NCBI GenBank assembly: GCA_017436645.1
Contig: JAFSCR010000025.1
Span: 1 to 64,000 of the forward strand
Reading direction: 5' to 3'
Source of the DNA: Clostridia bacterium
GTDB taxonomy: Bacteria > Bacillota > Clostridia > UMGS1883 > UMGS1540
Length of the DNA: 64,000 nucleotides
Shown: piece after piece, positions 1 through 64,000 of the stretch
Position numbering within the stretch: position 1 is the stretch's first letter
How the letters are laid out: every line of letters starts with the position of its first letter
Notes under the pieces: generated by a model
Database searches by the model: none
Seen by the model: the letters and a program-made list of their open reading frames with translations, nothing else
Told to the model about the DNA's origin: nothing
Made by a program: the position numbers and the translations under genes

Positions 1-2
1 CT

Positions 3-767
3 ATTAAAAAAATGGGAACCGATATAGAGAAAGACAACGGGTCGTTCAAGCAAAAAGGCGGCTTTCGTGTAGATACCATGATGGCGCAAAGCCGTTTTGA
101 AGCTGATATTTTTGCACGTGTGTTCGGGATAGAAAGGGAGAAGTTTCTTCTTGGCGGGCTTCCCCGAAATGACCGTCTTGCAAATTATACGGCGGAAGAA
201 CGACTGCAAAAAAGAGAAGCGCTGGGGCTTCCCAAAGATAAAATTGTCATTTTATATGCCCCCACATTTCGGGAATACAATAAGGATAAAGCGCAGGGAT
301 GTGTCCTTGCTCCGCCAATGGACTTAAAAAAGTGGGAGAATGCGCTTTCCGAAACCCATTGCCTTTTGTTCCGTGCCCATTATGAGGTGGCAAAATGTAT
401 GGAAATTACAGAAAACGAATTTGTCAGAGATATGACTTCCTACCCCAGCCTTGAGGACCTTTTAATTGCCGCAGATATTCTGATTTCCGACTATTCCAGC
501 ATCTTTTTCGATTTTTCCATCATGGATAAGGTGATGTTACACTTTACCTATGACTATCAGGAATATGCGGAAAAGAGAGGCGTATATTTTGATATTCGGG
601 CGTATCTTTCCGGAAGCGAAACGGAGGACGGTGTCATCCGTCTTCTTGAGAACATGCATGCAGAGGAAGAAAAGGAACGAAATAAAAAGTTCAGAGAGAA
701 GTTCGTGGAAGAATATGGACATGCCGCAGAAAAGGCGGTAGAGTGTATTTGGGAAGCGATAAATTAA
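3..767 (+). CDS. CDP-glycerol glycerophosphotransferase family protein (5' partial)
   Basis: C-terminal part of a TagB/TagF-type transferase that moves glycerol phosphate from CDP-glycerol onto a glycan at the cytoplasmic membrane face. The frame is open to the window edge, so the start lies outside and the first in-window ATG at 12 is internal. Visible family marks are the PRNDRL segment near residue 51, the ILYAPTFREY strand near 79, and the ISDYSSIFFDF nucleotide-site motif near 158, followed by the usual FTYDYQEY and RGVYFD. It opens the visible polysaccharide operon, 16 nt before a GT2 gene. With the TagD-like gene at 10957 and LicD at 10149 it suggests glycerol-phosphate decoration of the polymer; that link is inference. 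The acceptor sugar cannot be told. Confidence 0.88.
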   Translation: MKKMGTDIEKDNGSFKQKGGFRVDTMMAQSRFEADIFARVFGIEREKFLLGGLPRNDRLANYTAEERLQKREALGLPKDKIVILYAPTFREYNKDKAQGCVLAPPMDLKKWENALSETHCLLFRAHYEVAKCMEITENEFVRDMTSYPSLEDLLIAADILISDYSSIFFDFSIMDKVMLHFTYDYQEYAEKRGVYFDIRAYLSGSETEDGVIRLLENMHAEEEKERNKKFREKFVEEYGHAAEKAVECIWEAIN

Positions 768-783
768 AGGGGGCTTAAAACCC

Positions 784-1716
784 GTGTTTGAACCGAAAAT
801 ATCCATTATCATCCCCGTTTATAACGGCGGAAACTTTATGCGCGAGGCCATTGACAGCGCTCTCGGGCAAACGTATAAAAACATAGAAATTATCGTCGTA
901 AACGACGGGTCTCCCGATGGCGGAGAAACGGATGAAATCGCAAGAAGTTATGGGGATAAAATTATTTATGTGCCAAAAGAAAACGGCGGCTCCTCTTCTG
1001 CACTGAATGAAGGCATTCGTCATATGACGGGAGATTATTTTTCATGGCTGAGTCATGATGATTTATATATGCCGATTCGCACAGAAGAAATGGTAAAGCG
1101 TATTGTACCCGAGGAAGCGGATGTGCAGGCAATTGTTTGCGGCGATAAGCTTATTGATGCGGAAGGCAAACCCATTCCCCATCCAAAGAAACAGCTGGAC
1201 GGTGCATTTTCGGGCAAAGAGATGCTCTCCCTTTTGCAAAAAGGACTCCGTATTAACGGTTGCGGCATTCTCGTCCCCAAAAAACTGATAGAAAAAGTCG
1301 GTCTTTTTGACGAAACACTTCGCTATGTCAATGACACAGATTATTGGTACCGCCTGATTATTGCAGGCTGTAAGTTTACCTGTTTTACAGAGCCTTTGGT
1401 GGCAACCCGTATCCACGGAAAGCAGGTAACTGTCACCCATTCCTCTCTTTTTACCACAGAAAGCGCTCGCCTTTGCCAAAAAGTGTTTGAGGCACTTATG
1501 AAAGATACGGAAAAAAACATGCCGCTTATAAAAGTTTACCGAAAAAAAGCGGCAATTGACGGCAATCTCTCTGTTTTAAAATCTGTAATGCCCCTAATGG
1601 CGTCCGGGATAGGGGAGAAAATAGCTGCATACATAGAGATTTATATATATTTCCTGTATGGAAAAGGTATTAAATTTGCCAAAAAAATTTATAAAAAACT
1701 GGCTTTTAAAAGATAG
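784..1716 (+). CDS. Glycosyltransferase family 2
   Basis: GT-A fold glycosyltransferase of 310 residues that adds a sugar from a nucleotide donor to the growing lipid-linked repeat unit. The N-terminus ISIIIPVYNGG starts directly at the first beta strand; NDGSPDGG near residue 40 and the metal-binding SHDD near residue 95 are seen. The start is a GTG after an AGGGGG ribosome site about 10 nt upstream; no ATG lies close enough to give a full GT2 fold. The C-terminus carries a short hydrophobic segment (about residues 278-296) that may touch the membrane. Donor and linkage cannot be predicted. Confidence 0.88.
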   Translation: MFEPKISIIIPVYNGGNFMREAIDSALGQTYKNIEIIVVNDGSPDGGETDEIARSYGDKIIYVPKENGGSSSALNEGIRHMTGDYFSWLSHDDLYMPIRTEEMVKRIVPEEADVQAIVCGDKLIDAEGKPIPHPKKQLDGAFSGKEMLSLLQKGLRINGCGILVPKKLIEKVGLFDETLRYVNDTDYWYRLIIAGCKFTCFTEPLVATRIHGKQVTVTHSSLFTTESARLCQKVFEALMKDTEKNMPLIKVYRKKAAIDGNLSVLKSVMPLMASGIGEKIAAYIEIYIYFLYGKGIKFAKKIYKKLAFKR

Positions 1717-1725
1717 GGTGAAAAA

Positions 1726-2901
1726 ATGAAAGTTGTTCAGATTAATGCTGTATGTTCGGGCAGTACAGGAAAAATTGCCGTGGATATCAGTCGGCTTCTT
1801 GACCAAAACGGCATTGAAAATTACATACTGTATTCCATGGGAAACTCCGATTTTAAAAATGCGGTAAAATATGCCTCGGACAAGGAAATTAAGCTCAATG
1901 CGCTGTTTGCAAAAACCAGCGGCAAATACGGGTTTCATTCCGTCATGATGACAAAACGGCTCATAAAAAAGCTGAAAGCAATCAAACCGGATGTGATTCA
2001 GCTGCATAATCTTCATGGCCATAATGTGCACCTCGGCATGCTTTTCCGCTATTTGAAAAAGTCGGATGCAAAAATTTTCTGGACACATCATGATGCTTGG
2101 GCGTTTACAGGATACTGTATGTATTTTGATTATGTAAGCTGTGACAGGTGGAAAACGGGCTGCCATACTTGCCCCCAGAAGAAAAAATACAGCTGGTTTT
2201 TCGATAAAAGTCAATTTCTATATGAAAAAAAGAAAACCTTATTCGAAGGCTTTCGTGACCTTACAATGATTACACCCTCTGCCTGGCTGGGAGACCTTAT
2301 AAAAAAGTCCCATCTTGGGGAGTATCCCGTCAAGGTGATACCAAATGGCATTGATTTGAATCTTTTTAAACCGACGAAATCGGACTTTCGTGCAAAATAC
2401 GGTCTTGCGGACAAGAAAATCTATCTTGGCGTTGCCATGGCGTTTGAACCGAGAAAGGGCGGAAAGTACTTCCTCGAGCTTGCAAAGCTTCTTCCCGATG
2501 ATGCGTGTCTTGTTCTGGTGGGACTCACAAAGGAGCAGATAGCTTCTCTTCCTGAAAACATAATCGGCATCACAAGAACGGAAAACCAAAAAGAGCTTGC
2601 CGGCATTTATACGGCGGCAGATGTGTTTGTAAACTGCACGCTGGAAGATAATTTCCCCACGGTAAATCTGGAGGCACTTGCCTGCGGCACGCCGGTGGTC
2701 ACCTTTCAGACAGGCGGCAGCCCGGAAGCTGTGGATGAAACATGCGGCAGCGTGGTACCCCAAGGGGATGTAGAAACAATGAAAGCCGAAGCCCAAAAAT
2801 GGGCAGCAGACGATTTTTCTGCCGAATGCCGCGCACGTGCAGAAAAACTCTATATGGCGGAAGCACGATTCCTTGACTATATCAATCTCTATAAAGGGTG
2901 A
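1726..2901 (+). CDS. Glycosyltransferase family 4 (GT-B)
   Basis: GT-B fold retaining glycosyltransferase of 391 residues. The N-terminal domain has the glycine-rich CSGSTGKIAVD loop and the stretch with HHDAWAFTGYCMYFD and a small cluster of cysteines (CDRWKTGCHTCPQK) near residues 122-153, which recurs in exopolysaccharide transferases of the WcaC/EpsD-like type. The C-terminal domain carries the E-x7-E nucleotide-sugar site (EDNFPTVNLEAL near 307). The ATG follows AGGGTG closely. It lies 9 nt behind the GT2 gene and 6 nt ahead of the first EpsG gene, so it is part of one transcription unit. Sugar specificity unknown. Confidence 0.88.
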   Translation: MKVVQINAVCSGSTGKIAVDISRLLDQNGIENYILYSMGNSDFKNAVKYASDKEIKLNALFAKTSGKYGFHSVMMTKRLIKKLKAIKPDVIQLHNLHGHNVHLGMLFRYLKKSDAKIFWTHHDAWAFTGYCMYFDYVSCDRWKTGCHTCPQKKKYSWFFDKSQFLYEKKKTLFEGFRDLTMITPSAWLGDLIKKSHLGEYPVKVIPNGIDLNLFKPTKSDFRAKYGLADKKIYLGVAMAFEPRKGGKYFLELAKLLPDDACLVLVGLTKEQIASLPENIIGITRTENQKELAGIYTAADVFVNCTLEDNFPTVNLEALACGTPVVTFQTGGSPEAVDETCGSVVPQGDVETMKAEAQKWAADDFSAECRARAEKLYMAEARFLDYINLYKG

Positions 2902-2907
2902 TGAGAT

Positions 2908-4038
2908 ATGACCATCTTCTGGGCGCTTCTTTCATTTACCGGTCTTCTTTACCCGGTTATGAAGTTTGTTTTAAACAAACAAAAAGGCGTTCCTGAATTT
3001 AAGAAACTTAAAAACAATGAAATAAAGCTGTATTTTATTCTGGTTTCCATTGCCATGATTCTTGTCATCGGACTCCGTGGTGTTTTGGTGGGGAGAGATA
3101 CGCTGCATTATTATTATTCCTATGCGAGTCTGCAAAGAATCGGCATTTTGCAGGTTCTTCGGGCACAGGATGTAACAGAAAAGGGGTATATGCTGTTTGA
3201 GGTTCTCAGCCACAGGCTTCACCTTGGCTTTGCAGGGTATAACCTTTTATATGCAAGTTTCAATATTTCTATTATTTCCTATATCATTTATAAAAAGTCC
3301 CGTATGCCGTGGCTAAGCTATTTTATTTATATTTGCTTTGAATTTTTTATTCTGGATCTTACCATGATGCGGCAAACCCTTGCCATAAGTATTGTGGCCC
3401 TTGCAATTACGCTGGATAAAAATGAAACATTCTTGGATTTTCTGAAGTTTGCACTCTGCGTTTTTATTGCACAGACGTTTCATCAGTCGGCTATTATCGC
3501 GCTGCCGCTGTGGTTTTTAAAAAAGCTGCCGCTTAATAATATCGGCGTTGTCGCTACGCTTTTTGTAATTCTGCTTGGCTATTTAATGCGTACGCAGATT
3601 GCCGGCCTTATAGGGGAACTGGCAGGGGACGTATCAGAAAAATATACGAAATACGGCGAACTGGAGGAAGGGACTGCGGGGATGCGCCTGTATCTTATGG
3701 TGGCGGTTACCATAGCTCTCGGCATGATCCTTGGACGGTATAAAAACATAAAAGGAAACGGGCTCCCCTTTTACAGCCTTTGCATGATGCTGTTTCTCTT
3801 TCCGGCGGTGCAGGCCGGTGGTGTGTTCATGCGTATTTATTATTACTATTACATATTTATTATTCTTTATGTGCCGAATCTTGTGGCGGCGCTGGACCCG
3901 AAAAAGGATACACATATTAAGATTCTGATTGTTCTGTTGTATCTTGCCGTCGGCATTTACTTTTTCCACTTGTCCTTAGGTCCCGGGTCTCTCGTCGGCG
4001 AAGAATATAAATTTTTCTGGCAACCCATATATGATTAA
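2908..4038 (+). CDS. EpsG-family polysaccharide polymerase (first copy)
   Basis: Polytopic membrane protein of 376 residues with about ten hydrophobic segments, of the EpsG/Wzy-like family that polymerises lipid-linked repeat units outside the membrane. Family marks include an arginine-rich outer loop GLRGVLVGRDTLHYY near residues 53-67 and DLTMMRQTLA near 150. Start ATG follows a GGTGATGAG ribosome site. The next gene is a close paralog; a 77-bp block (3304-3380) is identical to 4493-4569 even at silent sites. Two polymerases in one operon could make alternative linkages or form a pair; this is inference. Confidence 0.85.
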   Translation: MTIFWALLSFTGLLYPVMKFVLNKQKGVPEFKKLKNNEIKLYFILVSIAMILVIGLRGVLVGRDTLHYYYSYASLQRIGILQVLRAQDVTEKGYMLFEVLSHRLHLGFAGYNLLYASFNISIISYIIYKKSRMPWLSYFIYICFEFFILDLTMMRQTLAISIVALAITLDKNETFLDFLKFALCVFIAQTFHQSAIIALPLWFLKKLPLNNIGVVATLFVILLGYLMRTQIAGLIGELAGDVSEKYTKYGELEEGTAGMRLYLMVAVTIALGMILGRYKNIKGNGLPFYSLCMMLFLFPAVQAGGVFMRIYYYYYIFIILYVPNLVAALDPKKDTHIKILIVLLYLAVGIYFFHLSLGPGSLVGEEYKFFWQPIYD

Positions 4039-4099
4039 AGGCGAGAAGCGCTTTTTTAGAAATCAAAATACGTGACAAACAAAAAGGATGAAATTATCA

Positions 4100-5227
4100 A
4101 TGACAATTTACTGGATTCTTCTGGCGTTTTGCGTCTTTCTGTTCCCGATTTGCAAATTTATTGCCAACCGAATTAAAAAAGTGCCGGACTTTAATAAAGT
4201 AGAAAACCGGGAAATCAAAGTATACTTTATTCTTGTATCTTTGGCTTTGATTTTTGTAATCGGCTGCCGCGGTCTGTTTGTTGGAAGAGACACGCTGAAT
4301 TATTATTACACATATGCAAAGTTGCAGGACGTGAGCGGCCGTGCGGTGCTTTTGTCTGACGCGACTGAAAAGGGATATCTTCTTTTCAATATTTTAGGGC
4401 ACAGACTCCATCTTGGCTTTGCCGGTTTTAACATTTTGTATGCCCTCATTAACATTTCCGTGGTATCTTATATGATCTATAAAAAGTCCGAGATGCCGTG
4501 GCTAAGCTATTTTATTTATATTTGCTTTGAATTTTTTATTCTGGATCTTACCATGATGCGGCAAACCCTCGCCATGAGCGTGGTGGCACTTGCGATTACG
4601 CTGGATAAAAACGAAACGGTGTGGGATTTTCTGAAGTTTGTACTCTGCATTTTTATCGCACAGACGATACATCAGTCCGCCATTATCGCCCTGCCACTCT
4701 GGTTTTTGAAAAAGCTGCCCATGGATAATTATATCATCTTTATCTTTCTTTTCTTCATTGGCATTGCATATTTAATGCGGGATTCGGTGGCCGTGCTTAT
4801 GGGCAATACGGCGGAGATGATTTCAGAACGTTATGCGAAATACGGCGAACTCGAAGAAGGAACGGCAGGCATGCGCCTTTATCTTATGGTGCTTGTAACC
4901 GTTGGCCTTGGCATGTTTCTTCGCCGGTACAGGCAAATCGAAGGAAACAGCTGGCCGTTTTACAGCCTTTGCATTATGCTGATGCTGCTTCCTGCCCTGC
5001 AGGGCGGCGGCGTTGCCATGCGTTCTTATTATTACTATTATCTGTTTATTATTATCTATGTGCCGAACCTTGTTGCGGCGCTGGATCCCAAAAAGGACCT
5101 ATTCATTAAAATTCTGATTGTTTCCTTATATCTCATCGTCGGCGTTTATTTTTTAAACAGTTCTCTCGGGGAAAATTCCCTTGCCGGAGAAACGTATAAA
5201 TTTTTCTGGCAGCCGATGTTTGATTAA
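4100..5227 (+). CDS. EpsG-family polysaccharide polymerase (second copy)
   Basis: Tandem paralog of the preceding gene, 375 residues, with the same hydrophobic pattern and the conserved GCRGLFVGRDTLNYYYT and DLTMMRQTLA segments. I start it at the ATG at 4100 rather than 4088, because MTIYWILLAF then aligns with the first copy's MTIFWALLSF and AAGGA sits at a workable distance. The 61-nt gap after the first copy has a weak GCG-loop-CGC hairpin followed by T6 near 4042-4058, which may act as an attenuator. Central loops (about residues 205-235) have diverged from the first copy, so the polymers or linkages handled may differ. Confidence 0.85.
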   Translation: MTIYWILLAFCVFLFPICKFIANRIKKVPDFNKVENREIKVYFILVSLALIFVIGCRGLFVGRDTLNYYYTYAKLQDVSGRAVLLSDATEKGYLLFNILGHRLHLGFAGFNILYALINISVVSYMIYKKSEMPWLSYFIYICFEFFILDLTMMRQTLAMSVVALAITLDKNETVWDFLKFVLCIFIAQTIHQSAIIALPLWFLKKLPMDNYIIFIFLFFIGIAYLMRDSVAVLMGNTAEMISERYAKYGELEEGTAGMRLYLMVLVTVGLGMFLRRYRQIEGNSWPFYSLCIMLMLLPALQGGGVAMRSYYYYYLFIIIYVPNLVAALDPKKDLFIKILIVSLYLIVGVYFLNSSLGENSLAGETYKFFWQPMFD

Positions 5228-5247
5228 AAGAAAAAGGGAGAGCCTTT

Positions 5248-6393
5248 ATGAAAATTGCCTTCTGTTCCAATTATTTTAATCACCATCAGGAAGCGATGTC
5301 AAAAGCACTTTATAATCTTTCAGATGGAAACTTCCGATTTGTTGCTCGCTGCACCGTGGGAGAAGAGCGGCTTCGCCTCGGGTATGAAGATATGAATAAA
5401 AAATATGATTTCATACTCCGCCCCTATGAAAGTGAGGCGCAAAAAAAAGAAGCGCTTTCCTGGGCGATAGATTGCGACGTGATGATTTTCGGCTCCGGCG
5501 ATGAAGCTCTTTTTGAAAAGCGGATGGAAAAGAATGGTCTTACCTTCCGCTATCTTGAAAGACCTTTTAAAAAAGGGACTTGGCGGCGGCTTGTTCCCAG
5601 AACAAAAAAGACAATTTATGAAAGCTATGTAAAATACAAAAATAATAATTTATACATTCTTTGTTCCAGCGCATATACCGCTTCCGACCTTTCTCTTTGC
5701 GGATTTCCGCCGGAAAAATGCTTTAAATGGGGATATTTTCCCGAAGTAAAAGAACACGACATAGAGGCCCTGCTCTCTAAAAAAACGCCCCGTTCCATTT
5801 TATGGGTCGGCAGATTTATCGACTGGAAGCACCCGGAAGCACCCGTAAAAATGGCGGAAAAGCTTAAAAAGAACGGTAAGGATTTTCATCTTACCATGAT
5901 TGGGGACGGCGTGGAAAAACCCCGCATTGAAAAAATGATAAAAGAGAAAAACCTTGCAGACGTGATTACCCTTACGGGCAGTATGCCTCCCGAAAAGGTA
6001 CGGGAATATATGGAAAAAGCCGAAATTTTCCTTGCCACGAGCGATTTTCAGGAAGGCTGGGGCGCCGTTTTAAATGAAGGGATGAACAGCGGCTGTGCCC
6101 TCATTGCAAGCCATGCCATGGGTGGGGCACCCTATCTTATCAAAGATGGGGAAAACGGCCTTTTATATAAAAGCGGCGACATCAAAGCCCTTGCAGACAA
6201 AGCGGTATTTTTGCTGGATAACCCTGAGAATAGACGGACAAGCGGGAAAAATGCTTACGAAACATTGCAAAACACATGGAATGCGGAAGATGCGGCAAAA
6301 CGGCTTTTGGCACTTGTTTCCAAAGCGGATGCCGCAGAAAAGGGACCGTGTTCACTTGCGCCTGTTTTGAAAAATTTCTGGTATAAGGAATAG
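5248..6393 (+). CDS. Glycosyltransferase family 4 (GT-B)
   Basis: Retaining GT-B glycosyltransferase, 381 residues. The N-terminus MKIAFCSNYFNHHQ is the first beta strand. The C-terminal half has ILWVGRFIDWKHPE near 188, LTMIGDGVEKPRI near 214, and the E-x7-E motif in EGWGAVLNEGMNSG near 270, which binds the nucleotide sugar. A GGGAGAG ribosome site precedes the ATG. It sits 20 nt behind the second polymerase and 11 nt ahead of the pyruvyl transferase, within the same operon. Donor sugar unknown. Confidence 0.88.
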   Translation: MKIAFCSNYFNHHQEAMSKALYNLSDGNFRFVARCTVGEERLRLGYEDMNKKYDFILRPYESEAQKKEALSWAIDCDVMIFGSGDEALFEKRMEKNGLTFRYLERPFKKGTWRRLVPRTKKTIYESYVKYKNNNLYILCSSAYTASDLSLCGFPPEKCFKWGYFPEVKEHDIEALLSKKTPRSILWVGRFIDWKHPEAPVKMAEKLKKNGKDFHLTMIGDGVEKPRIEKMIKEKNLADVITLTGSMPPEKVREYMEKAEIFLATSDFQEGWGAVLNEGMNSGCALIASHAMGGAPYLIKDGENGLLYKSGDIKALADKAVFLLDNPENRRTSGKNAYETLQNTWNAEDAAKRLLALVSKADAAEKGPCSLAPVLKNFWYKE

Positions 6394-6404
6394 GGAGAAA
6401 AATT

Positions 6405-7478
6405 ATGATTTATATCACAACACATCACAGGACCAAAAATTTTGGGGCCTGTCTCCAATCTTATGCACTGCAGAAAACGCTAGATTCCATGGGCTATGAC
6501 AGCCGCTTGATTTTGCTTCGGGATGAAAGAGACAAAAAGCCTCCAAAGGCACTGAAGAAAAGAGTGCGCCATTATTTTCTAAAGCTGTACAGATTTTTTC
6601 ATAGAAGAACCATTTTAAAAGGTGAAGAAGCCTTTAACGAGTTCTTTTTGAAATATCATAAAACAACCTCGCCGTATGAAAACTTTGCGACGCTTCAGAA
6701 AAATCCGCCGAAAGGGGAAGTATACCTTTCGGGAAGCGACCAGGTATTTAATCCCACAGATGTTAAGCCTTTGTTTTTCCTTCAGTTTGGGGATAAAAAT
6801 ACGAAAAGAATTTCCTATGCAGGAAGTGTTTCTGTGCAGAATGTGCCGGAAAATGCAAAGGAGATTTTTCGCAGATATCTTTCCGCTTTTGATCGGTTAT
6901 CCATTCGGGAAAGTGAATCTCTGCCGCTTGTAAATGCCTACTATGATAAAAACGTGGAAGTCCACGTGGATCCGTCTTATCTCCTTGCCAAGGAAGAATG
7001 GGAGAAGCTTAGTGCGGAAAGCAGAAGGACCCCTTTAAAAAAACCGTATATTTTGGTCTATATCCTTTATAGGCCTCTATGGCTTAATGCCTATTTAAAA
7101 AAGCTTTATAAAGAAACAGGATATGAAATTGTGACGGTGCAGTATGATACATACCGTCGCATTTATGGCACAAAAACGGTACGCGATGCAGGACCTTTGG
7201 AATTTTTGAAACTGATTCGGGATGCAGAAATGGTAATATCCAGTTCCTATCACGGCTGTGTGTTTTCTTCGATTTTCAAAAAACCATTTTATGCCGTTGT
7301 TAATCCCGCCTCGCCTGCAAGAATACACTCCATGTTGCAACTTTTTCACTTGACGGACCGTGTGCTTTCGGCAGAAACCAAGCCGGCATTTGAAATAGAT
7401 TATACATATTTTGAAGAGGTCTTGCCAAAAGAAATTGAAAAATCAAAACGGTATTTAAAAGAAGCGATAGAAGGATAG
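6405..7478 (+). CDS. Polysaccharide pyruvyl transferase family protein
   Basis: GT-B-like transferase of 357 residues (PF04230 type) that would add a pyruvate ketal from phosphoenolpyruvate to a sugar of the repeat unit, giving the polymer acidic charge. Visible family marks are NFGACLQSYALQ at the N-terminus, SGSDQVFNP near 110, ISYAGSVS near 136, RESES near 170, HVDPSYLL near 187 and SSYHGCVFSSIF near 282. Only 4 nt separate it from an FrhB-type iron-sulfur protein, a pairing common in Firmicutes polysaccharide loci. Some members of this family transfer other groups, so pyruvylation is likely but not proven. Confidence 0.87.
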   Translation: MIYITTHHRTKNFGACLQSYALQKTLDSMGYDSRLILLRDERDKKPPKALKKRVRHYFLKLYRFFHRRTILKGEEAFNEFFLKYHKTTSPYENFATLQKNPPKGEVYLSGSDQVFNPTDVKPLFFLQFGDKNTKRISYAGSVSVQNVPENAKEIFRRYLSAFDRLSIRESESLPLVNAYYDKNVEVHVDPSYLLAKEEWEKLSAESRRTPLKKPYILVYILYRPLWLNAYLKKLYKETGYEIVTVQYDTYRRIYGTKTVRDAGPLEFLKLIRDAEMVISSSYHGCVFSSIFKKPFYAVVNPASPARIHSMLQLFHLTDRVLSAETKPAFEIDYTYFEEVLPKEIEKSKRYLKEAIEG

Positions 7479-7482
7479 TTTT

Positions 7483-8619
7483 ATGTATATTGAAGAAGTA
7501 GGAAAAGCCTGCACGGGATGCATGGCGTGCAAAAGTGCCTGCCGCACAGATGCCATCAGGATGATTCCCGATGAAGAAGGGTTCCCGTACCCGAAGGTTT
7601 TAGCTGATAAATGCAAGGATTGTGGTCTGTGTACCCGGGTTTGCCCCATGCTAAATACCGAAGAGCGGCAAATGCTGAAAAAATTATTCTGCGGCAGGGC
7701 AAAAGATAAAGAAACCGTTCGGAAAAGCTCTTCCGGCGGTGTTTTCACAGCGCTTGCAGAGAAAGTTTTAGCGAAGGGCGGCGTAGTATTTGGCGCTGCA
7801 TACGAGAAAGACCCCTGGTCTGTTTCTTATAAGAGCACCGAAGAAGTATCCCTTGATGCGCTTCGTCGAAGTAAGTATGTGGAAGCCCATGTGGGAGACA
7901 GCTTCCACAAAGTAAAGGTGGCGCTGGAAGCAGGGAAACAGGTGCTGTTTGTCGGCACGCCCTGCCACGTCACGGGGCTGAAGCTGTTTTTAACTAAAGA
8001 CTACCCGAATCTTCTTACGGTGGATTTCATTTGCGGCGGTGGTGCTTCCCCCAGATATTTTCAGGAGCATCTTGCAACCTTGGAGAAAAAGTACGGCGGA
8101 AAAGTAACAGACGTGAATTTTCGCCCAAAGCTTTACGGATGGAAGGAATATGCTTTAAAAATAGATTTTGATAACAAAAAAACGTATAAGGCGTATGCCT
8201 ATTTGGACACATATTTCCGTGGTTTTTTGCACGAAGGGACCATTAAACGAGAAACGTGCTTTTCGTGCCGATTCCGAAAGAACCATGCGGCAGACATCAT
8301 CCTGGGGGATTTCTGGGGACACGGTGCGGCAGGCATAAAGACGGATAACGAAGGACTTTCCTTGCTCATTACCAACTCGGAAAAGGGTGAGGTGGCACTT
8401 TTGGAAATTGCGCCTTTTATGGAACTTTGCGAAATTGCCCCAAAAGATGTGGCGTATGCGTTTGAACCGTATAAAAAAGCGCAAGAAAAAATCGAAAAAA
8501 AGAAGGCCTTTTCAGAAGCATACAAAAAATGGGGCTTTGAAAAAGCTGCAAAGAAGTTATATATGAAAAAATGTATGATATTTAAACTGAAAAAACGGAT
8601 AAAGGGCTTATTAAAATGA
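7483..8619 (+). CDS. FrhB/FdhB-type 4Fe-4S protein (coenzyme F420 hydrogenase beta-subunit family)
   Basis: 378-residue protein with an N-terminal double 4Fe-4S ferredoxin domain (Cys10, 13, 16, 20 and Cys44, 47, 50, 54) followed by FrhB N- and C-terminal domains (SSSGGVFTALAE near 76, VGTPCHVTGL near 154, DFICGGG near 180). The family name comes from methanogen F420 enzymes, but in bacteria such proteins sit beside pyruvyl transferases in polysaccharide operons, as here. A redox or pyruvyl-linked role at the membrane is inferred; the reaction is not known. The stop overlaps the start of the flippase gene by 4 bp, implying coupled translation. Confidence 0.87.
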   Translation: MYIEEVGKACTGCMACKSACRTDAIRMIPDEEGFPYPKVLADKCKDCGLCTRVCPMLNTEERQMLKKLFCGRAKDKETVRKSSSGGVFTALAEKVLAKGGVVFGAAYEKDPWSVSYKSTEEVSLDALRRSKYVEAHVGDSFHKVKVALEAGKQVLFVGTPCHVTGLKLFLTKDYPNLLTVDFICGGGASPRYFQEHLATLEKKYGGKVTDVNFRPKLYGWKEYALKIDFDNKKTYKAYAYLDTYFRGFLHEGTIKRETCFSCRFRKNHAADIILGDFWGHGAAGIKTDNEGLSLLITNSEKGEVALLEIAPFMELCEIAPKDVAYAFEPYKKAQEKIEKKKAFSEAYKKWGFEKAAKKLYMKKCMIFKLKKRIKGLLK

Positions 8620-10130
8620 AAAATCAAATTAAATCCGGCGCTGTCATTTCTTATTTTAATCTTGTTCTGAATATGTGCATAAACATATTCTTTACGCCGT
8701 TTTTGATTCGTTCCTTAGGAGATGCAGAGTACGGGGTTTACCGCGTTATTCAGTCTTTTGCCGGCCCTCTGGCGATTATGACGCTGGGCATGGCAACGTT
8801 GGTGACGAGAAATATCGTATATTATGACACAAGGCGGCAACAAAAAGAGAAAGAAAATTTTCTCGCCATGGGTATTGTTATATCTTTGGCAATGGCGGCG
8901 GTTACGCTTCTCGTTGGAGCAGGTATGTATGCGGCTGCCGATAAAATGTTTCAATCTTCGCTCACGCCGGCGGAAGTCGTAACAGCGAAAAAACTGATTC
9001 TTTTCTTTGTAGGTAATATGGCACTGACCGTTGTGAACGATTTTTTTGCAGGCATGGTGCGGGGGCACGAGAAATTTGCCGTGGCAAACGGAATCAGGAC
9101 GTTGCGCCTTGTTTTGCGTGTAATTACTTTGGTCGTTATACTTCGGCTCGGATTTAAATCCGTAGCCATTGTAGCCACAGACCTGGCCCTTACCGCATTA
9201 GTTCTTCTATTCAATGTTTTTTACGGCATGGGTCGGCTCGGGGAAAAAATAAAATTTCATTACTGGGATAAAGTAATGTTCAAAAGCTCCATGCTGTTTT
9301 CTGCGGCGATTTTACTCCAGACCATCATCAATCAGGTGAATCAGAACTTAGACAGCGTAATTTTAGGCGTTATGACAGATTCCAAAACGGTGGCGCTTTA
9401 TTCTGTCGGGCTTGTGATTTATACAACGTATAACAGTGTTTCTAGCATAATTGCCGGGCTCTTTACCCCGGCGGCCACACGGCTTGTAGCAAATGAAGCA
9501 AGTGCGGAACAGCTTACGGATTTTGTTTCCCGCATCGGCAGATATCAGCTGATGCTGGTCGGTGCCGTTTTAAGCGGATTTATCCTCTTTGGAAAGGAAT
9601 TTATCCTGCATTGGCTGGGAGAAGGCTATCAGCCCGTTTACGCAGTTGTCCTCTGGCTCATCATTCCCACAACCATACCGCTTATCCAAAGTGCATATCA
9701 GGCAATACTCGATGCAAAGATGAAAAGAATGTCCCGCTCGGTGATTTTATCCGTAATGGCGGGGTTGAACGTAGCAATATCTATAGTGCTGATTCACTAT
9801 ATCGGATATATCGGGGCTGCTATTGGTACGGCAATTTCCATTCTTCTTGGTCACGGCTTAATTATGAATATCTATCTTTATAAAGTGATTAAACTCGACG
9901 TTATTAAAATGTTTAAAGATATTTTACGGGGCCTTTTTCCCTCGATTCTTCTCAGCATGGCACTGGGATGTCCTCTTGCAAAATTCTTGCCTAACACACT
10001 TCTGATGTTCGTTGTTAAAATCATTTTGTTTTTGATAATATACGGGCTGTCAGTATATTTCTTCGGCATGAACGGGACAGAAAAAGAAGCTGTCCAACAG
10101 ATTGCGAAAAAGTGCGGCTGCAAAAAGTAA
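8616..10130 (+). CDS. Polysaccharide flippase (Wzx-like, MOP superfamily)
   Basis: 504-residue membrane protein with about 12-14 hydrophobic helices, of the oligosaccharide flippase family that moves undecaprenyl-linked repeat units across the membrane. Typical features are the N-terminal GAVISYFNLVLNMCINIFF, the LIRSLGDAEYGVYR loop near 28, and the helix pair around NQVNQNLDSVILGVMTDS near 240-257. The ATG at 8616 overlaps the FrhB stop (ATGA). With the two EpsG copies this makes a complete Wzx/Wzy route. An initiating phosphoglycosyltransferase is not in the window and should lie upstream of position 1. Confidence 0.9.
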   Translation: MKNQIKSGAVISYFNLVLNMCINIFFTPFLIRSLGDAEYGVYRVIQSFAGPLAIMTLGMATLVTRNIVYYDTRRQQKEKENFLAMGIVISLAMAAVTLLVGAGMYAAADKMFQSSLTPAEVVTAKKLILFFVGNMALTVVNDFFAGMVRGHEKFAVANGIRTLRLVLRVITLVVILRLGFKSVAIVATDLALTALVLLFNVFYGMGRLGEKIKFHYWDKVMFKSSMLFSAAILLQTIINQVNQNLDSVILGVMTDSKTVALYSVGLVIYTTYNSVSSIIAGLFTPAATRLVANEASAEQLTDFVSRIGRYQLMLVGAVLSGFILFGKEFILHWLGEGYQPVYAVVLWLIIPTTIPLIQSAYQAILDAKMKRMSRSVILSVMAGLNVAISIVLIHYIGYIGAAIGTAISILLGHGLIMNIYLYKVIKLDVIKMFKDILRGLFPSILLSMALGCPLAKFLPNTLLMFVVKIILFLIIYGLSVYFFGMNGTEKEAVQQIAKKCGCKK

Positions 10131-10148
10131 CCGGAAAGGATGATAAAC

Positions 10149-10970
10149 ATGCGGAAGTTAAGTTTCGAAGAGACAAAAAAACTGGAGCTTGGAATCTTGA
10201 AAACTGTAACCTCATTTTGCGAGGAAAACGGCATCCGATATTTTCTTGCTTACGGTACCCTCATCGGTGCTGCACGGCACAAAGGCTTTATTCCTTGGGA
10301 TGATGACATTGATTTGCAGATGCCCCGTCCCGACTATGAAAAGTTTATGTCACTGTACAATGAAAAAAACGACGCTTCCCCATACAGGGCGCTGCTTCCT
10401 TTAAAGGACGGCTCTCGGCACACTTTTCTTAAGGTAGTGGATACCCGTACTGCCAAGGTAGAAAAAGGGATGCACTATGAGGATGGAAAGGCCCCCGGTA
10501 TTGATATTGATATTTTTCCGATAGACGGCCAGCCCGAGGACGACAGGGAATACGAAAAATACTATAAGAAGAAAAACCGGATTTTCAGAGAAATTTATGA
10601 GCTTGTAGGCACTTATTCGTGGAAAAGAAAGCTTTTGTACCTTTTCCCCCGTATCCATGCCCACATTCTCGGCAAGGAAAAGCTGTTTGCCAAAATTGAA
10701 AAAATCAATGCACCCTATCCTTATGAAGAAGCAAAAATGGTGGGGGCCACCAATTCTCTTTATAACGGCATCAAAAACAGAACCGAAAAGAAAAACTACG
10801 AGAGCCATGTTCTTCTCGAATTTGAGGGAGAAATGTTCCGTGCACCCGTAGGGTACCACGAAATTCTTTCTTCCTTCTACGGAGATTATATGATTCTGCC
10901 GCCGCCTGAAAAACAGGTGACGCACCATAAAAATGAAACGTATTGGAGAAATGAAAATGAAGAAATATAA
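10149..10970 (+). CDS. LicD family phosphotransferase
   Basis: LicD-type protein (273 residues) with the hallmark FLAYGTLIGAARHKGFIPWDDDIDLQM region (near residues 32-58), where the DDD cluster forms the nucleotidyltransferase-like metal site. Family members transfer phosphocholine or a related polyol phosphate from a CDP donor onto glycans. I start it at the ATG at 10149, which has AAAGGA at about 9 nt, rather than the ATG at 10140 that abuts it. Its 3' end overlaps the TagD-like gene, so the CDP donor is plausibly CDP-glycerol made by that enzyme; no choline uptake or activation gene is seen. That substrate is inference. Confidence 0.88.
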   Translation: MRKLSFEETKKLELGILKTVTSFCEENGIRYFLAYGTLIGAARHKGFIPWDDDIDLQMPRPDYEKFMSLYNEKNDASPYRALLPLKDGSRHTFLKVVDTRTAKVEKGMHYEDGKAPGIDIDIFPIDGQPEDDREYEKYYKKKNRIFREIYELVGTYSWKRKLLYLFPRIHAHILGKEKLFAKIEKINAPYPYEEAKMVGATNSLYNGIKNRTEKKNYESHVLLEFEGEMFRAPVGYHEILSSFYGDYMILPPPEKQVTHHKNETYWRNENEEI

Positions 10971-11385
10971 AAGAGGAATCACCGTCGGCGTTTTTGATCT
11001 TTTCCATGTGGGACATTTAAATCTCTTGGAAAGATGCAAGGAAATGTGCGATGAGCTTATCGTTGCAGTATGTGATGACGGGTACGTGCGGGATATCAAG
11101 CACAAAGAACCCGTTGTTTCCGAGGGGGACCGGGTTCGTCTTCTGAATGCGCTGAAGTGTGTGGACAGCGCTGTCCTTGTAAACTTTACGGAGACAGATG
11201 ACAAAATGCTGCTTTGGGAAAAATTCGGGTTTGACGTCCTCTTTTCGGGGGATGACTGGAAAGGCTCCGAACGATATATTAAAACAGAAGCGGCTTTTTC
11301 GAAAATCGGTGTGTCCATTGAATACCTGCCGTATACGCAAGGTGTTTCCACCTCCGATTTAAAAGAAAAGATAAAGAACAATTAG
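10957..11385 (+). CDS. Glycerol-3-phosphate cytidylyltransferase-like protein (TagD family)
   Basis: Small cytidylyltransferase of about 142 residues that would make CDP-glycerol from CTP and glycerol 3-phosphate in the cytosol. Seen are the GVFDLFHVGHLNLL active site (HxGH), SEGDRVRLLNAL near 54, GDDWKGSERY near 103 and the C-terminal TQGVSTSDLK, equivalent to the TagD ISTT motif. The start ATG at 10957 lies 7 nt after GGAGA; alternatives at 10933 and 10951 exist. It overlaps the end of licD by 14 bp, so both are probably translationally coupled and use one CDP-activated substrate. Confidence 0.87.
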   Translation: MKKYKRGITVGVFDLFHVGHLNLLERCKEMCDELIVAVCDDGYVRDIKHKEPVVSEGDRVRLLNALKCVDSAVLVNFTETDDKMLLWEKFGFDVLFSGDDWKGSERYIKTEAAFSKIGVSIEYLPYTQGVSTSDLKEKIKNN

Positions 11386-11396
11386 GGGGAGAAAAA

Positions 11397-12428
11397 ATGT
11401 TCAAAGATAAAACCTTACTGATTACAGGCGGCACCGGTTCCTTCGGCAATGCGGTACTCAATCGCTTTCTTGAAACAGACATCGGTGAAATCCGCATTTT
11501 CTCAAGAGATGAGAAAAAGCAGGATGATATGCGCCACGAGTATCAGGCAAAATACCCTGCCCATGCAGGTAAAATCAAATTTTATCTTGGCGACGTCCGT
11601 GACCTTGCCGGCGTGAAAAACGCCATGCACGGCGTAGACTATATTTTCCACGCCGCCGCCTTAAAGCAGGTGCCTTCCTGTGAGTTTTTCCCCATTGAGG
11701 CGGTAAAGACCAACGTTCTCGGCACGGAAAATGTACTGACTGCCGCAATCGAGGCAGGCGTTAAAAAAGTCATTTGCCTTTCTACCGATAAGGCAGCCTA
11801 CCCCGTAAACGCCATGGGCACCTCCAAGGCCATGATGGAAAAGGTGGCGGTGGCAAAAGCGAGAACGGTTTCTCCCGAGAAAACAGAAATCTGCTGCACA
11901 AGATACGGTAACGTTATGTGCTCCCGTGGCTCCGTCATTCCCCTTTGGATTGACCAGATCAGAAAGGGCGAGGCCATTACCGTCACAGAGCCGACCATGA
12001 CCCGCTTTATCATGAGCCTTGAAGAAGCCGTTGACCTCGTCCTCTTTGCTTTCGAAAACGGGCAAAGCGGTGACATTCTCGTACAGAAAGCCCCTGCCTG
12101 CACCATTAAAACACAGGCCGAAGCCGTTTGCGAGCTGTTCGGCGGAAACAAGGAAGCGATTAAAATCATCGGTATCCGCCACGGCGAAAAAATGTACGAA
12201 ACCCTTCTTACAAACGAAGAGTGTGCAGGCGCCATTGATATGGGCGATTTCTACCGTGTCCCTGCCGACAGACGTGACCTTAACTACGATAAATATTTTA
12301 AAGACGGCAACACGGAAAGAACGGCCCTTTCGGAATTCAATTCCAATAACACAAAACTTCTCTCGGCAGAGGAAGTCAAAGAAAGACTCCTTGCCCTTCA
12401 ATATATCAGGGAAGAACTTAATAAATAA
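11397..12428 (+). CDS. capE: UDP-GlcNAc 4,6-dehydratase/5-epimerase (CapE-like)
   Basis: Extended SDR of 343 residues, first enzyme of UDP-N-acetyl-L-fucosamine synthesis. The NADP site GGTGSFG is at residues 11-17, STDK at 129-132, and the catalytic Tyr of ordinary SDRs is replaced by Met140 in MGTSK, as known for the CapE/WbjB/FlaA1 group. The long R-H-G-E-K-M-Y-E segment near 262-269 also fits the family. capF and capG follow in the same operon, with a nucleotidyltransferase-like gene between, which makes CapE more likely than a pseudaminic acid PseB. From here to 15870 the codon use is visibly more GC-rich than in the transferase genes upstream. Confidence 0.88.
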   Translation: MFKDKTLLITGGTGSFGNAVLNRFLETDIGEIRIFSRDEKKQDDMRHEYQAKYPAHAGKIKFYLGDVRDLAGVKNAMHGVDYIFHAAALKQVPSCEFFPIEAVKTNVLGTENVLTAAIEAGVKKVICLSTDKAAYPVNAMGTSKAMMEKVAVAKARTVSPEKTEICCTRYGNVMCSRGSVIPLWIDQIRKGEAITVTEPTMTRFIMSLEEAVDLVLFAFENGQSGDILVQKAPACTIKTQAEAVCELFGGNKEAIKIIGIRHGEKMYETLLTNEECAGAIDMGDFYRVPADRRDLNYDKYFKDGNTERTALSEFNSNNTKLLSAEEVKERLLALQYIREELNK

Positions 12429-12437
12429 GAGGTTTTC

Positions 12438-13571
12438 ATGGACATCATTCAGTTTATATTCCTGGCTGTGCGCCGTGCACTTTTCGGGGAAGACATGCTT
12501 CCCGAAAAAATGCCCGACCTTAAAAAGGTCTATGCGGCGGCACAAAAGCGTGGCATTGAAAATATAGTTGCATATGGGCTCTGGGACAGGCGTGATAGCT
12601 TTCCCGAGGATGTGTGGTCGCTTTTTGAAAAAAGCATTTACCGTGCCATGGCGCAGGAGGCACGGCAGGAAAAGGCGCTTGCCGCCTTTTTGGAAGTGCT
12701 CGGCCATGGCGGCACCCCCCATATGATTTTAAAAGGATACGTACTCAAAAAACTGTATCCTTCTTCTGACATGCGCTATATGGGTGACATTGACATTTTG
12801 ATTCCTCCCGAAAAAAAGGAAACGGCACGGGAAATCCTGCACCAAATGGGTTTTCGTATCAATTTTGAAAACATGCGGGAACTCAATGCCGTAAACGATG
12901 CGGGCGTGGATTTGGAAATCCACTTTGATATGGTTTCCCCCGATTATAAAGTGTGGCACGCCTATTACGAGGATATTTGGGAGAGGGCCATCAAAGGCGA
13001 AAGGGGGGCCTACTTCCTTTCGGATGAGGATTACTTTATTTACCATATTGTGCATCTTACAAAACACTATAAAGGTACGGGCATCGGCCCGAGAGTGTTT
13101 CTCGATGTGTTTTTGTATCTTTCAAAAAAGCGGAATACCCTTGATTTTGCCTATCTGGAAGCAGAACTCGGGAAGCTGGGCCTTTGGGGCTTTACGAAAA
13201 ACGTAATCGCCCTTTCCGAAATGTGGTTTGGGGAAGGCGAGAGAACGCCCCTTCTTTCTGACATGGAAGCATACGTTCTCGAAAGCGACCTTTACGGAAG
13301 CCGTGCCCATGCCGCCGCCTTTGGTGCGTTAGATACAATCCGGAAGGGAAAACTTAAAAGAATCTTTCGGATTCTGTTTCCCACCATGCACACCATGTCC
13401 ATTTTGTACCCTGCCTTAAGAAACAAGAAATATTTACTTTGGTATTATTATATAAAGCGCCTATTTGACCGTGCTTTCCATGGCCGCCGCAGTGCCGTGC
13501 CCGAGAAGAATGCGGAAACGGCAAAAAAAGCGGCAGAAATTGCCGCACATTTTGAGGCTCTCGGCCTCTAA
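12438..13571 (+). CDS. Nucleotidyltransferase-fold protein (PF14907-type)
   Basis: 377-residue protein with the pattern of uncharacterised nucleotidyltransferases often found in polysaccharide loci: MILKGYVLKKLYPSSDMR near residues 95-112 followed by the metal-site MGDIDILI near 115 and a downstream acidic DLEIHFDM near 155. The C-terminal half is helical and rich in aromatic residues. It lies between capE (9 nt gap) and capF (12 nt gap). The family is often proposed to transfer a nucleotide-activated group to the glycan or a carrier, but no reaction is established here. Confidence 0.75.
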   Translation: MDIIQFIFLAVRRALFGEDMLPEKMPDLKKVYAAAQKRGIENIVAYGLWDRRDSFPEDVWSLFEKSIYRAMAQEARQEKALAAFLEVLGHGGTPHMILKGYVLKKLYPSSDMRYMGDIDILIPPEKKETAREILHQMGFRINFENMRELNAVNDAGVDLEIHFDMVSPDYKVWHAYYEDIWERAIKGERGAYFLSDEDYFIYHIVHLTKHYKGTGIGPRVFLDVFLYLSKKRNTLDFAYLEAELGKLGLWGFTKNVIALSEMWFGEGERTPLLSDMEAYVLESDLYGSRAHAAAFGALDTIRKGKLKRIFRILFPTMHTMSILYPALRNKKYLLWYYYIKRLFDRAFHGRRSAVPEKNAETAKKAAEIAAHFEALGL

Positions 13572-13583
13572 GGAGGAAACTTT

Positions 13584-14723
13584 ATGCAAATTCTCGTAAC
13601 CGGCGCCGCCGGATTTCTGGGGAAAAATCTGGTGTATGCCCTTGAAAACATTCGGGATGGCAAGGATAAAACACGGGGCATTTCGCCGGACATTACCATC
13701 CTTCCCTTTGATTTGGACACGCCCCCTGAAGTACTTAACGAATACTGCCAAAAGGCGGACTTTGTTTATAACCTTGCAGGCATTAACCGCCCCGAAAAGG
13801 AAGAGGATTTTATGGAAGGGAACTTCTCTTTTGGCGAAACCCTTCTGAAAACCCTTGAAAAACACGGGAACAAGTGCCCTGTTATGCTTTCCTCGTCGAT
13901 TCAGGCCACCCTTGATAACCCGTACGGCCGCTCGAAAAAGGCAGGAGAAGATTTGTTCTTTTCTTACGCCGCACGCACCGGCGCCAAGGCGTATGTATTT
14001 CGTTTCCCCAATCTTTTCGGCAAGTGGTGCCGCCCAAACTATAACAGCGCCGTGGCAACCTTTTGTCATAACATGGCAAGAGACCTGCCCATTACGGTCA
14101 ATGACCGAAGCCATAAAATGCACCTTGCCTATATTGACGATGTGGTGGATGCACTCCTCGGCCTTTTGGAAGGGAAAGCGGAATATGACGGGGACTATTG
14201 CATCGTCCCCACCACCTATCATACAACCCTCGGCGAAATTGTAGAGATTATTGAAGCCTGCAAAGAATGCCGAAAGTCGCTTTACGTTCCCAACATGCAA
14301 GGGTTATCCATGAAGCTTTATGCAACGTACCTTTCTTATATCCCCCCGGAGAAAATGGCCTACCCCCTCACAAAACATACGGACGACAGAGGGAGCTTTA
14401 CGGAAATTATCCGTACTTTGGAGCGTGGCCAGTTCAGCGTAAACGTTTCAAAACCGGGCATCACAAAGGGCAACCATTGGCACCATACGAAAAACGAAAA
14501 GTTTATGGTGGTTAGCGGAAAGGGCGTTATCCGCCTTCGGAAAATCGGTGAAGAAAAGGTGCATGAATTCTTTGTTTCCGGCGAGAAACATGAAATTGTG
14601 GACATTCTTCCCGGCTACACCCATAACATTGAAAATGTAGGGGAGGGTGACCTTGTCACCTTCATGTGGGCAAACGAATGCTTTGACCCCACTCGCCCCG
14701 ATACGTTCTTTGAGGAGGTATAA
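13584..14723 (+). CDS. capF: CapF-like bifunctional SDR-cupin protein (UDP-L-FucNAc synthesis)
   Basis: 379-residue two-domain enzyme. Residues 1-250 form an SDR with TGAAGFLG at the dinucleotide site and YGRSK as catalytic YxxxK (near 113); it is expected to reduce the 4-keto group with NADPH. The C-terminal domain (about 255-379) is a cupin with HWHHTKNEKF near 296, a metal-binding pattern linked to 3-epimerisation. This domain order is distinctive of CapF/WbjC. An AGGAGG-type ribosome site precedes the ATG. It acts between CapE and CapG. Confidence 0.9.
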   Translation: MQILVTGAAGFLGKNLVYALENIRDGKDKTRGISPDITILPFDLDTPPEVLNEYCQKADFVYNLAGINRPEKEEDFMEGNFSFGETLLKTLEKHGNKCPVMLSSSIQATLDNPYGRSKKAGEDLFFSYAARTGAKAYVFRFPNLFGKWCRPNYNSAVATFCHNMARDLPITVNDRSHKMHLAYIDDVVDALLGLLEGKAEYDGDYCIVPTTYHTTLGEIVEIIEACKECRKSLYVPNMQGLSMKLYATYLSYIPPEKMAYPLTKHTDDRGSFTEIIRTLERGQFSVNVSKPGITKGNHWHHTKNEKFMVVSGKGVIRLRKIGEEKVHEFFVSGEKHEIVDILPGYTHNIENVGEGDLVTFMWANECFDPTRPDTFFEEV

Positions 14724-14724
14724 C

Positions 14725-15870
14725 ATGACGAAACTGAAACTTATGACCATTATCGGCACAAGACCGGAAATCATCCGTCTTTCGGCAACGATAAAGGCCT
14801 GCGACAAATATTTTGACCAGATCCTAGTGCATACAGGGCAAAATTATGACTACACTTTAAATCAGGTCTTCTTTGATGACTTAGGCCTTCGTGCGCCGGA
14901 CCATTATTTGAATGCTGTCGGCAATTCTCTCGGCGAGACCATCGGCAACATTATTGCAAAGAGCTATGACCTGATGGCAGAAGTAAAGCCGGATGCCCTT
15001 CTTGTACTTGGCGACACAAATTCCTGCCTTTCCGTTATCGGTGCCAAAAGACTCCACATTCCCATTTTCCATATGGAAGCCGGCAACCGCTGCTTTGACG
15101 AATGCCTCCCCGAGGAAACAAACCGCCGCATTGTGGATGTGACGGCAGATGTAAACCTTTGCTACTCCGAACACGCCAGAAGATACTTAAACGCTGCAGG
15201 TGTGCCACGGGAAAGAACGTATGTCACAGGCTCTCCCATGGCGGAAGTGCTCCATGCAAATCTGGAGAAAATCAAAAAGAGCGATATTCTCTCCCGCCTC
15301 GGCCTCAAAAAGCAAAAATATATTCTCCTCTCTGCCCACAGAGAAGAGAATATTGATACGGAAAAGAATTTCCTAAGTCTTATGAACGCCGTCAACGCCA
15401 TGGCGGAAAAATACGATATGCCCATTTTGTACTCCTGCCACCCCAGAAGCAAAAAGTTTATTGAAAAACGTGGCTTTACCTTTGATAAACGTGTCATCTG
15501 TCACGAGCCCCTCGGCTTCCACGATTATAATAACCTCCAGATGAACGCCTTCTGTGTGGTAAGCGACAGCGGCACCCTTCCCGAAGAATCCAGCTTCTTC
15601 CTTTCTGTCGGGAATCCCTTCCCCGCAGTTTGCATCCGCACTTCTACCGAGCGCCCCGAGGCCATGGACAGCGGCAACTTTATCTTAGCCGGCATTACTA
15701 ACGATGAAGTCCTCGGTGCCGTGGACACTGCCGTTTCCATGCAGGCAAACGGTGATTTCGGTAAACCCTGCGAAATGTATACCGACGAAAACGTTTCCAT
15801 AAAGGTTGTAAAGTTTATTCAAAGCTATACCGGTATCGTGAATAAAATGGTTTGGCGGAAAGAGAGCTAA
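14725..15870 (+). CDS. capG: UDP-N-acetylglucosamine 2-epimerase, non-hydrolysing (CapG-like)
   Basis: GT-B-like epimerase of 381 residues, the last step to UDP-L-FucNAc in the CapE/F/G route. Marks include IIGTRPEIIRLS at the N-terminus, VLGDTNS near 94, HMEAGNRCFDECLPEETNRR near 112, LSAHREENID near 208 and SDSGTLPEES near 280. Start is the ATG at 14725, 6 nt behind a clear AGGAGG lying inside the capF 3' end. Without capE/capF it might be called WecB-like, but FDECLPEETNRR and context favour CapG. It ends the operon; no strong terminator precedes the tRNA promoter right behind it. Confidence 0.9.
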   Translation: MTKLKLMTIIGTRPEIIRLSATIKACDKYFDQILVHTGQNYDYTLNQVFFDDLGLRAPDHYLNAVGNSLGETIGNIIAKSYDLMAEVKPDALLVLGDTNSCLSVIGAKRLHIPIFHMEAGNRCFDECLPEETNRRIVDVTADVNLCYSEHARRYLNAAGVPRERTYVTGSPMAEVLHANLEKIKKSDILSRLGLKKQKYILLSAHREENIDTEKNFLSLMNAVNAMAEKYDMPILYSCHPRSKKFIEKRGFTFDKRVICHEPLGFHDYNNLQMNAFCVVSDSGTLPEESSFFLSVGNPFPAVCIRTSTERPEAMDSGNFILAGITNDEVLGAVDTAVSMQANGDFGKPCEMYTDENVSIKVVKFIQSYTGIVNKMVWRKES

Positions 15871-15877
15871 AAATTAC

Positions 15878-15907
15878 TTGACAAATCCGGCTAAATAATG
15901 GTATACT
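15878..15907 (+). promoter_or_regulatory. Sigma-A promoter of tRNA-Ala
   Basis: TTGACA (15878-15883) and TATACT (15902-15907) with an 18-nt spacer, 17 nt ahead of the mature tRNA 5' end. Confidence 0.85.
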
Positions 15908-15924
15908 GGATTTCGTCAAGATTC

Positions 15925-16000
15925 GGGCTTGTAGCTCAGCTGGGAGAGCGCTGCGTTCGCAACGCAGAGGTCGAGGGTTCGATCCCCTTCAGGTCCACCA
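15925..16000 (+). tRNA. tRNA-Ala (anticodon CGC)
   Basis: 76-nt cloverleaf. The acceptor arm pairs GGGCTTG with CAGGTCC and contains the G3-U70 pair that marks alanine tRNAs. The anticodon arm is CTGCG-TTCGCAA-CGCAG, giving anticodon CGC for codon GCG. The T arm has GGTTCGATCCC-type sequence, and the CCA end is encoded (15998-16000). Confidence 0.93.
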
Positions 16001-16004
16001 CGTC

Positions 16005-16032
16005 GGGGCAAAGTACGCTTTGCTCCGTTTTT
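16005..16032 (+). terminator. Terminator after tRNA-Ala
   Basis: GGGGCAAAG, loop TACG, CTTTGCTCC, then GTTTTTC. One G-U pair in a 9-bp stem. Confidence 0.75.
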
Positions 16033-16153
16033 CTTTGCAGAAAAACATCCGCCTGCTTCCTTGCCCCTCCTTCTCCCCAAAAAGCCGATGGCTTTTCGGG
16101 GACCCCGGAAGTCCTAATGAAGAAAGCTCGAATATTAAAGCATTTGCTCCACC

Positions 16154-16193
16154 AAAAAAGACATTTTTCATTGTGGAAAAATGTCTTTTTTTC
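16154..16193. terminator. AT-rich bidirectional terminator-like hairpin
   Basis: Long stem around AAAAGACATTTTTC and its complement GAAAAATGTCTTTT, with T-runs on both strands. A second hairpin follows at 16241. Together they fill the 275-nt gap between the tRNA and the LarA gene; I see no gene here. Confidence 0.7.
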
Positions 16194-16240
16194 ATCTTTG
16201 CAAAGCAAATATATCGCGCGAGCGAAAGCGAGCATATCGC

Positions 16241-16268
16241 AAAAAAAGCACTCATTCGAGTGCTTTTT
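16241..16268. terminator. Terminator of the - strand SDR/LarA operon
   Basis: AAAAAAAGCACTC, loop ATTC, GAGTGCTTTTTT. It is symmetrical and works in both directions; on the - strand it lies 8 nt after the LarA stop. Confidence 0.85.
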
Positions 16269-16275
16269 TATCTTG

Positions 16276-17526
16276 TTACTTTCTTACATCCCAAAGCCCA
16301 AGCGCAGGATTACTGATATAGTAAATTTCCTCACCGTCGGGAAGCGTATTGAAGCCATCCTTTAAAACTTCGGGATTATACTTTGCTGCAGCTTCCTTAT
16401 AGGGCATGTAATTAAAGGCTACGCCTCTGACTTCTTCTTCCGTCACCTGTTCTGTGCAGTAGGTAATGGAGAAGCGGCCATCGGAAGAACCGTGAATAAG
16501 ATGCGCTGCAACGGAAAGGTTTTCCTGCAGGTCGCGGTTTTCATCAACAAGCTTTAAGACGTTTTCACGGCCTACATAACCGTACTTGCGGATGAGGCGG
16601 TCATTTTCCTCGTCCTCACCGAACATGCGGATGCCGGGGGCGAGAACAATGAGCTCACCGCCGTCAGCGATTGCCATACGGGTACGGTAAACCGACTTAT
16701 TGCCAAGCCAGGTGGACTTAAATTCTCTCGGGTCAAGGTATACAACAACCTTCTTAAGCGGTGCATCCACATAGGTAAAGTTCGTGTTTTGGCTCTTTGC
16801 AACTGCCTTTTCAAAGTAAGAACGTTCAGAGCCGATGTAAAGACCGTGGATAAACACTTCGTCTGCCACGTTTGTGGTAACGGTCAGAACAAACAGAAGG
16901 GGAACATTGGAAAGGAAGTTTTCCTGTGCGTAGTCAAATACCTTGCGGACAGGAGAGAAGTCCTTACCCATAATGCGTTCCATGCCGTAGAAAGCGCCCA
17001 GCATGTGAGAAGAGTTAATCATGCTGTTGCCGCCGCAGCCAACGAAGATATTCTTCGAGTAGTTTGCCATACCCACAACTTCGTGGGGAACAACCTGACC
17101 GATAGAAATAATAAGGTCATAGCTGGGATCGAGAAGGCGACGGTTGACTTCAACGTCAACCTTATTATTTACAAGACCTTCCGACACCTCGGAAACAAAT
17201 TCCGCCGGCACTTCGCCGATTTTTTCAACGTCCGTTTTCCAGTTATGCACAATCATTCTGTCAAAGGGAACGTCAGGACCGAAAAATGCAACCCATTCTT
17301 CCTCCGTCATGGGCACGTGGGTGCCGAGGGCGGGGAGAATGTCAATTTCGCACTTGTCCTTTAAAATTTCATAGTAAATACGGGTGATGTCCCCTGCGCC
17401 GGAGTACATACGGGTATAATCCGGGGGAATCAGCAGTACTTTTTTAAGATTTTTGCCTTCGATGGATTTTTCCAGTGCTGCACGAAGCTCGCTCTGGGAA
17501 AGTCCCTTTTCACTTTCGAAAACCAT
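16276..17526 (-). CDS. LarA-family nickel-dependent 2-hydroxyacid racemase/epimerase
   Basis: 416-residue LarA homolog (DUF2088 N-domain). The residues known to matter in lactate racemase have counterparts here: Asp36 and Arg39 in PPDYTRM, His70 in GTHVP, His148 in VVPHEVVG, Lys158 in YSKN (attachment of the nickel pincer cofactor) and His174 in SSHMLG. The enzyme inverts C2 of a hydroxyacid and needs the LarB/LarC/LarE cofactor enzymes, none of which is in the window. It lies 23 nt behind a mannonate-type SDR in one operon, so a sugar acid such as gluconate (2-epimer of mannonate) is a better guess than lactate. Family: firm; substrate: inference. Confidence 0.87.
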   Translation of the reverse strand: MVFESEKGLSQSELRAALEKSIEGKNLKKVLLIPPDYTRMYSGAGDITRIYYEILKDKCEIDILPALGTHVPMTEEEWVAFFGPDVPFDRMIVHNWKTDVEKIGEVPAEFVSEVSEGLVNNKVDVEVNRRLLDPSYDLIISIGQVVPHEVVGMANYSKNIFVGCGGNSMINSSHMLGAFYGMERIMGKDFSPVRKVFDYAQENFLSNVPLLFVLTVTTNVADEVFIHGLYIGSERSYFEKAVAKSQNTNFTYVDAPLKKVVVYLDPREFKSTWLGNKSVYRTRMAIADGGELIVLAPGIRMFGEDEENDRLIRKYGYVGRENVLKLVDENRDLQENLSVAAHLIHGSSDGRFSITYCTEQVTEEEVRGVAFNYMPYKEAAAKYNPEVLKDGFNTLPDGEEIYYISNPALGLWDVRK

Positions 17527-17549
17527 AGCACTTTTCTCCTTATTATATA

Positions 17550-18401
17550 TTAGACGCCGGAGTATGCAGCAAAACCACCGTCAACGGGAACAACAACGCC
17601 GTTTACAAAGCCGGAAGCGCCGTTGTCACAAAGCCAGAGAAGTGTGCCGAGGAGTTCTTCTGCTTCGCCGAAACGGTCCATGGGTGTCTGGGAAAGAATC
17701 TTCTTGGAGCGGTCGGTGTAAGAGCCGTCTTCCTTTAAAAGAAGTGCACGGTTCTGGTTTGTTACGAAGAAACCGGGTGCAATGGCGTTTACACGGATGC
17801 CGACTTTAGAGAAGTGAACGGCGAGCCACTGGGTAAAGTTCGAGATAGCGGCTTTTGCGCCGGAGTATGCAGGAATCTTTGTGAGGGGGCAGAAAGCGTT
17901 CATGGAAGAAACGTTTACGATAATGGAGTTTCTTTCAATCATGTCTTTTGCAAAAACCTGTGTGGGAAGAAGTGTGCCGAGGAAGTTGAGGTTAAATACG
18001 AATTCAACGCCCTTGGGGTCGAGGTTGAAGAAAGTTTTGATTTCTTCATTGTCAACATCTTCGGGGAAGAGGTATTCCTTATCGGTGGTGCCTCTGGGGT
18101 TGTTGCCGCCTGCACCGTTTAAGAGAATGTCACACTTGCCGAAGGCTTTGAGGACTTCTTCACGTGCGGCTTCGATGCTTTCTTTCTGCAGAACGTTTGT
18201 TTCAATGCCGATGGCCTTGCCGCCTTCTGCACAGATTTTTGCGGCAACTTCTTTTGCCTTTTCGCCGTTGAGGTCGAGAAGGGCGACGGATGCGCCGTTT
18301 GCGGCAAGTGCTTCTGCAAACATGCTGCAAAGAACGCCTGCAGCGCCTGTTACAACTGCAACTTTGCCTTTGAGATCAATGGAAAGGGGTGTTTTCATCA
18401 T
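17550..18401 (-). CDS. SDR oxidoreductase, D-mannonate/fructuronate reductase type (UxuB/YjmF-like)
   Basis: Classical SDR of 283 residues. The dinucleotide loop is TGAAGVLC near residue 18, the active site Ser-Tyr-Lys lies in NVSSMNAF and YSGAK (about 164-179), and the C-terminus ends VPVDGGFAAYSGV, typical of the SDR form of D-mannonate oxidoreductase in Firmicutes. It would interconvert D-fructuronate and D-mannonate with NAD(P)H in the cytosol. AGGAGG lies 8 nt before the ATG. UxaC, which makes fructuronate, is at 61285, in the same window but not the same operon; UxuA and KDG enzymes are not seen. Confidence 0.82.
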   Translation of the reverse strand: MMKTPLSIDLKGKVAVVTGAAGVLCSMFAEALAANGASVALLDLNGEKAKEVAAKICAEGGKAIGIETNVLQKESIEAAREEVLKAFGKCDILLNGAGGNNPRGTTDKEYLFPEDVDNEEIKTFFNLDPKGVEFVFNLNFLGTLLPTQVFAKDMIERNSIIVNVSSMNAFCPLTKIPAYSGAKAAISNFTQWLAVHFSKVGIRVNAIAPGFFVTNQNRALLLKEDGSYTDRSKKILSQTPMDRFGEAEELLGTLLWLCDNGASGFVNGVVVPVDGGFAAYSGV

Positions 18402-18433
18402 GGGACTGGCCTCCTAATAATTTAATTTTCCTT

Positions 18434-18462
18434 ATTATAGCAAAAAGATGCGAAAAAGTCAA
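18434..18462 (-). promoter_or_regulatory. Promoter of the SDR-LarA operon
   Basis: On the - strand TTGACT, 17-nt spacer, TATAAT; 32 nt upstream of the SDR start. Confidence 0.85.
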
Positions 18463-18597
18463 GAGCTTATACGGAAAAGCCGCTTTTCCTGTCCGGAACC
18501 GAAATACAGGAAAACACATATATTATATAAATAAGGAAGAAATCCGTCCGGATATGCGGAAAAATAGCAAAATCCATAGAAAAAAAGATAAAAAACC

Positions 18598-18626
18598 TTG
18601 ACAAAAAGAGAAAAAAGTCGTATACT
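18598..18626 (+). promoter_or_regulatory. Upstream promoter P1 of the SLH protein gene
   Basis: TTGACA (18598-18603), 17-nt spacer, TATACT (18621-18626). It would give a leader of about 240 nt. The 473-nt gap 18402-18874 holds this promoter, P2, the divergent SDR promoter and the leader hairpin. Confidence 0.75.
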
Positions 18627-18727
18627 TACCATTAGGATTGTCTGCCTTGGATACGGGCAGAGGGGTACCCTTATGTGACAATGATTTTCACACAAGTTTA
18701 CATTTGTGTTACAAGTGAGAAAATCGC

Positions 18728-18756
18728 TTGACGAATGTTTTTTGGGGTGCTATAAT
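18728..18756 (+). promoter_or_regulatory. Main promoter P2 of the SLH protein gene
   Basis: TTGACG (18728-18733), 17-nt spacer, perfect TATAAT (18751-18756). Leader length about 112 nt. Confidence 0.85.
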
Positions 18757-18803
18757 CAGTCCTGTAAGGGAAATACTCCGTATTTTCCATGCACAGTCGC
18801 AGT

Positions 18804-18843
18804 TGAAAGAGATGCGACGGTGCACGTCGCAAAATCTCTTTCA
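18804..18843 (+). promoter_or_regulatory. 5' leader hairpin of the SLH mRNA
   Basis: TGAAAGAGAT-GCGAC, loop GGTGCAC, GTCGC-AAA-ATCTCTTTCA: 15 base pairs with an AAA bulge. A further GTCGC at 18796-18800 could pair with the same GCGAC, giving an alternative fold. It precedes an AGGAGG ribosome site at 18860. A stability or translation role is inferred. Confidence 0.7.
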
Positions 18844-18874
18844 GAATAAAAATTTTTTTAGGAGGAATTGAGAC

Positions 18875-21661
18875 ATGAAAAATCTCAGAAAAGTTCTGGC
18901 ACTCGTAACAATGCTTACGATGCTGCTTAGCGTAGCAGTTAGCGCCGGCACCCTGTATCCGGATGTTGCTGACGATGCTTCCTACGTTCAGGCAGTAGAA
19001 ACCCTTAACGCTCTTGAAATCATGGTTGGTGATGAAAAGGGCAACTTTAACCCGGATGCAAGCATCACAAGAGCAGAAGCTGCTGCTGTTGTTGTTCGCT
19101 TAAAGAATCTGGGCGATGCAGCAAACGCTGCAGGTGCAACAGTATTTACAGACGTTCCCGCTGACCACTGGGCAGCTGGCTATGTAAACTTTGCACAGCA
19201 GAGCGGCATCATCAACGGTTATGGCGATGGTACCTTCGGTCCTTCCGACCCTGTTACCTACGAACAGATCGTTAAGATGATCGTTGCAGCTCTCGGTTAC
19301 ACCCCCGAAGCAGAAGCTAAGGGCGGCTATCCTTCCGGTTACATGATGGTTGCTTCCCAGAACGACATCACCAAGGGTGTTGGCGTTAAGGTTGGCGCTG
19401 AAGCTCCCCGTGCAGCAGTTGCTCGTGCAGCTTACAACGCTCTCGAAGTTCCCATGATGGCTCAGAGCGAATTCTCTAACACAGGCGAAGCTAAGTACGA
19501 AGTTACTTCCGATACTCTCCTCGACGACTACCTCCACGTAGAAAAAGTTGAAGGTATCGTAACAAACACCGTTCTTACAAACGGCACACCTGAAGATGAC
19601 GCTTGGATTAAGATCGACGGCGGCGACGAACTCCTCGTTGGCAAGACCAATGCAGTTGCTTACCTCGGCTACGCTGTAGAAGCATACGTTGCTGAAGACG
19701 AAGAATCCGGCGACCTCGTAGTTAAGGGCATCACCAAGAAGTCCTTCAACGACGAACTCGTTATTGACCATACCATGTTCTCTGACCTGGATGGCACAAC
19801 CCTGAAGTACTTTGCAAGCGCTTCTGCTCTTAACGACACAGAAGTTGAACTTGCACTCACAGGCAAAATCTACAACGGCAGAGCCTATGCAACAGCTGTT
19901 GACGACTTCCTTGCAGACCTCGATGCTGACGTTGCTAACACATTCGGCACACTGAAGCTCGTTTCTAACGACAAGGATGACGATTACGAATATGCTTTCT
20001 TAACACAGGCTTCTTACAATGACGTTATCGAAGAAGTTAATGCAGAAGCTCTTACCCTTACCGGTAAAGCAGGTCTTGCAAACGCTATCGACATTGAAGA
20101 CGAAAACGTTATCACAATGTTCTTCAAGGCTGACGGCACTGTAGCAGAATTCGCTGACATCAAAGCTGGCGACGTTCTCACAGTATACGCTTCCAACGAC
20201 GGCGCTCTCCAGGAAGTTTACATTTCCGACGCTAAGGTTGAAGGCTCTGTAGAAGAAATCATCCCCGGCGAAGACGGCGATGACACCTACGTAATCGGTG
20301 GCAAAGAATACCGCATAGCATACGCTGACGGCGCATTCGCAGCTTCCGTTAACAACGGCGATGAAGGCACATTCTTCATCAACGCTGAAGGCAAAATCGT
20401 TTCTAAGAAGGCAACTGCTGCTGCAGGCGCATACGCATACCTCTACAAAGCAGACTACATCAAGGACATTGATGGCGCTGCTGTTCAGATGAAGGTTCTG
20501 ACAAGCGAAGGCAAGTGGGAACTCTTAACAACTGCTGCTAAGGTTACAGCTGTTGTTGACGGTGTAGTATCCGCTTCCAACGTATTTGCTGCAAAGCCCG
20601 CTTCCGGCAGCCCCGCTGCAGTAATTGACGCTTTCGATCCCCTCTTCACAACTTCCGTAACAGATGCTGGCGTTTACTCCGTATCCATCAGCGCTGACGG
20701 TACAAACAGACTCTTCCAGTATGCAACAGATGCTAACGGCTACATCAACAAGCTGTACATCATCGATGCAAACTCTGGTCAGTACGATGATTCCATCTTC
20801 TCTCTCGACTACGATTACACCGCAGGCAAAACCTTCAAGGCTTCTGCTAACAAGATGGGTAACGTATACTTCGCAGACGAAACAATCGTATTCAGCGTTC
20901 CTTCTGCAGCTCCCGCTGACGAAGACGAAGTTACTGTAACAAAGGTTTCCGCTCTCTTCCAGGATGCTGAATCCTACGAAGTAGAAGTTTACGACGTAGT
21001 TGACGAAGTTCCCTCTATCGCTGTTGCTTACGATGCAACTTCTGCTATCGTAGAAGGCACAAACCTCTTCGTTGTAACCAAGGTTTCTTCTACCACCGGT
21101 GAAAACAACGAAAACCTCGTAAAACTCTATGGTTACCAGAACGGTGCTGAAGTTTCCGGCACATACGATGTTGCTGATGTAACTCTCCTCGAAGCTGACG
21201 GCACAACTGATGCAGTCTCCATCGAAGCTGGCGACGTTATCATCTTCAGCCTCAACGGCGAAGGCCTCATCAACAACGCTCAGGTTCTCATGGACAATGC
21301 TACAGCTCTTGCTACAACAGCATTCGGCGATGGCGTTGAAATCGGTGCTGACAACACAGCAAACGATATCTTCGGTTTCGTAGCTGAAAGAAAGAACACC
21401 AGAATCACTCTGGCTGATGGCTGGGCTGCAGGTAGCAACATTCTTGTTGACGACGAAAGCAATAACATTGCTATCGCTCTCAACGGCACCTTCTCCGTAT
21501 ACGAAGTAAACCTCAACAGAGCTAACCCCACAGTTACTGTATCTTCTATCGCTAAGATCACAGCTAACAACAGAGCTGGTGCTGACGGTTCTTGGGTATA
21601 CATCCGCATGTACGACGGCGCTATCGTAGACGTTGTTGTTTACAAGCTGGAAAACGCCTAA
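18875..21661 (+). CDS. S-layer protein with three SLH domains
   Basis: 928-residue secreted cell-surface protein. A signal peptide ends near VSAG at residue 25. SLH-type repeats lie near 28-75 (YPDVADDASYVQAVETL), 91-137 (FTDVPADHWAAGYV) and 146-190; they bind pyruvylated secondary wall polymer. This links it loosely to the pyruvyl transferase in the polysaccharide locus. The remaining 700 residues are acidic, beta-rich and of unknown fold. Codon use is strongly biased to GCT/GCA, GTT, AAC, GAA and CGT, unlike most neighbours, which with tandem promoters and a strong AGGAGG suggests very high expression. Probably the main S-layer protein or one of a few. Confidence 0.9.
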   Translation: MKNLRKVLALVTMLTMLLSVAVSAGTLYPDVADDASYVQAVETLNALEIMVGDEKGNFNPDASITRAEAAAVVVRLKNLGDAANAAGATVFTDVPADHWAAGYVNFAQQSGIINGYGDGTFGPSDPVTYEQIVKMIVAALGYTPEAEAKGGYPSGYMMVASQNDITKGVGVKVGAEAPRAAVARAAYNALEVPMMAQSEFSNTGEAKYEVTSDTLLDDYLHVEKVEGIVTNTVLTNGTPEDDAWIKIDGGDELLVGKTNAVAYLGYAVEAYVAEDEESGDLVVKGITKKSFNDELVIDHTMFSDLDGTTLKYFASASALNDTEVELALTGKIYNGRAYATAVDDFLADLDADVANTFGTLKLVSNDKDDDYEYAFLTQASYNDVIEEVNAEALTLTGKAGLANAIDIEDENVITMFFKADGTVAEFADIKAGDVLTVYASNDGALQEVYISDAKVEGSVEEIIPGEDGDDTYVIGGKEYRIAYADGAFAASVNNGDEGTFFINAEGKIVSKKATAAAGAYAYLYKADYIKDIDGAAVQMKVLTSEGKWELLTTAAKVTAVVDGVVSASNVFAAKPASGSPAAVIDAFDPLFTTSVTDAGVYSVSISADGTNRLFQYATDANGYINKLYIIDANSGQYDDSIFSLDYDYTAGKTFKASANKMGNVYFADETIVFSVPSAAPADEDEVTVTKVSALFQDAESYEVEVYDVVDEVPSIAVAYDATSAIVEGTNLFVVTKVSSTTGENNENLVKLYGYQNGAEVSGTYDVADVTLLEADGTTDAVSIEAGDVIIFSLNGEGLINNAQVLMDNATALATTAFGDGVEIGADNTANDIFGFVAERKNTRITLADGWAAGSNILVDDESNNIAIALNGTFSVYEVNLNRANPTVTVSSIAKITANNRAGADGSWVYIRMYDGAIVDVVVYKLENA

Positions 21662-21694
21662 TCGTTAGACAGAATAATCCGTAAGGATTCAATA

Positions 21695-21727
21695 AAAACG
21701 GCCTCCCATTCGGGAGGTCGTTTTTTT
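21695..21727 (+). terminator. Terminator of the SLH protein gene
   Basis: ACGGCCTCCC, loop ATTC, GGGAGGTCGT followed by T7. One G-U pair. Confidence 0.92.
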
Positions 21728-21738
21728 GTTATCTATTA

Positions 21739-22207
21739 AAAGAAGAAAGAATAAATAATAATGAATAAATAAAGAATAAATGCTCTGCTACCCAAGAGAA
21801 ATTTCTTATTTCATTTATTCTCTCTTCTTTATTTTTTAAACCCTTCGCCATGCCTTCCCCTTGAGGGGAAGGGGGACCGCTTGCGGTGGATGAGGTGTGT
21901 CTGCTCCCTCTGTGCCGCCAATCTCTAAATCCGCACTTTCCCAAAAGCGCATCAAAAGGAGCGGCAGGCGGCTCGAAGGAAGACCCGAAGGGGCTTACCT
22001 GAGATAGTCGAGGAAGACCGCTCTGCGGGCTTGCCGAGCGGAAAGCATGTAAAAGTCGGAGACGTTTAGCGAGTTGCGCCACGGGGCGCATAGTGTCGTG
22101 TCACACCCCACAAAAATATAAAAAGAACAAAGAAGAAAGAATAAAGAATAACTGTCCAGTTGTCCGCCGGAAAATTTCTTATTACTTCTTTATTCTTTTC
22201 TTCCTTT
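21739..22207. repeat. Composite intergenic element: two AT-rich palindromic units around a GC-rich core
   Basis: Unit 1 (21739-21830) begins AAAGAAGAAAGAATAAAT and ends with its near-perfect inverted copy (17 of 18). Unit 2 (22129-22207) begins with the same AAAGAAGAAAGAATAAA and ends with a similar inverted arm. Both contain AAATTTCTTATT. The core (21840-22112) is GC-rich, non-coding by eye, and holds small hairpins (CCTTCCCC/GGGGAAGG at 21853-21872; ACCGC/GCGGT at 21876-21887). The 616-nt gap 21662-22277 contains no gene I can support. It may be a MITE-like or RNA element; function unknown. Confidence 0.5.
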
Positions 22208-22221
22208 CCACATATCAGAGC

Positions 22222-22256
22222 AAAATTAAAGGACAGTGATTTTCACTGTCCCTTTT
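22222..22256 (-). terminator. Terminator of the HPr-like gene
   Basis: GGACAGTGA, short loop, TCACTGTCC, followed on the - strand by TTTAATTTT. It can also act on the + strand (CCCTTTT). Confidence 0.85.
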
Positions 22257-22277
22257 GTCTTTCGTATGAAACTAAAA

Positions 22278-22505
22278 TTAAGCGATAAAATCTTTAAGAT
22301 CTGCTTCAATAGCTTCCGGAGCGTCCGTGTGCACTTCCACACGAATGGGCTTGCCAAGGTCAAGGCTGAAAATACCCATAATGGATTTGGCGTCAACAAC
22401 GTAACGGCCGGAGATTAAATCAATCTCAAAATCATACTTGTTTACGATGTTTACAAAGTTCTTAACATCCGTAATGGATTTTAAAACAACATCAAATGCT
22501 TTCAT
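22278..22505 (-). CDS. HPr-like protein lacking the PTS histidine (Crh-like)
   Basis: 75-residue HPr fold protein. The regulatory serine region is well kept: Ser41 in DAKSIMGIFSLDLG corresponds to HPr Ser46, the site of HPr kinase. The segment that should hold catalytic His15 (GLHARPA in HPr) reads ITDVKNFVN near residues 11-19, with no histidine. It therefore cannot carry PEP-derived phosphate in the PTS and looks like Crh, which acts only as a CcpA co-regulator. Monocistronic, with own promoter (22545-22572) and terminator. The Crh role is inference; no HPrK or CcpA is in the window. Confidence 0.82.
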   Translation of the reverse strand: MKAFDVVLKSITDVKNFVNIVNKYDFEIDLISGRYVVDAKSIMGIFSLDLGKPIRVEVHTDAPEAIEADLKDFIA

Positions 22506-22544
22506 GTTAAAATACCTCCTAAAATTATTTTTTCCTTACTTTCT

Positions 22545-22572
22545 ATTATATAGAAATTTGGGAAAAAGTCAA
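22545..22572 (-). promoter_or_regulatory. Promoter of the HPr-like gene
   Basis: TTGACT, 16-nt spacer, TATAAT on the - strand, about 40 nt upstream of the start; an AGGAGG-type site follows. Confidence 0.8.
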
Positions 22573-22586
22573 GAGATATTTTAAAC

Positions 22587-23198
22587 TTATTCACCGGAGG
22601 CCTCAATTTTTACAACAGAAATTTCGTATGCCGTTTTGGTAATAAACGTGTCCTCTGCCGTCCGTTTTCTGTATTCTCTGGATTGAATCCGCCCGGAAAG
22701 GCGAACCTTGTCACCCACCGCCAGATTTTTTGAAAATCTCGCATTTCTGCCCCATGCAATGCCGGGGATATAATCGGATTTATTATAGGAACGGTTTACC
22801 GCAAGCAGCATATCCGCAATTTCCCGACCAAACGGCGTGTGCCTGTACACGGGCGGCTTGCAAATATATCCCACAAGCACAATCTCGTTGGGCGGTGCAT
22901 CCGTTTCCGCCTCCGGAAATCGAATGTCACGGGCGAAAAGAGTGAGCATCAGTCGGCTGCCCTCGTCGCTGTAATTGTTGTAAGACCGAAATTGCCCCGC
23001 AATTTCCACTCTGTCCCCGACTTTCAGCCCCGAAGGGTCACACAGCCTTTCCGAAACGGTTACGGGAATAGAGTCCTTTGCCTCCGAAAGTCTCGGTACA
23101 CAAACGTGAAACGTATAAAACCCTTCTCCGTAAACGCTGTGGGAAAATACGGCCTCGTCCTCCACAAGCCCCGCAATCAGCGCTGTGTTGGTTTCCAT
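22587..23198 (-). CDS. SSB-like protein with two OB-fold segments
   Basis: 203-residue cytosolic protein resembling single-stranded DNA-binding proteins. Two similar halves can be seen: residues 1-95 (NTALIAGLVEDEAVFSHSV, then VGDRVEIAGQFRSY) and 100-200 (NEIVLVGYICKPPVYRHTPFG, then VGDKVRLSGRIQSREYRKR). The second half has the SSB pattern TPFGREIADMLLAVNRSYNKSDYIP. I start it at the third ATG of the ATGATGATG run, about 8 nt from GGAG. It is larger than housekeeping Ssb and lacks the acidic DDDIPF-type tail, so it is probably an accessory paralog. Role unknown. Confidence 0.72.
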   Translation of the reverse strand: METNTALIAGLVEDEAVFSHSVYGEGFYTFHVCVPRLSEAKDSIPVTVSERLCDPSGLKVGDRVEIAGQFRSYNNYSDEGSRLMLTLFARDIRFPEAETDAPPNEIVLVGYICKPPVYRHTPFGREIADMLLAVNRSYNKSDYIPGIAWGRNARFSKNLAVGDKVRLSGRIQSREYRKRTAEDTFITKTAYEISVVKIEASGE

Positions 23199-23281
23199 CA
23201 TCATTTCTCCTTCCAAATCGTATCTCTCCTTTTTTGTTGTAATTTATGCAGGAATCTGGAAATAGTTTCCAATTTATGTAT

Positions 23282-23310
23282 AGTATACCAGAAAATGGAA
23301 ATCAATGCAA
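23282..23310 (-). promoter_or_regulatory. Promoter of the SSB-like gene
   Basis: TTGCAT, 17-nt spacer, TATACT on the - strand. Confidence 0.75.
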
Positions 23311-23442
23311 GAGAAAAATGCCAAATTCTGGAAATTATTTTTACAATAGGAATACAGACCCGATTTTCCGTGGTTTTTGCATTTTCCCCCTACCTTTCGC
23401 ATAGAGTAAAACGGACACTTTAGCTTTGAAAGGAAATGGAAT

Positions 23443-23841
23443 ATGCGCCGGAAATGGATGCTGCCTCTTATTCTTTTTGCCGTCTTTATTCTTCTTGCCA
23501 TGATTCTGCCGGTGCCGGACGCCGAAGAAACGTGCAGAGCCTATCTTTCGGACTGTGGATATGAAACGGACACGACTGTAAATGCCGAGCCTGTAACTTT
23601 GCCAAAAGCGGAGGATCGTGTATGGCAAGATTATCTTTTTATGCAACGGGAAACCGGTTTTGACATGGCGCCTTACAGCGGCAGGCGAGTCATCCGCTAT
23701 ACATTTACGATTTTAAATTATCCCTTCCAAGGCCCCGTGTTTGCAAATCTTTACTGGGCAGACGGCAAAATCGTCGGCGGAGATATCATGTCGCCGGCGC
23801 TGGACGGGTTTATGCATGGGCTTCCACTCGACTTATTGTGA
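23443..23841 (+). CDS. Membrane-anchored DUF4830-type protein
   Basis: 132-residue protein with one N-terminal membrane segment (about residues 5-22) and a small outer domain with two cysteines (near 31 and 38). The VIRYTFTILNYPFQGPVFANLYWADGKIVGGDI stretch, in two parts, matches my memory of DUF4830, a small Firmicutes domain of unknown role. AAAGGAAATGG precedes the ATG. It stands alone between the SSB-like gene and the ABC ATPase gene; the context does not suggest a job. Confidence 0.7.
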   Translation: MRRKWMLPLILFAVFILLAMILPVPDAEETCRAYLSDCGYETDTTVNAEPVTLPKAEDRVWQDYLFMQRETGFDMAPYSGRRVIRYTFTILNYPFQGPVFANLYWADGKIVGGDIMSPALDGFMHGLPLDLL

Positions 23842-23894
23842 CATGATAATTTTTGTTTTATGCAAATGTTACAAACTTCCCACCTGTATTTTGT

Positions 23895-23906
23895 GAGTGT
23901 TCACTC
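23895..23906. promoter_or_regulatory. Palindromic operator candidate upstream of the sugar ABC ATPase
   Basis: GAGTGTTCACTC, a 5-bp inverted repeat with a 2-nt centre, directly abutting the -35 box at 23907. The binding protein is unknown. Confidence 0.5.
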
Positions 23907-23935
23907 TTTACAAGGAGAGGGAACTATGCTATACT
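23907..23935 (+). promoter_or_regulatory. Promoter of the sugar ABC ATPase gene
   Basis: TTTACA, 17-nt spacer, TATACT. Confidence 0.8.
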
Positions 23936-23999
23936 AAGTATTAATGAATTATGGTAAGGGTGAAGTATGCCCTCTTTAAAAAAGAAAGGAATGTTCGAA

Positions 24000-25115
24000 A
24001 TGGCAAGTTTAAGTCTGAAAGGCGTTTATAAGCGTTATGCAGGCGGCGTTACTGCTGTTAGTGACGTAAACCTCGAAATTGCTGATAAGGAGTTCTTAAT
24101 CCTTGTTGGTCCCTCCGGTTGTGGTAAATCTACAACACTCCGTATGATTGCAGGTCTTGAAGAAATCTCCGAAGGTGAAATTTACATTGGCGACACCCTC
24201 GTTAACGAAGTCGTTCCGAAGGACAGAGACATTGCAATGGTTTTCCAGAACTATGCTCTCTATCCTCATATGACTGTGTTTGAAAACATGGCATTCGGTC
24301 TGCGTCTTAGAAAGACCCCGAAGGATGAAATCAAAAGACGTGTAGAAGAAGCTGCACGTATTCTCGATATCGAACATCTTCTTGACAGAAAGCCGAAGGC
24401 TCTTTCCGGCGGTCAGCGCCAGAGAGTTGCGCTTGGTCGTGCTATCGTTCGTGAACCGAAGGTCTTCCTTATGGACGAACCGCTCTCGAACCTGGACGCC
24501 AAGCTCCGTGTACAGATGCGTGCTGAAATCGGTAAGCTGCACAGAAGACTGGCTACAACCTTCATATACGTAACCCATGACCAGGTTGAAGCTATGACAA
24601 TGGGTACACGTATCGTTGTTATGAAGGACGGCTTCATTCAGCAGGTTGCATCTCCGCAGGAACTTTATGATACACCCGCAAACCTCTTCGTTGCAGGCTT
24701 TATCGGTTCTCCCCAGATGAACTTCTTCGATGCAAAGCTTGACAAAGAAGGCGATAAGGTTACCCTCACATTCGGCGAACAGAAGATTGTTCTTCCCGAA
24801 GGCAAAGCAAAGGCCCTCGAAGGCAAGGAAGAATACTTCGGCAAGGAAGTTGTCGTTGGTGTCCGTCCCGAATCCATCTATGATGATGAAGCACACCTTT
24901 CCACACTCGCCGAAAGCCTCGTAAAGGTTCACGTTGATAACACCGAAATGATGGGTGCCGAAACATATCTGTACCTCATCATGAACGGTGGTCAGCTCAC
25001 GGCAAGAGTTAACCGTCGTTCTACCGCATCTGTCGGTGATGATATTACGGTTGCAATCGATGCAAACAAGATTCACCTCTTTGATAAGGAAACAGAACTC
25101 ACCATCATTAACTAA
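24000..25115 (+). CDS. Multi-sugar ABC transporter ATP-binding protein (MsmX/UgpC family)
   Basis: 371-residue ATPase that energises CUT1-type sugar importers at the inner membrane face. Walker A GPSGCGKST at 37-45, Q-loop in FQNYALYPHM, signature LSGGQRQRVALGRA, Walker B VFLMDEPLSNLD, switch His in YVTHDQVEAMT; the C-terminal part is the TOBE regulatory domain. I start at the ATG at 24000 because MASLSLKGVYKRY is the family's usual N-terminus and AAAGGA lies 9 nt upstream. No permease or binding-protein genes are near, so it is likely the shared ATPase for several importers. Codon bias is as strong as in the S-layer gene, implying high expression. Confidence 0.93.
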   Translation: MASLSLKGVYKRYAGGVTAVSDVNLEIADKEFLILVGPSGCGKSTTLRMIAGLEEISEGEIYIGDTLVNEVVPKDRDIAMVFQNYALYPHMTVFENMAFGLRLRKTPKDEIKRRVEEAARILDIEHLLDRKPKALSGGQRQRVALGRAIVREPKVFLMDEPLSNLDAKLRVQMRAEIGKLHRRLATTFIYVTHDQVEAMTMGTRIVVMKDGFIQQVASPQELYDTPANLFVAGFIGSPQMNFFDAKLDKEGDKVTLTFGEQKIVLPEGKAKALEGKEEYFGKEVVVGVRPESIYDDEAHLSTLAESLVKVHVDNTEMMGAETYLYLIMNGGQLTARVNRRSTASVGDDITVAIDANKIHLFDKETELTIIN

Positions 25116-25207
25116 TAGTGGGAGCTGTAAAAAAAGCCCAGACCGCAAAAAGGCAATGTTTAAACTTGGTTGCTATAAAGCGGCTTGATTAGAATTAAAA
25201 GAGAAAG

Positions 25208-25241
25208 AAGAAACCCTTCAAAATATTGAAGGGTTTCTTTT
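25208..25241. terminator. Strong bidirectional terminator
   Basis: 14-bp perfect stem AAGAAACCCTTCAA / TTGAAGGGTTTCTT with a 4-nt loop and T-run. It ends the ABC ATPase transcript and abuts the 3' side of the esterase remnant. Confidence 0.92.
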
Positions 25242-25242
25242 C

Positions 25243-25578
25243 ATATATGCCTTTGGCAATCAGTTCAGAATACGTTTCAAGGTCCCTTGACCACGGTGTG
25301 ATTTTCGAATTGCGGCGGTAACCCATGGAGCTGCCGTGAAGATAGAGAAGAATGGGATATTCTTTTTTACTGTCAAAGTTTTCGGGAAGGTACACGTTAT
25401 AACGAAGTGCACCATGTTCCATATCGGGGCGAACAACCTCGCCCGCAATTGTTTTCCAGACTCTGCCGGAAACGTTTTTTAGTGTGCCTTCTTCATGGAC
25501 GGTGATTTCGGTTTCAACTTCGGGATGGGGATACATCACGCCCTGTGCATTCGTCGCAGCAGAAAAAGTCAGCGTCAT
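25243..25578 (-). pseudogene. Remnant of a secreted esterase (alpha/beta hydrolase)
   Basis: A - strand frame with YPILLYLHGSSMGYRR near its end, the oxyanion-side HG motif of alpha/beta hydrolases, preceded by a beta-sandwich-like segment. It stops about 110 residues in, where the frame runs into the terminator at 25208, so the nucleophile Ser, Asp and His regions are missing. The N-terminus MTLTFSAATNAQG looks like the tail of a signal peptide whose start is also lost. No ribosome site is evident. A gene decayed or truncated at both ends is the simplest reading. Confidence 0.65.
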
Positions 25579-25609
25579 TACGAGTACACAAATTCAATTC
25601 TTCTTTGCA

Positions 25610-26749
25610 TTATTTATATAGCTTATCATAATTTATTACCTTGGCACTTGAAACATCTACATCTCCAAGATATTTTGTGCTGTCAAGGCCTACGTTGTTA
25701 CATAAGTCTATCATCTCTGCAACAGTACTCATATTAACAGGTATTCCTTCTTTCAGCATTTTTTTCATACAAATGATTTCTTTTTCGCCATGGGTGTATA
25801 TTGGAACATTTTCATCAGCACGCCTTGCATCTCGTAGCTCTTGCATAAAAACAGAAAGATTTTTCTTCATTAATTCTGCATCGCCAAAGATTTTGGGGTC
25901 GATTACGATAAAGCTGTGACATAGAGTTGAACCTTGTCCTTTTACTCTTGCGAAGTGATTTGAAGTGTTACCAAATGATGTTATTGCACTTAAAATTTCG
26001 CATATCATACTGTAACCATAACCTTTGTGGCTTCCCATTTCCTCGGTATTTCCGCCCATAACAAGAATGCCGCCGTCAGTTTTGTTGAATAGACATTCAA
26101 GTACGTGCTCTGCATCTGAAGAAACTTTTCCGTCCGAACCAATAGCCCAACCCTCAGGCATTGGCTTGCCTTCCTTGTTATATACCTCAAGCTTTCCTCT
26201 CGGAACAACAGTAGTTGCGGCATCAAACCAGAATGGATATGGATCTGCAGGCATTGCAAAGGCAATAGGATTGGAACCTAAAATGGCTTGTTTCGAGTTC
26301 GTATGAACAGCTATAGAATCAGAATTAGTTGTGGATATTCCGATAAAGCCTGCATCACATGCCATCTTAGTATAATAACCTGCAATTCCATAATGGCAGG
26401 AATTGCGAACAGAAACCATTGCCATACCAACATTTCTTGCTTTTTCCATAGCTAAAGTCATTGCATAGTGAGCAGTTAGCTGTCCCATGCCGCTATGCCC
26501 GTCAATAACTGCTGAAACAGGCGTTTCAAATACAATCTCCGGCTTTGCGTCAAGATTTATAGATTTGTTTACAATACTCTGATAATATCTTGCAAGTCTC
26601 TGTGTTCCGTGTGACTTAATTCCGTACAAATCTGCCAGAATTAATACGTCTGTAATGATCTCTGACTCCTCCGCAGAAAAGCCAATTTTACAAAAGGCAT
26701 CATAACACAAGCTTCTTAATTTTTCACTTTCAAATTTTATGTAACTCAT
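25610..26749 (-). CDS. Ldh family oxidoreductase (malate/L-lactate/ureidoglycolate dehydrogenase type)
   Basis: 379-residue NAD(P)-dependent 2-hydroxyacid dehydrogenase of the Ldh_2 family, unrelated to ordinary lactate dehydrogenase. Features: His47 in GIKSHGTQR (catalytic region), GHSGMGQLTAHYAM near 83, NSCHYGIAGYY near 115 and NPIAFAMPA near 159. Members act on malate, lactate, ureidoglycolate, diketogulonate and others; substrate cannot be fixed. Its own promoter at 26783 carries direct repeats that look like an operator. The gene is more AT-rich than the operons on its right. It is separated by 268 nt from the class V PLP gene and probably transcribed alone. Confidence 0.85.
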   Translation of the reverse strand: MSYIKFESEKLRSLCYDAFCKIGFSAEESEIITDVLILADLYGIKSHGTQRLARYYQSIVNKSINLDAKPEIVFETPVSAVIDGHSGMGQLTAHYAMTLAMEKARNVGMAMVSVRNSCHYGIAGYYTKMACDAGFIGISTTNSDSIAVHTNSKQAILGSNPIAFAMPADPYPFWFDAATTVVPRGKLEVYNKEGKPMPEGWAIGSDGKVSSDAEHVLECLFNKTDGGILVMGGNTEEMGSHKGYGYSMICEILSAITSFGNTSNHFARVKGQGSTLCHSFIVIDPKIFGDAELMKKNLSVFMQELRDARRADENVPIYTHGEKEIICMKKMLKEGIPVNMSTVAEMIDLCNNVGLDSTKYLGDVDVSSAKVINYDKLYK

Positions 26750-26782
26750 TTGTCGTCATTCCTCTCCCCAAATTATATTTAT

Positions 26783-26835
26783 ATTATAACGTAATATAAA
26801 TTAAATGGCAATATGTAAATGACAATATGTGAATG
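26783..26835 (-). promoter_or_regulatory. Promoter and direct-repeat operator of the Ldh-family gene
   Basis: On the - strand TTGCCA (26806-26811), 17-nt spacer, TATAAT (26783-26788). Two direct repeats CAATATGT at 26809-26816 and 26823-26830, spaced 14 nt, overlap the -35 box. The regulator is not identified. Confidence 0.6.
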
Positions 26836-27017
26836 TTTAATAAAATTTTTATGATTCCTTAAAATATTCTGTGTTTTAAGTCGTATTCTTACACATTCTT
26901 TATAAATTTCATTGCAAGGCTCGCAATACCTTCATACTCTTCATTTTCAAGCTTTTGCATTTACAATACCATTTCCGATGCCCACGCCAAAAAAAATAAT
27001 TGGAAATGGTTTTTCGT

Positions 27018-28304
27018 TTATTTTTGTGCTTTCTTTGCCATCTGCGCTGTTATTTTGAGGAATGCATCAATATCGTCAGTGCCGTGGCAGTGGAGCGGCG
27101 ATACACGGATGGCGCCTGCAAGACCCAGTGCCTCCAGTATTCGTTTGGAATAGATACTGGAAACCACTCTTTCGTAAACCGTTACGCCCCGTCGTTGGTA
27201 CTCCGCCGTGCATGCCGTATAGTCCATATTTTCGATTTTAATGGCACAAATCAGGTCACGGATTGTAAGGTCCGCCGTGTCCATAAATACAGTCACGCCC
27301 TCAATATGGCGAAGTCCCGGCACCTCCTTTGTCCCTTCCAGCATGCGGTGCAGAAGCGCTCTTTCCTGCAGATGAATCCGGCGCATACCTTCCAGAAAAC
27401 GCTCTCTTTTGCTCCCTGCACAGCCAAAATGTTCCCCGATGTTTACAACGTAATTCATAATTTCCATACACGCCGCAAAGTTTCCGGGGGCGCTTGTGCC
27501 AAGCTCAAACACGGATTGGTCTTTGGCGATGAGCTTATGGTGGGGAAGTGCCGCCACTCTGTCCGAAACATATGCAAAGCCGCATCCCCGAATGCCGAAA
27601 AACTTATAAGGCGCAAAGTTCATGCCGTCAATCCCTAAGGATTCCACATCCATGGCGTGGTGTGGGGCATGCTGCACCGCATCGGAAACGATGTAAAGGT
27701 CAGGCTTTATGGCCCTTGCCTTCTTTACAATGTCCTCCATGTCCATAATGGTGCCGGAAATGTTGGAGGCGGACATAATGCTTAAAAGACAGGTGTCCCC
27801 ATCCACATATTTAATAACCTCGTCCGCATCAATTCTGCCCGTTTGGGGGTTTGCAGGCACAACTCTTAGTTCCTTCCCCGTCTTTTTGCAGTAAAACTCC
27901 ACCGCATCAAAGGCGGAAGGGTGCTCAATGGAGGAAACCACCGCATTTTTGCCGGGAATGTTTTCCATAATGAGGCCCACCATGTGGAACATGGTCTGGG
28001 AAGCCGTCAGCTCCGTTATAAGCGCCCCGCTCTTTGCTCCGAAAATAATTTCTAAAATTTCTTTGGTGCCCGTGTCCACAATATTTTTTAAATAGCGGGA
28101 GCGTGCATGAATCCGCTCAGGGCAGTCTGGAAAACATTCAAGCTCTGCTTTTGCATTTACACAAGCTTCAAGCCGCAAGCTGCCGCCCGAGTTTTCAAAG
28201 AACAGACGGTCCCCATAGATAGGGTCCGCATCTGCATGGCAAAACTTTGCCTTTAATTCTTTCTGATAATCGGCATCAAATAATAATCCGTTTGGGAAAT
28301 GCAT
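27018..28304 (-). CDS. Class V PLP-dependent enzyme (cysteine desulfurase/isopenicillin epimerase-like)
   Basis: 428-residue fold-type I PLP enzyme. Lys234 in APYKFFGIRG should hold the cofactor, Asp208 in VSDAVQHAPHH bonds the pyridine nitrogen, and His128 in SIEHPS stacks on the ring. It resembles SufS/IPN-epimerase relatives but lacks an obvious catalytic cysteine loop near the C-terminus, and no Fe-S assembly gene is near, so a lyase, transaminase or epimerase role is more likely. It starts 3 nt behind the BNR-propeller gene 28308-29429 and is cotranscribed with it. A 9-bp inverted repeat ACCATTTCC/GGAAATGGT lies just past the stop (26969-27009) but its loop is too long for a normal terminator. 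Confidence 0.83.
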   Translation of the reverse strand: MHFPNGLLFDADYQKELKAKFCHADADPIYGDRLFFENSGGSLRLEACVNAKAELECFPDCPERIHARSRYLKNIVDTGTKEILEIIFGAKSGALITELTASQTMFHMVGLIMENIPGKNAVVSSIEHPSAFDAVEFYCKKTGKELRVVPANPQTGRIDADEVIKYVDGDTCLLSIMSASNISGTIMDMEDIVKKARAIKPDLYIVSDAVQHAPHHAMDVESLGIDGMNFAPYKFFGIRGCGFAYVSDRVAALPHHKLIAKDQSVFELGTSAPGNFAACMEIMNYVVNIGEHFGCAGSKRERFLEGMRRIHLQERALLHRMLEGTKEVPGLRHIEGVTVFMDTADLTIRDLICAIKIENMDYTACTAEYQRRGVTVYERVVSSIYSKRILEALGLAGAIRVSPLHCHGTDDIDAFLKITAQMAKKAQK

Positions 28305-28307
28305 TTT

Positions 28308-29429
28308 TTATGCTCCTTTCTGTGGGGATAAATCCCCGAGTTTTATGTATCGGATGGCATCTTTGCCCCGTACCTTCGGGTTGCCGTTTTGGAATTCGAG
28401 GGCAAGCTCGCTGGTCGAGTATGCAAAATACACATCATTTAAAATGTCGATTACGGCCACGTTTACAATGCCGCATTTCGAGTATAAATCCTGTACTTCC
28501 TCCAAGGCCTCGCCATAAACGAGCTTAACGCTCGTTCTGCCCTGCTGAATTTCGGGGCGGTTTTTCGTGTCCCCATTATAATAATTGTAGGAAATAAGGA
28601 AACTGTCTTTGTAATTGATTATTCTCGGGCGGCACTGGATGCTGTTTTCAAATGCAAGCGGCTCTGCCCACGTTTTGCCCATGTCGCAAGAATAGATATA
28701 ATGCACGCTGCCTAAATCCTTCTCCGTGCGGAAAACGGCATGTATTGTATCGCCAACAAACTTATAGTCCATTTCATACTGTGCAGGAAAAGGGCAAACG
28801 GCAAAAAATTCAAGGGTTTTGAGATTGTCTTTGGAGCGGTAGAGAATCGGCTCTGCCACATAGCTCGTAATGGCACCGTAGGTGTAGCCGTCCGAATGGG
28901 TGAAAATGGTGTGACTTCCAAAGGAAATTTGCTCCGTGCAGCGGTGTATGCGGCCGGAAAGGCCGTGCTTATCAAGGTAGGCATACTGTTCCGACTGGCA
29001 AAGGGGCACGACCTCGCCGTTTTCCTTTTGAAGCATCACCGTTTCTTCTTGAGAGAGGGTATCGGCAAGATAGTCGTAGTCCTTAAAAAAGGTCTTATGG
29101 TCGCCTTCGGCACGGCTGTTCTTTTCGTAAAAAACACGTACCCGTCCTTCGCCGAGCCCTAAAATATTCTGGCAATAAACGTCCTCACCCGTGGCAATGG
29201 TAAGAAATCGAATATTCGTCGGCTGGGATGCAGGGAAATAGGAAAGGGCAATTTTCCCTCTCGATTCGCCGTAATGGCCTTGCGGCCCCGGCATATAGGC
29301 GCAAAACATAATGCCGTACTTTTTGTCAAAGGCAAGGGATGCCCCGTCGGCACTCGTTTCCGTAAGTCCGTTACTAATTTGGACCGATGCACGCAAAATT
29401 GCGGAACAGGCTTCGTTTTGTAAGCACAT
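28308..29429 (-). CDS. BNR/Asp-box beta-propeller protein, sialidase-like (copy 1)
   Basis: 373-residue cytosolic protein without signal peptide. An Asp-box SCDMGKTW near residue 240 and repeated beta-rich blocks suggest a sialidase-like propeller. It is a paralog of the protein at 31157-32266: both share DGASLAFD.KYGIMFCAYMP and YFPASQPTNIR near the N-terminus and VRGKDAIRYI at the end. I start at the ATG at 29429, 7 nt behind GGAAGGTGG; the long upstream extension has no homology to the paralog. First gene of a two-gene operon with the class V PLP enzyme, with a weak -35 and an AraC-type operator (29488-29520). Catalytic role unknown; a lyase or isomerase is as possible as a hydrolase. Confidence 0.7.
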   Translation of the reverse strand: MCLQNEACSAILRASVQISNGLTETSADGASLAFDKKYGIMFCAYMPGPQGHYGESRGKIALSYFPASQPTNIRFLTIATGEDVYCQNILGLGEGRVRVFYEKNSRAEGDHKTFFKDYDYLADTLSQEETVMLQKENGEVVPLCQSEQYAYLDKHGLSGRIHRCTEQISFGSHTIFTHSDGYTYGAITSYVAEPILYRSKDNLKTLEFFAVCPFPAQYEMDYKFVGDTIHAVFRTEKDLGSVHYIYSCDMGKTWAEPLAFENSIQCRPRIINYKDSFLISYNYYNGDTKNRPEIQQGRTSVKLVYGEALEEVQDLYSKCGIVNVAVIDILNDVYFAYSTSELALEFQNGNPKVRGKDAIRYIKLGDLSPQKGA

Positions 29430-29454
29430 AAACATTCCACCTTCCTTTATGCAC

Positions 29455-29520
29455 AGTATATCACGGTGTTTATGAAATAAAAAGTGCCTTTTTAGCAAAA
29501 AACATTGAAAAAAAGGCAAA
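29455..29520 (-). promoter_or_regulatory. AraC-type operator and promoter of the BNR/PLP operon
   Basis: The - strand -10 is TATACT (29455-29460); the matching -35 is poor (TTTTTA). On the + strand CTTTTTAGCAAAAAACAT lies at 29488-29505, 27 nt beyond the -10. Half-sites AGCAAA (29494) and GGCAAA (29515) are 21 bp apart, the usual two-turn spacing of AraC-family direct repeats. Nearly the same sequence and spacing recur at 35470-35502. Confidence 0.65.
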
Positions 29521-29533
29521 AGCGTGCTATACT
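29505..29533 (+). promoter_or_regulatory. Promoter of the AraC regulator gene (leaderless arrangement)
   Basis: TTGAAA (29505-29510), 17-nt spacer, TATACT (29528-29533). The ATG is at 29540, so the transcript should begin at or beside the start codon. One operator half-site lies between -35 and -10, which fits autorepression. Confidence 0.65.
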
Positions 29534-29539
29534 GCAATT

Positions 29540-30316
29540 ATGAAAACTTTTTTTGAAACGGAAATCACCTATAACCGAATTAAATTCTATTTCAGCGACC
29601 GTCCTGCCTTTTTGGAACGGGAAATGCACCCCTACCATGAAATCCTTTATGTCCTTTCCGGCGGTGCGGAAGTTTTCCTTGCAGGCGGCTCCAAATGTGT
29701 GCAAGAAAAAACGCTGTTTATTATCCCTGAGGAAACCTATCATTTCTTCAAAATCGGGGATGAAGAACGGTTTTTGCGCCTGAAAATCAGCATTCCTACG
29801 GATATGGACGAGCCGGTTTTTGCCCGCACCTTAGAAAAACTGCGGATATTGGAGGTGCAGGGGGAAGGGGTTCGTTATGCGCTTGAGGCCTTATGCCGTG
29901 CTTTAAGGGAAGACGGGCAGGACAAGGGCTTTCATGCCTATGCCGCTCTTCTCATGCTCATCTCGGCGCTTGAGATGGAGGAGACGGAAGGGATGCCTCG
30001 TTTTACCGAAACGAGCCAAGGCGTGCAAAGCCTTATGGAATACATAGGCGACCATCTTTCTGCGGATTTAACGGTAAACCGCCTTGCAAACCGGTTTCAC
30101 ACTTCGCCCTCATCCCTTACCCACAATTTTAAAAAGGAATGCGGTATATCCCTCCATAAGTTCATTCTGCAAAAACGCCTCCTTCATGCGAGAAAGCATA
30201 TTCTGGACGGCGGCAGACCTACGAAAATATACGCCTTGTGCGGTTTTCAGGATTATTCCTCTTTCTATAAAGCATACACAAAATTCTGGGGCATTTCCCC
30301 CTCGGAAGAAAAATAA
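29540..30316 (+). CDS. AraC family transcriptional regulator (cupin + HTH), divergent to the BNR/PLP operon
   Basis: 258-residue regulator. The N-terminal cupin (about 20-100: MHPYHEILYVLSGGAEVFL) is the effector domain; the C-terminal double HTH spans about 160-256, with LANRFHTSPSSLTHNFKKE and ALCGFQDYSSFYKAYTKFWGISP. There is no ribosome site before the ATG and the -10 ends 6 nt upstream, so the mRNA is probably leaderless. It faces the BNR/PLP operon. A direct-repeat operator found in this gap and again before the mlrC-like operon makes it the likely activator of both. The effector is probably a sugar or sugar-acid; unknown. Confidence 0.88.
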   Translation: MKTFFETEITYNRIKFYFSDRPAFLEREMHPYHEILYVLSGGAEVFLAGGSKCVQEKTLFIIPEETYHFFKIGDEERFLRLKISIPTDMDEPVFARTLEKLRILEVQGEGVRYALEALCRALREDGQDKGFHAYAALLMLISALEMEETEGMPRFTETSQGVQSLMEYIGDHLSADLTVNRLANRFHTSPSSLTHNFKKECGISLHKFILQKRLLHARKHILDGGRPTKIYALCGFQDYSSFYKAYTKFWGISPSEEK

Positions 30317-30388
30317 GCGGACTTTTAAAGGCGTCTTCACATAGGGATAATTTCTCCCTATGCGAAGACGCCTAAAGTCCGCTTTTTC
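30315..30388. terminator. Long bidirectional terminator
   Basis: Stem of about 30 bp with minor bulges: AAGCGGACTTT ... AAAGTCCGCTT enclosing GGCGTCTTC/GAAGACGCC and CATAGGGA/TCCCTATG. It begins in the AraC stop codon and ends 1 nt before the aldolase stop codon, serving both convergent genes. Confidence 0.93.
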
Positions 30389-31156
30389 TTATTTCATATA
30401 TTTTCGCATTGTTTCCAGCGTAGCTTTTCCCTGTGCGAAGAGAAAGTTCCAGTCCCCGCCGGAAAACAGAATGTCAAGGTCTAAAGACGCCCATTTCGCA
30501 ATGTCACTTTCCCGAAAACCGCCTGCAAGACCTATGATTTTTCCGCTTTCGCGCACTTTCTTCGTGGCTTTTTGGATCAGGGAGAAAGTGGCATCCCCAA
30601 AAACATTCAAAAATTCATTTATGGAGCCGGATAAGTCATTGGGGCCGAAAATAAAGCCGTCAATATAGGGGTTTTTCAGAATTTCGTCTAAGTCCTCTAT
30701 CATATCAATGTGCTCAATCTGCACAAAGCGGCAAAGGTCAAGGCTGTCTTTTCCGGTATAGGTTTTGGCATCATCCGCGCCGTAGCGGATGGCGCGCATA
30801 GGCCCGAAACCACGGGTGCCGTGGGGTGGGTACAGGGTCATTTCAATGAGAGAATTGATTTCTTCTGCACTTTTTGCCATGGGGAAGATGATGCCGTCCG
30901 GTCCCATTTCCAGAATTTTCTTCGTTGCCGTCAGGTCGTTTTGCGGCAGGCGGATAACGGCAGGAATGTTGGCCGCCTTGGCGCCGTTTAAGTGGGCGAG
31001 AACCTCTTTGTAGCTCATATAGGTGTGTTCCGTGTCAATCCACACACAGTCATAGCCGATATACCCCATCATTTCGCAAAGGCAAGGGTCCGTCAGGCAC
31101 ACGAGTGTTCCCGAAAGCTTTTTCTTCTCTTTAAATTTCTCACGAAGGGCGTTCAT
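30389..31156 (-). CDS. HpcH/HpaI-type class II aldolase
   Basis: 255-residue TIM-barrel aldolase of the HpcH/HpaI (GarL/RhmA/YfaU) family; metal-dependent cleavage of 2-keto-3-deoxy acids to pyruvate plus an aldehyde. Seen are the base His in DTEHTYMS near 43, Arg in AVIRLPQND near 69, metal ligands Glu in FVQIEH near 149 and Asp in FGPNDLSGS near 175. Its start overlaps directly with the end of the BNR gene (no gap). As last gene of the mlrC-araB-BNR operon it should do the final carbon-carbon cleavage; the substrate is not known. The GFG.MRAIRYG loop near 116 is a variant of the family's usual GVGPARA-type loop. Confidence 0.85.
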   Translation of the reverse strand: MNALREKFKEKKKLSGTLVCLTDPCLCEMMGYIGYDCVWIDTEHTYMSYKEVLAHLNGAKAANIPAVIRLPQNDLTATKKILEMGPDGIIFPMAKSAEEINSLIEMTLYPPHGTRGFGPMRAIRYGADDAKTYTGKDSLDLCRFVQIEHIDMIEDLDEILKNPYIDGFIFGPNDLSGSINEFLNVFGDATFSLIQKATKKVRESGKIIGLAGGFRESDIAKWASLDLDILFSGGDWNFLFAQGKATLETMRKYMK

Positions 31157-32266
31157 TTATGCTTCCTCCTTTTCAAATAAATCGCCGAGAGAAATGTATC
31201 TTACGGCATCCTTCCCTCTTACATAGGGCGTGCCGTTTTGGTATTCAAGGGCGGAGTGACTTGTGGAGTAGGCAAGGTACACATCCCCTAAAACGTCACA
31301 AAGTGCCACATTTACAATGCCGTATTTAGAGTGCATATCCATAAGGGGCTTCACTTCGTTTTTTTCCATGGTGCAAAGGCGGATTGCCGTTCTGCCCATA
31401 ATCACGTTCGGGCGGTTGCCGCTGTTATCATCAAAATAATTGTAGCAAAGAACCACTTTTCCGCCGCTTATAATTACCCTTGGGCGGCACTGAATACTGC
31501 CTTCCATATCCATGGGGGCAGACCAGGTTTTGCCCCCATCCTCGGAATAGGCGAAGGTGTTGCCGTTTTCCTTCTGATTCGTTCTGTATAAGGCGTAAAT
31601 CTTGCCGTCCAAAATCTTATAGTCAAATTCATACTGGACAGGTCTCGGATATACGGCAAAAAATTCAACCGTTTCCATATTGTCTTTCGAGCGGAATAAA
31701 ACCACCTCAGAAAGTTCACTCGGCAGGGCGCCGTAAGTGTAGCCATCTTCGTCCCGAAACGGTGTAAAGCCGCCAAAAATCATCTGCTCAGAAGCACGGT
31801 ACACATGGTCAAAGTACCCGTTTTTCTCAAGATATGTATTTACTTCGGAAAGGCAAAGGGGCGAAAGGGTGCCGTCTGCACGGCAGACAGAAACAATCTT
31901 TTCAGCCGAAAGTTCTTCCGTGATAAAATCAAAATCCCGAAAGCAAATGGCGTGATCCCCGTCTTTTCGGGAGTATCTTTCATAAAACACACGGACGCTT
32001 CCGTCCCCAAGACCTAAAATGTTGGGAACATACACATCGTCCCCACGTGCTATCTCCACATAGCGGATATTCGTCGGCTGGGAAGCGGGGAAATAGGAAA
32101 GATGAATCTTCCCTCTCGATTCGCCATAGTCTCCGTGATATCCGGGCATATAGGCACAAAACATAATGCCGTATTTGGTGTCAAAGGCAAGGGATGCCCC
32201 GTCGGCACAGGTTTCATGAAGCCCGTCATTAATCTGGGTGGAAAACCGTAAATCAACTGTTTTCAT
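31157..32266 (-). CDS. BNR/Asp-box beta-propeller protein, sialidase-like (copy 2)
   Basis: 369-residue paralog of the protein at 28308-29429, also without a signal peptide. The Asp-box is SEDGGKTWSAP near 235; YGESRGKIHLSYFPASQP near 48 and VRGKDAVRYISLGDLF at the C-terminus are shared. It starts 10 nt behind the ribulokinase-like gene and ends one base before the aldolase start. A paralog pair in two operons under one apparent operator suggests two related substrates or anomers, or a heteromer. Proteins of this look are usually auto-annotated as exo-sialidase; the intracellular site and the kinase/aldolase partners argue against sialic acid release. Confidence 0.7.
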   Translation of the reverse strand: MKTVDLRFSTQINDGLHETCADGASLAFDTKYGIMFCAYMPGYHGDYGESRGKIHLSYFPASQPTNIRYVEIARGDDVYVPNILGLGDGSVRVFYERYSRKDGDHAICFRDFDFITEELSAEKIVSVCRADGTLSPLCLSEVNTYLEKNGYFDHVYRASEQMIFGGFTPFRDEDGYTYGALPSELSEVVLFRSKDNMETVEFFAVYPRPVQYEFDYKILDGKIYALYRTNQKENGNTFAYSEDGGKTWSAPMDMEGSIQCRPRVIISGGKVVLCYNYFDDNSGNRPNVIMGRTAIRLCTMEKNEVKPLMDMHSKYGIVNVALCDVLGDVYLAYSTSHSALEYQNGTPYVRGKDAVRYISLGDLFEKEEA

Positions 32267-32276
32267 CGTATTCCTC

Positions 32277-33920
32277 CTATTTGCCGCCGTTTTTCAAAAT
32301 TTCCATAGTCTTATTATCGCTGTTTGCAAAAAACTCGGAAAGCGTTTCATATTCTTTGTAAAGCTTTTCATAAATTCCGGTGTTTTCGGGATTGGGCTTA
32401 TAGGAAACCGCTTTGATTTTCTTCATTTTTTCTGCAGCTTTCGTAAGAGAGGCATAGCCGTTTTGGTTGACAGCACCAAGCACTGCACTGCCAAAGGCAC
32501 AAGCCTGCCCTGTTCCCGATAAAAAGATTTCCTTGCCTAAAACGTCGGCATAAATCTGCATTAAGAGTTCATCCTTTTCTGCAATGCCGCCTGCGGCAAA
32601 AATCTTATTGATTTTGATGCCGCTTTTTTCGTAAATGTCCACAATCCTTTTTGTGCCATATGCGGTGGACTCAATTAAAGCACGGTAAATCTCTTCGGGG
32701 GAAGTCGTAATGTTCAGCCCTAAAATCAGACCGCTTAAAGTACCGCTTACGTAAGGGGTGCGGTTGCCGTTAAACCAGTCCAGCGCCAAAATTCCGTTGG
32801 AACCCGGCGGAAGTAAAGCTGCTTTTTTGCGAAGATATTTGTGAATGTTTATGCCCTCGGCGCCTGCCTTTTCCGTATAGGAAGCCGGCACGCAGTTTTT
32901 AATAAACCAGTCAAAGCTGTCACCCACGCACGCCTGCCCTGCTTCAAAAGCATAAAGGTTCTCTGCAATGCCGTCTTTCACAAAGCCGGAAATGCCCGGA
33001 ATATATGATTTTTTATCCCCTAAAAGAATGTGACAGGTGGAGGTGCCGATGATCATTAAAAGTTCACCCGAATGGGTAATGCCAAGGGCAGGAAGTGCCG
33101 CGTGTGCATCAATAAATGCAGGGTGGACCGGCGTTCCCGCTTTCAGACCTGTTTTTTCTTCTGCTTCTTTGGTAATATATCCTGCAATCTGCGAAAGCTT
33201 TATTACATCTTCCGAAATCTTTGTGCCGACGATGTTCTCAAAATCAGGGTGAAGGGCTTTTAAAAATGCTTTATCGGGGTATCCGTTTTCCTCGTCCCAT
33301 ATCGCCTTAAACCCTGTTGTGCAAATAGAATGCGTCTCTTTTCCTGTCAGCATCCACACAATCCAGTCGCCTGCTTCTATAAATCGGAACGTTTCGCTGT
33401 AAACTTCGGGGGCTTCTTTTCGTATTTCCAAAACTTTGGGGAAAAGCCATTCGCTTGAAATGGTGCCGCCGTATCGCCGGAGCCATTGGGCGTCCGTCTT
33501 TTTTGCAAGCGCGTTAATTTCGTCCGCTTCTTTTTGTGCGGCGTGATGCTTCCAAAGCTTTACATAGGCGTGGGGCGTGTTTTTAAATTTTTCCGTAAAG
33601 CAAAGGGGCGTACCGTCCTCTAAAACGGGAAGAACGGTGGAGGCAGTAAAGTCAACACCTACCCCCGTAATATCATAAGGGTCAACGCTTGCTTTTTCGA
33701 TGCAGTCTTTGATAACGAAAAACATACAGTCCAGATAGTCCCCGGGATGCTGCAAGGCATAATCTGAAGGCAGGGCGGAGCCATCTATAAATGTTTCCGT
33801 CATAACGCCGTGGGGGTAATCACATACGGATGTTGCCACTTCTTCGCCGGAATGAATATCAACGAGAATGGCGCGTGCCGAAAGCGTTCCAAAATCAATA
33901 CCTAAAGAATATTTACGCAT
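32277..33920 (-). CDS. Ribulokinase-like FGGY kinase (AraB type)
   Basis: 547-residue sugar kinase. N-terminal phosphate loop GIDFGTLSARAILVD, substrate side GVDFTASTVLPV near 88, the ribulokinase hallmark HAYVKLWKHHAAQ near 117, and the C-terminal AAGGIAEKDELLMQIYADVLG near 445. Length fits AraB. It would phosphorylate L-ribulose or a related ketose with ATP. No araA or araD is present; the partner aldolase is of HpcH type, so the true substrate may be a different ketose or keto acid. Gaps: 44 nt after the mlrC-like gene, 10 nt before BNR copy 2. Confidence 0.85.
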   Translation of the reverse strand: MRKYSLGIDFGTLSARAILVDIHSGEEVATSVCDYPHGVMTETFIDGSALPSDYALQHPGDYLDCMFFVIKDCIEKASVDPYDITGVGVDFTASTVLPVLEDGTPLCFTEKFKNTPHAYVKLWKHHAAQKEADEINALAKKTDAQWLRRYGGTISSEWLFPKVLEIRKEAPEVYSETFRFIEAGDWIVWMLTGKETHSICTTGFKAIWDEENGYPDKAFLKALHPDFENIVGTKISEDVIKLSQIAGYITKEAEEKTGLKAGTPVHPAFIDAHAALPALGITHSGELLMIIGTSTCHILLGDKKSYIPGISGFVKDGIAENLYAFEAGQACVGDSFDWFIKNCVPASYTEKAGAEGINIHKYLRKKAALLPPGSNGILALDWFNGNRTPYVSGTLSGLILGLNITTSPEEIYRALIESTAYGTKRIVDIYEKSGIKINKIFAAGGIAEKDELLMQIYADVLGKEIFLSGTGQACAFGSAVLGAVNQNGYASLTKAAEKMKKIKAVSYKPNPENTGIYEKLYKEYETLSEFFANSDNKTMEILKNGGK

Positions 33921-33964
33921 ATTTTCACCTTCTTATAAAGTCTCTGAAATTTGCAAAAAGTCTT

Positions 33965-35407
33965 TTATTTCCAGTTTTGAAAGGGGTACCCGTCGGGCAC
34001 GGGATTTGCAATGCCGGGAAGGGCAACCGCTTCCAGTCTGTCCGTAATTTCGCCGTAGGCGGCACGGTAATGCACGGCAGATTTCGTTATAATAATTTTA
34101 TGTTCCTCAGGGCGTATGCCGTGAGAATAAAATACTTCCGTATCCCACGGCTGACGGGGAATGGATGCGATAAGCACCGTATTCTCTTCGATTTCCACAA
34201 CTGCCGTTTTGCCGTGTTTGATGATTTCTCCCGGGGCAATTTTGGCTTTCGCCACATATTTGCCGTCCGAAATCATTTTTACGTATGCGGTAACGTCCAA
34301 TGGTCCGCCTGAAAGGAGGGGGTCACTTTTGCCGCCAAGGGCAAGGCGCACCGTACTTCCCACACCTGCCGCTTCGCATTTCGTAACGCTTTCCGGGTCA
34401 ACAATGGTGGCAAGGATGGTATTGCGGATGCCTCTTTTCAGTATTTCTCTTAAAATATGGGTGGAATCGCTGAAGGCACCGGCACCGGGATTGTCGGAAG
34501 CGTCAGCAATGACGAGGGGCTTATGGGAAGAAAGTGCTTTTTCCAAAACTTCGTCTAAAGTGGGGAACGTTCTTTTTAATGTGGGGGTTCTTTCGGAGAT
34601 AAAGATAAAAAGCTCGTCCGCCATTTCCTCGGCAAGGGGGCGGTCCCCATCCGTCACGATGGTAATGCCCATGCCCATCTCCTCTATATCTGCGGCAAAA
34701 AAGCCGTGGCAAAAGCCGGGGAAAAGAACGCCCTTCGTCTTTTTCATTTCTGCCGTTTTATCATAAATACATTTCATTTCCGGCTCTTCACTCGGAAAAA
34801 GGGGCAATAAATAAGGGACAAGGCGAAAAGCCATTTGGGGATGTATTTTTCCGTCCAAAGTGTCCTGCATCATATGGGCGGCACGAAGCCCCGTTTTATA
34901 TGTATCCGTGTGGGGATAGCACTCGTAAGGAATAAGTGCGGTGGCATTTTCCGCCATTTTTTTCGTGGTGTTGGAATGGAGGTCAAGGGAGACGATAATG
35001 GGCACATCCGCACCCACAGCCGTGCGGATTTCTTCCAGTAAATCCCCTTCACCGTCGGGATGCCCCACCGCCACCATAGCACCGTGCAGGGCAAGGAGAA
35101 CGCCGTCTACGGGCGCATTTTTTTCGATTGCGGAAAGGATTTCACGAAGGGCATAGTCAAAAACATCGCCCGTAACCGGCCCCGTGGGGTTTGCAACGAA
35201 ATCCACCGTGGGGAGAAGGACAATATCGTCCCGGGTTTCAAAAACATCTATAAAGGCACCGATTTCACTGCCGACGCCCTTCTGGTTTTTCAAAATGCAG
35301 TCGCCCACGTCAAAACAAAGGTTCCGAAACATGGTTTCGTCCCCCGGTTTGGAGCAAAAGGAATTGGTTTCGTGCTGGAATCTGCCGATAATAACCTTTT
35401 TCTGCAT
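33965..35407 (-). CDS. M81 family metallopeptidase-like protein (MlrC-like)
   Basis: 480-residue protein of the MlrC (microcystinase C) family, DUF1485 N-domain plus MlrC C-domain. Putative zinc ligands: His12 in RFQHETNSF, Asp/His in LSLDLHSN near 158-163 and YPHTDT near 182. ADASDNPGAGAFSD near 310 is a conserved family loop. I start at the ATG at 35407, 7 nt behind GGAGG. Despite the family name, most bacterial members are in sugar or amide-catabolic operons and their substrates are unknown; an amidohydrolase on a modified sugar is a guess. First gene of a four-gene operon. Confidence 0.83.
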   Translation of the reverse strand: MQKKVIIGRFQHETNSFCSKPGDETMFRNLCFDVGDCILKNQKGVGSEIGAFIDVFETRDDIVLLPTVDFVANPTGPVTGDVFDYALREILSAIEKNAPVDGVLLALHGAMVAVGHPDGEGDLLEEIRTAVGADVPIIVSLDLHSNTTKKMAENATALIPYECYPHTDTYKTGLRAAHMMQDTLDGKIHPQMAFRLVPYLLPLFPSEEPEMKCIYDKTAEMKKTKGVLFPGFCHGFFAADIEEMGMGITIVTDGDRPLAEEMADELFIFISERTPTLKRTFPTLDEVLEKALSSHKPLVIADASDNPGAGAFSDSTHILREILKRGIRNTILATIVDPESVTKCEAAGVGSTVRLALGGKSDPLLSGGPLDVTAYVKMISDGKYVAKAKIAPGEIIKHGKTAVVEIEENTVLIASIPRQPWDTEVFYSHGIRPEEHKIIITKSAVHYRAAYGEITDRLEAVALPGIANPVPDGYPFQNWK

Positions 35408-35437
35408 CAGATTGCCTCCATTTTTCATATTATCTTC

Positions 35438-35502
35438 ATTATAGCACACTTTTTAGAAATATAAATAGTCTTTTTGGCAAAAAACATAGAAAAAGCGGCA
35501 AA
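35438..35502 (-). promoter_or_regulatory. AraC-type operator and promoter of the mlrC-araB-BNR-aldolase operon
   Basis: On the - strand the -10 is TATAAT (35438-35443) with a poor -35 (ATTTAT). On the + strand CTTTTTGGCAAAAAACAT lies at 35470-35487, 26 nt beyond the -10. Half-sites GGCAAA at 35476 and 35497 are 21 bp apart. It matches 29488-29520 in sequence (17 of 18 in the core), orientation and spacing. Confidence 0.65.
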
Positions 35503-35519
35503 CGAGAGTTTGCCGCTTT
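35488..35519 (-). terminator. Terminator of metallophosphoesterase 1
   Basis: AAAGCGGCAAAC, loop TCTC on the - strand, GTTTGCCGCTTT then TTC. It overlaps the distal AraC half-site. Confidence 0.85.
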
Positions 35520-35533
35520 AAGCTCTTTTATTT

Positions 35534-36637
35534 TTATATGTTGTTTTCCCGTTTCCGGAATATTTTCTTTCTGAAAACAAGTACAATTACAATCACCAAG
35601 ACAAGTGCTGCGCCGATGATGTAAAGCGTGATATTTCCTTTTCCTTCTATTACATTCACATCGAAGGAAAACTGATTTTCTTCGAGGAAATATGCATCAT
35701 GAACGGTTGAAATGTATTCCACCTGCACATTTTTTCCGTCCTCGGAGAAATAAAGCATGGCAACATAGCCGCCGGGCCCGTATTTTTGGTCAGTTACCTG
35801 TGGGTCTACAAGCATTTCCGTTACCGTGTTGCCGTGTACCCCTTCTCTCTTATTTACAACAATTTTATCCGAAGGGATGTGTCCGGCAAGAACCATAGTG
35901 ATGTTTTCGTGGTTTTTTACAAGCTTTTCCCAGATATCTTCTCCATCGTTACCATCCGACGAAACCTTATAGAAAGAACCGTTGCCACTCAGATATGCGT
36001 GGGTGACGATGATTACATTGTGGTCCGGATGGTCTTCAATGACGCCGGCGGCCCAGGCAAGAATATCATCCCCCGGGTATGTATCAATATTCAGGGCCAG
36101 ATATTTGATTTTACCAATATTAAATTTATGATACGTATAAAGCATGGTTTTATTGTAGCTGCCGCTTATTTTATCGGCATAATCTCCATATGGGAAAGCA
36201 CCGATAAAGGTTTCCGGCGTGTCGTGATTGCCTCTTATATGCATATTGGGAACGACCCCATCCAGCTTTTTAATTTCTTTTTTAGCCACAGCCCATTCTT
36301 TGGTGGTGGAAAAATATGTTATATCCCCAAGGCCAAACACATATTTTATCTTTTTTTCTTCTGCATTTTGTACAATCCAGTCATAAATGCAGGAAAGCTT
36401 GTCGGGATTATGGGCTGTAATGGTCTGGGTGTCACCAATGACTGCAAAGGAATAGGCGTAGTCCCATACCGGCTCTTTGTCCTTTATCAGCATGCCGCTT
36501 TCGTGTTTTCCTACTTCGCCTTCTTCAGAAGCAGGGGTTTCTCCGGTGGCGAAAACAGTTGCCCCAAAGGAAAAACAAATGAAGAGGGTTAAAACGAGAG
36601 AAAGGATTCCTAAAAAGTGTTTTCGGGACGTTTTCAT
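35534..36637 (-). CDS. Membrane-anchored metallophosphoesterase (copy 1)
   Basis: 367-residue extracellular phosphoesterase. Signal peptide about 1-33 (LSLVLTLFICFSFGATVFA), calcineurin-like domain with AVIGDTQT near 66, GLGDITYFS near 101, RGNHD near 132, VTHAYLSG near 204 and AGHIPSDK near 240, and a C-terminal membrane helix (about 335-355) with basic tail RKKIFRKREN. The first metal motif is GDTQ rather than DxH. Start chosen at the ATG at 36637 with GGAG upstream. Its paralog at 37540 lies on the other side of a DeoR gene. The phosphate ester hydrolysed is unknown; anchoring implies scavenging or cell-wall work outside the cell. Confidence 0.86.
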   Translation of the reverse strand: MKTSRKHFLGILSLVLTLFICFSFGATVFATGETPASEEGEVGKHESGMLIKDKEPVWDYAYSFAVIGDTQTITAHNPDKLSCIYDWIVQNAEEKKIKYVFGLGDITYFSTTKEWAVAKKEIKKLDGVVPNMHIRGNHDTPETFIGAFPYGDYADKISGSYNKTMLYTYHKFNIGKIKYLALNIDTYPGDDILAWAAGVIEDHPDHNVIIVTHAYLSGNGSFYKVSSDGNDGEDIWEKLVKNHENITMVLAGHIPSDKIVVNKREGVHGNTVTEMLVDPQVTDQKYGPGGYVAMLYFSEDGKNVQVEYISTVHDAYFLEENQFSFDVNVIEGKGNITLYIIGAALVLVIVIVLVFRKKIFRKRENNI

Positions 36638-36670
36638 AATAATCACTCCTTGACTTTTTGATTTAAGTTC

Positions 36671-36699
36671 AGTATAATAAAACCAACACAAAAAATCAA
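36671..36699 (-). promoter_or_regulatory. Promoter of metallophosphoesterase 1
   Basis: TTGATT, 17-nt spacer, TATACT on the - strand. Confidence 0.78.
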
Positions 36700-36719
36700 T
36701 AGTGGCCAAAATTTTTCAA

Positions 36720-36738
36720 AATAATCAACAATAATCAA
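36720..36738. promoter_or_regulatory. Direct-repeat operator candidate in the MPE1/DeoR gap
   Basis: AATAATCAA at 36720-36728 and 36730-36738, 10-bp period, just ahead of the DeoR ribosome site. DeoR-type proteins often bind direct repeats; the link is inference. Confidence 0.45.
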
Positions 36739-36752
36739 ACGAGGTGTGGGCA

Positions 36753-37502
36753 TTGTATCAGCAGGAACGAATGGATGAAATCATGAAAATCCTCAAAGAG
36801 AACCATTATGTCACGGTGGACTATCTTGTAAAAGAGATAAAATACAGTCCCGCAAGCATCCGACGGGATCTTGTGCTTTTGGAAAAGCAGGGGCTTATCA
36901 CGAGAAGCTATGGCGGCGTCGCCTATAAAGATGCCAACAGTTCTCCCTTCCGCTTTCGCCAACACAGTATGAAATCGGCAAAGAATGCCATTGCAAAAAA
37001 GGCGGCGTCCCTCGTACAAAACGGGGATATAATTTTTCTGGACGGGTCATCAACCATCCAGTATATGGGGCAATTTCTCTTGGAAAAAAAGGGCATAACT
37101 GTAATCACCTGCAATATGCTCCTTGCAGATTTTTTAAGTGAACACGGGATAAACACCTATTGTACCGGCGGCAGAGTCGTGGAATATCCGGGTATTTTAG
37201 GCGGTGAATATATGTTTATGTCTCTTGAAAATTTTAAGGTTGATATTGCATTCTATTCGTCACACGCCATTGATTCTAAAGGGCAGATTCTTTTTATAAA
37301 CGAACACGGCGTGCGCAGGCAAAAAGCCATCCGAAACTGCGCACGGAAGCAGGCATATCTTTGCGGCAGCGATAAGTTTAACGGCGATGGCGGTTTTGTG
37401 GCCCTTTCGCTTTCTGAGGTGGACTATTTTGTAAGCGATGCCCAGCTTCCCGAAGAATTAAAACAGAAATTTCAATCCACAACGTTTCTCTGCACAAAAT
37501 AA
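36753..37502 (+). CDS. DeoR family transcriptional regulator
   Basis: 249-residue sugar-phosphate-sensing repressor. N-terminal winged helix (about 5-60: HYVTVDYLVKEIKYSPASIRRDL, EKQGLITRSYGGV) and C-terminal DeoRC sensor with IFLDGSSTIQYMGQFL near 92. The likely start is TTG at 36753, 7 nt behind GAGGTG; a GTG at 36744 overlaps that site. In the sensor domain the common DSGTT-type phosphate loop reads DGSST. It lies between two paralogous metallophosphoesterase genes and probably controls one or both. Confidence 0.87.
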   Translation: MYQQERMDEIMKILKENHYVTVDYLVKEIKYSPASIRRDLVLLEKQGLITRSYGGVAYKDANSSPFRFRQHSMKSAKNAIAKKAASLVQNGDIIFLDGSSTIQYMGQFLLEKKGITVITCNMLLADFLSEHGINTYCTGGRVVEYPGILGGEYMFMSLENFKVDIAFYSSHAIDSKGQILFINEHGVRRQKAIRNCARKQAYLCGSDKFNGDGGFVALSLSEVDYFVSDAQLPEELKQKFQSTTFLCTK

Positions 37503-37533
37503 GGGGATGTAAATAAAACTTACATCCCCTTTT
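37501..37533. terminator. Bidirectional terminator between DeoR and metallophosphoesterase 2
   Basis: AAGGGGATGTAA, loop ATAAAAC, TTACATCCCCTTTT; it starts in the DeoR stop codon. Confidence 0.92.
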
Positions 37534-37539
37534 AATCTT

Positions 37540-38646
37540 TTATATGTTGTTTTCCCGCTTCCGGAATATTTTCTTTCTGAAAACGAGGACAAGTACAATC
37601 GCCACTACAAGTGCTGCACCGATGATGTAAAGCGGAACGTAACTTTTTCCTTCTATGACATTCACTTCGAAGGGAGACGGACTTTCATTGAGGACATATG
37701 CCTTGTGAACGGTTGAAATGTATTCCGTCTGCACCTTTTTTCCGTCCTCGGAAAAATAAAGCATTGCCACAAAGCCACCGGGCCCGTATTTCAAATCTAC
37801 GCCCTGGGGGTCTACAAGGATTTCCGTAACGGTGTTTCCGTGCACCCCTTCTCTTTGGTGCACCTTGATATTATTCGTGTCCACATGTCCGGCGAGCACC
37901 ATAACGATATTTTCGTGGTTTTTTACAAGCTTATCCCAAATTTCCGGCCCCAGGTTAGTGCCGTATTGGCCTAATTTTTTGTTATCATACAAAGAACCGT
38001 CAGGCTTCTTATAGATATGGGTTACGATAATTACGTTGTGGTCCGGATGGTCCTCAATAACGCCATTGGCCCAGGCAATAACGTCATCCGACGGGCCCAG
38101 ATCAATATTCAGAGCCAGGTATTTGATTTTGCCGACTTTGAATTTATGATATGTATATTGCATGGTGTTGTTGTAGCTGCCGCTGATTTGGTCGGCATAT
38201 TCTTTGTATGGGAAAGCGAGGAGGAAGTCTTCCGGCTTGTCGTGATTTCCTCTTATATGCATATTGGGAACGACGCCGCGGAGCTTGTCGATTTCTTTTT
38301 TAGCCACATGCCATTCCCTTGTGGTGGAGTTGTCTGTTATATCCCCAAGACCAAACACATATTTAATCTTTTTTTCATCCTTATTTTCCAAAATCCAGTC
38401 ATAAATGCAGGAAAGCTTGTCGGAATAAAGGGATGTCATAATCTGTGTGTCACCGATTAGCGCAAAGGAATATGCGTAGTCCCGTGCCGGCTCCTTGTCT
38501 TTTATAAGCATACCGCTTTCATATTCATTTTTGTCAGAAGAATAGGTTTCTCCAGTGGCGAAAACAGTTGTTCCAAAGGAAAAACAAAGCATCAGGGTTA
38601 AAGCGAGGGAAAGGATTCTTAAAAGGTGTTTTCGGGATGAGTTCAT
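37540..38646 (-). CDS. Membrane-anchored metallophosphoesterase (copy 2)
   Basis: 368-residue paralog of the enzyme at 35534, with the same layout: signal peptide (about 1-31), ALIGDTQIMT, GLGDITDNST, RGNHDKPEDF, VTHIYKKPDG and AGHVDTNN metal motifs, C-terminal membrane helix and RKKIFRKRENNI tail. The linker after the signal peptide is shorter and less acidic. I start at the ATG at 38646, 8 nt behind AGGAG; a GTG at 38655 lies inside the spacer. Promoter overlaps that of the divergent AraC gene. Different expression rather than different chemistry may explain keeping both copies. Confidence 0.86.
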   Translation of the reverse strand: MNSSRKHLLRILSLALTLMLCFSFGTTVFATGETYSSDKNEYESGMLIKDKEPARDYAYSFALIGDTQIMTSLYSDKLSCIYDWILENKDEKKIKYVFGLGDITDNSTTREWHVAKKEIDKLRGVVPNMHIRGNHDKPEDFLLAFPYKEYADQISGSYNNTMQYTYHKFKVGKIKYLALNIDLGPSDDVIAWANGVIEDHPDHNVIIVTHIYKKPDGSLYDNKKLGQYGTNLGPEIWDKLVKNHENIVMVLAGHVDTNNIKVHQREGVHGNTVTEILVDPQGVDLKYGPGGFVAMLYFSEDGKKVQTEYISTVHKAYVLNESPSPFEVNVIEGKSYVPLYIIGAALVVAIVLVLVFRKKIFRKRENNI

Positions 38647-38668
38647 AATGTTCACTCCTTAATTTTAT

Positions 38669-38710
38669 TTGACATATTTTAATTATATTGCTATAATGAG
38701 TGTGAGTCAA
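38669..38710. promoter_or_regulatory. Interlocked divergent promoters of MPE2 and AraC
   Basis: + strand: TTGACA (38669-38674), 17-nt spacer, TATAAT (38692-38697). - strand: TTGACT (38705-38710), 17-nt spacer, TATAAT (38682-38687). The core boxes are interleaved, so RNA polymerase cannot occupy both at once. Confidence 0.8.
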
Positions 38711-38764
38711 TGGAACAAATTGACTATATATTCAGGTTTATTGCTATTTTTAGGGGGTGCTGAT

Positions 38765-39577
38765 ATGATTTTTAACGCATATCAGGATACGAAGAAGGGT
38801 ATTTCCGGCGTTTCGATTGTGAGCAGTGGACATATCTTTGCCCAAAAGGGAAGAAAAATCAGTCGTCCCAAAGGAAGATCCGATTATCTGCTGTTTTATG
38901 TAGCAAAAGGCAAAGAACTTTTTTTTCTTAAAAACGAAACAGTTGTCGATGCAGGCGCATTTATATTTTTCAGACCCTTTGAAAAAGAAGAGCATAAACA
39001 TATGGAAAATGAAACGGGCGAATTTTATTATGTTCGTTTTAATGCGCCCGAGGATTTTGATTTGCTTGGTTTTGAAAGTTCCACTGTGTATCATACAAAG
39101 CCAAGCACAAAAGTGCGGGACATATTTGAAGAAATGATCAGCGAACTGCAAACAAAACAACCGGCGTACGAAATGCTCTGCGCCGCAAAGCTTTTTAATA
39201 TTATTTCCCTCTTACGCAGAAAAACAGAAAAAGAATCAGCTCCCCAAGGCAGATATTTTGATAAAATCTCTTTTGTAATTCAAAAGATGAACAAAGAATA
39301 TCAGAAAAGCTACACTTTAGACGAATATGCAACAATGTGTAATATGAGTAAGTTTCATTTTTTAAGGGTGTTTAAGGGTATCACAGGCACATCTCCCCTT
39401 GCATACAGAAACAATATAAGGCTTGACCATGCAAAGGAACTGCTAATCGACACGAATAACCCCATAAATGAAATCGGAAGGAGCGTAGGCTTTTCCTCTG
39501 ACACCTATTTCTGCGATGCCTTCAAGGCAGAAGTCGGCATGTCACCGGGTCAATACAGAAAAACTGCGAAAAAATAA
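38765..39577 (+). CDS. AraC family transcriptional regulator
   Basis: 270-residue regulator with an N-terminal cupin-like sensor (about 20-110) and C-terminal AraC HTH pair (about 170-268: YATMCNMSKFHFLRVFKGITG and IGRSVGFSSDTYFCDAFKAEVGMSP). The chosen ATG at 38765 follows AGGGGGTG by 5 nt; the upstream in-frame extension is a promoter region. It is divergent from metallophosphoesterase 2 with interlocked promoters, so cross-control of that gene is likely. The effector is unknown. Confidence 0.87.
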   Translation: MIFNAYQDTKKGISGVSIVSSGHIFAQKGRKISRPKGRSDYLLFYVAKGKELFFLKNETVVDAGAFIFFRPFEKEEHKHMENETGEFYYVRFNAPEDFDLLGFESSTVYHTKPSTKVRDIFEEMISELQTKQPAYEMLCAAKLFNIISLLRRKTEKESAPQGRYFDKISFVIQKMNKEYQKSYTLDEYATMCNMSKFHFLRVFKGITGTSPLAYRNNIRLDHAKELLIDTNNPINEIGRSVGFSSDTYFCDAFKAEVGMSPGQYRKTAKK

Positions 39578-39833
39578 GGGGATGTTAAAAAATGTCCGGA
39601 TCGCAAAAAGGCAAAAAAATGATGCTTTTAAAACAGCACGTTCATGTTGTTTTTCATTCTTTTTGACAAAAATCTCAAATTTTCGATTTTTCTTTTAAAA
39701 ACAAGCCTTTTTGCTACGAACAACCTTCGTCGCTCGGCGTACCGATGTACGCCATCGGATAACCCAAAGCAGGATTTTTCCTGCTTTGGCTCAGTTTGTC
39801 CGTTCCAAACTATTTTTTCTCATCCCAAAGTTT
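39578..39833. other. Non-coding gap with small hairpins
   Basis: No gene is evident. It holds GGCGTAC-CGAT-GTACGCC (39736-39753) and AAAGCAGGA/TCCTGCTTT (39766-39787). These precede a strong terminator. Confidence 0.5.
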
Positions 39834-39876
39834 GGGGCTGTTTAAAAAAGTTAACTTTTTAAACAGCCCCTTTTTT
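39834..39876. terminator. Strong bidirectional terminator
   Basis: GGGGCTGTTTAAAAA, loop AGTTAAC region, TTTTTAAACAGCCCC then T6. It serves the AraC gene and the convergent aminotransferase. Confidence 0.93.
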
Positions 39877-41044
39877 ATTTCGTTCCAAAAGCCTTTTCCA
39901 TTCTGCTTAGTGCCTCTTTTATGTCCTCATATTTCGAAGCGTAGCATATTCTTATATATCCTTCGCCGTCAGGCCCGAAAGCATCGCCGGGGGAGGTTAC
40001 TACGTGTGTTTTTTCAAGAATGTATTCTGCTGTCTCACGGCTACGCATACCAAAGCCTGTAATGTTAGGAAACACATAAAATGCACCTTTGGGGCAAAGG
40101 CAGGAAAATCCGTTAATTCTGTTCAGACCTTCAACAATCAGTTTGCGGTTTCTGTCGTAGTATGCCACCATTTCCCGAACATCTTTTTCACCATTATAAA
40201 TCGCTTCAACTGCGGCAAGCTGCATGGGTTCGGGAACGCTTGCAATCATATTTTCGTGGAGCTTTATAAGGTTTTCCGTAATCTTTTCATTTGCACATAT
40301 ATATCCTACTCTAAAGCCTGTCATAGCAAAGGTTTTGGAAAAGCTGTTGATTGTTAATACGTACTCTTCAATACCGGGGATTGAAGCCAGACTTTTTTGC
40401 TCGAAACCGTCATACACTAATTTTTCATATGGTTCATCGGAAATGATAAAAATTTTATACTTTTTCACAAGCTCTGCTATTTTTATTAAATCCGCATAAT
40501 CAAGGACACCACCTGTAGGATTGGAGGGGGAGTTTATAATAATCAGCTTGGTTTTATCTGTAATTAGTGGTTCAATCACATCAGCTGTCATTTTAAAGTC
40601 ATTTTTTTCATCCACTTTTGCGTAAACGGTTTTAGCATTTACCATGTCAATCTGACCACGGTAATCCGGCCAGTTTGGGCCTTGTATAATAACCTCATCA
40701 CCGGGATTGACAAGCGTTACCATAGAGAGCATAAGCGCCTGCGTGGCACCTGCCGTTACAATTAAATTTTTATCCGGATCACACTTAATCCCATTTTCTT
40801 TTTCAAGCTTATATGCAATAGCATCACGAAGCTCTTTAATTCCGGCGTTGGGGGTGTATTTTGTTTTTTTGTCTTTTAGACCTTTAATCCCTGCTTCAAT
40901 AATATGGTCGGGCGCCGTAAAGCCCGGTTCCCCTAAAGTAAGGTTAATGGAATCATCATATTTTTTGGCAAGCTCAAACATCCTTCTTACACCGCTCGGA
41001 AGTGCGTTTTGCGCTGCTGTACTTAATATGTTTTTGTTATGCAT
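39875..41044 (-). CDS. Class I/II aminotransferase
   Basis: 389-residue fold-type I transaminase of the aspartate aminotransferase superfamily (PatA/AspC-like subgroup). Lys237 in SFSKTFAMTGFRVGY binds PLP; Asn175 in SPSNPTGG and Asp203 in ISDEPY are the usual partners; a C-terminal RICYASKYED arginine binds the substrate carboxylate. It starts 3 nt behind alanine racemase, last gene of the amino-acid operon. Amino donor specificity is not clear; broad neutral/aromatic L-amino acids are typical. Together the operon could free, racemise and deaminate amino acids. Confidence 0.86.
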   Translation of the reverse strand: MHNKNILSTAAQNALPSGVRRMFELAKKYDDSINLTLGEPGFTAPDHIIEAGIKGLKDKKTKYTPNAGIKELRDAIAYKLEKENGIKCDPDKNLIVTAGATQALMLSMVTLVNPGDEVIIQGPNWPDYRGQIDMVNAKTVYAKVDEKNDFKMTADVIEPLITDKTKLIIINSPSNPTGGVLDYADLIKIAELVKKYKIFIISDEPYEKLVYDGFEQKSLASIPGIEEYVLTINSFSKTFAMTGFRVGYICANEKITENLIKLHENMIASVPEPMQLAAVEAIYNGEKDVREMVAYYDRNRKLIVEGLNRINGFSCLCPKGAFYVFPNITGFGMRSRETAEYILEKTHVVTSPGDAFGPDGEGYIRICYASKYEDIKEALSRMEKAFGTK

Positions 41045-41047
41045 TTT

Positions 41048-42199
41048 TTAAATTTCCTTCCTGATTTTTTTGTATATTCGGGGTACGCGCTTTGAAATCA
41101 CACAGGTCACTTCACCGCTGACACTTTCGCCAAATTCGCTCAGCGCCTGCGCTGAAATGGTATTTGTGCCGTCAAAACCCAAAAGGATAACCTCGTCGCC
41201 GATTTTCGCTCCGGGTACGTCGGTGACATCTATCAAAAGGTAATCCATGGCAACCCTGCCGAGAACCCGAACACGCTTTCCGCCCACCAGAACGTGGGAT
41301 TTATTGGAATAAACACGTCTGTATCCATCGGCATAGCCGCAGGTAACCATAGCAATGCGCATATCTTTTTCCGCTCGGAAGGTACAGCCGTAGCTTACAG
41401 CCTCCCCTTCCTCGATTTCGCTGATTTGCGAAATGAAGCTTGCCCATTTTAAAGCGGGCTGTAAACCAAGCTCCCGAACACTTTCGTCGCTGTAAGACAT
41501 ACCAAGAGGCATCATGCCGAGCCGAACCATATCCAGCTGATATTCTGTATGCACCAGAGAGCCGCCTGTTGAAGAAGCGTGTCGCAGCCCGATCGTAAAC
41601 CCGTTTTCATCAAGCGTTTCTAAAACGTTTATAAAACGGTTAAACTGAAGCTGTGTAAATTCCAGTTCCCAGTCAAGCTGCCCTTCGCCGCAGGCAAAAT
41701 GGGTGTACGTTCCCGTGAAATTAAGGTTTGGAAGGCTGTATATGTATTTAATTTCTTCTATGGCATCGTTGTTTTCACGCCACCGTATGCCGGAGCGGTT
41801 CAGCCCCGTATCGATTTTTAAATGACAGTCACACCTTAAGCCCGCCTCGCCTAGCTTTGCCGAAACCTTCTCCGCGTATGCGACGCTGCCAACCGTAAGC
41901 GTAAGATCGTTTTTTGCGGCAGTTTCGATTTGCCCTTCCGGGAGGGGACCAAAAATAAGGATGGGTTTATCGCTCTGCAAACGTATCTGCAAGCCTTCCT
42001 CAATGGTGGCGACTGCATACCAGTCTGTAAAGGTTTCGTAAGCAGGGACAACGCCTTCTATTCCATGCCCATACGCGTCAGCCTTTAAAACGGACATTAT
42101 TTTTTTATTTTTAAATGTATCTTTTATAATTTTGCCGTTATGCACAATACTTCCTAAATCTATCTGTGCATACGTTCTGTATATTTCATTTGCCTTCAT
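41048..42199 (-). CDS. Alanine racemase (PLP, fold-type III)
   Basis: 383-residue enzyme. Lys39 in SVLKADAYGHG is the PLP lysine; the second-subunit catalytic Tyr lies in AVSYGCTFRAE near 266; MDYLLIDVTD near 310 is also typical. Start is ATG at 42199 (GGAGTGG about 9 nt upstream), 2 nt past the stop of the D-aminoacylase gene. As part of a catabolic operon with D-aminoacylase and an aminotransferase under Lrp, it is probably the catabolic (DadX-like) or broad-range form, not the cell-wall Alr. Specificity for alanine is not certain. Confidence 0.87.
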   Translation of the reverse strand: MKANEIYRTYAQIDLGSIVHNGKIIKDTFKNKKIMSVLKADAYGHGIEGVVPAYETFTDWYAVATIEEGLQIRLQSDKPILIFGPLPEGQIETAAKNDLTLTVGSVAYAEKVSAKLGEAGLRCDCHLKIDTGLNRSGIRWRENNDAIEEIKYIYSLPNLNFTGTYTHFACGEGQLDWELEFTQLQFNRFINVLETLDENGFTIGLRHASSTGGSLVHTEYQLDMVRLGMMPLGMSYSDESVRELGLQPALKWASFISQISEIEEGEAVSYGCTFRAEKDMRIAMVTCGYADGYRRVYSNKSHVLVGGKRVRVLGRVAMDYLLIDVTDVPGAKIGDEVILLGFDGTNTISAQALSEFGESVSGEVTCVISKRVPRIYKKIRKEI

Positions 42200-42201
42200 A
42201 T

Positions 42202-43782
42202 TCAACGTCCACTCCGTCTCAAATATTTTCCGTTATAGACGCCCGTCAGTTCATTGTTTTCAAGCACCAATTCCCCGTCCACATATACCTGATAAATGCC
42301 TTCATTGGGCTTAAACGGATTTGCAAAGTCAAGATTATCGGTGATGGAATCGTAGTCAAAAAGCACCAAATCCGCATCATACCCTGCCGCAATGCGCCCT
42401 TTGCCGCGCAGCCCGTACGTTTCGGCAGGCATAGAGGTAATCCGCCTGATGGCTTCTTCCCTTGAAAGAAGTCCGCGTTTACGAATATAGTGACCGAGAT
42501 ACCGCGGAAAAGTGCCGAATGCCCGCGGATGTGCAGAAAGGTCCCCCGGCTTATAAATGCCGTCAGAGCCGACCATACATTTCGGGTGCTTTAAAATCAT
42601 TTCCACATTGTCCTCGCACATGGAAAAACGACATTCGTACACCACGCCCCGGTTTGCCTTTAAAAGGTATACCACGGCATCAAAGGGGGATATGCCAAGT
42701 TCTTCTCCCACCTGCGCATACGTTTTTCCGATTGCCCACGGCGTTTCTTTTGCCCGGACAATCAGGAAGTTTTCAAGACCCACATAATACATGCTGTTGT
42801 CCCACGAAGGGTCATTTATTTCAAAAATTTCCCGGTAGATTGCCTTTACAACGAGGGGATTATCGAGGCTTTCTGCAAATGCATCCACGCCTTTTGACAA
42901 AAACTGCGGTGGGATGGCGCTGAGGGTAGTGGTTGACGCCGCCGTGTAAGGATATGCATCCAGCGTAATATGGAGGCCGTCTTTGTTGGCAGCATCAATC
43001 ATGCCGAGTGCCCTTTCGCATCGCCCCCAGAATTCTTTCCCCACACATTTGAAATGGGAAATGTTTACGGGCACGTTGCCATCTCTTGCAATATTGATAC
43101 ATTCCTGCACGCTGTCAAAAAGTCCCATGGATTCAGAACGGGAATGTGTAACGTAAAGTCCGCCCCATTCGCCGGCGGTTTTTGCCAGCATTGTAAGCTC
43201 TTTTGTATCGGAATAGATGCCGGGAACATAGGAAAGCCCTGTGGAAAAGCCTGCGCTTCCGCTCTTTATCTCTTGCTCCAGCATTTTCTGCATTCTTTCT
43301 ATTTCATCGGGACTTGCTTTCCGTGCCTCTGTGCCCATTACCACGCCGCGCACCAGACCGTGCCCTGTGAAATAACATTGATTTGTGCCAAGTTCCAGCT
43401 CGTTTACAGCATCAATGGCGGAGGCCATATCCGGAAAATACCGTAATGCGCCGCCGTTAACAGATTTTCTGGTTTCGCTTTTCATAGAGCCGTCATCGGG
43501 ACTTATGGAGTGCCCGCATTGCCCTGCGATTTCCGTTGTTGCACCCATACGAAGAACGTGCTCCCGGTGCGGGTCTTTAAAAATGGATTGGTCGCTGTGG
43601 CTATGCGAATCAATAAAACCGGGGGCAAGTGCAAGCCCCTCTGCATCCACAATGCGCTTTGCCGGATGGGTTTCTTCTCCTATATAAACAATCTTTCCGT
43701 CGGTGGCGGTTACGTTGGAATAATATGCATCCTTGCCGCTGCCGTCGTAAATAAGGGCGTTTCTGATTTCTAAATCATACAT
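42202..43782 (-). CDS. N-acyl-D-amino-acid deacylase (D-aminoacylase, amidohydrolase superfamily)
   Basis: 526-residue amidohydrolase. Metal site HSHSDQ follows PGFIDS near residue 52; GFSTGLSYVPG near 177, HSRSES near 208, ISHFKCVG near 232 and VGSDGIYKPG near 411 fit the D-aminoacylase/dihydroorotase-like group. It would remove the acyl group of N-acyl-D-amino acids. Start ATG at 43782 follows GGAGG. It precedes alanine racemase by 2 nt, so released D-amino acids can be inverted at once. The C-terminal beta-sandwich half (GRIAAGYDADLVLFD) is intact. Confidence 0.87.
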   Translation of the reverse strand: MYDLEIRNALIYDGSGKDAYYSNVTATDGKIVYIGEETHPAKRIVDAEGLALAPGFIDSHSHSDQSIFKDPHREHVLRMGATTEIAGQCGHSISPDDGSMKSETRKSVNGGALRYFPDMASAIDAVNELELGTNQCYFTGHGLVRGVVMGTEARKASPDEIERMQKMLEQEIKSGSAGFSTGLSYVPGIYSDTKELTMLAKTAGEWGGLYVTHSRSESMGLFDSVQECINIARDGNVPVNISHFKCVGKEFWGRCERALGMIDAANKDGLHITLDAYPYTAASTTTLSAIPPQFLSKGVDAFAESLDNPLVVKAIYREIFEINDPSWDNSMYYVGLENFLIVRAKETPWAIGKTYAQVGEELGISPFDAVVYLLKANRGVVYECRFSMCEDNVEMILKHPKCMVGSDGIYKPGDLSAHPRAFGTFPRYLGHYIRKRGLLSREEAIRRITSMPAETYGLRGKGRIAAGYDADLVLFDYDSITDNLDFANPFKPNEGIYQVYVDGELVLENNELTGVYNGKYLRRSGR

Positions 43783-43907
43783 AATAAATCCTCCGTCTTT
43801 AAAATCACATATCCGGCAAAACAATTCTTGCGAAAAGCTTTACCCCATCACACATAACAAAGGAAGCTGCTTTAATAATCATAAAATTTTCCTGTATCTA
43901 TAAAGTT

Positions 43908-45059
43908 TCATCCAAAATTCCGGCACTGCATAACATATGCACAAAATGCCTGTATGGCTATTTTCATACCTTCTTCATCAATACAGAAGTCATTTCTGTG
44001 GGCAAGAGCTGTGCAACCGGTTTCCTCGTTTCTTGTCCCAAACCGGAATATCATGCCGGGTACTTTCTCAAGATACCATCCAAAATCTTCGCTGCTCATT
44101 CTTTGTGGCATATCCTGCATATTTAAGCCTGCATTTCTTGCTGTTTTCTTAAATTTTTCTGTAATAGTTTCATCATTATGAACTGGCCCTGTACTCATAT
44201 TCCATATAATTTCCACGCTGCCGCCATATCGGTTAGCGATTTCGCTGCAAATATTGCGAACATTTCTTTCAACTCGTTTTGAGAAATCCATATTATAAAA
44301 GCGGAAAGAAATATCCATTTGGCATAAATCCGCAATAACATTATGTACATGACCGCCCTGGAAGTGCCCCACAGACCAGATGTATTTTAATTCTCCGGCC
44401 TCTTCCTTAACCATAGCTTTCATTTTGTTGTACGCTTCAACAGCCATTGCAACAGCATCTATACCATATTCAGGCAATGCTGCGTGGGAGGTACGACCTT
44501 TAAAACGTATGGTTGCAGGAATACACGCAGCCATATAATCACCATAGCATATTCCTATTTTGCCGGTGTTAATTGCATTATCACAATGGGTGCAAATTAT
44601 ATGGTCAACACCGTCGCAAACACCATTTTCTACCATCATTTTTGCACCGCTTACTGCCCCTTCTTCGCTTGGCTGAAAAATAAGTCTTACTCTGCATGTG
44701 AGTTTGTTTTCATTTTCTTTTAAATATTTGGCAACTGCCAGAAGTACTGCCGTATGCGAATCGTGTCCACAAGCGTGCATCTGTCCCGAAATTTTAGACT
44801 TATAAGGCACATCTGTTTTTTCTTCAACGGGGAGAGCATCCATATCAGCCCGCAGGGCAATCATTTTATCACCCTGCCCAAGATGCGCCACAACACTTCC
44901 TTTTCCATATTCATAAGTATACGGAATGCCGATTTTATCAAGTTCTTCCGATACCAGCTTAACGGTTTTGTCAAGTTCAAAACCTATTTCCGGATATTGA
45001 TGGAGCTGTCTTCTTACAGATACTGCATATTCATACAATTCGTTTGAAACAAAATCCAT
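43908..45059 (-). CDS. M20 family amidohydrolase (N-acyl-L-amino acid hydrolase/IAA-Leu hydrolase type)
   Basis: 383-residue dimetal amidohydrolase. Metal motifs ALRADMDALPVEE near 67, HACGHDSHTAVLL near 93 and QPSEEGAVSGAKMM near 128; the inserted dimerisation domain spans about 185-295. It hydrolyses N-acylated L-amino acids or gamma-linked dipeptides in the cytosol. Its ribosome site sits inside the 3' end of the Lrp gene (stop and start 1 nt apart), so translation is coupled. A 125-nt gap then leads to the D-aminoacylase gene. This gene and Lrp are more AT-rich than the two genes behind them. Confidence 0.88.
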   Translation of the reverse strand: MDFVSNELYEYAVSVRRQLHQYPEIGFELDKTVKLVSEELDKIGIPYTYEYGKGSVVAHLGQGDKMIALRADMDALPVEEKTDVPYKSKISGQMHACGHDSHTAVLLAVAKYLKENENKLTCRVRLIFQPSEEGAVSGAKMMVENGVCDGVDHIICTHCDNAINTGKIGICYGDYMAACIPATIRFKGRTSHAALPEYGIDAVAMAVEAYNKMKAMVKEEAGELKYIWSVGHFQGGHVHNVIADLCQMDISFRFYNMDFSKRVERNVRNICSEIANRYGGSVEIIWNMSTGPVHNDETITEKFKKTARNAGLNMQDMPQRMSSEDFGWYLEKVPGMIFRFGTRNEETGCTALAHRNDFCIDEEGMKIAIQAFCAYVMQCRNFG

Positions 45060-45060
45060 C

Positions 45061-45528
45061 TTATTTCCCCTCCGCTTTTTCCATACTCGGTAAAATCGTT
45101 GGAGAAAATTTATGCTCCATTAAAGAAATCATGGTGTGACTTTGCATAACACCTTTTATTTTTTTAATACACAAAATTTTCTCTTCAAGGGACTCTATGT
45201 CCTTGGCACAGATTTTAAGCATATGGTCATATTCTCCGGTCACCGAATAACATTCCAATACATCAGGGTCATTGTTTGCATATTTTATAAGCGATTTGAT
45301 ACTGTCCCCGTATTGCATGACGATAAAAACAAATGCCGTAATGGTCTTATCTAACTTTTTGGGATTTGTCACGATTGTAAAATAATCTATGATGCCCTCT
45401 TTTTGCATGCGGAGAATTCTTTTGTTGACAGCCGGCACAGACAGATTGACCATATTGCTGATTTCTGTTGCAGTAGTATTTGCATCTCTGGAAAGAATTT
45501 CTAAAATCTTTTTGTCTGTTATATCCAT
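45061..45528 (-). CDS. Lrp/AsnC family transcriptional regulator
   Basis: 155-residue feast/famine regulator. N-terminal HTH (about 1-60: DKKILEILSRDANTTATEIS, VNLSVPAVNKRILRMQKEG) and C-terminal RAM domain (about 65-150) binding an amino acid; VTGEYDHMLKICAKD near 97 is the ligand loop region. It is the first gene of the amino-acid operon and probably senses an amino acid and controls it, including itself. Confidence 0.9.
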   Translation of the reverse strand: MDITDKKILEILSRDANTTATEISNMVNLSVPAVNKRILRMQKEGIIDYFTIVTNPKKLDKTITAFVFIVMQYGDSIKSLIKYANNDPDVLECYSVTGEYDHMLKICAKDIESLEEKILCIKKIKGVMQSHTMISLMEHKFSPTILPSMEKAEGK

Positions 45529-45560
45529 ACTTTGCGCCCTCCCGTTTCGGTTTTAAATAA

Positions 45561-45589
45561 ATTATAGCATATAGCAATAAATAAGCCAA
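45561..45589 (-). promoter_or_regulatory. Promoter of the Lrp-led amino-acid operon
   Basis: TTGGCT, 17-nt spacer, TATAAT on the - strand; leader about 25 nt. Confidence 0.75.
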
Positions 45590-45681
45590 TATATTTCGAA
45601 TAATAAGAGCGGAAGTTAACTGTAATTGCAAATTTATTAAATTTTGCTCGAGTTGCATTCTGTTTTTGGGGAAGGAACACA

Positions 45682-45712
45682 AAAATGCTCGCCTTTATAG
45701 ACGAGCATTTTA
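45682..45712. terminator. Terminator behind spoIVB fragment 1
   Basis: AAAATGCTCG, loop, CGAGCATTTT. It closely resembles the hairpin at 47548-47580, which also follows a spoIVB 3' fragment. Confidence 0.82.
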
Positions 45713-45713
45713 C

Positions 45714-45840
45714 TTATTTTTTATTTTCCGCCAGCATATTCTCGATAAACACCCCGTATCCTCTCGTTGGGTCATTCACAAACACATGAGTTACTGCACC
45801 AACTAATTTTCCATTCTGCACGATGGGGCTACCACTCACG
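45714..45840 (-). pseudogene. spoIVB 3'-end fragment 1
   Basis: Reads [16 protein letters not shown], then [25 protein letters not shown] and a TAA stop. It matches the last 37-40 residues of the intact SpoIVB at 47802-49013, but with GTG replacing the ATG of GMSGSP and a different tail. No upstream part of the gene is present; the sequence passes straight into the end of the eamA gene. A terminator follows. It cannot encode a protease. Duplicated and displaced 3' end, diverged at silent sites, so not an assembly copy. Confidence 0.85.
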
Positions 45841-45847
45841 ACTGTTG

Positions 45848-46771
45848 TCAATGGTGGACAACAGTTTTACTTTTTTCTGATGTGTAATTTACAATGTAAA
45901 TTCCAAAACTCACAAGCAATAATGCAACAATATACTGCCATGTGAATATATTCTCTTTCAGAAACAGTCCTGAAAGTATTGTGCCGGAAACAGGAATAAC
46001 AAAATTATAAACACTTAATTTTCCTATGGGGTAGTTTTTCAAAAGCATGCTCCACAGAGTAAATCCTGCAGAAGAAACCAGTATAAGATACAGCAAAACA
46101 ATAATTCCGGGGAGATTAACTGTTATTTCTCCACTATATCCGAACACTCCTGTGATGATCAATAAAAATCCACCAATCAACAAATTATAAGCAGTTACGG
46201 TAAAGCTATTATTTAGCTGTGAAGCTTTTTTGTTTATTGCGGAACCTATAACAAAAAAGGTTCCGGCAACCAATATAAGTCCTTCTCCCCAAAAAGAGAT
46301 TTTTTCCACACCGCTATTTGCAAAACAAGCAATGACTACACCTGAAAATCCAATAAGGCAACCGGCAATTTTTTTGAAATTCAACTTGTCATCAGGGTAA
46401 ATAAAGTGTGCTAATATTATAGCTATAAACGCCGATGCCGAATTCACAACAGAACCGGATGCGCCTGTTGTATTTGACAAACCAACATAGAAGAATATGT
46501 ATTGCATATATGTATATGTCAACCCAAGAAAAAAAACATTAATCCAATTCCCTTTTTTAACGGCCGGAAATTTTTTCTGTTTTAATGAATCAATGATTAA
46601 AACTATAACTCCTGATATAAAAAACCTGATTCCAGCATAAAGAATTTTTGAAAATACATCATCAGATATGTTAAAAAATTTATATCCTAACTTAATCATC
46701 GGAAATGCGCTTCCAAATAAAACATTACAGAATACTGCTACCAAAACAGCCCTCATTGTTAATTTATTCAT
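45848..46771 (-). CDS. EamA/DMT family transporter
   Basis: 307-residue membrane protein with ten hydrophobic helices in two EamA repeats (about 8-140 and 155-290), the drug/metabolite transporter superfamily. Members export amino acids or other metabolites. The ATG at 46771 lies 8 bp inside the gntR gene's 3' end, so the two are cotranscribed and coupled. Its frame ends in the junction with spoIVB fragment 1. Both genes are clearly AT-richer than spoIVB and neighbours, which suggests acquisition as a cassette. Substrate unknown. Confidence 0.86.
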
Positions 46772-47480
46772 AATAATCCTCTGATTTACTTTTTTTATTT
46801 GCAATTGTTTTAATATTACCAATTACATTTTTTATATGTGTTTCCATGGTTTTAAACGCCTTTTGTGCATCACGTTCTGCAATTGCATCAGCTATTTCCT
46901 GATGTTCTAAAACTGCAGCTTTTCCGTTGTTTTCAACTGTAAATAAGTTTTTCTTACATTCCATTGACGCTTCGTACAGTTGCTTATAAACCCTTATGTA
47001 AACTTCGTTATGTGCACAGGTAGCTATGCAATTATGAAACTTATTATCAGACTCAATCATCCCTATGATATCGTGATTCTTATATGCCTTTTCAAAAAAA
47101 GAAAGTATGCCGAAAAGCGTGAATATTTCATCTTCAGTTGCTCGCTCTGCCGCATATTTGGAGACAGTGGGTTCAATTCCGAGTCTGAACTCTGAAATCT
47201 CAAGGTAATCATCCTCTTTCGAAAAAATGCTGTCTACGGCTGTTTTATTAAGCATCGACTCATCACAAGACGCAACAAAAGCACCTTTTCCCGGTTTCAA
47301 TTCTAAAAAACCTATTGCCTGCAACACTTTCATCGCTTCACGCACAGTAGTTCTGCTTACTTTAAACTTATCACACACCTCATTTTCAGAAAGATACTTC
47401 TCGCCTTCTTTATAAGTACCTGAAAGTATGTCGGATTTTATTTCTCTTATAGTTTCTTCGATTTTAGAAAATTTCTTCAT
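46764..47480 (-). CDS. GntR family regulator, FadR subfamily (FCD domain)
   Basis: 238-residue regulator with N-terminal winged helix (about 10-72: GEKYLSENEVCDKFKVSRTTVREAMKVLQ) and an all-helical FCD sensor (about 90-225) where His residues of DNKFHNCI and the C-terminal LEHQEIADAI form the usual metal/ligand pocket. Directly upstream lies a perfect 9-bp palindrome that fits an FCD-GntR operator, so autoregulation and control of eamA are likely. The ligand is unknown, commonly an organic or sugar acid. Confidence 0.9.
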   Translation of the reverse strand: MKKFSKIEETIREIKSDILSGTYKEGEKYLSENEVCDKFKVSRTTVREAMKVLQAIGFLELKPGKGAFVASCDESMLNKTAVDSIFSKEDDYLEISEFRLGIEPTVSKYAAERATEDEIFTLFGILSFFEKAYKNHDIIGMIESDNKFHNCIATCAHNEVYIRVYKQLYEASMECKKNLFTVENNGKAAVLEHQEIADAIAERDAQKAFKTMETHIKNVIGNIKTIANKKSKSEDYYE

Positions 47481-47494
47481 ATCAACTCTCCATA

Positions 47495-47514
47495 TTGTAT
47501 GACATCATACAATT
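47495..47514. promoter_or_regulatory. GntR operator (autoregulatory)
   Basis: ATTGTATGA-CA-TCATACAAT, perfect inverted repeat, 14 nt upstream of the gntR start. The core resembles known FadR/FCD-type sites of the GT..AC form. Confidence 0.75.
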
Positions 47515-47547
47515 ATAATATCACGTCCCTTTTAGTTTGTCAACAAA

Positions 47548-47580
47548 AAATACTCGTCCAAATTACATAGACGAGCATTT
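47548..47580. terminator. Terminator-like hairpin behind spoIVB fragment 2
   Basis: AAAATACTCGTC, loop, GACGAGCATTT. It shares TAGACGAGCATTT with the hairpin at 45682. Confidence 0.72.
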
Positions 47581-47583
47581 AAG

Positions 47584-47640
47584 TTATTTAATTTTTTCAG
47601 ATTCTGTCAACATATTCTCAATAAATACCCCGTACGTGCT
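47584..47640 (-). pseudogene. spoIVB 3'-end fragment 2
   Basis: Reads [18 protein letters not shown] and a TAA stop, homologous to the SpoIVB C-terminus ([10 protein letters not shown]) but with a different tail. It abuts the hairpin array on its upstream side and a terminator like that of fragment 1 on its downstream side. The 321-nt gap 47481-47801 consists of operator, terminator, this fragment and the array. Confidence 0.8.
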
Positions 47641-47643
47641 GTT

Positions 47644-47806
47644 AATGAATTGACAACCCTGCTGTCATGAATTGGCTTCGCCATGAATTCTCGCTCCGCT
47701 CCATGAATTGAATTGCCTTTTCATGCACCGAAAGGTGCAATTCATGAGCCAAAAGGCTCAATTCATGAAACTGGAAGTTTCAATTCATGCCGTAAGGCAA
47801 TTCATT
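47644..47806. repeat. Hairpin array, copy A (overlaps the spoIVB stop)
   Basis: A series of small stems separated by 7-nt spacers. Right half, + strand: GCACC-GAAA-GGTGC, GAGCC-AAAA-GGCTC, GAAACT-GGA-AGTTTC, GCC-GTAA-GGC, each followed by AATTCAT (47725-47805). The left half uses the inverse spacer ATGAATT around GACA/TGTC and GGC-TTC-GCC. The last AATTCAT supplies the TGA stop of spoIVB on the - strand. Copy B is at 52535-52615. Confidence 0.8.
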
Positions 47807-49013
47807 CTGCCCCCTCTGCCGCCGCCAGCATATTCTCGATAAACACCCCGTACCCACGTGTTGGGTCATTGACAAATACGTGTGTTACGGCACCAATGAG
47901 TTTTCCGTTCTGCACAATGGGGCTTCCGCTCATGCCCTGCACAATACCGCCCGAAAGAGAGAGAAGGCGCTCGTCGGTAATGCGGATGACCATATTTTTA
48001 TTACTGTCCTTTTTATGGGGAAATATTTCCTGAATTTCTGCGGCATAGCCTACAGGTGCGCCGCCGGCAATGTCGGTATACACGGTGGCGGAGCCTTTTT
48101 CCACCTGGGTGCTGACGCCGATGGGAATGCGAGGGGCCGAGGGAAGACTTTCCCGTTTGCCGTAAAGACCGAGATGGGTGTTTTTTGAAATGGTGCCGAG
48201 GGTGTCTTTTCCGAATACACCGCAAATTTCTCCCGGGGCACCCGGTTCACTTTTGGTAATGAAAGCAATGGAGCAGTCTGTAATACTGCCGCCTGCAGGC
48301 TCTAAAACGCCCCCCGTTTCAAAATCTTCAATGGCGTGACCGAGAGCACCGTAAACGCCGGTTTCCGGCTGACAAAACGTAACCGTTCCCACCCCTTGTG
48401 CGCTTTCCTTTACCCAAAGGCCGATTTTATAGCTTCCGCCGTCCCCATAATATACGGGGGTGATGACGGTGTCCTGTATCTTGCCGTCTCTTGAAACGGT
48501 AAGGGTAATGGGCGCACCGCCGCTTTCTTTTACTGCCCTGTCCAGTGCATCCGTTCCGGAGAGGGGCTCGTGATTCAGTTTCAGAATTCTGTCCCCTGTT
48601 CGGATGCCGGCCTCTTTTCCGGGGCATATGCGCCTCTCGCCGGGGATTTCACTCATGGCCACCACAATAACGCCCTGCATATAGAGCTTTATGCCTACGG
48701 TTTCGCCGCCCAGAATCACAGCCTGCGGGTCCACCACCTGAATGGTGGCGGTTTTTCGGAGAAGACCAAAGACGGAAAAATCCACATTGTATGCCCCTGT
48801 TTTCTGCGGCGTCAGAAATGCTTTATTTCCGTTTTTTTCAAATAAAAAACCGTCCTCCGCCCCATAGGGCGTAAAGAAGGCCGGCAAGGAATGCGCTTCG
48901 CCTTCGAGCATGGTAAACTGCCCGGGCAAAAGCGAAAACTGCTGAAGAAGGAACACGGCCGACGATATAAGAAGCACCGCACTCCCTTTCAGCAGAATTT
49001 TAAATTTTCGCAT
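47802..49013 (-). CDS. spoIVB: SpoIVB sporulation serine protease (S55)
   Basis: 403-residue signalling protease made in the forespore and secreted to the intermembrane space, where it triggers pro-sigma-K processing. N-terminal membrane anchor (about 8-27), PDZ domain (about 95-180, GIRTGDRILKLNHEPL), protease domain with His226 in GALGHAI, Asp347 in RITDERLL and Ser362 in GMSGSP. I start at the ATG at 49013; a GTG at 49022 is the other option. The stop codon is part of a hairpin-array repeat, and two extra copies of the gene's 3' end lie 160 nt and 2 kb downstream. spoIIGA-type or recN neighbours often seen next to spoIVB are absent. Confidence 0.93.
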   Translation of the reverse strand: MRKFKILLKGSAVLLISSAVFLLQQFSLLPGQFTMLEGEAHSLPAFFTPYGAEDGFLFEKNGNKAFLTPQKTGAYNVDFSVFGLLRKTATIQVVDPQAVILGGETVGIKLYMQGVIVVAMSEIPGERRICPGKEAGIRTGDRILKLNHEPLSGTDALDRAVKESGGAPITLTVSRDGKIQDTVITPVYYGDGGSYKIGLWVKESAQGVGTVTFCQPETGVYGALGHAIEDFETGGVLEPAGGSITDCSIAFITKSEPGAPGEICGVFGKDTLGTISKNTHLGLYGKRESLPSAPRIPIGVSTQVEKGSATVYTDIAGGAPVGYAAEIQEIFPHKKDSNKNMVIRITDERLLSLSGGIVQGMSGSPIVQNGKLIGAVTHVFVNDPTRGYGVFIENMLAAAEGAE

Positions 49014-49074
49014 TTTTCTCACCCCGCAAATTAGTTTCTCCCTTTTTTGCGGGGATATAAGGATTAATTTTTAA

Positions 49075-50433
49075 TTACAAAGCCAAATTTTTTCTGATTT
49101 TTTTGCGGACAATCAGGAAACAGATAAAATGGGCGGCAGTCGTCAAAATCCAAGAGATGGGGTAGGAAACGAAAAGACTTGCTTCCGTGTGGTAATGGGC
49201 GAAAATCGTAGAAATCCAGACAACGCGGAACACACACGCACCCATTAAGGATGTAAACATAGGCAGAAGAGAATATCCGACGCCGCGCACCGAACCCATT
49301 ACCGTTTCCATAAGGCCGCAAAGGGCATAGGGCAGAACCAAAAGGTAAAAACGCTCGGTCACAGAGGAAATTACGGCGGGATCCGAGGAATAAATAGAAA
49401 TGAGGGAGCTTCGGAAAATGGTGGCAAGTACGCCTAAAACGAGACCAATTACCGCAGCGCAGCCGCAGCACACGCCAAGTCCCTTATCAATGCGGTCAAA
49501 TTTTTTCGCACCGAGATTCTGGCCGGCAAGGGTCAGATTCGTCTGATAAATAGCGTGCATCCCTGCATAAATAAAGCCTTCAATATTGGAACAGGCGGCG
49601 TTGCCGGCAATAAATGCCGTAGACCCGAAGGAATTGATGGACGCCGTAATGAGCATATTGGAAATAGAAAAAAGAGAACTTTGAATGCCTGCCGGAAGGC
49701 CAAGCCTTAAAATTTCGGCGGTTTCGGCTTTTCGCAGGCGGAGCTTTGAAAAATACAGTTTGCAAGGCCCGTCCTCATGGGCAAGACAAAGAAGAATAAG
49801 GACGCAGGCAACAATCTGGGATGCTGCCGTGGCAATACCGACGCCAACTGCCCCGAGGTGAAAGCCGAGAACGGAAATGAGGTTTAAAATTACGTTCACA
49901 ACCCCTGCAATCACGAGGAAATAAAGGGGTCTTGTCGTGTCCCCTTTGGCACGGAGAATGCCGGCGCCGAAGTTATAGATAATATTTGCAGGCACGCCCA
50001 CGGCGTATGCCTTTAAATATTTGGAAGCAGAAGCGAGGATATCCGAAGGCGTGTCGAGAAGGCGCAAAAAATAGGGTGCAAAGAAGAAGAGGACAATTGC
50101 TGAAAAAACGCCCATAATCATAGCGAGAAGAATGGAAGTGTGCACCGTTTTGCCGATGGCGGCATAATCACGGGCACCAATCTGCCGGGCTACAATAATG
50201 TTTGCGCTGATGGAGAGACCGATAAAAACGTTTACAATAAGGTTTACCGTTGTCCCCGTAGACCCAACGGCGGCAAGCTCCGTTTCTCCTGCAAAGCGGC
50301 CTACAACAATTACGTCCGCCGCATTGAAAAGAAGCTGGAGAATACTTGATAAAATAATGGGAATTGCAAACAGAAGAACGTTTTTAAGAAGCGGCCCTTC
50401 CGTAAGATTTATATCCCGCCTTTGCAGTTTCAC
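49075..50433 (-). CDS. MATE family efflux transporter
   Basis: 452-residue transporter with 12 hydrophobic helices, MATE (DinF/NorM-like) family of cation-coupled exporters. Marks include the N-terminal LTEGPLLKNVLLFAIPIILS, NAADVIVVGRFAG and GAGILRAKGDTTRP near 168. The start is probably the GTG at 50433, behind AAGGAGAGAAGGG; the longer frame upstream overlaps the divergent gyrB-like promoter. Transcribed toward spoIVB with 61 nt between. Substrate unknown. Confidence 0.9.
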   Translation of the reverse strand: MKLQRRDINLTEGPLLKNVLLFAIPIILSSILQLLFNAADVIVVGRFAGETELAAVGSTGTTVNLIVNVFIGLSISANIIVARQIGARDYAAIGKTVHTSILLAMIMGVFSAIVLFFFAPYFLRLLDTPSDILASASKYLKAYAVGVPANIIYNFGAGILRAKGDTTRPLYFLVIAGVVNVILNLISVLGFHLGAVGVGIATAASQIVACVLILLCLAHEDGPCKLYFSKLRLRKAETAEILRLGLPAGIQSSLFSISNMLITASINSFGSTAFIAGNAACSNIEGFIYAGMHAIYQTNLTLAGQNLGAKKFDRIDKGLGVCCGCAAVIGLVLGVLATIFRSSLISIYSSDPAVISSVTERFYLLVLPYALCGLMETVMGSVRGVGYSLLPMFTSLMGACVFRVVWISTIFAHYHTEASLFVSYPISWILTTAAHFICFLIVRKKIRKNLAL

Positions 50434-50519
50434 TTTAATCCCTTCTCTCCTTGTTTTCTGGGGGTATTGTATCACAAGGGAAGGGGAAAGGCAAGGCTTT
50501 TTTTGCGGAAAAAAATCTT

Positions 50520-50548
50520 TTGACATTTTATACAAGATATAGTATAAT
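50520..50548 (+). promoter_or_regulatory. Promoter of the gyrB/parE-like gene
   Basis: TTGACA, 17-nt spacer, TATAAT. Confidence 0.85.
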
Positions 50549-50570
50549 GTAGACTAGGTAGGTGGTATTT

Positions 50571-52532
50571 ATGACAAATTACGGCAATGAAAGCATATCC
50601 AGTTTAAAGGGTGCAGACAGAGTCCGCAAACGTCCCGGTGTTATTTTCGGCTCGGACGGGCTGGAGGGCTGTCAGCACGCTGTTTTTGAAATCCTCTCAA
50701 ACTCCATTGACGAAGCCAGAGAAGGCTACGGCAAGGTTATTGAGGTTACACGTTTTCTTGATAAATCCATAGAAGTCAAAGATATGGGCCGTGGCATTCC
50801 CATGGAATATAACCCCAAGGAAGAACGGTATAACTGGGAGCTTGTATTTTGTGAAATGTATGCAGGCGGCAAGTATGACAATAATTCCGGTAAGAACTAT
50901 GAGTATAGCCTTGGTCTCAACGGTCTCGGCAGCTGCGCCACCCAGTATGCCTCTGAATATATGGAAGTCACCGTCCAGCGAGACGGTTACCGCTATCAGC
51001 TTTTCTTTGAAAAGGGCGAAAATCAGGGCGGCCTTTATAAGGAACAGGTAAGATACCGCCACACGGGCACCACCATTAAATGGCGGCCGGACCTGGACGT
51101 TTTTACGAATATTGATATTCCTCTCGAGTTTTTCCAGACCACGATGAAGAAACAGGCTGTTGTCAACGCCGGCATTACCTTCAAGCTGAAAAATGAAACA
51201 AAAGAAGGCATGGAGGAATACGTTTACTGCTATGAAAACGGAATTTCCGACTATTTGCAGGAGGTCAGCGGTGAGGGCGCCTTTACGGGCATTGCCAGAT
51301 ATGAAGCCGAATGCACCGGACGGGACAGAGAGGATATGCCCGATTACAAACTCCGTATGCAGGTGGTATTCTGTTTTAATAATACGGATACGATTTTGGA
51401 GTATTACCATAACTCCAGCTTCCTCGAGCATGGCGGTTCCCCTGAAAAGGCAGTAAAAAGCGCCTTTGTTTCGGCACTGGATGCCTATATCCGAGGGGCA
51501 AACAAGTATACAAAAGGCGAATCGAAGATTACGTTTCAGGACGTGCAGGACAGCCTTTGCCTCGTTATGAACTCCTTCTCCACCATGACGAGCTATGAAA
51601 ACCAGACGAAAAAGGCCATCACCAACCCCTTCATCGCCGAAGCCATGACGGATTTCCTCCGCAAAAATCTGGAAATCTACTTTATTGAAAACCGCATCGA
51701 GGCAGAAAAAATTGCCGAGCAGGTGCTTCTCAATAAGCGAAGCCGTGAAACGGCGGAAAAAACGAGAGTAAATTTAAAGAAAAAGCTTGCAAAGAATATT
51801 GACGTTACAAACCGAGTCCAGAAGTTTGTGGACTGCCGCACAAGGGACACGGAACGCCGTGAGCTTTATATCGTGGAAGGCGACTCGGCACTCGGCTCCG
51901 TAAAGCTTGCCCGAAATGCAGAGTTTCAGGCCATTATGCCCGTCCGTGGTAAAATCTTAAACGTTTTAAAATGTGATTTGCCCCGTATTTTCAAAAGCGA
52001 TATTATTATGGACCTGATGCGGGTGCTCGGCTGCGGCATTGAAGTGAAAACCAAGGACTTTAACAGCTTTGACCTTGAAAACCTGCGATGGGATAAAATT
52101 ATTATCTGTACAGATGCGGACGTTGACGGCTATCATATCCGCACCCAGATTCTGGCCATGATTTTCCGCCTGACGCCCACACTCATCCGTGAAGGCAAGG
52201 TGTACATTGCCGAATCGCCCCTTTTTGAAATCACCACAAAGAACGAAACCTTCTTTGCCTACACCGAGCAGGAAAAGGCGCAGATTCTCTCCCAGCTCGG
52301 CAATACGAAATGCACCATTCAGCGCTCTAAAGGTCTTGGCGAAAATAATCCGGACATGATGAGTAAAACCACCATGAACCCCGAATCCCGCCGCCTTATC
52401 CGTGTCCTTCCCGAGGATGTGGAAAAAACGGCAGAAGTGTTCGAGCTTCTCCTCGGCGATAACCTGCAAGGGCGAAAGGACCATATTGCAAAGGTCGGCG
52501 CACAGTATATTGACCTTGCCGATGTAATGTAA
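50571..52532 (+). CDS. Type II topoisomerase B subunit (GyrB/ParE-like paralog)
   Basis: 653-residue GHKL ATPase and Toprim protein. ATP site: ILSNSIDEAREG near 42, DMGRGIPM near 71, GLNGLGSCATQY near 115; Toprim: YIVEGDSALGS near 425, CTDADVDGYHIRTQ near 518, then QRSKGLGENN. It strongly diverges from housekeeping GyrB (for example the long YNPKEERYNWELVFCEMYAGG lid region). Start ATG at 50571 behind AGGTAGGTGG. A-subunit partners of such paralogs usually lie directly downstream; here the gene is followed by a hairpin array, terminator and tRNA, so the partner must be elsewhere. Likely topoisomerase IV-like decatenase or specialised gyrase. Confidence 0.85.
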   Translation: MTNYGNESISSLKGADRVRKRPGVIFGSDGLEGCQHAVFEILSNSIDEAREGYGKVIEVTRFLDKSIEVKDMGRGIPMEYNPKEERYNWELVFCEMYAGGKYDNNSGKNYEYSLGLNGLGSCATQYASEYMEVTVQRDGYRYQLFFEKGENQGGLYKEQVRYRHTGTTIKWRPDLDVFTNIDIPLEFFQTTMKKQAVVNAGITFKLKNETKEGMEEYVYCYENGISDYLQEVSGEGAFTGIARYEAECTGRDREDMPDYKLRMQVVFCFNNTDTILEYYHNSSFLEHGGSPEKAVKSAFVSALDAYIRGANKYTKGESKITFQDVQDSLCLVMNSFSTMTSYENQTKKAITNPFIAEAMTDFLRKNLEIYFIENRIEAEKIAEQVLLNKRSRETAEKTRVNLKKKLAKNIDVTNRVQKFVDCRTRDTERRELYIVEGDSALGSVKLARNAEFQAIMPVRGKILNVLKCDLPRIFKSDIIMDLMRVLGCGIEVKTKDFNSFDLENLRWDKIIICTDADVDGYHIRTQILAMIFRLTPTLIREGKVYIAESPLFEITTKNETFFAYTEQEKAQILSQLGNTKCTIQRSKGLGENNPDMMSKTTMNPESRRLIRVLPEDVEKTAEVFELLLGDNLQGRKDHIAKVGAQYIDLADVM

Positions 52533-52534
52533 AA

Positions 52535-52615
52535 ATGCACCGTAAGGTGCAATGCATGAGCCAAAGGCTCAAATCATGAAATCGAAGATTTCAATTCATG
52601 CCGAAGGCAATTCAT
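52535..52615. repeat. Hairpin array, copy B (3' of the gyrB-like gene)
   Basis: + strand: GCACC-GTAA-GGTGC, AATGCAT, GAGCC-AAA-GGCTC, AAATCAT, GAAATC-GAA-GATTTC, AATTCAT, GCC-GAA-GGC, AATTCAT. Same order and spacing as copy A; the third stem differs by two compensatory base-pair changes. It starts 2 nt after the stop codon. Confidence 0.82.
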
Positions 52616-52617
52616 AA

Positions 52618-52650
52618 AAAAGCGACTTGCTAAAAACAAGTCGCTTTTCT
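52618..52650. terminator. Bidirectional terminator between gyrB-like gene and tRNA-Arg
   Basis: AAAAGCGACTTG, loop CTAAAAA, CAAGTCGCTTTT, with T-runs on both strands. Confidence 0.92.
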
Positions 52651-52653
52651 TTT

Positions 52654-52728
52654 TGGCACCCTCTACGTGAGTCGAACACGTGACTAGCCCTTAGGAGGGG
52701 CTTGTTATATCCACTTAACTAAGAGGGC
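52654..52728 (-). tRNA. tRNA-Arg (anticodon CCT)
   Basis: 75-nt cloverleaf on the - strand. Acceptor GCCCTCT pairs with AGAGGGT (terminal G-U), anticodon arm AGCCC-CTCCTAA-GGGCT gives CCT for codon AGG, T arm with GTTCGACTC, and CCA encoded. Confidence 0.92.
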
Positions 52729-52736
52729 ATAGTGCT

Positions 52737-52765
52737 ATTATACCCCGTCTTACCATTTTTGTCAA
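52737..52765 (-). promoter_or_regulatory. Promoter of tRNA-Arg
   Basis: TTGACA, 17-nt spacer, TATAAT on the - strand. Confidence 0.87.
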
Positions 52766-52787
52766 TATCAAAGCACTACATCCCTTT

Positions 52788-54071
52788 TTATTTTGCTTCA
52801 TATCGGATAAGTCTCCCTGCTTCCGATGCATTTTTATATTTTCCTGCGGCGATGAGTCCGTAAAGCGCTGCACCGAAGGAAGCTTCCTCAAGATGGGCAG
52901 GAACAGAAAGCGGATGCCCGAAAATTTCTTCCAGCTCTTTTTTAAGTGCCTCGTTTTTGCGGATGCCGTTGCCGCTTCCCACAATGCCGCGAAGTGGAAT
53001 TCCCATTTCCTTTTGCATACGGAAAAGCTCTTCCGCCATACCCCGAAGAATGCCTTTCGTGAAGGAAGCAGGGGTAAAGTTTTCCGTGCGGATGCCCGAA
53101 ATGCTCCCTGAAAGGGACGGGTTTTGCCGCGTGCCTGCAAAACGGGTGTCAACGGAAAGGGGCGAAACAGCCGTATTTGCCATTTCATCCATAAAAGCAT
53201 AGATTTCTCCGTCATCCGGTGATGCAAAAGGCGAAATAACAGATTTAAAAAAGTCCTTCAGAAGGGAATAGGCCCTGCCGCCGCAAAGTGCCGCACCGCA
53301 GGCGAGGTACTTGCCTTCAAAATACGGTCTCGTTTCCACATTTTCTGTTTTCAAAATTTTTTCCGTCACCACAGAAATCTGACTGCCCGTGCCGATGTTT
53401 AAAAGGGCAGTTCCGGTTTCCCGAAGGGAAGAAAAAACGCTTGCCTGATTATCCCCGATAGGAAGAGCGACGGGAACGCCCCGATAGGTGCCTATAATTT
53501 GATACCCTTCCTCGGGCACGATTCCCACATCATAGGAAAAGCTGTGGGTTAAAAGGTCAAAAAAGCCAAGACTTGCCGCATTTGTAATATGCATTCGAGG
53601 GGCGGCGAGACCGCAAAGGTGCATGGCAAAATAGTCCATAATGGTGCAAAAATATGCAGCCTCTTTCGGTCTTATGCCGTTTTCTCTGTTGTAAAAATCC
53701 GTAACGCACCCGTATCCTGCAGGGGTGGAAAGGTGGATAGCATAAGTAGTGTCTTTATAGGGAAGGTCGCCGCGTCCGTCCTGCCAGGTATAAAGGGGGC
53801 TTATGCTCTGCCCTTTCTTATCCACATATACAATGCCGTGCATCTGCCCCGTTATGCCGATGACAGCGACTTCGGGCGTAATAAAAGCATCTAAAATCCC
53901 TTTTGCCACGTCCAGAATTTTCTCAACGGACTGGATTTTCTCAAAAGATGCGGAAGGGGGCAGAAAAGCATTACTTTGGACGGTTTCCCTTCTTAAAACC
54001 TCGCCCGTTTCCGCATTAAGAAGTATGCCGCAGATGCTCGTGGTGCCAATATCAATTCCAATGGCGTGCAT
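52788..54071 (-). CDS. FGGY carbohydrate kinase, sedoheptulokinase-like
   Basis: 427-residue sugar kinase, shorter than xylulokinase or AraB. N-terminal GIDIGTTSICGILL, substrate loop ITGQMHGIVYVD near 73 and TWQDGR near 94, C-terminal ATP loop GSGNGIRKNEALKKELEEI near 360. The GQMHG pattern and length fit the sedoheptulokinase branch. It begins inside the stop of the SGNH hydrolase gene (TAATG) and ends the cluster. It would phosphorylate the monosaccharide released by the upstream hydrolases; the sugar is not known. Confidence 0.82.
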   Translation of the reverse strand: MHAIGIDIGTTSICGILLNAETGEVLRRETVQSNAFLPPSASFEKIQSVEKILDVAKGILDAFITPEVAVIGITGQMHGIVYVDKKGQSISPLYTWQDGRGDLPYKDTTYAIHLSTPAGYGCVTDFYNRENGIRPKEAAYFCTIMDYFAMHLCGLAAPRMHITNAASLGFFDLLTHSFSYDVGIVPEEGYQIIGTYRGVPVALPIGDNQASVFSSLRETGTALLNIGTGSQISVVTEKILKTENVETRPYFEGKYLACGAALCGGRAYSLLKDFFKSVISPFASPDDGEIYAFMDEMANTAVSPLSVDTRFAGTRQNPSLSGSISGIRTENFTPASFTKGILRGMAEELFRMQKEMGIPLRGIVGSGNGIRKNEALKKELEEIFGHPLSVPAHLEEASFGAALYGLIAAGKYKNASEAGRLIRYEAK

Positions 54072-54739
54072 TATAAAACCTCCAGAAAAGCTTTCAGCCT
54101 TTGGGCGATGATTTTATGTCCTTCGTCGCTTGGGTGCACGCCGTCCGGCATAAAAGCTTCGCGGACTTCTTCAATTTCAGGCTGAATAGGGCAAGTGGCA
54201 AAAAGGTCTAAAACGGGAAGACCGTAAAATTCTGCCACCTCTCTGATGGCGGTGACATAGTCCTTTAAAGTACCGAAGCCGTAAACTTTTTCCTGCCCGT
54301 TGTTTTTCGTTTCGTTTGTGCGGTGAAGTGGCGTCATAATCACAATGGTTTTTCCGAGATATTTTCGGATAAGCCCCGAGAAAAGATAGTGGCAGGCACC
54401 GTAAAAGGTGTCGGGCGTTCTATCACAAAAAGCGCCCATAGGTGCATCGCCGTGGCCGAAATCGTTGGTGCCGCCGAACACCACTACAACGTCCGCATCG
54501 TCATCCATTTTATCATATCGCTCAGAAAAAGAGTTTACATCCACGAAAGTATCTTTAGGGCGAAGGGGCGTTCCTTTCTGTAGCGCAAACCGTGTGCCGC
54601 CAATGCCGTAATTTCGGATTTCTGCAAGATTTGCCTCCCGCTTTAAAATGGCGCAGTAGGTCGCTTCTTTACTGGAAGCTTTTACGCCTTCCGTAATGCT
54701 GTCGCCAAGAAAATTTATTTTTAAGCCTTCAAGTTTCAT
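54071..54739 (-). CDS. SGNH/GDSL hydrolase (carbohydrate esterase-like)
   Basis: 222-residue esterase without signal peptide. Block I LGDSITEG with nucleophile Ser14, oxyanion Gly in IGGTRF near 47, Asn in FGGTNDFGHGD near 91, and catalytic Asp/His in DGVHPSDEGH near 204. Likely deacylates an acylated sugar in the cytosol. It is translationally coupled to the kinase (shared base TAATG). A stem-loop in the preceding spacer (54752-54788) may influence relative expression. Confidence 0.87.
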   Translation of the reverse strand: MKLEGLKINFLGDSITEGVKASSKEATYCAILKREANLAEIRNYGIGGTRFALQKGTPLRPKDTFVDVNSFSERYDKMDDDADVVVVFGGTNDFGHGDAPMGAFCDRTPDTFYGACHYLFSGLIRKYLGKTIVIMTPLHRTNETKNNGQEKVYGFGTLKDYVTAIREVAEFYGLPVLDLFATCPIQPEIEEVREAFMPDGVHPSDEGHKIIAQRLKAFLEVL

Positions 54740-54751
54740 TTTTCTCTTCCT

Positions 54752-54788
54752 TTCTTAAGCCTTATGGGGTTCGCCTCCCCTTGGCTTA
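54752..54788 (-). promoter_or_regulatory. Intercistronic stem-loop
   Basis: On the - strand TTAAGCC and GGCTTAA enclose GGGG/CCCC; the first arm contains the stop codon of the GH172-like gene. No T-run follows, so it is not a standard terminator; RNA processing or attenuation is possible. Confidence 0.5.
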
Positions 54789-55847
54789 ACCCAGACAAAC
54801 TTCCGCCGCACTCGGCAAAGGTGCAAGGGGCGAGGTGGGAAGGGTCTGGTACCAATATGCCACCGTCACAAAATCATCGTGGCGGTGGAGGTTACCGTGG
54901 GGCGAAAAACGAATATCCTGCAGCGTCATCCGAAATTCCTTTTCAAAGCGGATGGGGTCCGGCAGGTGCCAGCGGTAAAGCATAAAGCGGGGCATCATTG
55001 TTTTTCCCGAAAAAGGTTTGCCCGCTATGGGGCCGAACATAGCATACATCCCCATATAAGGGGTGGAATAGGTCTGATACTTGCCGAGAAGAGGGTCGCA
55101 GTCCCCGAAATTATAAGAGCCACCGAAATAATCTTCAAGTCCCGTATAATTTATAGAGGGGTATTTCTCACCGTCAATGTACATTTTCGGTTCCCCCTCC
55201 GTCCAGCAGCCGCCGCAGCCTCCGGGGGTCACGCCCATGGAAAGACCGACGAAATGCCCTTTCCCTTTTATGCCGTCAACGGCAACGTACGCACGCAAAG
55301 GGTCCGTGGGGAGTGCCTGCCGGTAGGATGCACAGAAATAAAGGGAATCTTCGGGCACTTCTCTATATTCCCCCGTAATCATATAGTGGGTTTTGATGGC
55401 TTCCGAAGGATGGCGGTTTTCGAGGGTGATTCTGCAGTGCTTTTTAAAGGGCATCTGCCAGAAGCAGTTAAGACCGCGGCAAGGGGTAACGGAAACCATA
55501 GCGGAGGAAAGGGTGGGAAAATTCCCGTCCGTATCCACCACATTTTCGTAAAAAGGATAGGCGAAGAAAGCGGAAAGAGGAGATTCCACGCTGGGGTTTT
55601 TCTGCCCGTCCCAGTAAATTCTTAAAATAAAGTCCCAGGGCGCAAAGCCGCCGAACCACATACTTTCAATCACACCGGGTCCGTCCGTGTCTACAAGGGT
55701 CAGCGTTTCCCCCGGTTGTACCCAAAGAAGGCATTGCCGTTTTTCAAGATGATCGCCCTGACTTCCGCCTCCCTTTTCCCCTTTCGGGTTTTCGGGACAA
55801 AAGGCAAAGCTTTTTGCATTTATGCTTCGGGTTAAATCAGTAAACAT
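54786..55847 (-). CDS. DUF2961 protein (glycoside hydrolase family 172-like)
   Basis: 353-residue protein of the DUF2961 family, whose characterised members (GH172) cleave fructofuranosides or arabinofuranosides. Family features seen: GPGVIESMWFGG near 57, LRIYWDGQKNPSVESPL near 75, GLNCFWQMPF near 124 and GLEDYFGGSYNFGD near 236. No signal peptide, so it acts on imported oligosaccharides. Start ATG at 55847 follows GGAGG by 8 nt. It has its own promoter (55878-55906) inside the gap behind the glycyl radical enzyme gene. Exact linkage unknown. Confidence 0.85.
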   Translation of the reverse strand: MFTDLTRSINAKSFAFCPENPKGEKGGGSQGDHLEKRQCLLWVQPGETLTLVDTDGPGVIESMWFGGFAPWDFILRIYWDGQKNPSVESPLSAFFAYPFYENVVDTDGNFPTLSSAMVSVTPCRGLNCFWQMPFKKHCRITLENRHPSEAIKTHYMITGEYREVPEDSLYFCASYRQALPTDPLRAYVAVDGIKGKGHFVGLSMGVTPGGCGGCWTEGEPKMYIDGEKYPSINYTGLEDYFGGSYNFGDCDPLLGKYQTYSTPYMGMYAMFGPIAGKPFSGKTMMPRFMLYRWHLPDPIRFEKEFRMTLQDIRFSPHGNLHRHDDFVTVAYWYQTLPTSPLAPLPSAAEVCLG

Positions 55848-55877
55848 ATTGATTTCCTCCAATTTCTTTCTGGTTTC

Positions 55878-55906
55878 AGTATAACACGCCTGAAATTTCT
55901 TTGCAA
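55878..55906 (-). promoter_or_regulatory. Internal promoter of the GH172-SGNH-kinase genes
   Basis: TTGCAA, 17-nt spacer, TATACT on the - strand. An inverted repeat TTTCAG-N10-CTGAAA straddles the -10 and may be an operator. Confidence 0.7.
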
Positions 55907-55914
55907 GAAAAAGG

Positions 55915-58227
55915 CTACATTTTCGTTGAGTTTAAATCGAGCCTTGTAATAATGTCCTTCTGAATGGCGGGAGAAAGGTCTAAAAAGTTTACGAACGTGC
56001 CGTGAATCCGCATAATGTAAACGCCGCTGGGGGCATATTTTTTCGGGTTTTCCAAAACTTTGCGAAGCATGTCGGGCGTGGTGACGTTTACATAGAGGTA
56101 AAACGGCGAAACACCTTCCGAAAGCGGATTAAAGAAGAGGGGCAAAATCACATTTTCATAAAACTCTGTGCCTTTTTCCTCGTTTGTTTCACCACGGAAA
56201 TATTTCGGGTCAATGCCGAGATGGGAAGCATAGCCGCCGCGGAATTTTTCAAAAGGCAGCTGCATATTGGAAAGCATACGGAAGCCGAGGCCCCCGCTCG
56301 CTTCGCCATATAAGGGGTCAACGCCATACCCCAGCATATCACGGCTACGCCGTCCGTCAGGCGTGGCGCCCACCCAGTACCCGTAGGTAAGGTGGGTGGA
56401 AGGAGACGAAAAGTCAGGGCGGAAAGGATTGCCGAGATAGTTTTTCCGTTTTGAAAGCATATCGGAAACTCTTTCTGCGATTTCTGCCGCTTCCCTGTCA
56501 ACTTCTTCGATGTTGTTGCCAAATTTCGGGCAGGCAAGAAGGAAAGTGCGTAATTCCTCATAGCCTTCAAAATTATTTTTGAGGGCAGAAAGGAGCATTT
56601 CCGCCCCGTCCGGATATTTTTCAAGAAATTTATCAATGGCGATAAAGGAATCGGCTAAAACGGAAAGCCCGTGGATAAGACAGCCGCTTCCGTTATACTT
56701 TGTGCCCTGCACCTTTGTGTCCCGCATATCGGCGCCGTATTCCATGCCGCCCATAAAAACGCTTAAAAACGGCACGCGAAGATGGGAAAGGGCGCAGGAT
56801 GCACCGTTTGCCGCCCGGCACATTTCGTCCATAACTTTTTCGAGGGTTTTATAGAAAGCTGTGCGAATCCGGGAAAGGTCATACGGCTCGGTCTCCATAA
56901 GCTTTTCGCCGGAAATGGCGGATGTACCGCCAAAGAGTACCATTTCCAGAACTTTCGGAAGACTGAGCCAGCTGTTTGTGGTGTTGCCGTTGTCTTTTCC
57001 CATAATCAGGGGTTCCTGACAGCCTGCCACGGCATAGTCGGCAAGGTCCGCAGAATCAATGCCGTCATTTTCCAAAATGGCGAAAACCGAATCGTCATTA
57101 AAAAGGGACGGCGTCAGAACACCGGGGGAGAAGAAAAATCTGCCCATTTCTTCGTAAAGCTTTTGAGGCGTATTTTTGTGCAGCTTCACAGACAGAATAG
57201 GCTGGGGCAGGTTCATATCAAAGTAGGCATCGAGAATGGCGTAGGACATGGTGTTTGTAAGGTCCCTGCCCTCCGCATCCCGTCCGCTGATTAAAACGTT
57301 TTGAGAAATTGCCCAGCTTCTGTCCCCAACGTTATAGAAAACAAGGAAATGCTTAAAAAGGGCGGCGGCTTCCTCTCTCGAAAGTGCGCCGCGGAAAGGC
57401 TCAAAAATTCTGTCCGCACCTCCGATGGAAAAGGCGTAAGGGTTCGGCGCCTGTTCAAGGCACATCACCTGCCAGAGGAGAAGGTAAAGCTGCATTGCCT
57501 CGTGCAGGTTTTTTGCACCCCCTGAAAGGATGGAAGAAAGAGAGGCTTCCATTTTGGAAATCCGCACCGTATTTTCCGCTGTCTTTTGTGCCTTAAGAAT
57601 GGAAAGGTAGCGGCGAATAAGAATTTTCACGCCGTCCAAAGCGATGGCGGCGGCTTCATAAAAGGCACCGTCCTTCTTTTGGGCGTCGGCAATTAAGGCA
57701 TCTATGCCGTAATGTAGGGCAAAGCGGAAATCGGGAATTACATGCCCCGTTACCTGCTCAATGAAAAAAACAACTTCCCCTGTGTAGTTTTCCGCCTTTT
57801 TATATGTTTCGTTCAAAGCGGCAACCATGGGAGATTTTGCCGTGTGGGTGCGAACGCGTCCAATTCTTTCTTCCGTAAATTCTTCGTTTGGTGCAATGTC
57901 TCTATAAATGGCAAGGGGGTCGCAGTACCCCGAAAAGCCTTCCACCGTAAAGGAAGGGTTTATAAGGGCGTAGCTTTTTGCAAAGGCATCCCGCTGTGTG
58001 CCGACGAAGATGGCATTTTCGCTGACGGAGAGGGAAATGGTGCGAAGTACCTCACATAAAAGATGTGCCTTTTTGACCTCGGGATCAAACTTTGCATATT
58101 TTTCCTCCGAAAGCATTTCCGTTTCTTTGGCGAGAAACCATCCGTCAAGCCTTTTGATTTCCCGTTCTTCTCTGTAAAGTGCTTTTGCCATTTCCGTAAT
58201 TTTTTCGGGGCTTAAAATCTGATTCAT
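55915..58227 (-). CDS. Glycyl radical enzyme, unclassified lyase/dehydratase type
   Basis: 770-residue pyruvate formate-lyase-family enzyme. Cys403-Gln-Glu405 in VAGCQEPLIMG is the thiyl cysteine with the glutamate that marks dehydratases and C-N/C-C lyases rather than PFL (Cys-Cys). The C-terminal glycyl site reads MRIHGTFVNF with Gly743, where most members have RVxGY; the following IQKDIITR tail is standard. ATPDGRRSRD near 621 and EASGGLGF near 642 are family blocks. It is oxygen-sensitive and needs the activase encoded 13 nt upstream. Neighbours point to a sugar-derived substrate. I cannot match it to a characterised class. Confidence 0.88.
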   Translation of the reverse strand: MNQILSPEKITEMAKALYREEREIKRLDGWFLAKETEMLSEEKYAKFDPEVKKAHLLCEVLRTISLSVSENAIFVGTQRDAFAKSYALINPSFTVEGFSGYCDPLAIYRDIAPNEEFTEERIGRVRTHTAKSPMVAALNETYKKAENYTGEVVFFIEQVTGHVIPDFRFALHYGIDALIADAQKKDGAFYEAAAIALDGVKILIRRYLSILKAQKTAENTVRISKMEASLSSILSGGAKNLHEAMQLYLLLWQVMCLEQAPNPYAFSIGGADRIFEPFRGALSREEAAALFKHFLVFYNVGDRSWAISQNVLISGRDAEGRDLTNTMSYAILDAYFDMNLPQPILSVKLHKNTPQKLYEEMGRFFFSPGVLTPSLFNDDSVFAILENDGIDSADLADYAVAGCQEPLIMGKDNGNTTNSWLSLPKVLEMVLFGGTSAISGEKLMETEPYDLSRIRTAFYKTLEKVMDEMCRAANGASCALSHLRVPFLSVFMGGMEYGADMRDTKVQGTKYNGSGCLIHGLSVLADSFIAIDKFLEKYPDGAEMLLSALKNNFEGYEELRTFLLACPKFGNNIEEVDREAAEIAERVSDMLSKRKNYLGNPFRPDFSSPSTHLTYGYWVGATPDGRRSRDMLGYGVDPLYGEASGGLGFRMLSNMQLPFEKFRGGYASHLGIDPKYFRGETNEEKGTEFYENVILPLFFNPLSEGVSPFYLYVNVTTPDMLRKVLENPKKYAPSGVYIMRIHGTFVNFLDLSPAIQKDIITRLDLNSTKM

Positions 58228-58240
58228 ATTTTTCCTCCGT

Positions 58241-58942
58241 TTATGTAGTGATTACTGAAAGACCGCGACTTTTAAATGCTTCTTTAAAAGCCGCCACCGT
58301 TTCCTTTGGCATAAATCCATCTTGAACAAGGTAAGGCGTTTTCCATTTTTCCTTGCCGTATTCGTGATAGGGCAAAAATTCAAAACACGTGTTTTTTGTG
58401 TCGTACTTTGCAAAGAAATCTGCAAAAGCCTCGGGGAAATTGCCGTTAAATTCCCGAATGAGGGGGATGCGGATGTGTTGCCTTTGTCCCGAATTGCAGT
58501 TTTTCGCAAAGTTCTGCAAGGTCACTTCGTTTCCGAGACCCGTATATGCTTTATGCACCGCAGGGTCATAATGCTTTATATCCATAATGAGATAATCGAT
58601 AAAAGGGAGAAGATCCCCGAGCTTTTCCGAAGAGCCGTTTGTTTCAAGGCAGGTGTGAATGCCCTCTTTTTTCAGAAGCTTTAAAAGAGACAAAAGTTCA
58701 TCAAATTGAAGGGTTGCCTCACCGCCCGTAAACGTAACGCCGCCGCCCGAAAAAAAGAGCTTCCGACTTCTTATGCATTCTGAAAGGAGTGTTTCGACTG
58801 TATATTCTTCCCCTGCCTCCCCCGAAAACCCTTCGGGATTCGAGCACCAGATGCAGCGCATATTGCAGCCTGCAAGGTGGTAAACGAGGCGGTTTCCCGG
58901 TCCGTCCTGAGAAAAGTTAAATCCTTTTTGAAAAATCCGCAT
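58241..58942 (-). CDS. Glycyl radical enzyme activase (radical SAM)
   Basis: 233-residue activase. Radical SAM cluster Cys26-x3-Cys30-x2-Cys33 in GCNMRCIWC, SAM-binding GGEATLQ near 88, and ETNGSSEK near 119. It has no inserted ferredoxin-like cluster domain, so it is of the compact PflA layout, whereas most dehydratase-type activases are longer. It installs the Gly743 radical on the partner enzyme. First gene of the cluster; its promoter has a TATAAT (58970-58975, - strand) but no good -35, consistent with activation by the divergent AraC. Confidence 0.9.
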   Translation of the reverse strand: MRIFQKGFNFSQDGPGNRLVYHLAGCNMRCIWCSNPEGFSGEAGEEYTVETLLSECIRSRKLFFSGGGVTFTGGEATLQFDELLSLLKLLKKEGIHTCLETNGSSEKLGDLLPFIDYLIMDIKHYDPAVHKAYTGLGNEVTLQNFAKNCNSGQRQHIRIPLIREFNGNFPEAFADFFAKYDTKNTCFEFLPYHEYGKEKWKTPYLVQDGFMPKETVAAFKEAFKSRGLSVITT

Positions 58943-58999
58943 GCTACTTCTCCGATTATGTTTTTTTCTATTATAACACGGAAGGCATTGGGAGAAAAA

Positions 59000-59028
59000 T
59001 TGACAAAAAGGAAAAAATGATGTAAAAT
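59000..59028 (+). promoter_or_regulatory. Promoter of the AraC regulator of the glycyl radical cluster
   Basis: TTGACA, 17-nt spacer, TAAAAT. Confidence 0.72.
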
Positions 59029-59058
59029 AAAGAAAATATTTTCGAAAGGAAGGCTTGC

Positions 59059-59859
59059 ATGTACGCTTTTTTCTCTCCGGACGTCCGCCATCATATCACG
59101 GAAGCAAACGTAAATTACTATAAAAATCCTTTTATGCATCCTTCCCGCACCATGGCGGAGCATGATTTTATTTATATTTTGCAGGGGGAATGGAAATTCG
59201 GGCAAAACGGCGTTTGCCTTCCCGCAAAAAAGGATTCCCTTCTGATTCTGAGCGCTATGGAGCATCACTATGGCGTGGAGGAATGTACAAAGGGAACAAA
59301 AACCATGTATTTCCACGTAAGCCGCGAGATGGGGGACCGCTTTTCGGATTTAAAAGAGAAATGCGGGGAAGAAATTATGGCGGCAACGCTTCTGGATGCC
59401 GGCGGCATTCCCAAAATCAAAAAGTATTTTTCAAATATAGTTTCCGCAAAGCTTGCAGGAAAGGAAAGAGAAGCGGACGTGTGGTTTGACCTTCTGCTTT
59501 GCACCGTCGCGGAAGCGATGGAAAGCGGCGAAAGATCCGATATTGCCGAACAGCTGAAGCACATTATTCATAAAAACCCCGAAATTTTTTATTCCAATGA
59601 AAAGCTTGCAAAGCTGGTGAAGGTTTCCGTAAAAACGGCGGAGAATAAGTTTAAAGCTGCCACGGGGCTTACCCTTCACCAGTATCTTCTGCAGTTTAAA
59701 ATGGAGGAAGCCGTTTCCTATTTTAAAATTTTCCCCGAGCTTTCCGTAAAGGAAGTTGCCCATAACCTCGGGTTTTATGATGAATACCATTTTGCGAAGC
59801 AGTTTAAAAGACTCATGGGCAAATCTCCCGGCAAATATAAAAAAGAACTTTCCGAATAA
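59059..59859 (+). CDS. AraC family transcriptional regulator (cupin + HTH)
   Basis: 266-residue regulator. N-terminal cupin (about 10-95: HDFIYILQGEWKFGQNG), C-terminal HTH pair (about 165-265: LVKVSVKTAENKFKAATGLTLHQYL and VAHNLGFYDEYHFAKQFKRLMGKSPGKY). GAAAGGAAGG precedes the ATG. It is divergent from the activase/glycyl radical enzyme genes and most likely activates them in response to a sugar. It is not close in sequence to the AraC at 29540 outside the HTH. Confidence 0.9.
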   Translation: MYAFFSPDVRHHITEANVNYYKNPFMHPSRTMAEHDFIYILQGEWKFGQNGVCLPAKKDSLLILSAMEHHYGVEECTKGTKTMYFHVSREMGDRFSDLKEKCGEEIMAATLLDAGGIPKIKKYFSNIVSAKLAGKEREADVWFDLLLCTVAEAMESGERSDIAEQLKHIIHKNPEIFYSNEKLAKLVKVSVKTAENKFKAATGLTLHQYLLQFKMEEAVSYFKIFPELSVKEVAHNLGFYDEYHFAKQFKRLMGKSPGKYKKELSE

Positions 59860-59892
59860 AAGGCAGACAAGGTTCCCTTCGTCTGCCTTTTT
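59858..59892 (+). terminator. Terminator of the AraC gene
   Basis: AAAAGGCAGAC, 12-nt loop, GTCTGCCTTTTT. Confidence 0.9.
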
Positions 59893-59925
59893 CATATACT
59901 GAAAGAAAAAAGCGAGGTGTATATT

Positions 59926-61218
59926 TTGGAAATTCATGTTGTCAGACGGGGCGATACCGTCTCCGCCATTGCAAGGCGTTATGGCGTGTCGGCCAGCCGC
60001 ATTCTTTCCGATAACGGCCTTCCCGCCCGTCAGCCTTTAGTGGTGGGGCAGGCGCTTCTCATTTTGTTTCCCGAGGAAATTTATACCGTGCGGCAGGGGG
60101 ACTCTCTTTTCTCCATTGCGAGAAGATTCGGCACTACGGCCGATGCGCTCCGCCGAAATAATCCGGAGCTGATTTTAAATCCCACCCTTTTCCCCGGCCA
60201 GCAGATTACCATTTCCTTTTCCGATGCAAAGCGCCGCACCATAACCGTAGGCGGTTATGCATACCCCAACATAAACCGCGCCACTCTTTCTCTTACGGTG
60301 CCGTTTCTCTCCCGCCTTACCCCCTTCGGCTACGGCTTTACGGAAAACGGTAATCTCATTTCCATAAATGATGCCCGCCTTATCGAAGCGGCTCTTTCGG
60401 AAAATGCGGCGCCCTATATGCTCCTTTCCTCCATTACCGAGGACGGCAACTTCAGCGGCGAAAGAGCGTCCGCTCTCTTCCGAAGCGAGAGTCTCCAAAA
60501 CAGGGTGCTTGCATCCATTGTTGAAACCATGCAAAGAAAGGGATATCAGGGCCTCGATATTGACTTTGAATATATTCCGCCCGAGGACAGCGACGGCTTT
60601 TTGAGGTTTTTGGAAAATGCCACGGAAAAACTTCACGCTGCAGGGTACCCTACCCATTGCGATCTTGCGCCGAAAACCTACGCCGACCAGCCGGGCCTTC
60701 TTTATGAAGCGCACCGCTACGGGGAAATCGGTAATATTGTGGACACCGTTCTTCTCATGACGTACGAATGGGGTTATTCCTACGGGCCGCCCCTTGCGGT
60801 GGCACCGCTTTCTGAGGTGCGAAGGGTGGTTCAATATGCGGTGACGGAAATTCCGAGAAACAAAATCCTCATGGGCATCCCCAATTACGGGTACGACTGG
60901 ACCCTTCCCTACGAAAAGGGCAACCGTGCCCGAAACATCGGCAATGAAGAGGCGGTGCGGATAGCCGCCGAGCGTGGTGCGGAAATTCTGTTTGACGAAA
61001 AATCCGCCTCCCCCTATTTTTATTATCGGGATAATACCGGACGGCGTCACGTAGTCTGGTTTGAAGATGTTCGCTCCATTTCGGCAAAATACGACCTTTT
61101 GGACGAATTCGGTCTCCTCGGCACCGCCTACTGGACCATTATGCGCCCCTTCCGCCAGAACTGGGCATTCGTAAACGCCCTTTATAACATAAGGAAGGGA
61201 AGACCTACAATCGGTTAA
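59926..61218 (+). CDS. LysM-GH18 peptidoglycan hydrolase (YaaH/SleL-like)
   Basis: 430-residue spore-type hydrolase. Two LysM domains (about 3-47 HVVRRGDTVSAIARRYGV and 51-98 YTVRQGDSLFSIARRFGT) bind peptidoglycan; residues 105-425 form a GH18 barrel with the catalytic GLDIDFEYIP (DxDxE) near 205. Related enzymes act as cortical-fragment N-acetylglucosaminidases in germinating spores. The start is TTG at 59926, 6 nt behind GAGGTG. There is no signal peptide, which is normal for spore-coat-targeted members. Monocistronic. Confidence 0.9.
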   Translation: MEIHVVRRGDTVSAIARRYGVSASRILSDNGLPARQPLVVGQALLILFPEEIYTVRQGDSLFSIARRFGTTADALRRNNPELILNPTLFPGQQITISFSDAKRRTITVGGYAYPNINRATLSLTVPFLSRLTPFGYGFTENGNLISINDARLIEAALSENAAPYMLLSSITEDGNFSGERASALFRSESLQNRVLASIVETMQRKGYQGLDIDFEYIPPEDSDGFLRFLENATEKLHAAGYPTHCDLAPKTYADQPGLLYEAHRYGEIGNIVDTVLLMTYEWGYSYGPPLAVAPLSEVRRVVQYAVTEIPRNKILMGIPNYGYDWTLPYEKGNRARNIGNEEAVRIAAERGAEILFDEKSASPYFYYRDNTGRRHVVWFEDVRSISAKYDLLDEFGLLGTAYWTIMRPFRQNWAFVNALYNIRKGRPTIG

Positions 61219-61225
61219 AAACCTC

Positions 61226-61254
61226 TTGCCTTTTTTTCTGTGTAATGTTATAAT
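61226..61254 (+). promoter_or_regulatory. Promoter of uxaC
   Basis: TTGCCT, 17-nt spacer, TATAAT. Confidence 0.82.
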
Positions 61255-61284
61255 ATAGAAAAAACAAGGAAAAGAGGAAAAACG

Positions 61285-62679
61285 ATGAAAGCTTTCATGG
61301 ATAAAGATTTTATGCTGCAGTCTGACACTGCAAAAACCCTGTATCATGACTATGCTGCAAAAATGCCCATTATCGATTACCATTGCCATCTCATTCCCAG
61401 AGAAATCTGTGAGAACAGACAGTTTAAAAACATCACCGAAATCTGGCTCGGCGGTGACCATTATAAATGGCGTGTTATGCGTTCCAACGGCATTGACGAA
61501 GCATATATGACGGGTGATAAGTCGGACTTTGAAAAATTTGAAGCTTTTGCCAAAAGCTTAAAGTATGCCATCGGCAACCCCATGTACCATTGGACACATC
61601 TGGAGCTTCAGCGCTATTTCGGCATTGAAGATATTTTAAATGAAAAGAGCGCTCGTGATATTTACGACAGATGTAATAAACTGATTGCAGGCGGCGGCTT
61701 TTCTGCTATGGACTTTATCGAAAAGTCCAACGTGGAAACCATCTGCACCACCGATGACCCCGTAGACTCGCTCGAATACCATATCGAACTGAAAAAGCAG
61801 GATAAAGTAAAAGTTCTGCCCACATTCCGCCCCGATAAGGCTGTAAACTGTGAGCAGGAAACCTTCGTTCCTTATATAAAGGAACTGGAAAAGGTTGCAG
61901 GCACATCCATTTCCGATATTGACGGTCTCAGCGCCGCCCTTTTGGACAGAATCAATTTCTTCCACTCCGTCGGCTGCCGTGTATCCGACCACGCTCTCGC
62001 CGGCGTTCCCTTCGGCAAAACAAACAGGGAAATGGCAAACGCTTCCTTTAAAAAGGCCATGGCAGGGGATGCACTTTCCGAAGACGAAATCAATGCCTAT
62101 AAAACTTACATGCTTCTTTTCTTTGCGGCAGAATACCATAAGCGTGACTGGGCCATGCAGCTCCACATCGGTGCCCTTCGCAATAACAATACAAGTATGT
62201 ATAAAAAGCTCGGCCCCGATACAGGCTTTGACTCGATTGACGATCAGAATATCGCCGCCCCCCTCTCATCACTCCTTAATGCCTGCAATGAAAGTGGCAG
62301 ACTCCCCAAAACAATTCTTTATACCTTAAACCCCAAGGATAATTACGTTCTCGCCACCATGCTCGGTAACTTCCAGGGTACGGAAGCACCCTCCAAAATT
62401 CAGTTCGGCTCCGGCTGGTGGTTCAATGACCAGCGTGACGGCATGGAGGGCCAGATGCGTGCCCTTGCAAACCTCGGTCTCCTCGGCAGATTCGTCGGCA
62501 TGCTCACAGACTCAAGAAGCTTCCTTTCCTACACACGCCACGAATATTTCCGCCGCATTATGTGTAACCTCATCGGCACTTGGGTGGAAAATGGGGAATA
62601 TCCTGCCGATTTTGAGGCTCTGGGCGAAATCGTCCAAGGCATCAGCTACAAGAACGCTAAAAATTACTTTAATTTCTAA
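61285..62679 (+). CDS. uxaC: Glucuronate (uronate) isomerase
   Basis: 464-residue amidohydrolase-fold isomerase converting D-glucuronate to D-fructuronate and D-galacturonate to D-tagaturonate. Visible marks: IIDYHCHLIPREI near 30, ICTTDDP near 152, LPTFRPDKA near 175, QLHIGALRNNN near 292 and GSGWWFNDQRDGMEGQM near 374. GAGG lies before the ATG. It stands alone with its own promoter and terminator. Its product is the substrate of the UxuB-like SDR at 17550; UxuA and KDG kinase/aldolase are not in the window. Confidence 0.95.
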   Translation: MKAFMDKDFMLQSDTAKTLYHDYAAKMPIIDYHCHLIPREICENRQFKNITEIWLGGDHYKWRVMRSNGIDEAYMTGDKSDFEKFEAFAKSLKYAIGNPMYHWTHLELQRYFGIEDILNEKSARDIYDRCNKLIAGGGFSAMDFIEKSNVETICTTDDPVDSLEYHIELKKQDKVKVLPTFRPDKAVNCEQETFVPYIKELEKVAGTSISDIDGLSAALLDRINFFHSVGCRVSDHALAGVPFGKTNREMANASFKKAMAGDALSEDEINAYKTYMLLFFAAEYHKRDWAMQLHIGALRNNNTSMYKKLGPDTGFDSIDDQNIAAPLSSLLNACNESGRLPKTILYTLNPKDNYVLATMLGNFQGTEAPSKIQFGSGWWFNDQRDGMEGQMRALANLGLLGRFVGMLTDSRSFLSYTRHEYFRRIMCNLIGTWVENGEYPADFEALGEIVQGISYKNAKNYFNF

Positions 62680-62684
62680 AAAGC

Positions 62685-62717
62685 AAAACGAAGGTGCAAA
62701 ATGCACCTTCGTTTTTT
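62685..62717 (+). terminator. Terminator of uxaC
   Basis: AAAACGAAGGTGC, loop AAAAT, GCACCTTCGTTTTTT. Confidence 0.92.
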
Positions 62718-62831
62718 ATGTTTCGCACAAAAAAATAAAAACGCCAAAACGAGAAAACGACATTTTTTCAAAGCCAATTTATATATTTTAAACAAAAAAA
62801 TATGAATTATTTAAATAATTTTACAAAATGC

Positions 62832-62860
62832 TTGCAATTCGGTAAAAAAATCGGTATAAT
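62832..62860 (+). promoter_or_regulatory. Promoter of the C-terminal secreted protein gene
   Basis: TTGCAA, 17-nt spacer, TATAAT; leader about 145 nt. The 332-nt gap 62680-63011 holds the uxaC terminator, this promoter and a leader hairpin. Confidence 0.82.
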
Positions 62861-62925
62861 ATAAGAGCATGGTTGTATAGAATCGTGTTTTTGTCTTTAA
62901 AAATGTAATTTTATACGGGCGTGTA

Positions 62926-62971
62926 TGCGAAAGGAGGGCGTAGATTTTGCCGAAAAATCTACGTATTCGCA
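62926..62971 (+). promoter_or_regulatory. 5' leader hairpin of the secreted protein mRNA
   Basis: Outer TGCGAA/TTCGCA and inner CGTAGATTTT, loop GCCG(A), AAAATCTACG. It resembles in position and strength the leader hairpin of the SLH gene. A GGAGGG lies on its 5' bulge, but the true ribosome site is GGAAAGGGG near 62995-63003. Confidence 0.68.
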
Positions 62972-63011
62972 GAAAAATTAATTTCCAATAAAAAGGAAAG
63001 GGGTAATACAC

Positions 63012-64000
63012 ATGTTCAAAGGAACAAACAAAATTGCAAAAGTCCTTGCTCTGGCACTGGCTCTGTGCATGCTTCCCATGGCTGCATTTGCAGAAGCTCC
63101 CACAGCAAAGACGGTTGCTATCACCACAACTGCAGACGCTGCAGCAGCAGCTTATGAAGCAGGTGAAGCAATTGAAATCGCAGGTACAACAACCAGCGGC
63201 ACCGTAACAATGCTCGCAGTTCGTGATGCAGATGAGGTTGCAGAAGGCGCACTGACTACTGAATTCGACTTCACAAAAGTCGTTTATGCAGGTCAGAAGG
63301 CAGCTTCCGAAGGTGCATTCTCCTTCAAGTTCTTCCCCAAGGCTGACGTTGCCGGTGCTATGATTACCGTATTCGTTGGCGGCGAAGGCGTAAGCGACCT
63401 GGCTACACTTTCTTTCTCCGTTGCAGAACCCGCTCCGGCTATGGCAGCTGAATGGTACAAGGGTGAAGATCTGACGATCACACTCTCCAGAGTTACAGAT
63501 CCTACTGCTCAGGCAGCATGGTGGGCTGCTGTTGACTCTTTCAAGATCGGCGAAACCGAAATTTCTAAAGATGACGTTACTATTGTAGATAATACAACCA
63601 TTACCTTTACTGCAGCTTACCTTGCAGGAAAGAGCATCACTTCTATCACAAGCATTACTGCAGTAGATAATGACGGTATTTACAACACTGCAAAGGCAAC
63701 AGGCCTCAGCCTTCCCGCTCCCAAGCCCGCAGGTGCAATCACAGTAACCTATCCTGCTGAAAAGGATTACTACATTGCGGGTGCAGATGTAGGCGTAGCC
63801 GTAGCAAACAGTTCTGATTTCGGTTCGGATTGGCTTGCTGCTCTCCAAGATCGCACAGCCGTTGTTGAAGTTAACGGTGTAGAGACCGAATACCTATACT
63901 ATCCGTATCTGTATATAACCTTTACTACTTTTGCAGATGACTTTGAGGAAGGCAGCTATACTATCGTAATTAAGGTTGACGATTACGAAGATACAACCGC
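63012..64000 (+). CDS. Secreted cell-surface protein (3' partial)
   Basis: Open frame from ATG 63012 to the window end (about 329 residues visible, no stop). Signal peptide about 1-27 (KIAKVLALALALCMLPMAAFA). The mature part is Ala/Thr-rich and beta-rich, with repeated stretches such as TITFTAAYLAGKSI and GAITVTYPAEKDYYIAGADVGV that look like immunoglobulin-like or bacterial surface repeats. No SLH domain yet, but one may follow at the missing C-terminus. Codon bias matches the S-layer gene, so it is likely abundant. A - strand frame across it is a shadow. Confidence 0.8.
   Translation, partial: MFKGTNKIAKVLALALALCMLPMAAFAEAPTAKTVAITTTADAAAAAYEAGEAIEIAGTTTSGTVTMLAVRDADEVAEGALTTEFDFTKVVYAGQKAASEGAFSFKFFPKADVAGAMITVFVGGEGVSDLATLSFSVAEPAPAMAAEWYKGEDLTITLSRVTDPTAQAAWWAAVDSFKIGETEISKDDVTIVDNTTITFTAAYLAGKSITSITSITAVDNDGIYNTAKATGLSLPAPKPAGAITVTYPAEKDYYIAGADVGVAVANSSDFGSDWLAALQDRTAVVEVNGVETEYLYYPYLYITFTTFADDFEEGSYTIVIKVDDYEDTT

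Follow-up and report, generated by a model that had tools for sequence, protein, structure and literature searches.

Among the anaerobic bond cleavages of gut microbes, some of the hardest are carried out by glycyl radical enzymes (GREs). Many abundant GREs are without known function, according to a review (PMC11574389), and among the described systems PflD and YbiW open an anhydrohexitol-phosphate ring and yield 1-deoxyfructose-6-phosphate (reviewed in PMC12441222), with PDB entries entitled as PflD with 1,5-anhydromannitol-6-phosphate (8id0) and YbiW with 1,5-anhydroglucitol-6-phosphate (8id7). The PDB sequences nearest to the GRE described here were those of glycerol dehydratase and PflD, about a quarter identical. 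By the tests made, this GRE belongs to a new, deeply separated clade, outside PflD/YbiW, glycerol dehydratase, CutC, HypD, HpsG and PFL, whose conserved partners are an activase, an FGGY-family kinase and often a cupin resembling mannose-6-phosphate isomerase (PMI).

The locus and its glycyl radical enzyme

The GRE is encoded in a stretch of 64,000 nucleotides from a Clostridia bacterium, which was analysed as a whole and is referred to here as the window (Table 1). The activase gene lies upstream of the GRE gene in the transcript, separated by a gap of 13 bp, and the genes for the GH172 glycosidase, the SGNH esterase and the kinase follow downstream. An earlier note, made from the DNA letters, had described a Cys403-x-Glu405 pair, an unusual RIHGT glycyl motif, a compact PflA-like activase, and neighbouring GH172/DUF2961, SGNH and FGGY genes under a divergent AraC. 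All these elements were recovered, the neighbours by Pfam matches, and, in agreement with the same note, the window genes inspected near the GRE included neither aldehyde/alcohol dehydrogenase nor microcompartment genes. The solved structures nearest to the GH172 protein were an exo-alpha-D-arabinofuranosidase (8ic8) and a difructose dianhydride I synthase/hydrolase (7v1v). The only other GRE in the window genome was a canonical PFL, which has a separate activase.

Table 1. Features of the GRE cluster, with positions in the window
Feature	Position	Strand	Evidence
Glycyl radical enzyme (GRE), 770 aa	55915..58227	-	PF02901 PFL-like, E 4.5e-94 over residues 18-616
Catalytic Cys403-Gln404-Glu405 codons (GCQE motif, 402-405)	57013..57021	-	Invariant in 35 relatives; alignment with GCxE of PflD, YbiW and HypD
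Glycyl loop R740-I-H-G743-T744	55996..56010	-	Invariant in the clade; alignment with RVAGY of other GREs
GRE-activating enzyme, radical SAM, 233 aa, no ferredoxin-like insert	58241..58942	-	PF04055, PF13353; Cys pattern CNMRCIWC
FGGY-family kinase, probably a fructose-type ketose kinase	52788..54071	-	PF00370/PF02782
GH172/DUF2961 glycosidase, window-specific neighbour	54786..55847	-	PF11175, E 3e-71
SGNH/GDSL esterase, window-specific neighbour	54071..54739	-	PF13472, E 1.7e-23
Divergent AraC-family regulator	59059..59859	+	PF12833, E 6e-17

Elsewhere in the window, a LysM-GH18 gene (59917-61218) lies between the GRE operon and a glucuronate isomerase gene (UxaC, 61285-62679, opposite strand), and no UxaC-GRE link was seen in relatives. 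An exopolysaccharide-type cluster with a family 2 glycosyltransferase, an EpsG polymerase and a flippase occupies positions 784-10130 of the + strand, and a further FGGY kinase adjoins an MlrC/M81 family protein (32277-35449), close to genes of the Ldh_2 and class V aminotransferase families.

The AlphaFold2 model of the GRE (mean pLDDT 87.4, pTM 0.91) found its best PDB match by Foldseek in glycerol dehydratase 1r8w (TM 0.84), followed by propanediol dehydratase and PflD. This fold match, the PF02901 domain, the invariant Cys403 and Gly743 and a radical SAM activase of its own are traits of the PFL-like superfamily. The glycerol dehydratase pocket includes H164, H281, S282 and D447. In the alignment, H164 is kept as H162 of the window GRE, while the other three positions align with Tyr, Ala and Thr, respectively; Thr at the D447-equivalent position is common to YbiW and HypD too.

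Membership of any named GRE class was ruled out by the NCBIfam cut-offs and the tree. The best NCBIfam match of the window GRE, the PFL2/glycerol dehydratase subfamily TIGR01774, gave 210.2 bits against a cut-off of 678.2, the comparison GREs reaching 388-807 bits on the same profile. All the GRE equivalogs (PflD-type, HypD, CutC, HpsG, HpfG, PFL, IAD and HPAD) gave 40-167 bits against cut-offs of 994-1150; the PflD-type equivalog NF007437 scored 167.2 (cut-off 1109), the PFL equivalog TIGR01255 80.3 (cut-off 994.2), and CutC, HypD, HpsG/HpfG, IAD and HPAD 40-157 (cut-offs 1000-1150). In a maximum-likelihood tree (quick mode, LG+G4, rooted on PFL, HPAD and HpfG sequences being absent), the 14 sampled members formed one clade (SH-aLRT 100, stem 1.45), which lay outside all other eliminase/decarboxylase GREs included (SH-aLRT 96 for these). 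Since long branches meet in this tree, as the tool warned, the branching order with PFL is unsure, but the separateness of the clade is not. With every NCBIfam GRE family score below its cut-off and the clade outside the represented classes, the enzyme is unclassified, as the earlier note had proposed, and a literature search found no paper describing the clade.

The clade also carries distinctive motifs. The GCQE motif and the RIHGTFVNFLDLS stretch were invariant in the alignment of 35 members, and neither RIHGT nor GCQE occurred in any of the 34 other GREs of the comparison, all of which showed R[VI]xG followed by Tyr or Phe as the residue after the glycyl Gly (34/34).

Distribution, activase and conserved partners

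A scan of 84,980 genomes, one per species, returned 48 GRE relatives, each with its locus, at 58-77% identity, the next level lying at 27% or below. The GRE occurred in 13 of the 391 genomes of the class sample and, in the order sample, in the window's own genome only; since no further member was found at E 1e-120 in 398 genomes of the phylum, the family is rare outside the class sampled. Its hosts are mostly uncultured Clostridia from the herbivore hindgut, together with Blautia schinkii, Muricomes intestini, Ohessyouella blattaphilus and one Propionivibrio bin. Isolates bearing the gene are B. schinkii DSM 10518, M. intestini DSM 29489 and O. blattaphilus PAL227.

The activase adjoins the GRE in 45 of 47 loci and falls below the TIGR02494 and PFLA cut-offs. 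Whereas most GRE activases possess a ferredoxin-like Cys-rich insert, the window activase, whose CX3CX2C motif reads CNMRCIWC, is devoid of it after this motif, as are those of most relatives; one Cys cluster is retained in the activases of Blautia-type members and of loci L011-L013. Additional radical enzymes were observed near a few loci. A second activase-like radical SAM protein, 277 aa long and carrying a Cys cluster of the ferredoxin type, is encoded directly after the kinase in L025 (5972-6802) and L026 (14655-15485), where no second GRE was seen next to it. In L042 (14876-18405), the genes directly behind the GRE-kinase-PMI operon encode a second, different GRE, whose 874-aa frame has an AraC-like HTH stretch at the N-terminus, and its activase, which is of the ferredoxin type; this second GRE forms a long branch of its own in the tree.

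Neighbours were counted over the 48 loci, the denominators being the loci with enough flank. An FGGY kinase was present in 38 of 44 when both FGGY types were counted (35 with the window type) and was not seen nearby in the remaining 6. A PMI-like cupin accompanied the GRE in 30 of 43 loci and the AraC regulator of the window's cluster in 10 of 43, whereas glycosidase neighbours were mixed (GH38, GH92, GH2, GH32, GH116 and GH172): GH38 alpha-mannosidases occurred in 7 of 42 loci and GH32 in 3 of 42, GH92 adjoins in L027 and GH2 in L025/L026. TAL/FSA proteins lay near the GRE in 4 of 43 loci. FSA-type aldolases (Q59/Y131 signature) are found in three Blautia-type loci (L049, L050 and L054), and transaldolase-type ones (E/F) in L004 and L019. 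The Ohessyouella neighbourhood (L043) comprises a zinc alcohol dehydrogenase, an SDR, a xylose-isomerase-like barrel protein and RpiB/LacAB. When the GRE loci were searched by BLAST with PtsA, FrwC and FrwB from E. coli, no PTS genes were detected, in keeping with a soluble kinase; nor did genes for amino-acid or aromatic pathways turn up repeatedly beside the GRE.

The PMI-like cupin keeps the metal-binding HP..E..H residues; in L023 (5488-6519) and homologues, nine extra residues (IQPE.WCGE type) immediately precede the catalytic Arg/Lys position, which is Arg in the Bacillus subtilis PMI. The housekeeping PMI is free of this insert, so the cupin is a dedicated variant. An essential role for PMI as a partner found no support, as type I PMI was not found in the window genome.

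The kinase is the partner most telling about the pathway. Its profile was found in 34 of the 391 class genomes, that is, in all 13 with the GRE and in 21 of the 378 without it. In the genomes without the GRE, the kinase gene neighbours either GH32 fructosidase genes (several each in L126 and L142, and in L132) or GH172 and SGNH genes (L136, L137, L139 and L140), whose products are 48-49% and 44-46% identical, respectively, to those of the window. As the kinase occurs with GH32 or GH172 in genomes lacking the GRE, and as GRE-linked and GRE-free kinases intermingle in the tree, its kind of substrate would not depend on the presence of the GRE and is probably fructose or a close analogue. From this gene context, we predict that it is probably a fructose-type kinase. 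Assignment to a known FGGY member was rejected, as no equivalog was reached and the solved matches, all of them distant, were gluconate, xylulose and glycerol kinases, with no close relative found among solved structures; it may resemble sedoheptulokinase.

The same comparison changes the weight of the window's glycosidases. Carbohydrate genes do surround the GRE in most loci, so this part of the sugar context put forward by the earlier note stands, but GH172 and SGNH accompany the GRE in the window only. The use of the glycosidases as evidence for the substrate did not survive, because the SGNH-GH172-kinase trio occurs without any GRE in another family of the class and hence is a separate module. 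GH172 and SGNH, found with the kinase alone in the genomes of that family (f46), were accordingly dropped as substrate clues. A pre-existing SGNH-GH172-kinase module joined to a GRE-activase pair explains the arrangement in the window.

Proposed function and alternatives

As far as sequence can tell, the protein has the fold of a GRE, a Cys-x-Glu pair and the conserved Gly, and its gene is accompanied by that of a partner activase and linked to that of a particular FGGY kinase. Our preferred reading, held tentatively and at somewhat less than an even chance, is that the GRE is an eliminase-type enzyme converting an unphosphorylated manno- or fructo-like sugar, or a cyclic polyol, into a ketose for the FGGY kinase. 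Following general GRE chemistry, the activase would form a glycyl radical at Gly743, from where the radical would move to Cys403; the resulting thiyl radical would abstract hydrogen from a hydroxyl-bearing carbon, Glu405 would take the hydroxyl proton, and the adjacent C-O bond, either to the ring oxygen or to a hydroxyl, would be cleaved. The nature of the substrate is suggested by the context: the kinase narrows the guess of the earlier note, a deoxy-sugar, sugar acid or polyol, towards a fructose-like ketose product, and the PMI-like cupin (30/43), GH38 (7/42) and GH92 in L027 point to manno-configured sugars. With the GRE presumably acting before the kinase, the ketose would be phosphorylated at a terminal carbon and its carbon would enter near fructose-6-phosphate. 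The most concrete candidate is the conversion of free 1,5-anhydromannitol or 1,5-anhydroglucitol into 1-deoxyfructose, i.e. the PflD/YbiW reaction before phosphorylation. This product is a plausible substrate for a fructose-type kinase, and FSA aldolase, where present, could split its phosphate. A bolder reading, which we rate as unlikely, is that this GRE with its RIHGT variant loop directly transforms a free hexose, or a hexose analogue, of the fructose/mannose node, for instance by radical ring-opening of mannose or 1,5-anhydromannitol to a ketose, and so provides an anaerobic way into glycolysis that had gone unrecognised.

There is no support for a universal FSA-based 1-deoxyfructose route, because no TAL/FSA aldolase family protein was found in the window genome (94% complete). 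Neither type I PMI nor the bacterial PGI/PMI domain was found there, so that 1-deoxyfructose-6-phosphate would have no known exit in this organism. A fructose product would need neither TAL/FSA nor PMI, which leads to the alternative of a radical aldose-ketose isomerase turning free D-mannose into D-fructose (C2-H abstraction, C1-O5 cleavage and hydrogen return), with the kinase producing fructose-6-phosphate. GRE and kinase would then suffice, in line with a window genome that has one GH92 alpha-mannosidase (G000:C6:17733-19127) and neither PMI nor TAL/FSA found, and with the mannosidases neighbouring the GRE in other loci. However, ordinary isomerases manage without a radical, an oxygen-sensitive enzyme would bring no obvious gain, the PMI-like cupin of 30 of the 43 loci would be redundant, and the reaction has no precedent, all of which makes it highly improbable.

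If the GRE acted after the kinase on a phosphorylated sugar, it would follow the precedent of YbiW and PflD, and the kinase gene is indeed adjacent. We consider this quite unlikely, given that the solved FGGY relatives use linear ketoses, gluconate or glycerol rather than cyclic anhydrohexitols, that the kinase also occurs without the GRE beside GH32 genes, and that GRE and PflD are less than 30% identical. The diol dehydratases, being the closest folds and best sequence matches, would instead suggest that the GRE dehydrates an acyclic polyol such as mannitol or arabinitol and thereby supplies the kinase with a 1-deoxyketose or a deoxyaldose, the glycosidases merely freeing co-occurring sugars. 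The dehydrogenases and isomerase-like proteins of L043 would suit such a pathway, but polyol dehydrogenases are missing from most loci and Tyr, Ala and Thr replace H281, S282 and D447 of the glycerol dehydratase pocket, which leaves a polyol substrate with a low probability. A substrate unrelated to the linked sugar genes, such as an amino acid, an amine or an aromatic compound, would be compatible with a pocket too diverged for prediction and with the variability of the glycosidases; it is very unlikely, since every GRE-positive genome of the class sample has the kinase, and pathway genes for amino acids or aromatics are not recurrent neighbours of the GRE.

Returning to the proposed eliminase acting ahead of the kinase, the recurrent link of the GRE to a fructose-type kinase, a PMI-like cupin and mannosidases yields a short, directly testable list of sugars. 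The clade is rare and coherent, lies outside all represented eliminase/decarboxylase clades and differs in its glycyl loop and its mostly stripped-down activase, and the GRE-kinase pairing in herbivore gut bacteria points to an unrecognised step of anaerobic sugar breakdown.

Comparison with known systems

Pyruvate formate-lyase shares the PFL-like fold, and the activase of the GRE is compact like PflA, but the window GRE has a C-x-E instead of a CC pair and reaches just 80 bits against 994. One further equivalog class has in common with it the Cys-x-Glu pair and a Thr 14 residues after the Cys, yet the window GRE scores 131 bits against 1100 and belongs to a separate clade. The B12-independent glycerol/1,2-propanediol dehydratases (1r8w, 5i2g and 9rco) are the best sequence and fold match (TM 0.84); they also possess Cys-x-Glu, and H162 of the GRE aligns with the His preceding the same conserved stretch. 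They differ in identity (23%), in the changed pocket positions and in that no dehydrogenase or microcompartment partners were seen for the GRE. With PflD and YbiW the GRE has in common the Cys-x-Glu of an eliminase and the carbohydrate context. In three Blautia-type loci an FSA-type aldolase lies beside the GRE, as fsaA lies near ybiW, and in the window genome none was found. Nevertheless, it is only 26% identical to PflD and 23% to YbiW, and its loci are distinguished by an FGGY kinase instead of PTS genes, the RIHGT loop and an activase mostly without the ferredoxin domain. By analogy, therefore, the GRE may work like PflD and YbiW, yet it is not a member of their class.
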